Assembly (NCBI GenBank): GCA_029240815.1 | Contig: JARDZO010000019.1 | Coordinates: 1 to 34,975, forward strand | Direction: 5' to 3' | Origin: Brevibacillus sp. | Lineage (GTDB): Bacteria > Bacillota > Bacilli > Brevibacillales > Brevibacillaceae | DNA: 34,975 bases | Shown here: positions 1 through 34,975 of the stretch, one piece after another | Numbering within the stretch: position 1 is the first letter of the stretch | Layout: every line of letters begins with the position of its first letter | The notes under the pieces: model-generated | Database searches by the model: none | What the model saw: the letters and a program-made list of their open reading frames with translations, nothing else | What the model was told of the DNA's origin: nothing | Translations under genes and position numbers: made by a program

Positions 1-56
1 AGAAAAGGCTCGGCAATCTCTCCCCTGTCGAATACCGTGAAGCGATCGCCGCATAA
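1..56 (+). CDS. 3' end of IS3-family transposase (partial)
   Basis: Only the last 17 complete codons and the TAA stop (54-56) are in the window; the frame starts at base 3. They translate to KRLGNLSPVEYREAIAA, the C-terminal tail usual for the DDE (OrfB) transposase of the IS3 family, IS150-like group, where an LSPVEYR-type ending is characteristic. The catalytic domain lies outside the window, so whether the element is intact cannot be judged. The stop is followed within about 45 bases by what looks like the terminal end of the element. Confidence 0.75.
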   Translation, partial: KRLGNLSPVEYREAIAA

Positions 57-99
57 AAATTCACTCTTTTTTAGTGTCTATTTGACGGGGCTATGACCA
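1..99 (+). mobile_element. Right end of an IS3-family insertion sequence
   Basis: The transposase tail (1-56) is followed by a short noncoding stretch, and the bases around 74-99 (GTCTATTTGACGGGGCTATG followed by ACCA) have the look of an IS3-family terminal inverted repeat ending in CA. The exact boundary near 99 is a guess, because the left end and any target duplication lie outside the window. Confidence 0.55.
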
Positions 100-144
100 C
101 ACGACCCAGGCGGATTGGAAAAAGAGGAACACGCTTTTAAGCGT

Positions 145-440
145 CCACCTCTGGAAAACATCTTCGAGAGGTCTACTTTGGACGCGGTTCCGCTTTTGGA
201 ATGGAGCCGTACAGGAATGCCCCCGAGCAGTGTCCCTACCCAGCTTGAGCGTTTTCTCCTTTTTCCTCCTCTCCACTACAGTCCGAACTAAGGTTCCCAC
301 CTCTGAGAAGCATCTTCGAGAGGTCTGCTTTGGACGCGGTTCCGCTTTTGGAAGGGAGCCGTACAGGAATGCCCCCGAGCAGTGTCCCTACCCAGCTTGA
401 GCGTTTTCTCCTTTTTCCTCCCCTCCACTGCAGCCCGAAC
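145..440 (-). repeat. Tandem duplication of a 144-bp unit
   Basis: Bases 145-288 and 297-440 are two near-identical copies of a 144-base unit, separated by 8 bases (period 152). Each contains GCGGTTCCGC, a self-complementary stretch, and a hairpin close to the 145/297 end. Read on the minus strand the hairpin is ACCTCT-C-GAAG-ATG-CTTC-TC-AGAGGT in copy 2. In copy 1 CTTC is replaced by TTTT, which still pairs with GAAG through two G-U pairs. On the plus strand the same changes would give A-C mismatches. This favours an RNA read from the minus strand, though one pair of copies is thin evidence. Short open frames through the repeat show no protein-like character. It lies next to an IS end and could be a dispersed genomic repeat. 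Confidence 0.7.
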
Positions 441-536
441 GATAGAGGCACTTTTCTCCTACGAATTCGCTGCTTCGTCCACGGAATACCCAATACTTCG
501 CCGTACCTCGCACCGTAGAAACGTTTGCGATTTGCT

Positions 537-845
537 CTACTCTGATTTCATGTAACGATACATGGCATAATCTGTCCGCACTTTCCGGATGGCCAGCCAG
601 GCTGGCAGTCCTCTCGCTACCCACCGCAGCGCAGACATGATATTTTGCTCGTCCTCAAACTGCTCGACGATGACAACCGTTTTTTCATTGATATAATGCT
701 GCAGTTCTTCCCAGCCCATTTCCGAGTATGCATCACGCCCGTATGTTTTCAGATCCATAAAATCCTGGCGTTTGGGTTCTTTGATTTGCATGAGGCGACT
801 AATGGCTCTCGCGCAATCTGGGTGTATTGGTGGATGAGATGACAT
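537..845 (-). CDS. Small hypothetical protein (102 aa)
   Basis: I do not recognise this protein. It starts at ATG 843-845 with a weak purine-rich stretch (GAAGGGAAAAG) about ten bases upstream and ends at TAG 537-539. It has no signal peptide or membrane segment. The sequence is mixed-charge and probably mostly helical, with an aromatic and basic C-terminus (AWLAIRKVRTDYAMYRYMKSE region). It lies alone between the 144-bp repeats and the terminator of the MFS gene at 1027. Its composition is protein-like, so a real gene is more likely than not, but nothing indicates function. Confidence 0.5.
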   Translation of the reverse strand: MSSHPPIHPDCARAISRLMQIKEPKRQDFMDLKTYGRDAYSEMGWEELQHYINEKTVVIVEQFEDEQNIMSALRWVARGLPAWLAIRKVRTDYAMYRYMKSE

Positions 846-970
846 ACGTTCTTTTCCCTTCTTTCCTTCCTGAAAAGCCTAAAAGTCCCTCTCTACTGTT
901 CGTGATTCTGTTCACCCATTCCTCCCTGAGCACCGTTTCCCTGTGTGGCAATTCCTCCCTGACGAGACAA

Positions 971-997
971 AGCCCAGTACCACATAGGCACTGGGCT
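971..997 (-). terminator. Rho-independent terminator of MFS gene
   Basis: AGCCCAGT (971-978) pairs with ACTGGGCT (990-997), an 8-bp stem about 30 bases after the MFS stop codon. On the minus strand the stem is followed by TTTGTCTC, a weak T-tract, so termination may be incomplete. Confidence 0.6.
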
Positions 998-1026
998 CTT
1001 TCATTCCTCTATCCCTCAACATGCAT

Positions 1027-2352
1027 TCACTGAACGGTCGTGACCGGTTTATGATCGACTTTCCGACGCAGCCACGGACCTTTTCCTGCAAACAGACACG
1101 GAATGTAGATAATGACTCCAACTCCCACCGCGATCCATAGCCAAGTATCCCAGCCGGAAGCGGCAACCACCAGAGGAGCAATCAAAGTATTTAAGATACC
1201 CATCACTTTGGACACCAGACCAAACACCGCCCACGCAGAGGATTGCAGAGAAGGGTTGATATCCTCCGCGTTTTCTGAGAACAAAGCACACCATGGTCCA
1301 TAGGCGATACCGATCAGACCACCGAGAATAGAGGTGTAAATCATCATGGCACCATCTGAAATCTCCTTGCCAAACAGCGAGAGAAAGAACAGCATATAGA
1401 GCCCGAACAGGATAGTACCGGTCAGCGAAACGATTTTACGAAGCTGCAAACGGTCAGAGACCCAGCCGGCAATCAGCAGTGTCAGCAGGTTGAACAACCA
1501 GAAATACTTGGCGATAGATGCCGCCGCGTGCGGTTCATAACCGAATGCGTCTACCAGCATTTTCGGTCCGAACGAAGCGATCGTTAAATAGGTGAGCAAA
1601 AAGAAGGAGATACCGATGCAGAGCATCCAGATGTGGGGAATCCCCAAAATATCGCGCATCTTCGGTTTGACCACGGCCTTTTTGTCCGCTGCCGCTTTTT
1701 TGTTTAGCTCATCTTCATCCTCAATGACATGGGCACGAAGCTTCGGTGAAAGGTCCCTGATATTAAACATGATGACGATCGCAGAAACGGTTGCCACCGT
1801 TCCTCCAATGATAAACTGCGACTGCCAGGTCTGATAGATCGGGAGTGTCCACCCTGCCATCGCGGCGGCAAAGAAGTTGGAGCCAACCGGACCAAACGTC
1901 CAAAAGCCGAAAGCGAGAGCGCGTCCCAGCCGCGGCGAGAAGTCACGCACCAAGCCTGCCGTCGTTCCCAGAGCAAGACCATCGACGAACGCGAGCAAAA
2001 TGCGCAAGAGCAAAAGCTCCGACAGCGTGCTGACCAAAGCCATGCAAAAGACGCAAACAGCGGTGAGGAATAAGCCAGGAACCAGAAAGCGGACACGGCC
2101 GTATTTGTCTGACAAAGGCGCGACGATCAGTCCCGAAATGGCGGAGGCAATGACGGAGATCGCGGATACGACTCCGTACTGGGCAAGAGTAATGTCCAGG
2201 TCATTTAACAACAGCGGCAGCACCGGAGCGATCTGTGCTTCGTAGGATGCGATAAAATTGGCGAGAATGGCGATAAATAATAACCAGATCCGTTTCCCTC
2301 CGACTGGATATTCCGTGAGTTCCCGGGACAGTAATCCCGTGCTTTTTGGCAT
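1027..2352 (-). CDS. MFS transporter (441 aa)
   Basis: This is a twelve-helix major facilitator permease. Two six-helix halves are separated by a charged cytoplasmic loop around residues 205-235 that is rich in Lys, Asp and Glu. The MFS motif A is present after helix 2 (PLSDKYGRVRF). Members of this type carry organic acids and related small molecules; the substrate cannot be read from the sequence. The start is ATG 2350-2352 with a perfect AAAGGAGG nine bases upstream. It lies 154 bases downstream of the acyl-CoA synthetase stop. With no clear terminator in that gap it may be the last gene of the catabolic operon, or be expressed from its own promoter near the cre-like element at 2372-2388. 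Import of the acid substrate is the likely role by context. Confidence 0.9.
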   Translation of the reverse strand: MPKSTGLLSRELTEYPVGGKRIWLLFIAILANFIASYEAQIAPVLPLLLNDLDITLAQYGVVSAISVIASAISGLIVAPLSDKYGRVRFLVPGLFLTAVCVFCMALVSTLSELLLLRILLAFVDGLALGTTAGLVRDFSPRLGRALAFGFWTFGPVGSNFFAAAMAGWTLPIYQTWQSQFIIGGTVATVSAIVIMFNIRDLSPKLRAHVIEDEDELNKKAAADKKAVVKPKMRDILGIPHIWMLCIGISFFLLTYLTIASFGPKMLVDAFGYEPHAAASIAKYFWLFNLLTLLIAGWVSDRLQLRKIVSLTGTILFGLYMLFFLSLFGKEISDGAMMIYTSILGGLIGIAYGPWCALFSENAEDINPSLQSSAWAVFGLVSKVMGILNTLIAPLVVAASGWDTWLWIAVGVGVIIYIPCLFAGKGPWLRRKVDHKPVTTVQ

Positions 2353-2371
2353 TTTTCGTCGCCTCCTTTAA

Positions 2372-2388
2372 TGGTAAAGCGCTTACAA
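2372..2388 (-). promoter_or_regulatory. Possible cre (CcpA) site before MFS gene
   Basis: TTGTAAGCGCTTTACCA on the minus strand fits one half of the catabolite-responsive element consensus (TGTAAGCGCTT) but loses the closing CA. It sits directly upstream of the ribosome binding site, a usual place for CcpA roadblock or repression. The match is imperfect and there is no other evidence. Confidence 0.35.
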
Positions 2389-2506
2389 AACCAAAGGATA
2401 AGAGCATACTCAAACGAAACGCACCGAGTCAGCAGCGTTGCATTTTGGAGTCAATGGCGTCCAGCTGACCCTTTCTCAGACCAAGCCGAACGCCACGAAA
2501 GGAATG

Positions 2507-4666
2507 TTATTGGGAGACGACTCTATCCGTTTGTTTCCACTTTATCAAGGCATCGAGCGCCTCGACCTGCGCACCATGCACCCACAGCGGATTGATTTCC
2601 AGCTCCTCCAGGCTTTGCTTTGCAGAGATCGCTAACTGGCTCACCTTGTAGATCGCATCCGTTACCTGCTCCAGATCGGCAGCGACTCGCCCCCGTGTCC
2701 CTTTCAGCAGGGGAATGCCGCGCAGCTCTTCCAGCATCGTCCTGATCTCATCGCGTTCAACCGGCAATACGCGCAGGCTGGTATCCTTGAACACCTCGAC
2801 AAAAACGCCGCCGATCCCCACTGCCAAAACCAAGCCCCACAACGGGTCATTGACAATCCCCACCAATAGCTCTGTTCCTGCTGGTCGCATCGGGCTGACG
2901 AGCATGCCTTCGATCCGGCTGCCTGGCGCTCGTTTCTGGACATTTGCCAGTATCTCCTGATAAGCATTTGCCACTTCTGCTTCAGAAGCCAGTCCCAGCT
3001 TCACGCCGCCGATGTCGCTTTTATGGGCGATATCCTCCGATTGGATTTTCATCGCCACCGGGTAGCCTACCTGCTCGGCTGCTGCGATCGCTTCATCCAG
3101 CTTTGTGGCAAGCAAGCCAGGGACGACTGGCACCCCGTGCTCCTCCAAGAACTTCCGCGCCTGGAATTCGGACCATTCGCCGTCAGACACGTCTATGGAC
3201 AACTCGGCAACAGGTTGAGCTTTGTTTGCAGCAGACGCTTTGTTTGCCCGATATTTTTCGTTCCACCAGACCGCTTTTCCGAGCGCGGTGAGTCCGTGCT
3301 CCATACCTCCGACAAAATGAAGGCCGTACATATCTGCCACCTTCTGCCCAAATGGTGTCATCTCCAACGAAGTGTTCATCACGAGGATGATCGGACACGC
3401 AGCATTGTTGACGATTTTGGACAGCTCTTCATACTGCTCGTATACAGGTGCTACGTCTTCTGGCTCTACCCTAGGCGGGTCTACCAGCGAGATGATGAAG
3501 TCCAGCTCAGGGTCCTGGGATACTGCCGCCAAGGCCCGCCGCATCAAGGTTCTGTCGACCACGACATACCCCGTCACATCCAGCGGATTGTGTACGGTGG
3601 AAAAGCTGGGGACGATCTCTTTAAGTGCTTGCACCGTTTGCGGCGAAAACTCTGGCAGCTCGATCTGCTCATCTGCAGAGCGGTCTGACAAAATGTCGCA
3701 GGCTCCTCCCGAAGGTGTGACGACTCCCATCCTGCGTCCAAACAACGGCGGGGTATAACCCAAAAGTCCAGCCGTCGTGAGCAAATCCTCCAACGAATTG
3801 ACGCGAATGACACCAAGCTGACGGAACGCCGCGTCATTGACGGCATCATCCCCTACCAATGCGCCGGTATGGGCCATCGCTGTATGGGCGCTCTTTTCAC
3901 TGCGACCGATCTTGAGGGCAACAATCGGCTTGCCGTACTGCAGCGCTTTTTTGGCTACCCGCGCAAATTCTTCGGGCTGTCTGATCGACTCCAGGAACAG
4001 GGCGATTACCTTGGTGGATTCATCCTCAATCAAGTAATCAATGATATCAGTGGCGGAAACCATCGTTTCGTTGCCCATGGCCACCAGGAAGCTCAGCCCT
4101 ACATTACGTGCCTGCGCCAGTGTCATAATCGAGCTGGCCAGCGCCCCGCTCTGCAGAACCACACCTACCGGTCCAGCCTTAAGCGGCGGGGTAATCGGCA
4201 AACCATAAGGCGTCAAGCTCGAGGTCACGTTGACGAATCCGTTTCCATTTGGCCCCAGAATCAGCTGATCATGCTCTTTCGCAAAGGCAAGCAGCTCCTG
4301 CTCCAGCTTCATCCCCGCTTCCCCCAGCTCGCTAAAACCGGCTGTCAGCAAGACCAGATTGCGGATTTTTTTCTGCGCCGCTTCCTTCATCACTTGCATG
4401 ATGTGGCTGGAAGGGACCATGACATAGGCCAAATCGATCGAATCCTCAATATCTAAGAGAGAGTGATAGGCTTTCTGCCCGTGCACGACATCTCGATTAG
4501 GATTGACGCAGTAAATTTCACCGCTAAAGTTCATAATCTTCAGATTTTTATAAGTAAAAACGGACCACATCGATTTGTCTGTCGCCCCGATCAGAGCTAC
4601 ATTGCGAGGATGGAAAAAATCCCGCAAACGTTCGGGGGATACGGCTACTTTTGCATTTCCACTCAA
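2507..4666 (-). CDS. NDP-forming acyl-CoA synthetase (719 aa)
   Basis: This protein resembles the single-chain NDP-forming acyl-CoA synthetases of the succinyl-CoA synthetase superfamily, which make an acyl-CoA from acid, CoA and ATP (giving ADP) through a phosphohistidine. An N-terminal CoA-binding domain (about 8-140, VALIGAT near 24-30) is followed by two ligase-CoA domains with the phosphohistidine loop MAHTGALVGDD (His near 266), and an ATP-grasp domain fills the C-terminal third (about 490-715). Length is normal for the fused family. The open frame reaches GTG 4673-4675, but that codon overlaps GGAGG (4675-4679). TTG 4664-4666 lies 8 bases after GGAGG and is the better start. It lies 37 bases after the DUF35 gene. 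Its likely job is to activate the acid degraded by the upstream enzymes. Confidence 0.88.
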   Translation of the reverse strand: MSGNAKVAVSPERLRDFFHPRNVALIGATDKSMWSVFTYKNLKIMNFSGEIYCVNPNRDVVHGQKAYHSLLDIEDSIDLAYVMVPSSHIMQVMKEAAQKKIRNLVLLTAGFSELGEAGMKLEQELLAFAKEHDQLILGPNGNGFVNVTSSLTPYGLPITPPLKAGPVGVVLQSGALASSIMTLAQARNVGLSFLVAMGNETMVSATDIIDYLIEDESTKVIALFLESIRQPEEFARVAKKALQYGKPIVALKIGRSEKSAHTAMAHTGALVGDDAVNDAAFRQLGVIRVNSLEDLLTTAGLLGYTPPLFGRRMGVVTPSGGACDILSDRSADEQIELPEFSPQTVQALKEIVPSFSTVHNPLDVTGYVVVDRTLMRRALAAVSQDPELDFIISLVDPPRVEPEDVAPVYEQYEELSKIVNNAACPIILVMNTSLEMTPFGQKVADMYGLHFVGGMEHGLTALGKAVWWNEKYRANKASAANKAQPVAELSIDVSDGEWSEFQARKFLEEHGVPVVPGLLATKLDEAIAAAEQVGYPVAMKIQSEDIAHKSDIGGVKLGLASEAEVANAYQEILANVQKRAPGSRIEGMLVSPMRPAGTELLVGIVNDPLWGLVLAVGIGGVFVEVFKDTSLRVLPVERDEIRTMLEELRGIPLLKGTRGRVAADLEQVTDAIYKVSQLAISAKQSLEELEINPLWVHGAQVEALDALIKWKQTDRVVSQ

Positions 4667-4703
4667 TACCCACACCTCCAGTTCAATTCAACCTGATCCG
4701 TAG

Positions 4704-5102
4704 CTAGACTAGCTTGAAATACGGCAGAGTGAGGTCATCGTCCACCTTCTCAAAGGTGACCGTCACGGGTTTGCCGATGGCAATGTCCTCCCGATTTCCA
4801 ATGATCCGCGACATCATCCGAACGCCCTCAGCCAGCTCGACAATCGCAACGACAAAGGGAGCTTGATCAGCAAATGGTCCAAACGCCCGATGAACAACCG
4901 TATAGCTGTAGATATTGCCCTGCCCGCTCGCCTGCGTCCATGAGACCTGATCGGAAAAGCAGTGCGGACATAAGAGCCGCGGATAAAAAATGTGCTTGCT
5001 GCAGTCATCGCAATGCTGGATCAATAGCTCGTTGTTATTCAAGCCATCCCAATATGGTTTGGAATCGCTATCGACCACCGGCTTTGGAATTTGGCCCGCC
5101 AT
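4704..5102 (-). CDS. DUF35 Zn-ribbon/OB-fold protein (132 aa)
   Basis: This is a DUF35-family protein: an N-terminal helix, a rubredoxin-like zinc ribbon with C31-x2-C34 and C45-x2-C48, then an OB-fold beta domain (about 55-130). Family members are non-catalytic partners of thiolase-like enzymes, as in BbsA with BbsB in toluene degradation and the DUF35 part of ChsH2 with Ltp2 in steroid side-chain degradation, where they help bind acyl-CoA or shape the active site. The ATG (5100-5102) follows the thiolase TAA (5104-5106) by a single base, with the GGGGAGGG ribosome binding site inside the thiolase coding end. The two are therefore translationally coupled and very probably form a complex. Confidence 0.9.
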   Translation of the reverse strand: MAGQIPKPVVDSDSKPYWDGLNNNELLIQHCDDCSKHIFYPRLLCPHCFSDQVSWTQASGQGNIYSYTVVHRAFGPFADQAPFVVAIVELAEGVRMMSRIIGNREDIAIGKPVTVTFEKVDDDLTLPYFKLV

Positions 5103-5103
5103 G

Positions 5104-6255
5104 TTAATCCCTCCCCAGAATAACAGTTGATGTGGATGAGAGGACGCCGCCCGTTCCGTTGACTAAAGCCAGCTTGGCGTTCTGCACCTGACGCTCTCCG
5201 CCTTCACCCCTGAGCTGGCGAGCTGCCTCGATCAGCAAAAAGATTCCGTACATGCCTGGATGGGTATAAGAGAGTCCTCCGCCGTTGGTATTCATCGGGA
5301 ACGCCCCGCCCGGTGCCGTTCTTTGTCCGCTGACAAACGCCCCGCCCTCACCAGGCTTGCAGAAGCCGAGCGCTTCCAAGGTGAGCAACACCGTGATGGT
5401 AAACGAATCGTAAATCTCGGCCACATCGATTTCGTCATGCGTCACGCATGCCATCTCAAAGGCGCGGAGGCCGGATTCACGCGCTCCGGTCATCGTCAAA
5501 TCAGGCATGTTGGCAATGGAATTGTGCGTATGCGTCTCCCCGTGTCCAAGAATCCAGACCGGCCGCTTCTTCGCCCGAGCCGCTGCGCGTGCTGATGCGA
5601 CTACTACAGCCCCTCCTCCATCCGTCACCAGGCAGCAGTCTAGAAGATGCAGCGGCTCTGCAATCATCCGGGAGTTCAGGACATCCTCGATCCCGATCGG
5701 CTCGCGCATCATCGCTTTTTCGTTTCGCATCGCCCATTTGCGCGTAGCCACTGCGATCTCTGCCAGCTGCTCCGATGTTGTCCCGTACTGATGCATGTGC
5801 CGCATAGCAGCCAACGCATAGGCACCGACTGTCATCGGCAAGCCAAAGGAACGCTCATACTGCTCGGTGAGAGGCGCAAAGGGAATTGCAGCGCCGCGGG
5901 CTGGATTGGAACGCTGGGTGCTGCCATAGGTGATCAGCGCGACATCGAACAATCCTGCTCGAATCCCTGCCAATGCATGCCCTACATGAGACTCAAACGA
6001 CGACCCGCCAATGTTGGTCCCGTCCGTGAATTTGGGCTTGATGCCCAAATATTCGCCCAGCATTAGATTGGGTGCCCAGGCCCAGTTTCCGGCCGTAAAG
6101 AGTGCATCCACATCGTCTTTTGTAAAACCGGCATCATCCAGCGCCGCTTTTGCCGCCTGCGCCTGCAATTGCAGCACGTTTTTACCTGGCACCAAGCCTA
6201 GATCAGACTCGGCGACCCCCACAATCGCCGCTATACGCTCGGATTTCAAAATCAC
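5104..6255 (-). CDS. Thiolase-like protein lacking nucleophilic Cys
   Basis: A thiolase-fold protein (383 aa) of the non-classical, SCP2/lipid-transfer type. Segment 79-92 (GTNIGGSSFESHVG) is where thiolases carry the nucleophilic Cys, but there is no cysteine in it. The second classical Cys region reads NGTGGVLSS (366-374), also without Cys. The histidine motif survives as YTHPGMYG (330-337), and EIYDSF (280-285) is typical of the subfamily. Such Cys-less members include Ltp2, an aldolase that splits beta-hydroxyacyl-CoA by retro-aldol reaction with a DUF35 partner. Here too DUF35 is the next gene, coupled by one base. A retro-aldol or other C-C lyase role is therefore more likely than thiolysis. 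The start is GTG 6253-6255, or TTG 6247-6249, which is better spaced (9 bases) from GGGGG. Confidence 0.85.
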   Translation of the reverse strand: MILKSERIAAIVGVAESDLGLVPGKNVLQLQAQAAKAALDDAGFTKDDVDALFTAGNWAWAPNLMLGEYLGIKPKFTDGTNIGGSSFESHVGHALAGIRAGLFDVALITYGSTQRSNPARGAAIPFAPLTEQYERSFGLPMTVGAYALAAMRHMHQYGTTSEQLAEIAVATRKWAMRNEKAMMREPIGIEDVLNSRMIAEPLHLLDCCLVTDGGGAVVVASARAAARAKKRPVWILGHGETHTHNSIANMPDLTMTGARESGLRAFEMACVTHDEIDVAEIYDSFTITVLLTLEALGFCKPGEGGAFVSGQRTAPGGAFPMNTNGGGLSYTHPGMYGIFLLIEAARQLRGEGGERQVQNAKLALVNGTGGVLSSTSTVILGRD

Positions 6256-6264
6256 TCACCCCCG

Positions 6265-7509
6265 CTAAACTGTTTTCTGAACTGAATTTGATTGTTGGTG
6301 TGCCGATATCTTCTTCTCTCGGTATGTCCAGATCAGGAAGGCACCGACCGTCAGGAGCAATAGTCCTCCGGAGAAGAAAAACGGACTGCTCGCATGCAGA
6401 GAAAACAACCATCCGGCAATCAACGGCCCCAGCGTGCGCCCCAAGCTACCCACCGTGTTGTAGGAACCAAAACCGCTGCCCTGCAATGCTGCCGAGATCC
6501 GCAATGAGATGCCTGTCGTAATCGAAGGAAAAGCAAGACCGCGACAAAGGGAAAGGAGCGCCACTGCGCCAAACGCCCACACCAACAAATGAGATAGTCC
6601 CAGGAGAAAGAAACCGACGGCCCCAAAGGAAAAACCAATCACAATCGTCATCATGTCTCCGTAGCGGGTAAAAATGCGGGCAAAGACTGTTGCCTGCGCA
6701 AGCGCACTCACCCCTGCATTCATCATGAACGCCCAGCCCGCCATCGTCTGCGTCGACTGCAGCGGTCCTGTGATGTAGTAGGATAGCGTAGAAGAAATAC
6801 TTGCGTCCGCCAACGCGATGATAAACGATCCGAACAGAAGCGGCGCGATCATTTTGTTTTTCAGCAGCAAGCCTAATCGTTTTACCCCAGCCACCCAAGC
6901 GTTGCCTTTATTCGCTTCCGGGCGGAAGGCTTCAGAAGCCCCTTCCCCAAGCTTGCTCCCTCGCGGCAAAAAGCGCATCGCCAAGAGTCCGTTGAGAATC
7001 GAAAGCAGCCCGACGCTGACAAACGGTACCCCGATACCAAAGATACTGAGAAAAGCTCCAACAGGCGGTCCAAAAATAAAACCGATGCCATTAATCGAGC
7101 CCATATAGCCCAGAATCCGCGGCCTTTCTTCTGGTCGTGTCAGTTCTGTCACCAACGCCATCGATGACGGGGAAACCGCTGATGCCATTACCCCGGCTAG
7201 AAAGCGCAGGACAAGCAATACCGAGATATTGGGTGCCAGCGCCAAGAGTGCTGATGATAGGCCATAGCCGACTATGCCCATGATCAAAACGGGTCGACGG
7301 CCGAACCTATCACTCGCAGCACCCCAGAGAAAGCTGGAGAACAGGGACGCCACAGAGAATACCGAGATCGCCAGTCCCATCTGCAGGGGCGTAGCACCCA
7401 AATGCTGCGATAAAAAGGGCAAGGTGGGCAAGATTACCCCAAACCCCAAACTGGTGAGAAACATGGTTGAGAGCAGTAGCCAAATGGAAGCCTTTCGCGT
7501 GAGATCCAC
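6265..7509 (-). CDS. MFS transporter, DHA1-like (414 aa)
   Basis: Twelve-helix major facilitator permease with motif A between helices 2 and 3 (GAASDRFGRRPVL), a proline- and glycine-rich helix 5 region (GFIFGPPVGAF) and a cytoplasmic linker around 185-215. These fit the drug:proton antiporter-1 group; by position inside the operon an organic acid or its metabolite is as likely a substrate as a drug. GTG 7507-7509 is the first possible start because an in-frame TGA (7516-7518) lies just upstream. The AGAGGG ribosome binding site abuts the GTG with no spacer, which is odd, and the next ATG (residue 16) has no such site. It lies 28 bases after the MaoC gene and 9 bases before the thiolase-like gene. 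Confidence 0.88.
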   Translation of the reverse strand: MDLTRKASIWLLLSTMFLTSLGFGVILPTLPFLSQHLGATPLQMGLAISVFSVASLFSSFLWGAASDRFGRRPVLIMGIVGYGLSSALLALAPNISVLLVLRFLAGVMASAVSPSSMALVTELTRPEERPRILGYMGSINGIGFIFGPPVGAFLSIFGIGVPFVSVGLLSILNGLLAMRFLPRGSKLGEGASEAFRPEANKGNAWVAGVKRLGLLLKNKMIAPLLFGSFIIALADASISSTLSYYITGPLQSTQTMAGWAFMMNAGVSALAQATVFARIFTRYGDMMTIVIGFSFGAVGFFLLGLSHLLVWAFGAVALLSLCRGLAFPSITTGISLRISAALQGSGFGSYNTVGSLGRTLGPLIAGWLFSLHASSPFFFSGGLLLLTVGAFLIWTYREKKISAHQQSNSVQKTV

Positions 7510-7537
7510 CCTCTTTCATGCAAGACAAGAGGGATGG

Positions 7538-7963
7538 TCAGGCGGTCTGATAGTACGTAAGCGCCGCTTCCCCGACTGTTAAGGCTTTTCCCTCTTCTCG
7601 TTCAATACGAACTTCCAGATCGACAGTACGCCCGGCCTCGTCCTTGGCTACCACTTTTGCGTGGCAGGTCAGTACATCTCCGGGAAAAACCATTCCGGCA
7701 AAACGCACTTTCAACCGGCTCACAAACCCATGCGTTCCTACGATCCCGGCAGCATGCTCTGCGAGAAAGCCCATGCTCAGCATGCCGTGTGCGATAACGC
7801 CAGGAAGTCCTACCTTGCGCGCCGTCTCGTCATCCGTATGAATCGGATTAAAGTCTCCGGAAGCTCCTGCGTATTTAACCAACTGCACTTTATCAATAGC
7901 GGTTTGAATCAATGGTTCCAACTTCTGTCCTACCTCGATTTCGTCCCAACGAATCGACTGCAT
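7538..7963 (-). CDS. MaoC-family enoyl-CoA hydratase (141 aa)
   Basis: A single hotdog-fold protein of the MaoC/R-hydratase family, which adds water to trans-2-enoyl-CoA. The catalytic pair is visible in GDFNPIH (residues 36-42: Asp37 and His42), and GLPGVIAHGML (52-62) is the conserved oxyanion segment. Length is typical of one hotdog unit. The start ATG 7961-7963 has GGAGG seven bases upstream. It lies 26 bases after another hotdog gene that lacks the catalytic His. Together they probably form a heteromeric hydratase such as ChsH1-ChsH2 or mycobacterial HadAB, with this chain carrying the active residues. Confidence 0.9.
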   Translation of the reverse strand: MQSIRWDEIEVGQKLEPLIQTAIDKVQLVKYAGASGDFNPIHTDDETARKVGLPGVIAHGMLSMGFLAEHAAGIVGTHGFVSRLKVRFAGMVFPGDVLTCHAKVVAKDEAGRTVDLEVRIEREEGKALTVGEAALTYYQTA

Positions 7964-7989
7964 TGGCTATCCTCCCTTCCTGATCAGCC

Positions 7990-8412
7990 TTACAGAATTA
8001 TCGTGCTTCTTCCCGTGAACACCAGATTGCCGTCCAAATCCTCGCCGCGGATTTCCGTCACCAGAAAGGTCATCGCCCCCAGCTTCCCTGCGCGCTCGTA
8101 CACATCCACTACCTTGCTAGAGCAGCGCAGCGACTCGCCTGCGACAATCGGCCGAACATAGCTATACTCTTGCTCGCCATGCAGCACACGCGCCGCCTTG
8201 ATTTGAAGATTGGGATTGGGTACACGAAATGTGGTCGGGAATGTCGGTGGTGCAACCAAACTGGCAAAGCCCTGTTTTTTCGCAAATTCCTCATCCGTAT
8301 ATAGAGGATTGGGGTCGCCAATCGCATTGGCAAATGTCCGGATTGCGCCTTTCTCGATCTCTATCACTTTCGACTCACTTGTACTGCCAATCACACTGCG
8401 ATCAAGTACCAA
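7990..8412 (-). CDS. FAS1-like hotdog dehydratase subunit (140 aa)
   Basis: This is a MaoC_dehydrat_N/FAS1-like hotdog protein. The place of the catalytic motif reads GDPNPLYTD (32-40): the Asp is kept but the His is Tyr38. In characterised heterodimeric hydratases the N-terminal-type subunit likewise lacks the catalytic His and instead makes room for a bulky acyl chain. A structural, substrate-binding subunit paired with the next gene is the best inference. The start is TTG 8410-8412, chosen because GGAGG lies 8 bases upstream and no ATG is nearby. It sits 34 bases after the acyl-CoA dehydrogenase. Confidence 0.87.
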   Translation of the reverse strand: MVLDRSVIGSTSESKVIEIEKGAIRTFANAIGDPNPLYTDEEFAKKQGFASLVAPPTFPTTFRVPNPNLQIKAARVLHGEQEYSYVRPIVAGESLRCSSKVVDVYERAGKLGAMTFLVTEIRGEDLDGNLVFTGRSTIIL

Positions 8413-8446
8413 AGAAGAGCCCTCCTTTCATAGAATCGATTCAGTT

Positions 8447-9613
8447 TTACAAGAGCTCGCCCACTTTCACATGGCCTTTGAGCAGATTGCGGGAGATCGT
8501 CCGTTTTTGAATCTCATCCGTTCCTTCAAAAATGCGCCACAACCGCGCTTCACGATACCAGCGCTCGATAGGCAGCTCTTTGGTGTAGCCCATACCACCG
8601 TGAATTTGCAGCACGCGGTCCACGACCTGGTTGGCCATGACTGATCCGTACAGCTTGGCGATGGAGGATTGGTGACGAGCGTCCATGCCGTTCTCCACCA
8701 TCCATGCGGCGCGCAGCACGATCCATTTAGCAGCTTCGATCTCCACTGCGGAATCCGCAATCATCCATTGAATCGCTTGACGCTCTGCGATCGGTTTGCC
8801 AAAGGTTACGCGCTGTTTCGAATAATCAATTCCCATTTGCAGCAGACGTTCAGCGGCCCCCACTGCGCGGGCTGGAATCGCCCAGCGTCCTTGACCGATC
8901 CATTTCATACTCAGATTAAAGCCCTTGCCCAACTCTCCCAGAATGTTCGCTTCGGGCACACGGACGTTTTCAAAGACGAGAGAGGCAGGTCCCCATTCGC
9001 CCATCGTCGGAATATTTTCCGAGCGCCAGCCCATATCGCGATCCACCAAGAAGCAGGTTACACCGCCATCTGCCCCTTTTTCCTTGTCCGTTACCGCGAA
9101 TACCATCACGAAGTCCGCTTCATTTCCGTTGGTGATGAATGTTTTTTCCCCATTCAGCACATATTCGTTGCCATCCTTGACTGCCGTCATGCGAATGCTC
9201 CGTGCATCCGAACCAGCTCCTGGCTCTGTGATCGCAAAGCAGGAACGGCGCTCTCCATTAATGAGCGGGATCAAATATTTTTGCTTTTGTTCTTCATTGC
9301 AGTGATACAAAATGTTATCCGCGCTGCCACCGAAGTTAAACGGGACGAAGGTTCTGCCCAGCTCCATCGTGATCAATGCGCTCATAATCGGACCGAGATT
9401 GGCTCCGCCGTATTCCTCCGGGGTATTAATGCCCCAGAATCCCGCCGCTTTCGCCTTTTGCTGCAGTGCCTTCACTTCTTCGCGCGAGATGCCTGGCTTG
9501 CCTTCACGCTCGTTGCGCAGCACCTGCTGCTCGTATGGCATGACTTCCTTCTGTACGAAATCTCGCACGGTACGCTGCACCATTCGTTGCTCATCGGATA
9601 ATGTGAAATCCAT
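8447..9613 (-). CDS. Acyl-CoA dehydrogenase (388 aa)
   Basis: FAD-dependent acyl-CoA dehydrogenase of normal length, with three domains: helical N-domain (1-120), beta domain with the flavin signature CFAITEPGAGSD (125-136) and helical C-domain. The catalytic base is the Glu in the RIFEGTDEIQ segment (about residue 363), and MGYTKELPIERWYRE matches the C-terminal family signature. It oxidises an acyl-CoA to the 2-enoyl-CoA and passes electrons to ETF, whose genes head the same operon. ATG 9611-9613 has GGAGG 8 bases upstream. The gap to the SDR gene before it is only 19 bases. The substrate is unknown. Confidence 0.95.
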   Translation of the reverse strand: MDFTLSDEQRMVQRTVRDFVQKEVMPYEQQVLRNEREGKPGISREEVKALQQKAKAAGFWGINTPEEYGGANLGPIMSALITMELGRTFVPFNFGGSADNILYHCNEEQKQKYLIPLINGERRSCFAITEPGAGSDARSIRMTAVKDGNEYVLNGEKTFITNGNEADFVMVFAVTDKEKGADGGVTCFLVDRDMGWRSENIPTMGEWGPASLVFENVRVPEANILGELGKGFNLSMKWIGQGRWAIPARAVGAAERLLQMGIDYSKQRVTFGKPIAERQAIQWMIADSAVEIEAAKWIVLRAAWMVENGMDARHQSSIAKLYGSVMANQVVDRVLQIHGGMGYTKELPIERWYREARLWRIFEGTDEIQKRTISRNLLKGHVKVGELL

Positions 9614-9632
9614 TTTTCATTCCTCCTTTTAA

Positions 9633-10391
9633 TTAGCGACTGCCGCCGTTTATATAAATGACTTGACCAGACACATAGCTTGCATCCTCACTCACCAGAT
9701 ACGCCACCAGATTTGCCACGTCCTCAGGCTGGCCTACACGGCGCAAAGGAATCCGCTGGGAAGCCATCCGTTGGTTCTCCTCAAAATCAGCACCTACCCG
9801 CTCTGCTGTTTGACGCGTCATGTCGGTGGCGATGAAGCCAGGGGCGACAGCATTGACATTGATGTTAAAAGGGCCAAGCTCGATCGCCAGCGTCTTCGTA
9901 AAGCCCTGCAAGCCTGCCTTGGCTGCGGAATAGTTAGCCTGCCCGCGATTACCCAATGCAGAGGTGCTGCTCGTATTGACGATTTTTCCGTAGCGCTGCT
10001 CCACCATGTACTTTTGCGCCGCACGACTGCACAAAAAGCTTCCCTTTAGATGCACGTTCATGACCGTATCCCAGTCATCATCGCTCATTTTAAAAAGCAG
10101 ATTATCCCGCAGCACACCTGCATTGTTCACCAGAATATCAAGTCGGCCAAACTGAGAGGCCACCTTGGCAAAAGCACCTTCTACGTCTTTGGCGTCTGCC
10201 ACGTTGCAGCCGATGGCTATCGCTTCTCCGCCTGCTTCCTTGATCAACTGCACGGTTTCCACGCAGGCTTCCTCTTTCAGATCGATTACGCCAACCTTTG
10301 CGCCGTCTTTCGCCAGTCGCCGTGCCGTAGCCGCTCCAATACCGCGACCAGCCCCCGTCACCACCGCTACCCTGCCTGTCAACTGCCCCAT
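9633..10391 (-). CDS. SDR oxidoreductase, FabG-like (252 aa)
   Basis: A classical short-chain dehydrogenase/reductase. It shows the nucleotide-binding TGAGRGIG (12-19), NNAG (89-92), and the catalytic Ser142, Tyr154 and Lys158 (YSAAK). The C-terminal YVSGQVIYINGG segment is typical of 3-oxoacyl-ACP/CoA reductases and hydroxyacyl-CoA dehydrogenases. Asp37 after the second strand (VGVIDLKE) suggests a preference for NAD(H). In this catabolic setting oxidation of a hydroxyacyl-CoA, or of an alcohol after C-C cleavage, is more likely than fatty acid synthesis. The frame is open to 10439, but ATG 10389-10391 has AAGGAGG seven bases upstream and avoids overlap with the preceding gene. Confidence 0.93.
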   Translation of the reverse strand: MGQLTGRVAVVTGAGRGIGAATARRLAKDGAKVGVIDLKEEACVETVQLIKEAGGEAIAIGCNVADAKDVEGAFAKVASQFGRLDILVNNAGVLRDNLLFKMSDDDWDTVMNVHLKGSFLCSRAAQKYMVEQRYGKIVNTSSTSALGNRGQANYSAAKAGLQGFTKTLAIELGPFNINVNAVAPGFIATDMTRQTAERVGADFEENQRMASQRIPLRRVGQPEDVANLVAYLVSEDASYVSGQVIYINGGSR

Positions 10392-10407
10392 TCCCAAACC
10401 TCCTTTT

Positions 10408-11340
10408 CTAAATCGCCCGATAGTGGGCCACTTTGCCAACCATCTGAACCGCGGCTCTTGCCTGCTCTTCCAGCAGATCTAAATGCCCCTGAATTTCCGA
10501 TAGCCCTAAAAAGATCGATCTCCCCTGTAAAAACGGAAAAAGTGCTTGACTCAACTCATAGACCGAATGCGGATTCTCTCTCAAGTGCTCGTAGATCCGC
10601 TCGCAGCGCTCCTTTTGCTCGGCAAAACGCTTGTCAATCACCCGGCGATGCCCGCGATAGGCGGAACCGTGTCCGGGATAGATGGTGTGAAACGACAAAT
10701 CGTATGTCTTCCGTAGCGATTCCCGCAGCTGGACGAGCGGCTTTTCTCTCTCTTTTTGATCCTGATCAGGCGGCACGATGAAAGCGTTTGCGGAAATATG
10801 TTCCAACAGGTAGTCCCCGACGAACGCATCCCCCGTCCTTTCATTCCACAAACAAATATCACTTTGACTATGTCCCGGCACATACAATACTTTTAGCTCT
10901 TCACCGCCAGCCGTTATCGTATCGCCATCTCTCACATACCGGACATGCCGCCATTCTTTGGGACGATAAGGCTGCTTGCGTTGAAAAATATCAGCGGCTC
11001 CACACCGCGCAATGAACGATGCAAAAAATGATTCCGTCTGCTCGTGAACCGCTTTTCCGGAAGTTAGCTGTCGCTGTGCTTGTTCGTGCACATAAATCGG
11101 AATGTCTACATGCCGCTGGATGTCCGTCACACCGCCACAGTGATCTTCATGCATATGGGTCACAATGATCTGCTGCAGGTCGTGAAGATCAAGCCCATGC
11201 GTCGCTAATCCCGCTTTTAACTGGTCCAACGATACTTGCCCTGGTATCCCGCAATCGATCAAGGTAACTGGATCACCGGCAAGTACGTAAACGTTCACGT
11301 CCCCCTCCGCGTATGCTGTTTCGATTTCAATTTGGATCAT
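10408..11340 (-). CDS. MBL-fold metallo-hydrolase, LACTB2-like (310 aa)
   Basis: Metallo-beta-lactamase-fold hydrolase with the binuclear metal motif THMHEDH (His62, His64, Asp66, His67), PGHSQSD, VGDYL (bridging Asp) and YPGHG. A C-terminal helical region of about 90 residues resembles the winged-helix tail of LACTB2-like proteins. Family members hydrolyse thioesters, lactones or other esters; in an acyl-CoA operon a thioesterase or lactonase role is plausible but not shown. ATG 11338-11340 gives a start typical of the fold. Its purine-rich site (GGAGGGG) is rather far at about 16 bases. An in-frame TTG at 11425-11427, 8 bases after AGGAGGG, would add 29 residues with a hydrophobic beginning. 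The SDR gene follows after 16 bases. Confidence 0.82.
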   Translation of the reverse strand: MIQIEIETAYAEGDVNVYVLAGDPVTLIDCGIPGQVSLDQLKAGLATHGLDLHDLQQIIVTHMHEDHCGGVTDIQRHVDIPIYVHEQAQRQLTSGKAVHEQTESFFASFIARCGAADIFQRKQPYRPKEWRHVRYVRDGDTITAGGEELKVLYVPGHSQSDICLWNERTGDAFVGDYLLEHISANAFIVPPDQDQKEREKPLVQLRESLRKTYDLSFHTIYPGHGSAYRGHRRVIDKRFAEQKERCERIYEHLRENPHSVYELSQALFPFLQGRSIFLGLSEIQGHLDLLEEQARAAVQMVGKVAHYRAI

Positions 11341-11553
11341 GCTTGAGATAGACTCGCCCCTCCCCTCTCTCTCTTTCTGAATGTTCACGCTTTTTATCAT
11401 TGCAACAACCGTGCCAGTGAAGAGCAAGACGGAATCCCTCCTGCTCTTCCACGCCATTAGCTTACGCTGCTCTATACCGATTCAATTTTGATTTACTCTT
11501 TTTGCCAAATCGAGATCAAACAAGCCACAACCGAGTAACTTATTTTTGACTTA

Positions 11554-12504
11554 CTAATTCATTTTTGTTTCACTCTTCACGCTTCCTTTTCCCACAAAGG
11601 CTGGACGCGTAAATTGCTCCACATAGTCTGGATTCAGCTTGTGAGCAAGAGCAAAGTCAAGAAAGTAATCGCCCAATGGCTCTCCGTTTCGAATCATTCG
11701 CTTCAAGTGCTTGGCGATTCCCATCTGCTCATTTCGGACGATAAATGCCGCCTGCTCATGGTCCTTGCGAAAATAGATGACGTCCTGCAGGATCAGCTCG
11801 GCGGGCGAGCAGCCTCTTTTTATCGCTTGCTTGATCCGCTCCTCGCGACGGTCAATGATCTCCAGGTACTGCTCCAGCTTTTTGGGATACTCCCCCTGCA
11901 ATACCATGCCCTTCTGGTGGGAGGTGAGCAAATATTTGGCTTCCACCTCAAGCGTCATGCGGGCAGAGGCAATAAATTGGTCGATGTCGCTGTCAGGTCC
12001 AAAGTACCAAGGTCCAAAGCTGGTCAGATCAATATCGCCGATCATCAGAATGCCATGCTCCGGGATGTAGGGGCAGCAAAAGCCCTCACTATGTCCTGGT
12101 GCATGAAGCATGATCACCGTCGTTCCTGACATATTGATTTCCTGCTCATAGGGATAGATCAGCTGTGCTGTTCCCGCTGCTTTCGTAGAATTCGTACCGG
12201 TGGCTTGACTCCGCCTCATTTCCGCAAACTGCAGGAGCCGGGTATAATCGTACGGGTTTGTAAGGATTTGCGTCTGATCAAACAGAGGCGTCCCGCTCGT
12301 ATGGTCGGGATGAAAGTGCGTCAAATAAATCTGCCGGATATTCTGCTGCTGCAAATAAGCGAAAACAGAAGGTCCGCCTCCGCAATCGATCAGCGTGCTC
12401 TCCCCCCCGCTCTTGTCGCGAATCAAGAGGGAGGTGGAGAATGGTGAGCGGCTCTGACTCTCTCCGATGACGATTTCCACTGGACCGATTTTTTCGTAAT
12501 TCAT
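11554..12504 (-). CDS. MBL-fold metallo-hydrolase (316 aa)
   Basis: A second metallo-beta-lactamase-fold hydrolase, clearly different from its neighbour. Metal ligands are THFHPDH (His63, His65, Asp67, His68), the His in APGHSEG, the Asp in GDIDL and the His in LLTSHQKG. The C-terminal third is helical and charged and may form a lid. Its start ATG 12502-12504 lies four bases after the etfA TAA, so the two are translationally coupled. Function is unknown; hydrolysis of a thioester, lactone or ester intermediate is the contextual guess. A gap of 213 bases to the next MBL gene is AT-rich and holds no promoter or terminator that I can defend. Confidence 0.85.
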   Translation of the reverse strand: MNYEKIGPVEIVIGESQSRSPFSTSLLIRDKSGGESTLIDCGGGPSVFAYLQQQNIRQIYLTHFHPDHTSGTPLFDQTQILTNPYDYTRLLQFAEMRRSQATGTNSTKAAGTAQLIYPYEQEINMSGTTVIMLHAPGHSEGFCCPYIPEHGILMIGDIDLTSFGPWYFGPDSDIDQFIASARMTLEVEAKYLLTSHQKGMVLQGEYPKKLEQYLEIIDRREERIKQAIKRGCSPAELILQDVIYFRKDHEQAAFIVRNEQMGIAKHLKRMIRNGEPLGDYFLDFALAHKLNPDYVEQFTRPAFVGKGSVKSETKMN

Positions 12505-12508
12505 GACT

Positions 12509-13483
12509 TTACCCCTGTGTCATCAGCACATTTTGAAATTCTGCCGTCAGAAGCGGCACTACTTCAAACAAATCGCCAACGATCCCGTAGTCCGCCACCT
12601 GAAAAATCGGTGCCTCCGGATCTTTATTGATGGCCACAATGCATTTGGAATTCGACATTCCTGCTAGATGCTGAATCGCTCCAGAGATGCCGCAGGCAAT
12701 GTACAGATCAGGCGTCACCACTTTACCGGTCTGCCCGATCTGCATCGCATAGTGGCAGTATCCGGCATCGCAGGCACCACGAGATGCGCCGACTGCACCG
12801 CCAAGCACATCAGCCAGCTCCTTTAATACCGCGAACCCTTCTGCGCTTTTGACTCCACGTCCACCGGAGATGATAATTTTCGCTTCGCTCAAATCGACGC
12901 CACCTGCGGTTTTTCGCACGATTTCTTTGACGATCGTTCGAATATCCTTGATCTCTGGTTGAAAAGGGACGATCTGCGTCTGCACCGGGTTCTCCACCGG
13001 TTGAAAGTTGTTGGCACGCAGCGTCGCAAAGATGACCCCTTCCTGAAATCCACGCTTTTGAAATGCTTTGCCCGCATAGATGGGGCGATCAAAGGCAAAG
13101 CTCCCCCCTCTGTCCTCAATCGCGGTGCAATCGGTGAGCAGACCAAGCCCCAAGCGAGCCGCCACCCGAGGTGCCACCTCTTTGCCAATCGCAGTATGGC
13201 CCATCAGGATGACATCAGGAGAAATCGCTTGAACCAGCTGGAGCAGCGTCTGTACATAAGCATCAGGTGTGTAGTCAGCCAGGACTTCATCCTCCGCCAC
13301 GTACAGCTTGTCGGGACCGTACCGGCTGATCGCCTCCACATGAGAAGCGCCTCCGTTTCCGATGAGTGCGGCGACAACTTCCCCACCCTCTGCCAGCTTT
13401 TGTGCCACCGTCAACGCTTCGAATGAGACATTTCTCAATTTTCCTTCTTTGGCTTCCGCAAGCACCATGACTTTCTTTCCCAT
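12509..13483 (-). CDS. etfA: Electron transfer flavoprotein alpha subunit
   Basis: EtfA (324 aa), the FAD-carrying subunit of the soluble flavoprotein that takes electrons from acyl-CoA dehydrogenases. The N-terminal domain has the alpha/beta Rossmann-like fold. The C-terminal FAD domain shows GGRGVKSAEGF and the family signature ISGAIQHLAGM followed by INKDPEAPIF and ADYGIVGDLFEV. The frame is open further upstream, but ATG 13481-13483 is preceded by AAAGGAGG and gives the expected N-terminus. It follows etfB by 16 bases. The nearest acyl-CoA dehydrogenase is in the same operon, and the likely acceptor is the membrane Fe-S protein at 16412-18478. Confidence 0.96.
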   Translation of the reverse strand: MGKKVMVLAEAKEGKLRNVSFEALTVAQKLAEGGEVVAALIGNGGASHVEAISRYGPDKLYVAEDEVLADYTPDAYVQTLLQLVQAISPDVILMGHTAIGKEVAPRVAARLGLGLLTDCTAIEDRGGSFAFDRPIYAGKAFQKRGFQEGVIFATLRANNFQPVENPVQTQIVPFQPEIKDIRTIVKEIVRKTAGGVDLSEAKIIISGGRGVKSAEGFAVLKELADVLGGAVGASRGACDAGYCHYAMQIGQTGKVVTPDLYIACGISGAIQHLAGMSNSKCIVAINKDPEAPIFQVADYGIVGDLFEVVPLLTAEFQNVLMTQG

Positions 13484-13499
13484 CGGTACTCCTCCTTTG

Positions 13500-14267
13500 T
13501 TAAATGACTTTCGCTTCTTTGCGCAGCAACTGAACCAGCTCACTCACTTGTTGTCCGAAATCGTCGGCGAGTATGCGCCCCGCTTTCTTTTGTGGTGGAT
13601 AAAATTGGTCGAGCACAATCGTCCGTGCAGCCAGCTCGTCTTTGTTCAGTCCCAAATCATCGACGGTTAGGCATTCCAGCGGCTTTTTCTTCGCCTTCAT
13701 AATGCCGGGCAGAGAGGGGTAGCGCGGTTCATTCAGTCCTTGCTGCGCCGTCACCAACAGGGGTAACTGGACCTCGGCAACCTCTAGATCTCCTTCTACA
13801 TCGCGCTCTACGGTTGCTGTATTCCCCTCAATCACGAGCTTGGTCACAGCAGAGGCATGCGCGATGTCCAGTGCTTCTGCCACTCGCAGCGCCACTTGGC
13901 CGGCACCCGAATCTACTGCCATATTGCCGCCTAGTACGAGGTCAAAGGAGCGCGTTTTAATGGCTGCCGCCAGCAGCTGAGAGATCGTCCATTCGTCGCA
14001 TTCGAGGTCTTCCGAATCAATCCGTACGCCTCGATCCGCTCCCATCGCTAGCGCGGTGCGGATCGCATCCTCCGTCCGCTGCGGCCCGACCGTGATCACC
14101 GTGACTTCACCGCCAACCTCTTCCTTGAGCTTGACAGCCTCTTCAATCGCATACTCGTCGTATGGGTTGATGATGAACTGCACCCCATCTTCATTGATTT
14201 TCCCATTCTGCAGCACCACTTTTTCTTCCGTATCAAACGTTTGCTTTAGCAGTACCAAGATTTCCAT
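13500..14267 (-). CDS. etfB: Electron transfer flavoprotein beta subunit
   Basis: EtfB (255 aa), partner of EtfA and binder of AMP in classical ETFs. The sequence begins MEILVLLKQTFDTEE and contains the beta-subunit signature LNEPRYPSLPGIMKAKKKP (about 178-196), which includes the recognition-loop region that docks dehydrogenases. It is the first gene after the sigma54 promoter at 14325-14340, with ATG 14265-14267 and GGGAGGG a few bases upstream. Expression of the entire downstream operon is thereby probably tied to the adjacent activator. Confidence 0.96.
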   Translation of the reverse strand: MEILVLLKQTFDTEEKVVLQNGKINEDGVQFIINPYDEYAIEEAVKLKEEVGGEVTVITVGPQRTEDAIRTALAMGADRGVRIDSEDLECDEWTISQLLAAAIKTRSFDLVLGGNMAVDSGAGQVALRVAEALDIAHASAVTKLVIEGNTATVERDVEGDLEVAEVQLPLLVTAQQGLNEPRYPSLPGIMKAKKKPLECLTVDDLGLNKDELAARTIVLDQFYPPQKKAGRILADDFGQQVSELVQLLRKEAKVI

Positions 14268-14324
14268 TTGTGTCCCTCCCTTTTTTCATGCCTTTTCTTA
14301 AAGTTGGATATATTGGTTTCTTGA

Positions 14325-14340
14325 AGCAAAAAGTGTGCCA
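14325..14340 (-). promoter_or_regulatory. Sigma54 (-24/-12) promoter of etfBA operon
   Basis: On the minus strand TGGCAC-ACTTT-TTGCT matches the RpoN consensus TGGCAC-N5-TTGCW exactly, with the invariant GG and GC ten bases apart. The expected start of transcription is near 14314, about 47 bases upstream of the etfB ATG. The gene just upstream encodes a sigma54-dependent activator. Confidence 0.88.
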
Positions 14341-14375
14341 TAAGGAGGGGCGGCTCCTGAATAGAGGACAGTTCC

Positions 14376-14410
14376 AAAAAAAAAGCAGCCTCCCATCGCT
14401 AGGAGGCTGC
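14376..14410 (-). terminator. Terminator of the sigma54-activator gene
   Basis: GCAGCCTCC (14385-14393) and GGAGGCTGC (14402-14410) form a perfect 9-bp GC-rich stem followed on the minus strand by nine Ts. It ends transcription of the activator 24 bases after its stop codon and isolates the sigma54 promoter of etfB. Confidence 0.95.
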
Positions 14411-14433
14411 CTCATTATTCCGCTATTTTCCCA

Positions 14434-16110
14434 TTACAGCTTGTATTTTTTCAGCTTTCTGACGATCGTTGCCTGGCTCGTTCCCAGTTCCTCCGCCATC
14501 TTATAGGTGCTCTGGAATTTTTGTACGGCGAGTGCGAGAATTTCTCGCTCAGCGATCTCGGCTGCTTCTTTTAAGGTCATGACTCTGTTTAGTTCATTGG
14601 ATGAGTGGCTTCCTGTACATTCGCAGTCCATGTAGTCAACTGGCAGATCCTCGACCATGATGATACTCGAAGGGACGGTGAGAACCAGTCGTTCGACCAA
14701 ATTTGTCAGTTCGCGGACGTTTCCCGACCATTTGTAATTGTAGAAGAAGTGCTCCAGTTTATCGTCAAAAGTTTTCTCCATCTTATATTTTTGATTCACT
14801 TTCTCGAGCACATTTTTGGCAAGCGGAACGATATCTTCCTTTCGCTCGCGTAATGGCGGAATGGAAATTGGCAGGACGTTAAGCCGGAAGAACAGATCTT
14901 CTCGAAACTTGCCCTCTGCCACCATCTGCTTTAAATCGCGATTTGTGGCTGCGATTAAACGCACATCGATTTTTTTGGATTTCGTCGCACCGATGCGCTG
15001 GATTTCCTTTTCCTGCAGCACCCGCAGCAGCTTCACTTGGAGAGCGAAAGGCAGCTCGCCAACTTCATCCAAAAAAAGCATCCCATTGTCCGCAAGCTCG
15101 AACATGCCTGGCTTTCCTGTTTTGTTGGCTCCCGTAAAGGCTCCCGCCTCGTAGCCAAACAGCTCCGACTCCAGCAGATCGTAAGGGATGGCTCCACAGT
15201 TTACCTTGATGAAGTCGCCCTTTTGGCTGCGCTTGCTGGAAGTGTAGAGATGCCGCGCCAGCACGTCCTTTCCGACACCGGTTTCGCCTAAAATGAGAAC
15301 GGTAGCGTCTACATCCGCCACCCGCTCTGCCATATCGTAAATATCGATCATCTGCTTGCTTTCGATTACCACATCCGAGTCAATCTGCTTCAGTTTGCAT
15401 TTCAGCATGTCCAGCTCGAGGCGATACTGGTTGTTCAATTCAAAGGCACGCTGCAGCTCATTATAAAAGTGATTAACCTCCGTCAGGTCCCTTACGTTCG
15501 TGATGATTTTGTCAATTTCGCCGTTCTCCTTAAAAATCGGGATCCCTGTTGCAAATGCCTTCCTCTCCGCCAATTGATAAACGTAATCGACTCGTTTTCT
15601 CTCCTCTAGCACTTTTAAGGTGATGGAACGCTTCAACGTCCCTTCCTTGACCAGATCGGAAACGTTGTGCCCGACAAAACAGTGCTTGGGATAGCCCGTC
15701 ATCTTTTCGATCGCGGAATTTACCTTTAGCGTCACACCCGTCTCATCGGTGATGTAGATGCCATCATTGGAACTCTCCATCACGGCTTCCAGCTGCGTTT
15801 CCAGATTGGCAACCTCCTGCCGCATGTGCTGAACTTGCGTGGTATCCGCCACGATGTACAAGGTGAATGGCTGCCCTTCTACCTGGATGGAATGATGCAG
15901 CAAAACATAGGGATGATTATGTAAGGTAACCGAAACAAGAAAAGTTTCTTCTGGCTTCCATTGATCAAACACGGTTTTCACATCAGCACCAACAGTATCT
16001 CCTCCAGCTAGTCTGGCAAAAAGGAAATTGTAATGCTCGATACAGTCCTCTGCATTCGTAATTACCAAAGGAAAAGGTAGATACTCCAACCATTTTTGAC
16101 AATGCTGCAC
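14434..16110 (-). CDS. PAS-type sigma54-dependent transcriptional activator
   Basis: A bacterial enhancer-binding protein of 558 aa. Two PAS-like sensor domains (about 1-95 and 105-215) are followed by a short coiled linker and an AAA+ domain (about 250-490) with Walker A GETGVGKD (275-282), the sigma54-contact loop GAFTGA (323-328) and Walker B MLFLDEVGELP (344-354). The C-terminus is a Fis-type helix-turn-helix (TSQATIVRKLKKYKL). There is no receiver domain, so it probably senses a small ligand or flavin/CoA ester through PAS. The frame is open to 16191, but GTG 16108-16110 lies seven bases after AGGAGGG and removes an unlikely N-terminus. sigma54 promoters flank it on both adjacent operons, its probable targets. 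Confidence 0.95.
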   Translation of the reverse strand: MQHCQKWLEYLPFPLVITNAEDCIEHYNFLFARLAGGDTVGADVKTVFDQWKPEETFLVSVTLHNHPYVLLHHSIQVEGQPFTLYIVADTTQVQHMRQEVANLETQLEAVMESSNDGIYITDETGVTLKVNSAIEKMTGYPKHCFVGHNVSDLVKEGTLKRSITLKVLEERKRVDYVYQLAERKAFATGIPIFKENGEIDKIITNVRDLTEVNHFYNELQRAFELNNQYRLELDMLKCKLKQIDSDVVIESKQMIDIYDMAERVADVDATVLILGETGVGKDVLARHLYTSSKRSQKGDFIKVNCGAIPYDLLESELFGYEAGAFTGANKTGKPGMFELADNGMLFLDEVGELPFALQVKLLRVLQEKEIQRIGATKSKKIDVRLIAATNRDLKQMVAEGKFREDLFFRLNVLPISIPPLRERKEDIVPLAKNVLEKVNQKYKMEKTFDDKLEHFFYNYKWSGNVRELTNLVERLVLTVPSSIIMVEDLPVDYMDCECTGSHSSNELNRVMTLKEAAEIAEREILALAVQKFQSTYKMAEELGTSQATIVRKLKKYKL

Positions 16111-16218
16111 TTTGGTTCCCTCCTGAGTTTCATGATCGAGAGCGTTTTCAAAACGACAGCTGACGAAAATTCCACCAAGAAAAAAACACACGAATGAGCA
16201 ATTCCGTGCGAGCTTCCC

Positions 16219-16331
16219 TAGCTATTCAGTTCCCTTTTATTGTCATAGTTTAAATAGTACAACATTTCTGAATATTTGTCTTGTGCATTCTTGACTTTTC
16301 GTAATTCAACTATGACTTAGCTATTCGTTCC
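16219..16331. repeat. Paired repeats upstream of activator gene
   Basis: Between the activator and the Fe-S oxidoreductase gene, GTCATAGTT (16242-16250) and AACTATGAC (16308-16316) form a 9-bp inverted repeat. TAGCTATTCAGTTCC (16219-16233) recurs almost exactly as TAGCTATTCGTTCC (16318-16331). The stretch is AT-rich and must contain the activator's own promoter. The paired sites could be operators or enhancer sites. The rest of the 300-base gap holds only the terminator at 16370-16407. Confidence 0.5.
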
Positions 16332-16369
16332 ACACCAGGATACGCGGTGATTCACTTTTGCATTCCTGT

Positions 16370-16407
16370 AAAAACCCCCACGAACAGTTTTTTCATTCGT
16401 GAGGGTT
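16370..16407 (-). terminator. Terminator of Fe-S oxidoreductase gene
   Basis: AACCCCCACGAA (16373-16384) pairs with TTCGTGAGGGTT (16396-16407), a 12-base stem with one mismatch, followed on the minus strand by a T-run. It begins five bases after the stop codon of the oxidoreductase. Confidence 0.9.
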
Positions 16408-16411
16408 CCTT

Positions 16412-18478
16412 TTAGTTGGCGACCAGCGATCTCTCTACAATTTCCACGATGTCCAGCGCTTTTACTTGTTCTTCGACTTCCTTTGCTTTGATTCCGTCGC
16501 CTAGCATTGTCAGACAGTAGGGACAATTGCTGCCGATCGTCGTCGGACTTAATTGGAGTGCCTGTTCCGTTCGCTCCACATTGATGCGCTTTCCCTGTGT
16601 CTCCTCCATCCACATCATGCCACCGCCAGCCCCGCAGCACATAGCGTCCTGCCGATTTCGCTTCATTTCCAGTACAGTAACGCCGGGAACAGCTTGGAGG
16701 ATTTGCCGTGGAATGTCGTAGATGGCGTTGTAGCGGCCGATATAGCAGGAGTCATGATAGGCGACGGCCTCTTTGACCTCCTTGGTCGGAACGATGCGCC
16801 CTTCCTGAATCAGCTTCCAGATCAGCTCGGTATGGTGGTACACTTCCGCTTCCAGACCAAATTCGCGATACTCGTTTTGAAACGTATTATAGGTGTGCGG
16901 GCAGATCGTAACGATTTTCTTGACCTCGTATGCTTGGAACGTGGCGATGTTCTCCTGGCAGAGCTGCTGGAATAAAAATTCGTTGCCCATGCGTCTCGCC
17001 GTGTCCCCCGAGTTACGCTCCTCATTGCCCAGTATCGCAAATTTGACTCCAGCCACATTCATGATTTTGGCAAAGGCTTGCGCAATCTTCTGACTCCGGT
17101 TGTCAAAGGAGCCCATCGAGCCGACAAAAAAGAGATACTCGAACTCATCTGTTTCCTTCACGGTCGGGACGTAGAGATCCTCCCGTCCTTCCCGCCATTT
17201 GATTCGCTCTTTGCGGTTGATTCCCCACGGGTTGCTTTGCCGCTCGATATTTTGAAAATAGCGGGTAGCCTCGTGCGGCATATTCCCTTCCGTCAGCACC
17301 AGAAAGCGGCGCATATCAATGATCTTCTCCACATGCTCATTGGCTACCGGACACTGATCCTCGCAGTTGCGGCAGGTTGTACAAGCCCATAGCTCCTCCT
17401 CAGTGATCACTTCACCGATCAACTGCCTCGACGTATTCTCCGAAGTAACTGCAACTTCATCCATACCCGAACCAGCCATGCCTGTCCCGCCCCCTGGCTG
17501 AAAGACAAACCTGGGCATCCATGCCGTGCGCGAAGTAATGGCAGCTCCCTTTTCCGTGAGATGGTCACGCATTTTCACGATCAAATCCATTGGCGAGAGC
17601 GTTTTTCCTGTCCCTGATGCCGGACACATGTTTGTGCAACGCCCGCACTCCACGCAGGCGTACAGATCGATCAGCTGATTTTGGCGGAAATCCTCGATCT
17701 TCCCTGCTCCATACTGCTCCAGCGCTTCATTCTCAAAATCGATGGAGGTTAATTGGCCGACCGGCTTGGTATCGCGCAAGAGCACGTTGACCGGGGCAAA
17801 CAGAAGATGGGCATGCTTGGACTGTGGCACGTAGACCAGGAACGAAAGAAGTGTCAGCAAATGAACCCACCAGAACGCGTAAAACCACCCGCCTGCTGCC
17901 GCTTCGCTCATACCGGCAAACAAGTAAGCGATCACAGACGAGAAGGGGGCATGCCAGCCAGCCTCTTCTCCCAGCCAGCGTTGCTCTGCGGCGAGGCTAA
18001 GCAGAATGGAGGACATCAGCACAGTCAGAAAAATGATCACCAGCCCAGATTTCAGCCCCCGTTTCAGCCGCTTCAGCTTTTCCACATACCTGCGATAAAA
18101 GGCGTAGATGACTGTCAGCAAAACCAGAACAGTGGTGAGCTCCTGCAGCAGGCTAAAATATTTGTGCGCACTACCAATCGGGAAAACAAAGCCTTTGCTA
18201 AACCCTTTGATGATCAATTCGATTGCGCCCAGCTGCAAAATGATAAATCCATAAAACATGATGACATGCATGACTCCGCTTTTCTTGTCTTTCAGCAGCT
18301 TCTTTTGCCCAAACACGTTCACGAGGACTTCCTGTATTCGCTGTCGTGTATCCTCTTTCAGATTGGATTTGCGGCCCAGTCTGATAAAAACGACACGGCT
18401 GTAAACCACATGAGCAAACATGTACAACGCAAGTCCCGTTACAACGATAAAAGCTAACGCATTGAGCAGATCCAACAT
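16412..18478 (-). CDS. Membrane Fe-S ETF:quinone oxidoreductase (FadF/EMO-like)
   Basis: A 688-residue membrane protein. About six N-terminal membrane helices (residues 1-235, with conserved His suited to heme b) are followed by two 4Fe-4S motifs, C275-x2-C278-x2-C281-x3-C285P and C366-x2-C369-x2-C372-x3-C376P. Then come CCG/DUF224 cysteine motifs with C526, C578, CCG at 614-616, and C652/C655. This is the layout of B. subtilis FadF and of the ETF:(methyl)menaquinone oxidoreductases, which take electrons from reduced EtfAB to the quinone pool. It stands in for the ETF-QO found in proteobacteria and mitochondria. ATG 18476-18478 has AAAGGAT upstream; the 34 residues further upstream would begin inside the promoter and terminator. 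It has its own sigma54 promoter. Confidence 0.9.
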   Translation of the reverse strand: MLDLLNALAFIVVTGLALYMFAHVVYSRVVFIRLGRKSNLKEDTRQRIQEVLVNVFGQKKLLKDKKSGVMHVIMFYGFIILQLGAIELIIKGFSKGFVFPIGSAHKYFSLLQELTTVLVLLTVIYAFYRRYVEKLKRLKRGLKSGLVIIFLTVLMSSILLSLAAEQRWLGEEAGWHAPFSSVIAYLFAGMSEAAAGGWFYAFWWVHLLTLLSFLVYVPQSKHAHLLFAPVNVLLRDTKPVGQLTSIDFENEALEQYGAGKIEDFRQNQLIDLYACVECGRCTNMCPASGTGKTLSPMDLIVKMRDHLTEKGAAITSRTAWMPRFVFQPGGGTGMAGSGMDEVAVTSENTSRQLIGEVITEEELWACTTCRNCEDQCPVANEHVEKIIDMRRFLVLTEGNMPHEATRYFQNIERQSNPWGINRKERIKWREGREDLYVPTVKETDEFEYLFFVGSMGSFDNRSQKIAQAFAKIMNVAGVKFAILGNEERNSGDTARRMGNEFLFQQLCQENIATFQAYEVKKIVTICPHTYNTFQNEYREFGLEAEVYHHTELIWKLIQEGRIVPTKEVKEAVAYHDSCYIGRYNAIYDIPRQILQAVPGVTVLEMKRNRQDAMCCGAGGGMMWMEETQGKRINVERTEQALQLSPTTIGSNCPYCLTMLGDGIKAKEVEEQVKALDIVEIVERSLVAN

Positions 18479-18534
18479 CGGCAATTCATCCTTTCTTTGG
18501 TTGCTAGGAGTTCTTCGATCCTGCAAAAATGGAT

Positions 18535-18552
18535 TTGCAACACCTGTGCCAA
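18535..18552 (-). promoter_or_regulatory. Sigma54 promoter of Fe-S oxidoreductase gene
   Basis: TTGGCAC-AGGTG-TTGCAA on the minus strand is an exact -24/-12 match (GG and GC ten bases apart). The predicted transcription start near 18525 leaves a leader of about 47 bases before the ATG, almost the same geometry as at etfB. Two independent exact matches on either side of a sigma54 activator gene strongly support a shared regulon. Confidence 0.9.
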
Positions 18553-18560
18553 TATTGATA

Positions 18561-18600
18561 GAAGGAAAAAGAAAAACCATCAGGCTTAAAAACCTGATGG
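18561..18600 (-). terminator. Terminator of OPT-DUF917-DUF1177 operon
   Basis: CCATCAGG (18577-18584) pairs with CCTGATGG (18593-18600), followed on the minus strand by TTTTTCTTTTTCC. It separates the DUF1177 gene from the sigma54 promoter immediately downstream. Confidence 0.93.
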
Positions 18601-18634
18601 TCTTTTCAAGCAGCGGGGAAGATCTCGGCCCGCC

Positions 18635-19582
18635 TTATTTTTCCCCACCTATATTCCCCATGGTTTGCAGCACTTTCATCGATCCGTAGCGAGTGAGGAT
18701 ATGTGCATACTCTGCTTCATCATACAAAGTGGAAACGCCATTGGTAAACTCTTTTGCCACTTCTACCGCAAATTTGACTGCAAGCGCGATATCTGATTCA
18801 TGGCTGGCACCTGTACCGCAGCCTGGAACGGCTGTCTGCGCCGTAATCGCGACACCTACCACCGGAGCATCGGTGGCAACAGCTGGCTGCAGAATGCTGT
18901 TGATGTGGAACAGGTCATTCCCGTACGGTGTAATGTCCTGCATCGTAATCGGGAAAGTCACCGGAAGCTGTCCGGTGGTCATCTCCATAATACGGAGCAA
19001 ATCTTCGCTGATGCGAAGAATGTAGCCTTCTTTCACAGTCGGTGAGATCGCGATTCCTTTGTGATTGACGATGCGGTTGCCTTTCGTCGTATCGATAGAC
19101 AGAATCGCTTCCATCTCTGGAATGACTTCGTAGCGGTTCATGGTCAAAATATCGACTGGCGATCCCATAAAATCTACCGGCTCATGCGGCTGCGTAGGTG
19201 CATTTGGGCAAATATGCGTGCTGATGATGACATCGCCAGCGAGGATGTCGCCGTTTTTTTGCATATCCGCGAGCTTTAAGGCAGAGGCAATCGCTGCGAT
19301 CGCGCCATCTGCATCCGACACCATCCCGATTCGGCTCGGCCGTGCACCAATGCCGCCCAATCGTCCGATAATCCCGAAGGTTGGCGCAGTCCCGCCTGCG
19401 GCTTTCCCGTTCTTGCCCGGAATGACAATCTTGACGAAATCGGTGCTGCCTTCTTCCCCTGTTACGGTTTGTACGCTGACCGTCACCGCAGGATACGATG
19501 CAAATAGTTCCTTGATTGTTTCCCCATTGACATAAGCGCTATCCAGCGCTTCAAACACGGTGATAGTTTGTTTCCAAGACAT
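18635..19582 (-). CDS. DUF1177 family protein (315 aa)
   Basis: A soluble protein that I place in the DUF1177 family by overall sequence character and by its neighbours. It has a Gly-rich stretch (GIIGRLGGIGARPSRIGMVSD, about 90-110), an internal STHICPNAP motif with Cys and His, and CGTGASHESD near residue 255. These clusters of Cys, His and Asp suggest a metal-dependent or hydrolase-like site, but no activity is known to me. The start ATG 19580-19582 has GGGAGG upstream. It is the last gene of the operon, 35 bases after DUF917. Confidence 0.82.
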   Translation of the reverse strand: MSWKQTITVFEALDSAYVNGETIKELFASYPAVTVSVQTVTGEEGSTDFVKIVIPGKNGKAAGGTAPTFGIIGRLGGIGARPSRIGMVSDADGAIAAIASALKLADMQKNGDILAGDVIISTHICPNAPTQPHEPVDFMGSPVDILTMNRYEVIPEMEAILSIDTTKGNRIVNHKGIAISPTVKEGYILRISEDLLRIMEMTTGQLPVTFPITMQDITPYGNDLFHINSILQPAVATDAPVVGVAITAQTAVPGCGTGASHESDIALAVKFAVEVAKEFTNGVSTLYDEAEYAHILTRYGSMKVLQTMGNIGGEK

Positions 19583-19617
19583 GCTCGTTACCTCCCTGAT
19601 TATGGATGCATCGTTTT

Positions 19618-20679
19618 TTATGCAAAGATGTAGGAGAGAATCTGTTTGTCGACGGCGCCTTCCACCGAAGCCATCAGCTCGCGGTTGCGCATGGTTGCTC
19701 CCAAAATCAGTTGTTCTTTTGGTACGTGAATGACTGCGAGCTTTTGACCTTTTTCGACCTCCGCAGAAACAACCGGTTTGGCTGTTTGAGCATCCAGGGT
19801 CATGATGAGATCCGGGAATGTCCCCAGTCGCTCTCCGTTTACTTCCAGCGTCATGTATTCGTTCCAGAACGTCATTTCATGACCATTGATGACGACACGC
19901 CCTACATCAAAACCACCAGCTGTATTCAATGCAAATTCGTCAACGACACCTGCTGTGACGACATGACCTCCGAGCTTTTGGCAGACAGCTTCAATCGCTG
20001 CCTCTCCTTTTGCTCCAAGCAGTGCTTCCCCTACCTCGATCGCCTGCTGGATAGCACCAGGAGCTCCATTTGCTCGTGCATAAGCTACACTCACAGGATT
20101 GCGGGCAACCACAACTAGTCCGCCTGCTTCTACAGATATCTTGCGCACCAGACCTGCTGCCTGTTGCAAATGACCGCTCACACATACCTCGTGATAGCGC
20201 TCATCCTTCCCGCCTACGGCTGCTTGGTGAGAAATAAAGCCGTCGAGCTCATGCAGATTCATCGCTCCCATCAAGCCTGTCGGATGGGCTCGTCCATTAC
20301 ATGGCAAATCGATCACGGGAAGCCCGGTCACTGCTGCCTGGAACCAGCCGTTCACCGTCGTACCTGCACCATTTTCATTGGTGATGATCCCTTTAATCGG
20401 CTGGCCGATTGTCTTTTCCAGCAGCTGCAAGGCACGAACGTAATGCATCGGTTTTGTATATTGATCCGTGGCAGCGGGTGCCCCGACCAGCGCAACTGTC
20501 GCCAGCAGATCATCGTCATTCATCTCATCTGCGGTATAGAGCTGCGGTGTTCCCACTTCCAACGCGAGACGCCCTGATTCAAGTCCGTCTTCCAGCCAGC
20601 CTCCGCCGCCTCCGCCTAATACGCATCCGCCGTATACAGCCGCTTCCATCATGGAAGTCGTTAAGGTCACTTTCGCCAC
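19618..20679 (-). CDS. DUF917 (S-Me-thiohydantoin desulfurase-like) protein
   Basis: This 353-residue protein fits the DUF917 family, named S-methyl thiohydantoin desulfurase domain, often found beside hydantoinase genes. The N-terminus has CVLGGGGGGWLEDG, the Gly-rich motif of the family, and there are CNGRAHPTG and TNENGAG motifs in the first half. GTG 20677-20679 follows GGAGGAG by seven bases; the frame is open to 20700 but that start lacks a site. It lies between the OPT transporter (29 bases) and DUF1177 (35 bases). The set suggests uptake and processing of a peptide- or hydantoin-like amide, with the exact reaction unknown. Confidence 0.85.
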   Translation of the reverse strand: MAKVTLTTSMMEAAVYGGCVLGGGGGGWLEDGLESGRLALEVGTPQLYTADEMNDDDLLATVALVGAPAATDQYTKPMHYVRALQLLEKTIGQPIKGIITNENGAGTTVNGWFQAAVTGLPVIDLPCNGRAHPTGLMGAMNLHELDGFISHQAAVGGKDERYHEVCVSGHLQQAAGLVRKISVEAGGLVVVARNPVSVAYARANGAPGAIQQAIEVGEALLGAKGEAAIEAVCQKLGGHVVTAGVVDEFALNTAGGFDVGRVVINGHEMTFWNEYMTLEVNGERLGTFPDLIMTLDAQTAKPVVSAEVEKGQKLAVIHVPKEQLILGATMRNRELMASVEGAVDKQILSYIFA

Positions 20680-20708
20680 TTTGTTTCTCCTCCATCTCAA
20701 GCCGCTAT

Positions 20709-22313
20709 TTATTTCTTGGCAAATTTCACTACGGAACTAAAGAAACTGTAGAGCGCATCCCCGGCGATAAAACCAGCAGCGAGAATACTGAGTGTGCTTT
20801 CTGCCTCTTTGCCTTTCGCTTTCAAGACGACCATGCGAATGAGGATACCAGCCAGTACTGCCCAGCCAGCATTCGGATTCAGGATCAGCAAGCCTGTAGC
20901 AAACATGACCCCGATCTGGCGACTCGATCCGCCAACCAGCTGCAGGATCGCGCCTGGAATCGCCCACATCAGCAACTGCTTGGCGACCTCTGGGGAAGTA
21001 CCTGCCTCAATCGTACTGGCGTATACTTTATCCACTGGCGGGATGAGCCCTTGAGAGAAAAAGCTGTTGTACGAAAACATGACGGTAATCAAAGCGACAC
21101 CAAACGCGATCAGGCCTGCGAAGTATTGCTGTTTGCGGCCAGCTAGCTCAGCTTCTGGATCCGTACCATTGCCACGCAAGATGTAGCCCGTCTTCAAGTC
21201 GTAGCCCATATCGGCAAAGGCTGGACCAGTCGCAGCACTAAAACCTACCAAGAGTGCTAGCGCCACTGGCGGGAACCCGATCATCATCCCGATGATCAGC
21301 GTAATCAGCGCAATTGCGAATGCCGGGAACCATCCCGAGTGCATCGCCGCAATCCCTACGATCAGTTCGTGTACGTACGCAGCAAATGCAGCGAAGATCA
21401 TAAAGCCAATCAACATGCCAAACGACATGTGGGAAATCAGTCCGCCTGTCAGAGCGACGATCAACGCAATGACCAAATAGGCAACAAAGCCGAATCCCAG
21501 AGTCCGGGAGGTTTGTTTTTCACTTTGCGTATACGTGACTTCCTCAACTGAAGAGGCAGCATTTGTAACCGGTTTCTTTTTTCTGAAAATAATAACTGCC
21601 ACTTGGAACAAGGCGACGATCCCTGCCCCGATCATAAAGCCATGCGGGATATACATCGTGTTCACGTCAACATGGAAAAGGGGTACGGAATATTGTCTGA
21701 GCAAAAGACCGATGCCAAACATCGCCAATGCCCAAATGTTCCCGATAAACGCAACCCCGAATGCGGACATCGATACGCCCAAGTAAGAACCAATCAAACC
21801 AACGGCCGTCCCTACACCCAACAACACCCCACGCTTACCGCCTTTATCACCCGCGATAATCGCTTCTGCTGTTGCAACACCTGGAGCCCATGTGCCAGAA
21901 GCCGGAAATACTTTGGAATCAAAGAGCTTGTACAGCAGTGCTGTGTCCACAAACATCGCCAGCCCTGCCCCGATCATCATCGGCATGATCAGCTCTGGCT
22001 TACCCATTGCAAACGGGATCCCAATCGGAATCAACAAGCTGTTTGCCGCTCCGAATGTCGCAGAGGAAATCGACGTCTGAACCAGATTCTGACGATGAAT
22101 CGATCTGTACTTTGAGAATATCTCCAATGGAATCCGAGCGATCAGCATCGCGGCCAGTGCACCAATAATCGATGTGCTAGGCGTTACCCCCAGCGATGTA
22201 ATCAGCTGCATTCCAATAATGGCACCAAATACGGACAAGCCTACGTTCAACAGTAGTGAGAACGGCTCGAAAACAGAGGGATGTTTTTCTCTGGAAGTTT
22301 TATTTTTAGCCAT
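20709..22313 (-). CDS. OPT-family transporter (534 aa)
   Basis: A very hydrophobic integral membrane protein with about 14 predicted helices that resembles the OPT (oligopeptide transporter) family. Conserved features include GTWAPGVATAEAI (about 142-154), NTMYIPHGFMIGAG (near 220), an acidic cytoplasmic loop around 250-270 (SSVEEVTYTQSEKQ), and a second half with ATGPAFADMGYDLKTG. OPT carriers move peptides or metal-chelate complexes with protons. As first gene of the operon with DUF917 and DUF1177, it probably imports their substrate. ATG 22311-22313 follows AAGGGGG. Confidence 0.87.
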   Translation of the reverse strand: MAKNKTSREKHPSVFEPFSLLLNVGLSVFGAIIGMQLITSLGVTPSTSIIGALAAMLIARIPLEIFSKYRSIHRQNLVQTSISSATFGAANSLLIPIGIPFAMGKPELIMPMMIGAGLAMFVDTALLYKLFDSKVFPASGTWAPGVATAEAIIAGDKGGKRGVLLGVGTAVGLIGSYLGVSMSAFGVAFIGNIWALAMFGIGLLLRQYSVPLFHVDVNTMYIPHGFMIGAGIVALFQVAVIIFRKKKPVTNAASSVEEVTYTQSEKQTSRTLGFGFVAYLVIALIVALTGGLISHMSFGMLIGFMIFAAFAAYVHELIVGIAAMHSGWFPAFAIALITLIIGMMIGFPPVALALLVGFSAATGPAFADMGYDLKTGYILRGNGTDPEAELAGRKQQYFAGLIAFGVALITVMFSYNSFFSQGLIPPVDKVYASTIEAGTSPEVAKQLLMWAIPGAILQLVGGSSRQIGVMFATGLLILNPNAGWAVLAGILIRMVVLKAKGKEAESTLSILAAGFIAGDALYSFFSSVVKFAKK

Positions 22314-22360
22314 GTTCCTACCCCCTTTTTTAATTTTCTGTATGATTGCACAAAGACTGA

Positions 22361-22372
22361 AAAAGCGCTTTT
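22361..22372. promoter_or_regulatory. 12-bp palindrome before OPT operon (cre-like)
   Basis: AAAAGCGCTTTT is a perfect palindrome 48 bases upstream of the transporter ATG. It shares the AAGCGCTT core with catabolite-responsive elements but lacks the outer TG/CA bases. It may bind CcpA or another dimeric regulator. Other than this palindrome and the terminator at 22526-22560, the 305-base gap 22314-22618 shows only hairpins in the PucR-gene trailer (CCCAAAA/TTTTGGG near 22563-22590, and ATCACA/TGTGAT at 22600-22615). Confidence 0.35.
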
Positions 22373-22525
22373 CCTACTACTGTTTCTTCTTTCTTCCAAT
22401 CAGATACACTCGCTTAACAGGAACTCGGTATGCTGGAAGCTTTGCGGGAACTGTTGTTTCGATAAGCTGTCGATTCTCTCCCCTTTCAAAAGGTTGTTTC
22501 TTATCTATTCTGTTTTTTTTTACTT

Positions 22526-22560
22526 TAACAAAAACAAGCCGCTTTCCCCTATGGAAAGCG
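22526..22560 (-). terminator. Terminator of pucR-type regulator gene
   Basis: CGCTTTCC (22540-22547) pairs with GGAAAGCG (22553-22560) and is followed on the minus strand by GCTTGTTTTTGTT. It lies about 60 bases after the regulator stop codon. Confidence 0.75.
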
Positions 22561-22618
22561 ACCCAAAAGTTGACCCCCATTTTTGGGCGCCATCACAAAT
22601 ATGTGATTGTACCGAGCT

Positions 22619-24178
22619 CTACTTGATCGCTATGGCATGAATATCCTTCGTTTTCCATACACGCATGGCTACATCCAGGCGAAAGCGCACCTCGGGATCA
22701 TTCAAATCATTTTGGATGATTTCACTCACCCTATCCAGCCGATACAAGACAGAATTGCGATGGATAAACAACTCCTCCGCAACCCGCTTGGTATTGCCGC
22801 CGGAACGCAGGAACGCACTGAGTGTCGCCAGCAGCTCTGTTCCATATTCTTTATCATACGCAACGACAGGCTCGATCAGCATCGACGTTAGTGCCGTGAG
22901 CACAGGATGTCCTGCCGCATCCAAAAGCAGGTCTTCCACCAGCACTTCGTGGAAATGAACGGTCTTTTGCTTTGGCTGCGTGTGCTGACCGATTTCCAAT
23001 GCTTTGTGCGCTTCCTGCCTGCTCGCTGGAACATCCGACAACCATTCGCGAATGCCGCCGATCCCTACGTACAATTGGGTATTCGCAGGAATCTCCTCAG
23101 CCTGCGCCATCAGCTCATGCACTAGCTGCTCGGCTTCGGCTCTTTGCTTTTCTGCCGTATCATGGACAGTCGTGCACAGCACGATCAGTGAATCGTTGAT
23201 GAACACACCCTTGCGAGTATACACACCGGGCTTGTTCACCCGTTGAACCAACAGATTGTACATACGCGTCAGAGACTCATCCCGGCTCTGCTTTTCAGCC
23301 CTCGCCCGAATCTGCAGCACCATCACATAGGAAAACCGCCCGAGTGGAATTCCTAGCTGCTGGGCACGATAGCGCAGCAGGTCCTCCTGATGGGACGAAC
23401 CGGAAAACAACTCCACCAGAAACGATTCCTGTTCCCTCTCTCGCTGCAGCTGCTGTGACTGACGGATCGTAAACTCAATGGCGAGCACCGTGATGGCATG
23501 GTCAAGGCACATTTCTTCAAAGCGCTCCTGCTCCCCGAGCTCTCTGGAAATAGCTAAATACCCCATGACCTTGCTGCCTACTTGTACAGGACGCTTTTCA
23601 ACAAAATCCGTCCCGCTAAAACGAGTCGTGCAGCTCTCCACTTCTCCGTCTTCATTCAGTACAGCAGCCTCACACCCCAGCAAATGTCCAATCAAGACGA
23701 CTAGCTCAGTCGTCCGGCGATTTAAGACCAGATTGGTAAATTGCTGATTGATTTCCCGCACCTCCCGCAGTAAAAAAGCCTGCCGATTGAGGATTTGATC
23801 AATCACCGTATGCGTCATATCGATAAACGTAACTTCCAGCGGAATATCAAACAACGGGATGCCGTAAAGATTGCTTTTTTCCAGTGCCTCCTGGGGCACC
23901 TCCTGGATAAATCGCTTCGTCTTGATTCCAACCGCCGTCCCACCGACCCGATGCATTTCATCCAGCAGCCTGCACAGCATCGTAGGTTCATGGCGAAAGG
24001 AATAGCCCGTCGTCAATATCAATTCATTGGGACGCAGAAAACCTGTCAAAGTCGGGGTTTCCATGTTGTCGATATAGTAAATTTCCTTGGATACGCCACT
24101 CGCTCCTGCCATGACCCGTACCCCGTTAAACAAGGGCAGCTGCAGGAGCCGCTCCACGGTAAAAGGTTTGTTTTCCAT
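22619..24178 (-). CDS. PucR-family transcriptional regulator (519 aa)
   Basis: A PucR-type regulator. The N-terminal purine-catabolism sensor domain spans about 5-125 (FTVERLLQLPLFNGVRVMAG start). A middle GGDEF-like domain lies about 280-400, and the C-terminal helix-turn-helix is SGGNTKRVAEELFIHRNSVL (about 458-477) followed by YRLDRVSEI. Family members control use of purines, allantoin, amino acids or related amides, and usually activate neighbouring genes in response to the substrate. It stands between the OPT-DUF917-DUF1177 operon and the M20-YfcC-M28 operon, and either or both could be targets. ATG 24176-24178; its upstream region holds two CCATAT copies (24218-24231 area). Confidence 0.92.
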   Translation of the reverse strand: MENKPFTVERLLQLPLFNGVRVMAGASGVSKEIYYIDNMETPTLTGFLRPNELILTTGYSFRHEPTMLCRLLDEMHRVGGTAVGIKTKRFIQEVPQEALEKSNLYGIPLFDIPLEVTFIDMTHTVIDQILNRQAFLLREVREINQQFTNLVLNRRTTELVVLIGHLLGCEAAVLNEDGEVESCTTRFSGTDFVEKRPVQVGSKVMGYLAISRELGEQERFEEMCLDHAITVLAIEFTIRQSQQLQREREQESFLVELFSGSSHQEDLLRYRAQQLGIPLGRFSYVMVLQIRARAEKQSRDESLTRMYNLLVQRVNKPGVYTRKGVFINDSLIVLCTTVHDTAEKQRAEAEQLVHELMAQAEEIPANTQLYVGIGGIREWLSDVPASRQEAHKALEIGQHTQPKQKTVHFHEVLVEDLLLDAAGHPVLTALTSMLIEPVVAYDKEYGTELLATLSAFLRSGGNTKRVAEELFIHRNSVLYRLDRVSEIIQNDLNDPEVRFRLDVAMRVWKTKDIHAIAIK

Positions 24179-24240
24179 GCATTCACCTCATCGCACTCGC
24201 TCTTCTCCTGAATGCTACCATATTTCCATATAGAAAAGAA

Positions 24241-24265
24241 AAGAGACCTGATCATCAGGTCTCTT
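24241..24265 (-). terminator. Terminator overlapping the M28 stop codon
   Basis: AAGAGACCTGAT (24241-24252) and ATCAGGTCTCTT (24254-24265) form a perfect inverted repeat with a one-base centre; a folded RNA would use about ten pairs and a small loop. A T-rich run follows on the minus strand (TCTTTTCTTTTC). The M28 stop TGA (24255-24257) and its last codons are inside the stem. Confidence 0.9.
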
Positions 24266-25988
24266 TGGCACCTTCTATCATGGTTGTGAGTCTACGAAGT
24301 TCCTGCACCAATCGGTTCCGCTGACGGACAAATTGCGTCTGGCGAAAAAGGAACGTCTCTGGAGTCGTATTGGAACGGAACGTATTTTTCACCGAATATA
24401 AGCCAGGAAAAGGCTTGAACGGGAACGTATGGTCATAGTCGTACGGACTGGAATAGGAAAACGCGAGTCGGTTTAATCCACCGCTGACCAGCTTGCTCAA
24501 GCGGCGATAGGAATCAGGCTGTGTCGAAGCGAATGCCTCTCCGTACGCCTGCCACTTTTCGCAAAGCAGCTCCATGACGTCATAGATGGCAGCAAATGAA
24601 AATTCATCCGCAGAATGCTGATCCACATCTTTTAGGAGTTCCATTCCCTTCTCCAGAAAACGACTGATCTGGATAGGCAAGTGCTCACGCTCGGCAATTT
24701 CATGGATAAGCGCCACATGGATTTGAGTATCACGATAAAGAAACGGGATATCGACCTTATCATACAGGTCTCCTTCTGTATGCCACCACCAGCCACCCGC
24801 ACATCCCGGACTGCAGATCGCCGTACCCTCAATTGGCTCATACTTGAGCCCCAAATGGATCGGAATGTCGACTCCCCAAAACGATTGGTCTGCTCCTCGG
24901 GGCATATACGCCCATTTGCTAACCGACTCGCCCGTCAGCTCTGTCAAAATCTCCTGCAGAAATGCTGGATCTTCCATCCCAGTCGAACGAGGCACTACCT
25001 TCACCCCGCCCTGCGTACCTGGGAAATCTACGTTGATATGAGCGACACAATGCTCCTGTAAGTCCTGCCAATGGTGGTCGCAATACCAAGCCGATCCCGC
25101 GTACCTAGCATTGGAATGCCCTGGCCACCAGGCTATTTTGATTCCGCGCCTCTGTTTTCCTGCCAACGGAGCGAACAATCGCGCCACTTCCAGACAAAGA
25201 GCGTTGCCGACTGCATTGTCCGTTGCGCCGAAATGCCACGAATCGTAGTGCCCGGACAAGAGTAAGAATTCCTCTGTCTCTCCGGGAATGATCGCTACCG
25301 GCAAGCTCACGGTCTTCACACCCGTATGCAGCTCCGTTTTCACACAGACGGTCAATTCCTGCTTTTCCGAGAGCGCGAGCAGGTTGATCCCATCTTCATA
25401 TGTCACACCTACGACTGGAATTTTTGGTAACGTGTGAGCATTTTCCGGTGTCGGGGTCCCCCAGATCGGTCCGACTGTTTCTTCGTGGATGTAGTCTTCG
25501 GGAGTAGGCCAGATGTGAATCAAGCCCTTCGCTCCTGCCTGTTCCAGCTTCTGCACATAATCTTCGTAGTAGTTCCAGGAGATGACGATTTTGCCTGACA
25601 GCTGAGATAGCCAGGCTTCCTCTTCCAGCGAAGGGAGCGACTCCCCTTTGCTATGCCGATCATACACCACATTTCCTTGGATACCTTCCGGACAGTGGCG
25701 ACTGAAGGAGCGAGCCTTTGCACGTACCGTATATACCTCAGGAGCAACGACCTGTACCTCTCCGTGAACAGGATCGCTGCAATACATCTCTAATCGGTGA
25801 CGCTGATGGGTAATTCCGTACGAGGACAGTTGATCGATGATATAATCGACAGCCATCTCTGCGCCTGGCTCACCAGTTAAGCGTTCCCACTGGCATAAGG
25901 CTCGTACGTGCTCGTCCAGTCTGTCGCGATTTACCGATTGGAGCAGCTGATCAACTGCTTCCCGTTTTGATTCCATCGAACGATCCAT
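24255..25988 (-). CDS. M28-family metallopeptidase-like protein (577 aa)
   Basis: Resembles M28 zinc aminopeptidases with an inserted PA-like domain (about 90-215). The zinc-site landmarks are SGHYDSWHFGATDN (245-258), NVDFPG (Asp321) and WHTEGDLYDKVD (His403). Where ordinary M28 enzymes have Glu-Glu (catalytic base and ligand), this protein has WPGHSNARYAGS (288-299). His-Ser therefore replaces Glu-Glu, which implies a changed or lost peptidase chemistry. There is no signal peptide, so it is cytoplasmic. It is the last gene of the M20-YfcC-M28 operon, 29 bases after the carrier; ATG 25986-25988 has GGAGCGAGG upstream. A peptide or amide hydrolase role is inferred from the neighbours. Confidence 0.85.
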   Translation of the reverse strand: MDRSMESKREAVDQLLQSVNRDRLDEHVRALCQWERLTGEPGAEMAVDYIIDQLSSYGITHQRHRLEMYCSDPVHGEVQVVAPEVYTVRAKARSFSRHCPEGIQGNVVYDRHSKGESLPSLEEEAWLSQLSGKIVISWNYYEDYVQKLEQAGAKGLIHIWPTPEDYIHEETVGPIWGTPTPENAHTLPKIPVVGVTYEDGINLLALSEKQELTVCVKTELHTGVKTVSLPVAIIPGETEEFLLLSGHYDSWHFGATDNAVGNALCLEVARLFAPLAGKQRRGIKIAWWPGHSNARYAGSAWYCDHHWQDLQEHCVAHINVDFPGTQGGVKVVPRSTGMEDPAFLQEILTELTGESVSKWAYMPRGADQSFWGVDIPIHLGLKYEPIEGTAICSPGCAGGWWWHTEGDLYDKVDIPFLYRDTQIHVALIHEIAEREHLPIQISRFLEKGMELLKDVDQHSADEFSFAAIYDVMELLCEKWQAYGEAFASTQPDSYRRLSKLVSGGLNRLAFSYSSPYDYDHTFPFKPFPGLYSVKNTFRSNTTPETFLFRQTQFVRQRNRLVQELRRLTTMIEGAKET

Positions 25989-26017
25989 GTCTCACCTCGC
26001 TCCTTTCGTTTGCCAGC

Positions 26018-27451
26018 TTAATAAGCAATCGCATGGCCAATGAGCACAAAGGCTGCTCCGGTAATGACCCACATCAGCATCAGCGGCCACATGAATTTGA
26101 CCCACTGCTGATACGTAATACCCGATACCGCCAGACTGCCCATCAACGCAGAGGAGGTCGGCAGGATCATGTTCGTAAAACCGTCTCCCATTTGAAAGGC
26201 GAGGACGGACGTTTGGCGAGTCACGCCGAGCAGGTCTGCGAGCGGTACCATAATCGGCATCGTCGTAGCCGCTAATCCCGTTCCCGAGGTGATAAATACG
26301 TTCATGACTGTCTGGAAGAAATACATCCCGAGCACTTGGATTGAGCCGTGCAAATGCCCTACTGCGTCGGACAATCCAAAAACGATCGTGTCGATGACAT
26401 TCCCTTGTTCCAGAACAATCAGAATCGAACGGGCAATCCCGATAATGAAAGCACCAAAGGTGATGGCACTCGCGCCCTTTACAAATTCACTGGCAATCCG
26501 GCTCGGGCCAAACTTCGCGCAAAAGCCCGAAACGATGCCCATCGTCAAAAACAATGCAGACAATTCTTCCATCCACCAGTCTTTTTTCGATACGCCCCAT
26601 ATGAGCAGAGCAAAGCTGGCGATGATGGTGAGGACCGTCAAAATATGCTTGACCTCCAGGTTAGGGAGCGCAGAAAGATCCAATTTCTTTTCCGTATTCG
26701 CTTTCTCCAGATTGTGGACGATGCTGGCTTCTGGCGTCTTGCGCACCTTCCGCGCATAGCGAATGATGTACCAGCTGGTAATGACCAACAGAGTGATCAA
26801 CAAAATCGCCCGCAGCCACATCCCTGAAAACATCGGCACCTCTGCGATGACCTGAGCCAGACCCACGTTAAACGGATTCATCAGCCCAGCTGTAAAACCG
26901 ATGGATGCCCCGAGAGAGACCATCGCTGTTCCTGTCAGCGCATCATATCCGAGCGAGCGGGCAATGGCGATTCCTAGTGGAACGAACACCATGACCTCGG
27001 ATGACATGCCCATCGTAAAACCGCCTACGGAGAACAATCCCAAGAATACTGGAATGATCATGATGCCGCGCTTGGAAAACGTCTTTGCTACACGGCTCGT
27101 CACCGCTTCGATGGTCCCTGTCGCTGTGATGACCTGGAACGCGCCACCAATAATAAAGATGAAGAAAACAATATCACTGGAATCAATGAGTCCTTTTACA
27201 ATGGCTTTTGGCACTTCTACCAGACTGACCGGATCACCCTCCACTGCGTGGTAGGAGTTGGGGACTACTAGCGTCTTCCCCGAGGTCGGATCCTTTGCCC
27301 GCTCAAACTCGCCGGAAGGCACTAAATAAGTAAGTGCCGCGGCGAGCAGGGTCAGGATGACCAGGAGCACAAAGGTATGAGGCATTTTGATATATTTCCG
27401 CCAAAATGAAGTCGGTTGACCGGAATCCGTCATTACAGGATGTGCGCTCAT
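26018..27451 (-). CDS. YfcC-family carrier (477 aa)
   Basis: A membrane carrier of the YfcC/DcuC-like family in the ion transporter superfamily, with about 12 helices. It contains internal repeat halves with SVGGFTMGMSSEVMVFVPLG (about 138-157) and TSGTGLAATTMPIMVPLADL (about 390-409), the two re-entrant regions expected of such carriers. YfcC proteins are thought to move amino acids, peptides or dicarboxylates; the substrate here is unknown but is probably what the M20 enzyme cleaves. The start ATG 27449-27451 follows the M20 TGA by two bases, with GAGGAGG in the M20 coding end, so translation is coupled. Confidence 0.9.
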   Translation of the reverse strand: MSAHPVMTDSGQPTSFWRKYIKMPHTFVLLVILTLLAAALTYLVPSGEFERAKDPTSGKTLVVPNSYHAVEGDPVSLVEVPKAIVKGLIDSSDIVFFIFIIGGAFQVITATGTIEAVTSRVAKTFSKRGIMIIPVFLGLFSVGGFTMGMSSEVMVFVPLGIAIARSLGYDALTGTAMVSLGASIGFTAGLMNPFNVGLAQVIAEVPMFSGMWLRAILLITLLVITSWYIIRYARKVRKTPEASIVHNLEKANTEKKLDLSALPNLEVKHILTVLTIIASFALLIWGVSKKDWWMEELSALFLTMGIVSGFCAKFGPSRIASEFVKGASAITFGAFIIGIARSILIVLEQGNVIDTIVFGLSDAVGHLHGSIQVLGMYFFQTVMNVFITSGTGLAATTMPIMVPLADLLGVTRQTSVLAFQMGDGFTNMILPTSSALMGSLAVSGITYQQWVKFMWPLMLMWVITGAAFVLIGHAIAY

Positions 27452-27453
27452 GC

Positions 27454-28650
27454 TCAGGCCTCCTCTGATTGTTTATTCTTTTTCCAGTTCTCGAACTCTT
27501 CCCGTACTTTCTGGAAAAGAGCACGATCTGCACATAAATCATAGGCGGTCATAGCCAACGCTTTTGCCGCATGATTCATTCCGATCAGGCCATCCTCAGA
27601 TGCAGTCGCCACTGTAAATTCTGGTGTATGTGTGCCTGCCTCGGTAATTTTGATGTAAGGATGGATCGTTGCCGTCACCTGTCCGACATTTCCGATATCC
27701 GAAGAGCCGATGCCACCCTTTTTCGGTGGATCACTCACTTCAATCCCCATCGCCTCGAGATTGTCAGCAAACAATCCCGCAAGTGCATGATTGTTGTTTC
27801 GCTCTGCATAGACGAGGCCTTCTTTGATTTCAGCACGCGCCCCCACCGCTTCGGCGGAGTGATGCACAGTCTTGTAGACCTTTTCAGTCAGCTCTCGCAG
27901 CTCCCGCACATTGGCTGCACGGAGAATGAACTTGGCTTCGCAGTAATCCGGCACGACATTTGGAGCATCTCCGCCTTTTGTAATAATGCCATGGATCCGC
28001 ACATCTTCCTTGCAAAACTGGCGCAGGGAATTGATGGCAACAAACGTGTTGATCAAGGCATCCAACGCACTGATGCCTTTTTCCGGTGCAGAGGAAGCGT
28101 GCGCCTGCTTCCCGAAAAAGCGAAAGGTAGCATCGACACAGGCTAGTGCGCCACGCAAAACCATCGTTTTTTTGTGAGGATGGCACATCATGGCAGCATC
28201 TACCTCATCAAACACACCTTGGTCGCACATGATGATTTTGCCTCCGCCATCTTCTTCTGCTGGCGTCCCCAACACGACGATGCGACCTGGCAGATCAGGG
28301 ATTGCCTTTTGAAGAGCCAGTGCCGCTCCCACAGCCGACGTCCCGATCAGATTGTGACCGCAAGCATGTCCAATCTCCGGCAGCGCGTCGTACTCCGCGA
28401 GCAAAGCGATTGTAGGTCCCCCTGGTCTTCCTTCCCACGTTGCACGGAAAGCGGTTTCAAGTCCGGCTATTCCTCGCTCTACTTCAAAACCTGCTGCTGC
28501 GAGTGGCTCCGTCAACCATTGTGATGCTTTGTTCTCGTAAAAACTGAGCTCCGGGTTGGCATGAATCGCCAAGGCGATCTCACGCAGCTGGGCATCAAGC
28601 TCATCGACGGCTTGCACAATACGCTGTTTGTTCTCGGAAGTCTGTCCCAT
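27454..28650 (-). CDS. M20 amidohydrolase, AbgB-like (398 aa)
   Basis: Metal-dependent amidohydrolase/peptidase of family M20D. Visible ligands are the Cys-Gly-His of HACGHN (95-100), Glu132-Glu133 in GTPAEEDGG, MMCHPHK (near 157) and the late TIHPYIKI histidine. The family includes aminobenzoyl-glutamate hydrolase subunit AbgB and N-acyl amino acid hydrolases. ATG 28648-28650 was chosen because AAAGGAGG precedes it and a promoter lies at 28721-28749. The frame remains open without a stop as far as 29010, across a terminator, but that upstream part belongs to another small gene. It heads an operon with a YfcC carrier and an M28 peptidase. Confidence 0.92.
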   Translation of the reverse strand: MGQTSENKQRIVQAVDELDAQLREIALAIHANPELSFYENKASQWLTEPLAAAGFEVERGIAGLETAFRATWEGRPGGPTIALLAEYDALPEIGHACGHNLIGTSAVGAALALQKAIPDLPGRIVVLGTPAEEDGGGKIIMCDQGVFDEVDAAMMCHPHKKTMVLRGALACVDATFRFFGKQAHASSAPEKGISALDALINTFVAINSLRQFCKEDVRIHGIITKGGDAPNVVPDYCEAKFILRAANVRELRELTEKVYKTVHHSAEAVGARAEIKEGLVYAERNNNHALAGLFADNLEAMGIEVSDPPKKGGIGSSDIGNVGQVTATIHPYIKITEAGTHTPEFTVATASEDGLIGMNHAAKALAMTAYDLCADRALFQKVREEFENWKKNKQSEEA

Positions 28651-28693
28651 AGTCCTGATATAGCCTCCTTTTCTTCCTTTGTAGACATTTCGA

Positions 28694-28758
28694 AAAATTG
28701 AAACAGATTCGAATGCCCTCATTGTACGACTGTGCTTTTTATAAGTAAAATTGAAACA
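28694..28758 (-). repeat. Two 12-bp direct repeats around M20 promoter
   Basis: AAAATTGAAACA occurs exactly at 28694-28705 and again at 28747-28758, 53 bases apart (about five helical turns). One copy overlaps the -35 region and the other lies just downstream of the -10. This spacing on the same face of the helix suits cooperative operator binding by a dedicated regulator. Confidence 0.55.
28721..28749 (-). promoter_or_regulatory. Sigma-A-type promoter of M20-YfcC-M28 operon
   Basis: TTTACT (28744-28749) and TACAAT (28721-28726) on the minus strand are separated by 17 bases, 4/6 and 5/6 matches to the vegetative consensus. Transcription would begin about 65 bases upstream of the M20 ATG. Confidence 0.55.
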
Positions 28759-28799
28759 TTTTAACCCATAACTATAATTTTTTTTATAGCTTACCAATA

Positions 28800-29001
28800 A
28801 AAAAACAAAATAAAAGAGGCCATCATCACTTTGGAAGGATAAGGGCCTCTTGTGTTTATGCTGATTCCATTTTTCTGCTTTCGTCTTCGTTTTGCGCTGT
28901 TTCATATCCGCGAAAGCGAAAATGCTTCTGTTTAGATCCGGATTGCGTCTGCCTTCACGCTCCAGCTTTTCCCGATGCTTGCGCGCATTGCTTTTTGCCA
29001 T
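28800..29001 (-). CDS. Small basic protein with no stop before terminator
   Basis: ATG 28999-29001, with AAAGGAG eight bases upstream, opens a strongly basic protein (MAKSNARKHREKLEREGRRN start, then FAFADMKQRKTKTK and HKHKRP). It has the look of short conserved Bacillales proteins of about 60-75 residues, but I cannot name it. The DDGLFYF stretch encoded across the terminator looks like a natural C-terminus. No stop codon follows: the same frame runs through the terminator (28814-28851) and on into the M20 gene. The end coordinate given here is only the approximate 3' end of the terminated transcript. A stop may have been lost, or the mRNA may be genuinely non-stop. Confidence 0.65.
28814..28851 (-). 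terminator. Terminator inside the small basic protein frame
   Basis: AAGAGGCC (28814-28821) pairs with GGCCTCTT (28844-28851). On the minus strand a long T-rich run follows (TTTTATTTTGTTTTTTTATT). The hairpin encodes part of the apparent C-terminus of the small basic protein. Confidence 0.85.
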
Positions 29002-29139
29002 ATGACTCACTCCTTTGTGCTATATGATAAGCCGCATTGCGATCGGATGCAACTAAAATGGGGGATTTACCCGTATCACTTGTCCACTCACACGCTCGTA
29101 CCCATGAATAAGCTGATACGGAACGGGAGGTGATGCGTT

Positions 29140-29403
29140 TTGAAAAAACCAACTGCATCCAGAGTAGAGAACCAAGTCTACTCCAATCGGGTCTTGCGGT
29201 CTGAATTCGATGGGAAATGGCGGACTTTTGTGACCCGGAGCGGGTATGTGTCCTACATCGCAACGGCGAATCGCGCCAAGGTGGTCGTCCTACTCTCCAA
29301 TGGCTCCCGCAAGCTCCTCATTTTCAACAAGGGCGGGAGAGTCCTCGTAGGCGGCGGAGGTACAAGTCATTATAGTAAGCCGCATGTCGCACAAGATCTG
29401 TAG
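29140..29403 (+). CDS. Small hypothetical protein (87 aa)
   Basis: A plus-strand gene starting at TTG 29140-29142, nine bases after GGGAGG, and ending at TAG 29401-29403, just before a strong terminator. The product is basic, predicted beta-rich (GKWRTFVTRSGYVSYIATAN then KVVVLLSNGSRKLLIFNKGG) with a Gly-rich turn GGGG near residue 73. It has no membrane segment or signal peptide. I do not recognise it. It is divergent from the small basic protein gene, with a 138-base shared upstream region. Confidence 0.7.
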   Translation: MKKPTASRVENQVYSNRVLRSEFDGKWRTFVTRSGYVSYIATANRAKVVVLLSNGSRKLLIFNKGGRVLVGGGGTSHYSKPHVAQDL

Positions 29404-29420
29404 GTTTTCCCCGGCAATAA

Positions 29421-29457
29421 AAAATGCCCTTTCTTTTGAAAAGAACTGGGCATTTTT
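29421..29457. terminator. Bidirectional terminator
   Basis: AAAATGCCC (29421-29429) pairs with GGGCATTTTT (29448-29457). The loop region itself contains TTCTTTTGAAAAGAA, which extends the stem. T-runs follow on both strands, so it can end both the plus-strand small gene and the LysR gene (minus). Confidence 0.93.
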
Positions 29458-29465
29458 CGTTCCGT

Positions 29466-30362
29466 TTACCGTAGCTCGTAATTTTGCAGAAACTCCACAA
29501 ATCGATCGACCACGGCAAACTGCAAGGTCGCCTGTCGATACAGCATCCATGTCCGCCGTTTGATCGGCTGACCATCCTTGAGCGTCAGGTCCACGGTGTA
29601 CAAGTTTTCATTCGGTCGCAAAAACACCCGTGGAATGATAGCGTAGCCCAAACCAAACTTCGCCATTTCCTTGCAGGTCTCGTGACTATCCACCTGCATG
29701 GTGATTGTCGGGGGCTCTTGATAGTGCTCGTACCACCACTGATCAATGGCATGACTGAGCGAGAATGACATCTGGTCGCCTAGCTTCAACGCCAGCTTGG
29801 GTGCACGGTAATTGATCCGTGGCAGGGAAGGCAGATCTTCGAGATTGATTTTTTCTTTTGAGACGAGGCAAATATTTTCTTCCTGGATCAAGTGCTTTTG
29901 GTCGAGCCACTGGAACTCTCCGCGAATGATCCCCACCTGTATCTCTTCCTGAAGCAGCATATCGAAAATTTCAGAGCTAAAGCCCGTGTCGACGTGAATC
30001 TGCACCTTGGGATACAGCTCCAGAAATTTTTTAATGATCAGAGGAAGCTCGTACTGCCCAAAATAGATAGACGCCCCGATGCGCAGCGTTCCCTGAACTT
30101 CCCGCTGCATATTGATGATATGGTCTCTCGTGTCTCGCAATTCGGCTAGCATTTTATTGGCATAGATCGCCAAATACTCACCCTCTGGCGTAAAGCGAAT
30201 GCCTTTTCCATGCTTCACAATCAGCGGTACCCCAAATCTTTTTTCCAGCTGCTGCAGACGGTAAGTCAGGGCGGGTTGCGTCATGTACATCCGCTCCGCT
30301 GCTCTCGTCAAGCTTTTCTCCTTACTCAAGGACTGCAGCAAAAGCCAATCTTTCTCGTCCAT
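29466..30362 (-). CDS. LysR-family transcriptional regulator (298 aa)
   Basis: LysR regulator with the winged helix-turn-helix in the first 60 residues (KSLTRAAERMYMTQPALTYR, about 16-35) and a periplasmic-binding-like effector domain (90-295). Unlike most LysR genes it is not divergent from its target. It lies 26 bases after the 3-hydroxyacyl-CoA dehydrogenase gene on the same strand, so they probably form one transcript ended by the bidirectional terminator. Its effector may be a CoA-linked or organic acid metabolite. Start ATG 30360-30362 with GGGGG close upstream. Confidence 0.93.
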   Translation of the reverse strand: MDEKDWLLLQSLSKEKSLTRAAERMYMTQPALTYRLQQLEKRFGVPLIVKHGKGIRFTPEGEYLAIYANKMLAELRDTRDHIINMQREVQGTLRIGASIYFGQYELPLIIKKFLELYPKVQIHVDTGFSSEIFDMLLQEEIQVGIIRGEFQWLDQKHLIQEENICLVSKEKINLEDLPSLPRINYRAPKLALKLGDQMSFSLSHAIDQWWYEHYQEPPTITMQVDSHETCKEMAKFGLGYAIIPRVFLRPNENLYTVDLTLKDGQPIKRRTWMLYRQATLQFAVVDRFVEFLQNYELR

Positions 30363-30388
30363 GCTACCCCCTGCCTCGTAAACGTCCC

Positions 30389-31321
30389 TTATCCGCGCTT
30401 CATTTTTGCCAGACGGATAAAATGTTCGTCTCGCTCTTTCAATGTTTCCTCTACGGAAGTATCCGCATACGAATAGATGCCCGAACCGGTCTTCGTGCCG
30501 AGCTCGCCTTTTTCCACCAGCGCCTTTATGAGGGCAGGCGCTTTTTGGGATGCATCCAGCACAGGTGCCAGATTCTCAATCACTCGTTTCCACGTATCCA
30601 GCCCCCCGAAGTCCGCTGTTTCGATCGGGCCGACAAAAGCCCACCGGAATCCGATCCCCTCTTTCATGACCGTGTCGATCTCCCGTGCATCTGCCACGCC
30701 GTCCTTCAGCAAAGAAAAGGCTTCTCTCATCAAGGCAGCTTGAAGGCGATTGGCGATGAAGCCCGGAACGTCTTTTTTCAGCAATACCGGAGACTTCCCG
30801 ATCTTGACCATGAGATCCATGACAGCGGATACAACTTCGTCCGACGTTGATTCATGCCGAACAACTTCTACCAGCGGTACCAGCTGTGCCGGATTGAAAA
30901 AATGAGTGATGATGATCCGTTGTGGCGTTTTTGCCTTTTCGATCAGTCGCACAATCGAGAAGGTAGAGGTATTGGATGCAATGATAGCATCTTCTTTCGC
31001 AAATTGCTCCAATTTCTCAAACAGATCCCATTTCATTTCGATAACTTCCGGGATTGCTTCTGTGATCACGTCAGCCTCCGCAACTGCTGCCTGGAGATCA
31101 GTAGTTAGTACGATACGCTCCAGAGCTTCCTGCTTGGCTTGCTCGGTTATCACTTGCTCGGTGACGAGAAGGGACAAGCTGTTCTCGACGCTATTTTTGG
31201 CTTTGCTCAAGAATTTTTCTTTTAAGTCGTAGAGGGAGACGGTGTAACCAGCCAGCGCATATTCCTGGGCAATTCCGTGACCCATAACGCCAGATCCAAT
31301 GACTGCTACATGATTTGCCAT
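30389..31321 (-). CDS. 3-hydroxyacyl-CoA dehydrogenase (310 aa)
   Basis: NAD-dependent L-3-hydroxyacyl-CoA dehydrogenase. It shows a Rossmann motif GSGVMGHGIA (9-18), the catalytic ITHFFNPAQLVPLVEVV region with the active His (about residue 140), KKDVPGFIANRLQAAL (NADP/substrate segment) and a helical C-terminal dimer domain. Length is slightly above the usual 280-290. Enzymes of this type oxidise 3-hydroxybutyryl-CoA or longer chains in beta-oxidation. ATG 31319-31321 with GGAGG seven bases upstream. The 150 bases upstream (31322-31473) contain no promoter that I can define well. Its operon partner is the LysR regulator. Confidence 0.95.
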   Translation of the reverse strand: MANHVAVIGSGVMGHGIAQEYALAGYTVSLYDLKEKFLSKAKNSVENSLSLLVTEQVITEQAKQEALERIVLTTDLQAAVAEADVITEAIPEVIEMKWDLFEKLEQFAKEDAIIASNTSTFSIVRLIEKAKTPQRIIITHFFNPAQLVPLVEVVRHESTSDEVVSAVMDLMVKIGKSPVLLKKDVPGFIANRLQAALMREAFSLLKDGVADAREIDTVMKEGIGFRWAFVGPIETADFGGLDTWKRVIENLAPVLDASQKAPALIKALVEKGELGTKTGSGIYSYADTSVEETLKERDEHFIRLAKMKRG

Positions 31322-31473
31322 GTGAGGTTCCTCCTGCGATGTAAATGGGCGAAGCTTACATTTGTACGTATACGAAAAAAGTTTCGACTACTTCCACACT
31401 ACCGTTCCATGGATACAAAAGTGTTACAAAGATTCGAAAGCACTCCTATAGCTGCCTCTTCTGGAAGCACACG

Positions 31474-32661
31474 TTATCCGTTGTTTTCTACAGGGATAGC
31501 TGCTGATTGCAACGCTCGCAAACAGAGCGGCGTGACTAGCGTACCGATGGCGATAACCGTAAACGCCCCTCCCCAATGCCCATAATCGAGAACCAAGCCA
31601 AATACAGCGGGTGAAATGATCGTGAAACTGAATCCTAAAACGGATTGAACGCCCAATGCGATACCGAGTACCTCAGGGTCCGTTATATCGGCGATAGATT
31701 TGTTGTAAATGGGAGAATCCGCAATAATCGTGAAGCCATAGAGCAGAGCGATACCCCCGACGATCCAGACAGGAAAGGAAATCATCCACCCAATGGAAAA
31801 AGAGCAGGCAATGCTGAGCCAAATGAACAGGCGAATGGCCCGCACGTTTCCCCAATGATCCGCTAGCTTCCCTCCGTAATAGGTGGCAATCCCTCCAATC
31901 ATGACAATCAGTGAGGCACTTAGATTTCCCCAGGATAGGGCATCAGAAATTCCTTTTTGCTGGAAATAATATACCATAAACGGCCCCATCCAAGCCCACA
32001 TGGCATACAGTTCCCAGCAGTGACCCGCATAGCTGAAATTGACCAACAAATTTTTCTTAGCCACAATCTTCTTAAGTAATGCAAGTGTGACAGGGGTCGA
32101 TGAAAGCGCGACCTCAGGAATATTTGACATCAGAATCAGACCACAGGAGAGAATGGCCGCGCACGAAGTGACTACAATGACTCCTTGCCATCCCCATGTA
32201 TTCTGTAAGATGCCTGACACAAATAAAGAAAACCCAGATCCAACCACGAGGGAGCCTACAAAAACACCCATCGCTTTTCCTCTTGAGGCAGGGGGAGCTA
32301 ATTGGGCAACGATCTTCATTCCAGGCACATACACCCCGGCGATCCCGATTCCGGAAAGTAGACGAAGAAACAGCGCAGACCAGAATCCTTCCGCAAAGGC
32401 AGCAAATAATAAGCCACTGATTCCTGCGACGAGTGACCCATAAGCAAACGAATACTTTGGGTTGGACTTATCACTGGCAAAGCTGTAAAAAATTACAGCA
32501 AGTACATAACCAAGATGAAAGGTCGCAACGATGATACCTGCTTGGGTGGATGACAGCTCCCACTGTCCTTGGACTACAGGCATGATGGCAGAAAAATTAA
32601 ACCATACTTGCATCGATAGAAACTGTGCGATTGATAGCATCCATAGCACGCGCTGGTTCAT
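31474..32661 (-). CDS. MFS transporter (395 aa)
   Basis: Twelve-helix major facilitator permease of the CynX/NimT-like or organic anion kind. Helix 1 carries the start segment MNQRVLWMLSIAQFLSMQVW. The motif-A region after helix 2 is altered (FASDKSNPKYSF), and the second half contains YYGGKLADHWGNVRAIR. Substrate unknown. ATG 32659-32661 lies about five bases after GGAGG; an in-frame extension of 13 residues upstream is unlikely. It has its own promoter and lies 152 bases from the dehydrogenase gene, so it need not share function with it. Confidence 0.9.
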   Translation of the reverse strand: MNQRVLWMLSIAQFLSMQVWFNFSAIMPVVQGQWELSSTQAGIIVATFHLGYVLAVIFYSFASDKSNPKYSFAYGSLVAGISGLLFAAFAEGFWSALFLRLLSGIGIAGVYVPGMKIVAQLAPPASRGKAMGVFVGSLVVGSGFSLFVSGILQNTWGWQGVIVVTSCAAILSCGLILMSNIPEVALSSTPVTLALLKKIVAKKNLLVNFSYAGHCWELYAMWAWMGPFMVYYFQQKGISDALSWGNLSASLIVMIGGIATYYGGKLADHWGNVRAIRLFIWLSIACSFSIGWMISFPVWIVGGIALLYGFTIIADSPIYNKSIADITDPEVLGIALGVQSVLGFSFTIISPAVFGLVLDYGHWGGAFTVIAIGTLVTPLCLRALQSAAIPVENNG

Positions 32662-32690
32662 CGGCGCCTCCTTTTGAGAGCTTTTTTGAA

Positions 32691-32718
32691 AGTATAGCAC
32701 GCGCAGGATTATTGGTAA
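32691..32718 (-). promoter_or_regulatory. Extended -10 promoter of MFS gene
   Basis: On the minus strand TTACCA (32713-32718) and TATACT (32691-32696) are 16 bases apart, and the -10 is preceded by TGC, forming the extended -10 motif TGnTATACT. It lies about 30 bases upstream of the ATG at 32661. Confidence 0.65.
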
Positions 32719-32749
32719 GAAAATTACAAAAAGTTTTTAATCACAAACG

Positions 32750-32788
32750 AAAAAAACCGCAAGCCCGGTTCCATCTCCGAGCTTGCGG
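32750..32788 (-). terminator. Terminator of spoVR
   Basis: CCGCAAGC (32757-32764) pairs with GCTTGCGG (32781-32788), followed on the minus strand by seven Ts, 13 bases after the spoVR stop codon. Confidence 0.95.
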
Positions 32789-32800
32789 CCACCCTGCTAC

Positions 32801-34222
32801 TTATAAAAATCTGCGATGTACTTTCTTTCCATCGTACGTGAACAAGACCTGACGATCCTCGACGACTGTCTCCAGGTGTACGTTTTTCCCCCAGAGTGTA
32901 TAGACGTACGGCAATGTTTTTTCCACGTACTTCACATCAAGCTCCAGTCCCTCGAAATGGTGCTTTAAGTACATCTCTCCGGATCGCAAGTAGTCACCAT
33001 CGTGAACCATGACGTAAGGGAAGCCACCATTGACCCGTGTACCTGACAGACCGTCACGCACTTGCTCCCACTGTTTCTCCGAGACGACCCAATCATTGCC
33101 CTGCTTGCCGAACATGTAGAGATCCAGATCGCTCACCAAATCTTTGGTCATGAAATTGCTGATAAAGCTGATGTCTGATTCCAGCTCGCGAACCTCAAAA
33201 ATCTTGGAGCGCCCTTCTCCCGGCTTGCGTCCAAACCGCTCCTGCTCTTCTTTGGTCGGTTTATCCCACCGTCTCTCGATATCCTCGAAAATTTTCAAGC
33301 CCAAATGATATGGATTAATACTCGTGGTGGAAGGCTGGATGACGGAGGAATGCAGCTTGGCAAAATCGATGGTCTCCGCCTCTGTCAGCTCCATTTCTCG
33401 CAGAATGCGCATATGCCAGTAGGTCGCCCAGCCTTCGTTCATGATCTTGGTCTCCATCTGCGGCCAGAAATAGAGCATCTCGTCACGGATGATCGTCAGC
33501 ACATCTCGCTGCCAATCATCCAAAATCGGACTGAATTCCATCACGAACAGCAGCAAGTCCTTTTCCGGAGAGGGCGGGAATTTGCGTATAGGCTTCACCG
33601 GATCAATCTCATTCTTTTCCTGACGATCCAGTCCCCACAAATCATCATACGGAGAATGACGTTCGGATATCCCTTTCTTAGATGCATCGTCTGGTTCCCG
33701 TTTCCAGCGCAGCTTGGGTCGCAACAGACTCGGATCGATATGCTCCTGTATCGCAAGGCTCGCATCGAGGAGATTTTCCACCGCTTCCTTGCCGTATTCG
33801 ATCTCGTACTGACGGATGCGCTCAGAGCTTGCCGCCATGCTCTCTACCATGTCACGGTTTGTGTTGGAAAAGCGCATGTTGTTCTTGAAAAAGTCGCAGT
33901 GTGCCAAAACGTGCGCCACGATGAGCTTGTTCTGGATCAGCGAGTTGCCATCCAGCAAAAACGCGTAGCAAGGATTCGAGTTGATGACTAATTCGTAAAT
34001 TTTACTCAGGTTGAGATCGTATGACAATTTCATTCTGTAAAACGATTTTCCAAAGCTCCAGTGCGAGAACCGCGTCGGCATTCCGTAAGCTCCAAACGTA
34101 TAGATGATATCCGCCGGGCAGATTTCGTATCGCATCGGATAAAAATCAAGGTTGAATCCCTTGGCAATCTCGGTAATTTCATCAATCGACCGCTCTAGCT
34201 CTTTGCGTTCTTCGTTGGTCAA
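32801..34222 (-). CDS. spoVR: SpoVR family protein
   Basis: A 473-residue SpoVR protein, the usual family length. Conserved features are [10 protein letters not shown] (about 27-36), [19 protein letters not shown] (about 43-61) and NEGWATYWH (about 265). In B. subtilis spoVR is expressed in the mother cell under sigma-E and contributes to spore cortex. Homologues also occur in non-sporulating bacteria, often with YeaG/YhbH. TTG 34220-34222 is 7 bases after GGAGGGG and is the better start; an upstream TTG at 34244-34246 has no such site. An AT-rich CATATATATAG lies near 34256-34266 and may be a -10 region. Confidence 0.95.
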
Positions 34223-34333
34223 TGCCCTTCCCCTCCCATTTGCCAAAGCCTATTCTATATATATGGAGAAAGACGACAAAAGAAGCCAGCATTCCCAGAA
34301 AAGTGAGGCTGACTTTCCATTTTTTCCTGGTAC

Positions 34334-34367
34334 AAAAAGGCATCCCCTCTTCAGGAGACGCCTTTTT
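34334..34367 (-). terminator. Terminator of 60-aa membrane protein gene
   Basis: AAAAAGGC (34334-34341) pairs with GCCTTTTT (34360-34367), with a short inner CTCCT/AGGAG-like pairing in the loop. On the minus strand it ends in TTTTTGT about 28 bases after the stop of the small membrane protein gene. Confidence 0.88.
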
Positions 34368-34394
34368 GCTGGATATCCTACGATAACTTCCACA

Positions 34395-34577
34395 CTATTT
34401 CAGGAACCAATCGCGTACACCGGTATAAATCAGAGCACCCGAGAAGACCAGCATCGCGATCAAGCCGATCCCATCCACCAACGGATTGAGTCCGTTCAGG
34501 AAAGTACCGTCGAGCGGGGTTTTCAACAAAGCATAGCCACCAACAAGACCGCCTGCTAGCGAGAGCCATTTGTTCAT
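34395..34577 (-). CDS. Small two-helix membrane protein (60 aa)
   Basis: A 60-residue protein with two hydrophobic segments (about 5-18 and 33-50), joined by a short polar loop (KTPLDGTFLNGLNPLVDG), ending in RDWFLK. I do not recognise it. ATG 34575-34577 is preceded eight bases upstream by GGGAGG; a longer frame to a GTG at 34617-34619 has no site and would run through the leader hairpin. Its own strong terminator follows. Divergent from the DUF423 gene. Confidence 0.75.
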   Translation of the reverse strand: MNKWLSLAGGLVGGYALLKTPLDGTFLNGLNPLVDGIGLIAMLVFSGALIYTGVRDWFLK

Positions 34578-34587
34578 GTCACAATCA

Positions 34588-34645
34588 CCTCCCGACGCAG
34601 CAGCGGTAAGCGTTGCCACTGCGTTACTTCAATTTATGTCGGGAG
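34588..34645 (-). promoter_or_regulatory. Leader hairpin hiding the ribosome binding site
   Basis: In the minus-strand leader, CTCCCGAC (from 34638-34645) pairs with GTCGGGAG (from 34589-34596), an 8-bp stem that contains most of the GGGAGG ribosome binding site of the 60-residue protein. An inner stem GCAG-GG/CC-CTGC (within about 34598-34622) stacks inside it. The structure would block initiation unless opened. Confidence 0.5.
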
Positions 34646-34696
34646 TTGACAAGCGGTCTGTACGCGAGTCCAACGAACTGTTCATCAAATTGCAAT

Positions 34697-34726
34697 TGGG
34701 CAACGCACGTCCATTTAGAGTAAAAT
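34697..34726 (+). promoter_or_regulatory. Possible promoter of DUF423 gene
   Basis: TAAAAT (34721-34726) is a 5/6 -10 element; the best -35 at 18 bases is TGGGCA (34697-34702), 4/6. It lies about 60 bases before the ATG. The match is weak. Confidence 0.3.
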
Positions 34727-34787
34727 AGATTCCATAACAACGGATCGACTCGAGCTTTTCGAAGCTTTGATAAAGGGGGAATGACTC

Positions 34788-34975
34788 ATGAAACTGTTTC
34801 TGATGCTAGGTAGTATCAGCGGCTTTTTGTCTGTCGCATTGGGAGCGTTTGGCGCCCATGCGTTGAAAGAAAAACTGGATGAGTACTCACTCGGTATTTT
34901 TCATACCGGGGTTACCTATCAAACCACACACGCTCTGGCCATGATTCTGGTCGCTTTCTTGATCAAATGGTATCC
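34788..34975 (+). CDS. DUF423 membrane protein (5' part)
   Basis: Starts at ATG 34788-34790 with AAAGGGGG about eight bases upstream and runs off the window after 62 codons. The N-terminus, SGFLSVALGAFGAHALKEKL then FHTGVTYQTTHALAMI, is characteristic of the DUF423 (YwdK-like) family of small membrane proteins, which have about four helices and about 120 residues. No function is established. It is one of two genes on the plus strand in this half of the window. Confidence 0.9.
   Translation, partial: MKLFLMLGSISGFLSVALGAFGAHALKEKLDEYSLGIFHTGVTYQTTHALAMILVAFLIKWY

Follow-up and report, generated by a model that had tools for sequence, protein, structure and literature searches.

A predicted sigma-54 regulon around a PAS activator gene in Brevibacillus, with three promoters and probable control of private etfBA and fadF genes from a distance

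In a stretch of DNA from Brevibacillus sp., a gene for a sigma-54-dependent activator is situated between two exact -24/-12 promoters, which raises the question of whether a single sensor commands both of them. The window analyzed here is the whole stretch of 34,975 nucleotides (contig JARDZO010000019.1, positions 1 to 34,975). The initial annotation had assigned an acyl-CoA pathway to the promoter of etfB and its electron outlet to the promoter of an Fe-S ETF:quinone oxidoreductase gene, and had proposed that the activator between them controls both.

All units of the cluster are on the minus strand, in the order fadF, the activator gene, etfB-etfA-MBL1, and an operon running from MBL2 to a CoA ligase gene. 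The activator of 558 aa (14434..16110, with a GTG start at 16110 and its stop at 14434) does lie between the two promoters, and it possesses a PAS domain, an AAA+ domain with the GAFTGA loop (PF00158, 2.1e-69) and an HTH_50 domain, that is, the sensor, AAA+ and HTH parts of a sigma-54 enhancer-binding protein. The 558-aa form is also present in the protein database. Its identification as PrdR was rejected, as NCBIfam NF041552 gave 392.5 bits against a cut-off of 795 bits. The gene behind the promoter of the electron outlet is indeed a membrane Fe-S ETF:quinone oxidoreductase gene of the fadF/etfD type (16412..18478, 688 aa), with CCG and Fer4 domains. Over residues 10-683, its product matches PDB chain 9ojn_A, 'Iron-sulfur-binding reductase' (E 3.6e-127), which may be mycobacterial EtfD.

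The etfB unit consists of etfB (13500..14267, PF01012), etfA (12509..13486, PF01012 and PF00766) and MBL1, which encodes a metallo-beta-lactamase-fold hydrolase (11554..12504, PF00753). The remaining operon begins with another hydrolase gene of this fold, MBL2 (10408..11340, PF00753), the start codon of which is uncertain: hydrolase similarity begins near 11340, and relative G010 lacks an ATG at the position corresponding to 11340. It is followed by genes for a short-chain dehydrogenase (SDR; 9633..10391, PF13561), an acyl-CoA dehydrogenase (8447..9613; PF00441, PF02770, PF02771), two MaoC-type hydratase subunits (7538..8412, comprising 7990-8412 and 7538-7963; PF13452, PF01575), an MFS transporter (6265..7509, PF07690), an SCP-x/Ltp-type thiolase with a ChsH2-like OB-fold partner (4704..6255, comprising 5104-6255, PF22691, and 4704-5102, PF01796 and PF12172), and an ADP-forming type acyl-CoA ligase at the probable operon end (2507..4675; PF13607, PF13549). 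The ncbifam scan gave no specific name; the matches listed for the ligase were all below cut-off, and one subfamily was above cut-off for the thiolase, PRK06158 (acetyl-CoA acetyltransferase). The combination of a hydratase pair with a thiolase that has an OB-fold partner resembles, as we take it, the retro-aldol side-chain pathways of sterols, and we read the cluster as breaking down some acid. No Rfam match was found on 10300-19700 at E up to 0.1, and all matches in a plasmid search were below 60% identity. As well, window positions 18635-29010 hold a separate cluster of genes for DUF1177, an S-Me-thiohydantoin-desulfurase-like DUF917 protein, an OPT transporter, a PucR regulator, M28, DcuC and M20, which probably serves to break down an amino compound that is cyclic or N-substituted.

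Exact matches to TGGCAC-N5-TTGCW, in which GG and GC are spaced by 10 as in the sigma-54 consensus, are present before both genes on the minus strand. The one of etfB is at 14325..14340 (TGGCACACTTTTTGCT), exactly as first reported, and the one of fadF at 18536..18551 (TGGCACAGGTGTTGCA), one base less on each side than the span 18535-18552 given before. Both elements end 57 nt from their start codons (14267 for etfB and 18478 for fadF, the mechanical ORF start of the latter, 18580, being upstream of the promoter); the distance of about 47 bases to the ATG that had been noted for both is that from the predicted +1. The window also contains a third exact site at 11401..11416 on the minus strand (TGGCACGGTTGTTGCA), about 60 nt 5' of the MBL2-SDR-acyl-CoA dehydrogenase operon, which had been overlooked because it is enclosed in an over-long mechanical ORF (10408-11457). 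The acyl-CoA pathway proper thus sits behind this third promoter and not behind that of etfB, so the earlier assignment of promoter function needs correction. Three exact matches in the window compare with 0.033 expected from base composition, while matches with up to two mismatches (25 vs 21.8 in shuffles) are at chance level and carry no weight; a two-mismatch site at 32758-32773, before an MFS gene, was set aside for this reason.

All three promoters have recognizable counterparts in three relatives, the most distant of which has an activator of 74% identity. The activator shares 93-94% identity with those of Brevibacillus centrosporus (G001, NZ_RHHP01000003.1) and G010, which have the gene order of the window across the cluster, and 74% with that of G196, while the identity of fadF to the window copy is 93% in G010, 92% in G001 and 78% in G196. 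In G196, which lacks MBL2, the third promoter and its activator sites precede the SDR gene. Across the window and these relatives, GG and GC occur at the right spacing in all 12 promoter copies, seven of which have the strict consensus and five of which are one base off. The fadF site is kept in G010 and is one base off in G001 and in G196; the etfB site is kept in all three relatives, each time one base off; and the third is exact in G010, G001, G196 and also G015, and one base off in G009. The deviations are of two types, GTGCT, as in the etfB site of G010 and G001, and TGGCAT. In G009, etfBA-MBL1 stands in line after the genes of the third operon and has no sigma-54 site of its own.

A sigma-54 gene was found in the relatives: each of the four searched (G001, G010, G009, G015) has one PF04963 match for the sigma-54 gene. 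With G015 left out and weak PF00158 matches dropped (retaining 30 of 35 in G001, 36 of 40 in G010 and 31 of 36 in G009), 33 of 54 exact sites have an activator gene no more than 6 kb away, where 3.4 would be expected. The reversed pattern matched less often than the true one (2 vs 17 in G001, 6 vs 18 in G010, 8 vs 19 in G009 and 1 vs 11 in G015), and its matches suggest that some of the relatives' exact sites are there by chance.

It could be argued that the etfB and fadF sites merely look like promoters and that both genes are expressed from other promoters. Terminator-like hairpins precede both genes, one between the activator gene and the etfB promoter (14382..14413 on the minus strand, a 14-pair stem and a T tract) and one just 5' of the fadF promoter (18572..18605 on the minus strand, a 15-pair stem and a T tract), and indicate that both genes need a promoter of some kind, such hairpins being only slightly commoner in the region than in shuffles (15 vs 10.7). 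Against this explanation, which we regard as very improbable, stand the exact consensus with the identical distance to both ATG codons, the recurrence of each of the three sites in G010, G001 and G196 despite unalignable flanking DNA, and a scan of the region for sigma-70-type promoters, which found no excess over shuffles (9 vs 8.2). That the etfB, fadF and third sites are sigma-54 promoters within a catabolic regulon around the activator is, as a prediction from sequence, well supported.

The FadR (YsiA) regulon of B. subtilis includes etfBA and fadF along with acyl-CoA oxidation. Unlike that regulon, which consists of sigma-A genes under a repressor, the present cluster combines an activator and sigma-54 with second, dedicated copies of etfB and fadF. 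All of 26 Brevibacillus genomes carry fadF and etfB elsewhere, and G001 and G010 have the cluster copies additionally. A sigma-54 site precedes fadF in both cluster copies and in none of the 28 others, for which no such site was found within 350 nt. For etfB, both cluster copies have a site by the relaxed pattern (GTGC), whereas among the other 28 none has a strict and two have a relaxed site, the two exceptions (G016 and G017) being a poor site at -215. Since the fadF and etfB copies elsewhere are without strict sigma-54 sites, the sites seem to have come with the cluster.

Three further observations were made on fadF copies. In G001 (L204, C8), the housekeeping fadF, together with genes for a thiolase, a 3-hydroxyacyl-CoA dehydrogenase and an acyl-CoA dehydrogenase, adjoins a putative lysine 2,3-aminomutase gene that has its own sigma-54 activator. 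Sigma-54 control of this housekeeping fadF was considered and rejected, because the nearby exact site belongs to the neighbor gene beside the other activator, which we take to be kamA (lysine 2,3-aminomutase). As well, a further fadF copy with 78% identity is present in G007 (L142), where it contains an in-frame TAA, and in G023 (L143), with an etfB copy 10-20 kb off; no sigma-54 site was found upstream of these extra fadF copies.

The enhancer motif that the initial annotation had proposed to search for could be derived by comparison. A palindrome, GATTCA-N4-TGAATC, recurs 5' of sigma-54 promoters beside orthologues of the activator in other Bacilli and is the probable binding site of the activator. 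The orthologue loci with flanks numbered 43 (16 and 27 from two sets, with nine further matches having no locus), and three loci with fadF were set aside for the motif statistics, leaving 40. A sigma-54 site occurs within 1.5 kb after the activator gene in 32 of these 40 loci without fadF, and the motif (score at least 11.5, within 300 nt 5') accompanies 28 of these 32 promoters, or 20 of 23 when only loci outside matrix building are counted. Of the other eight loci, three (G204, G077, G221) have a promoter and the motif further on, before an acyl-CoA dehydrogenase gene. In most loci, about 50-65 nt separate the -24 element from the nearest copy; a second copy is located 44-75 nt upstream of that one, frequently followed by a third 18-20 nt beyond the second.

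The four promoters without the motif are those of L052, L113, L130 and L137, the last two of which reach a score of 11.2. Among the activator C-termini of 18 loci inspected (L050 being partial), those of L052 and L113 have TSQT in the recognition helix and the others TSQA or TSQP, possibly a change of specificity. Strict copies of the motif are rare genome-wide, with three places in G001, four in G010, four in G196 and two in G009, of which one, two, one and one, respectively, are in the cluster; a reversed-motif control found none in these four genomes. A similar motif pair lies beside a different activator gene in G015, so other activators may also read the motif.

Whether scored with the first matrix or with a second one trained only outside Brevibacillus (21 sites), the window has its four best hits in two places, one 5' of the third promoter and the other in the interval that separates fadF from the activator gene. 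The best site with either matrix is at 11479..11494 (AAATCAAAATTGAATC on the minus strand), leaving 62 nt between it and the -24 element of the third promoter; the second best is at 11556..11571 (GAAACAAAAATGAATT on the minus strand). A possible third, weak site between them (11537..11552, AAGTCAAAAATAAGTT) has a background-level score of 6.4 and was retained only for its 19-nt spacing to its neighbor, as seen elsewhere. In the fadF-activator interval, the third best site is at 16349..16364 (AATGCAAAAGTGAATC) and the fourth at 16303..16318 (AAGTCATAGTTGAATT), the latter at the same position in G010, G001 and G196; both the MBL1-MBL2 and the fadF-activator intervals carry the motif in these relatives too. 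Only one of 2000 column permutations of the second matrix matched its placement of the four best hits in both intervals, which had been picked after earlier motif results were known. A fifth hit (34143, score 13.2 with the first matrix) has no known promoter. The fadF-side sites score 15.3 and 13.5, within the range of the best hits in 20 random 35-kb sequences of the same dinucleotide make-up (10.5-15.6), so they would not stand out alone, and it is their position and recurrence that make the case. The third promoter is well supported, on motif placement, as the clear and standard target of the predicted activator.

The situation at the other two promoters is different. The motif was absent within 300 nt 5' of the etfB and fadF promoters in all eight copies (window, G010, G001, G196), where the best scores were 1.1 to 4.7 and -2.0 to 4.2, respectively, compared with 15.8-17.5 at the third promoter. 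The proposal that one sensor commands both promoters therefore finds only indirect support: the motif of the activator is next to neither of them, and if this activator controls them, it would have to do so from enhancers some 2-3 kb away. For the fadF promoter, the nearest site lies 2173 nt downstream; for the etfB promoter, it lies 1963 nt upstream, and the site cluster of the third operon is 2754 nt downstream. In four of four genomes, the sites are missing beside these two promoters and present elsewhere in the cluster, as in arrangements of the RocR/SoxR type. Moreover, the DNA 5' of the fadF promoter is unrelated in G196 and contains a shortened DUF1177 gene in G001, and the promoter is kept in both, which makes an upstream enhancer for fadF unlikely. 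The stretch in G001 (L080, about 12366-12768) has only the first third of DUF1177 just 5' of the fadF promoter, and matches to PucR and OPT there are incomplete or interrupted, reflecting either gene decay or assembly trouble.

A site serving fadF should accompany fadF. The motif lies between the activator gene and its upstream neighbor in four of four loci with fadF there and in two of 40 without (Fisher P 1e-4, window included), a contrast that fits this expectation and is overstated by the P value, as the four fadF loci are close kin. The two exceptions are L095 (G224, score 18.8) and L114 (12.5); G224 has neither a fadF nor a good sigma-54 site nearby. No fadF was found within reach of the orthologues without one next door in the 13 loci with long flanks. 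In G196, the motif cluster between fadF and the activator gene has spacings of 19 and 45 nt, as at ordinary targets.

Alternatively, the activator may drive the third operon only, the fadF-side sites serving its autoregulation and the sigma-54 promoters of etfB and fadF answering to another activator through an enhancer that escaped recognition. The lack of a motif near these two promoters would suit this explanation, as would the roughly 30 other activators in the cell, given 30 clear activator genes in G001 and 36 in G010. One fadF-side site precedes a weak sigma-A-like promoter of the activator gene by about 20 nt, a closeness that would allow autoregulation, and SoxR was reported to autoregulate from such a site (PMC4941409). 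We nevertheless consider this explanation rather unlikely, because the site before the activator gene goes with a fadF neighbor, because strict sigma-54 sites are missing from every fadF and etfB copy examined elsewhere in the 26 Brevibacillus genomes (relaxed ones preceding two etfB copies), and because the window, G001 and G196 have no fadF upstream sequence in common that could act as an alternative enhancer.

Two further features of the activator-gene leader were noticed. A hairpin with a T tract at 16187-16210 on the minus strand, kept in G010 and G001 and without an Rfam match, may act as an attenuator or mark where a short RNA ends. A sigma-54 site seen by eye in this leader (TCGCAC-N4-TTGCT) was rejected, since its spacing is wrong and GG is missing.

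A regulon of one activator and three sigma-54 promoters, with etfBA and fadF driven from a distance, is therefore the reading that we favor as reasonably probable. The PAS activator would bind the GATTCA-N4-TGAATC palindrome and, from the copies 60-170 nt 5' of the third promoter, would turn on the operon from MBL2 to the CoA ligase. The copies in the fadF-activator interval lie about 2.2 kb downstream of the promoter of the private fadF, which the activator might turn on from there by DNA looping, and the same copies, 2.0 kb upstream of the etfB promoter, might likewise drive the private etfBA, perhaps with a contribution from those of the third operon, 2.75 kb downstream. The PAS region of the activator would sense the inducing signal, so that acyl-CoA oxidation and the electron exit to the quinone pool would be switched on together by one intracellular signal. 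To judge from the placement of the sites, regulation of the etfB and fadF promoters is probably long-range. The more detailed proposal, that the three promoters share two enhancer clusters, acting in both directions across 2-3 kb, and that the fadF enhancer was gained together with fadF in this branch of Brevibacillus, has in our view about an even chance of being correct.

The distant shared-enhancer arrangement itself is already known from Bacillus. According to PMC4941409, RocR drives rocG of B. subtilis through a site situated 1.5 kb downstream, and SoxR acts on soxC of B. thuringiensis over at least 1.7 kb. The RocR regulon similarly has several -24/-12 promoters, a PAS activator and an enhancer behind one gene and before the next; unlike that regulon of arginine and glutamate catabolism, the present one concerns an acyl-CoA operon, an ETF and an ETF:quinone oxidoreductase, and its motif was derived here. 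The sox locus of B. thuringiensis, in the same source, also has its activator between target promoters and a shared site near the activator's own gene, whereas it serves sarcosine catabolism with divergent units and all units here have the same direction. The activators of B. thuringiensis include one sited between two target promoters (PMC4428206).

Sigma-54, acyl-CoA dehydrogenase and ETF already occur together in the predicted LeuR and CrbR regulons of Clostridiales (PMC6615313). As is proposed for the Brevibacillus cluster, sigma-54 and a dedicated activator would control an acyl-CoA dehydrogenase with its ETF; according to the same source, however, those systems are fermentative, with one operon, one promoter and adjacent sites, whereas three promoters and an aerobic-type ETF:quinone oxidoreductase are found here. 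A 2025 survey reported that acyl-CoA dehydrogenases are enriched among sigma-54 genes in Bacilli (PMC12316311), and Bacillus FadF has been linked to mycobacterial EtfD (PMC13083937); with regard to these proteins, only regulation is at issue here. A literature search by title and abstract, with subscription papers mostly outside it, found no treatment of the cluster or the motif.

The motif constitutes a testable prediction for a family of PAS sigma-54 activators whose genes, in species across the Bacilli, adjoin acyl-CoA genes, and the cluster offers a natural comparison of promoter copies with and without a nearby enhancer. Here a degradation pathway carries its own copies of electron-transfer genes under the same kind of switch. 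If the reading with two enhancer clusters is true, one PAS activator would switch the acyl-CoA operon together with a private, duplicated ETF and ETF:quinone oxidoreductase.
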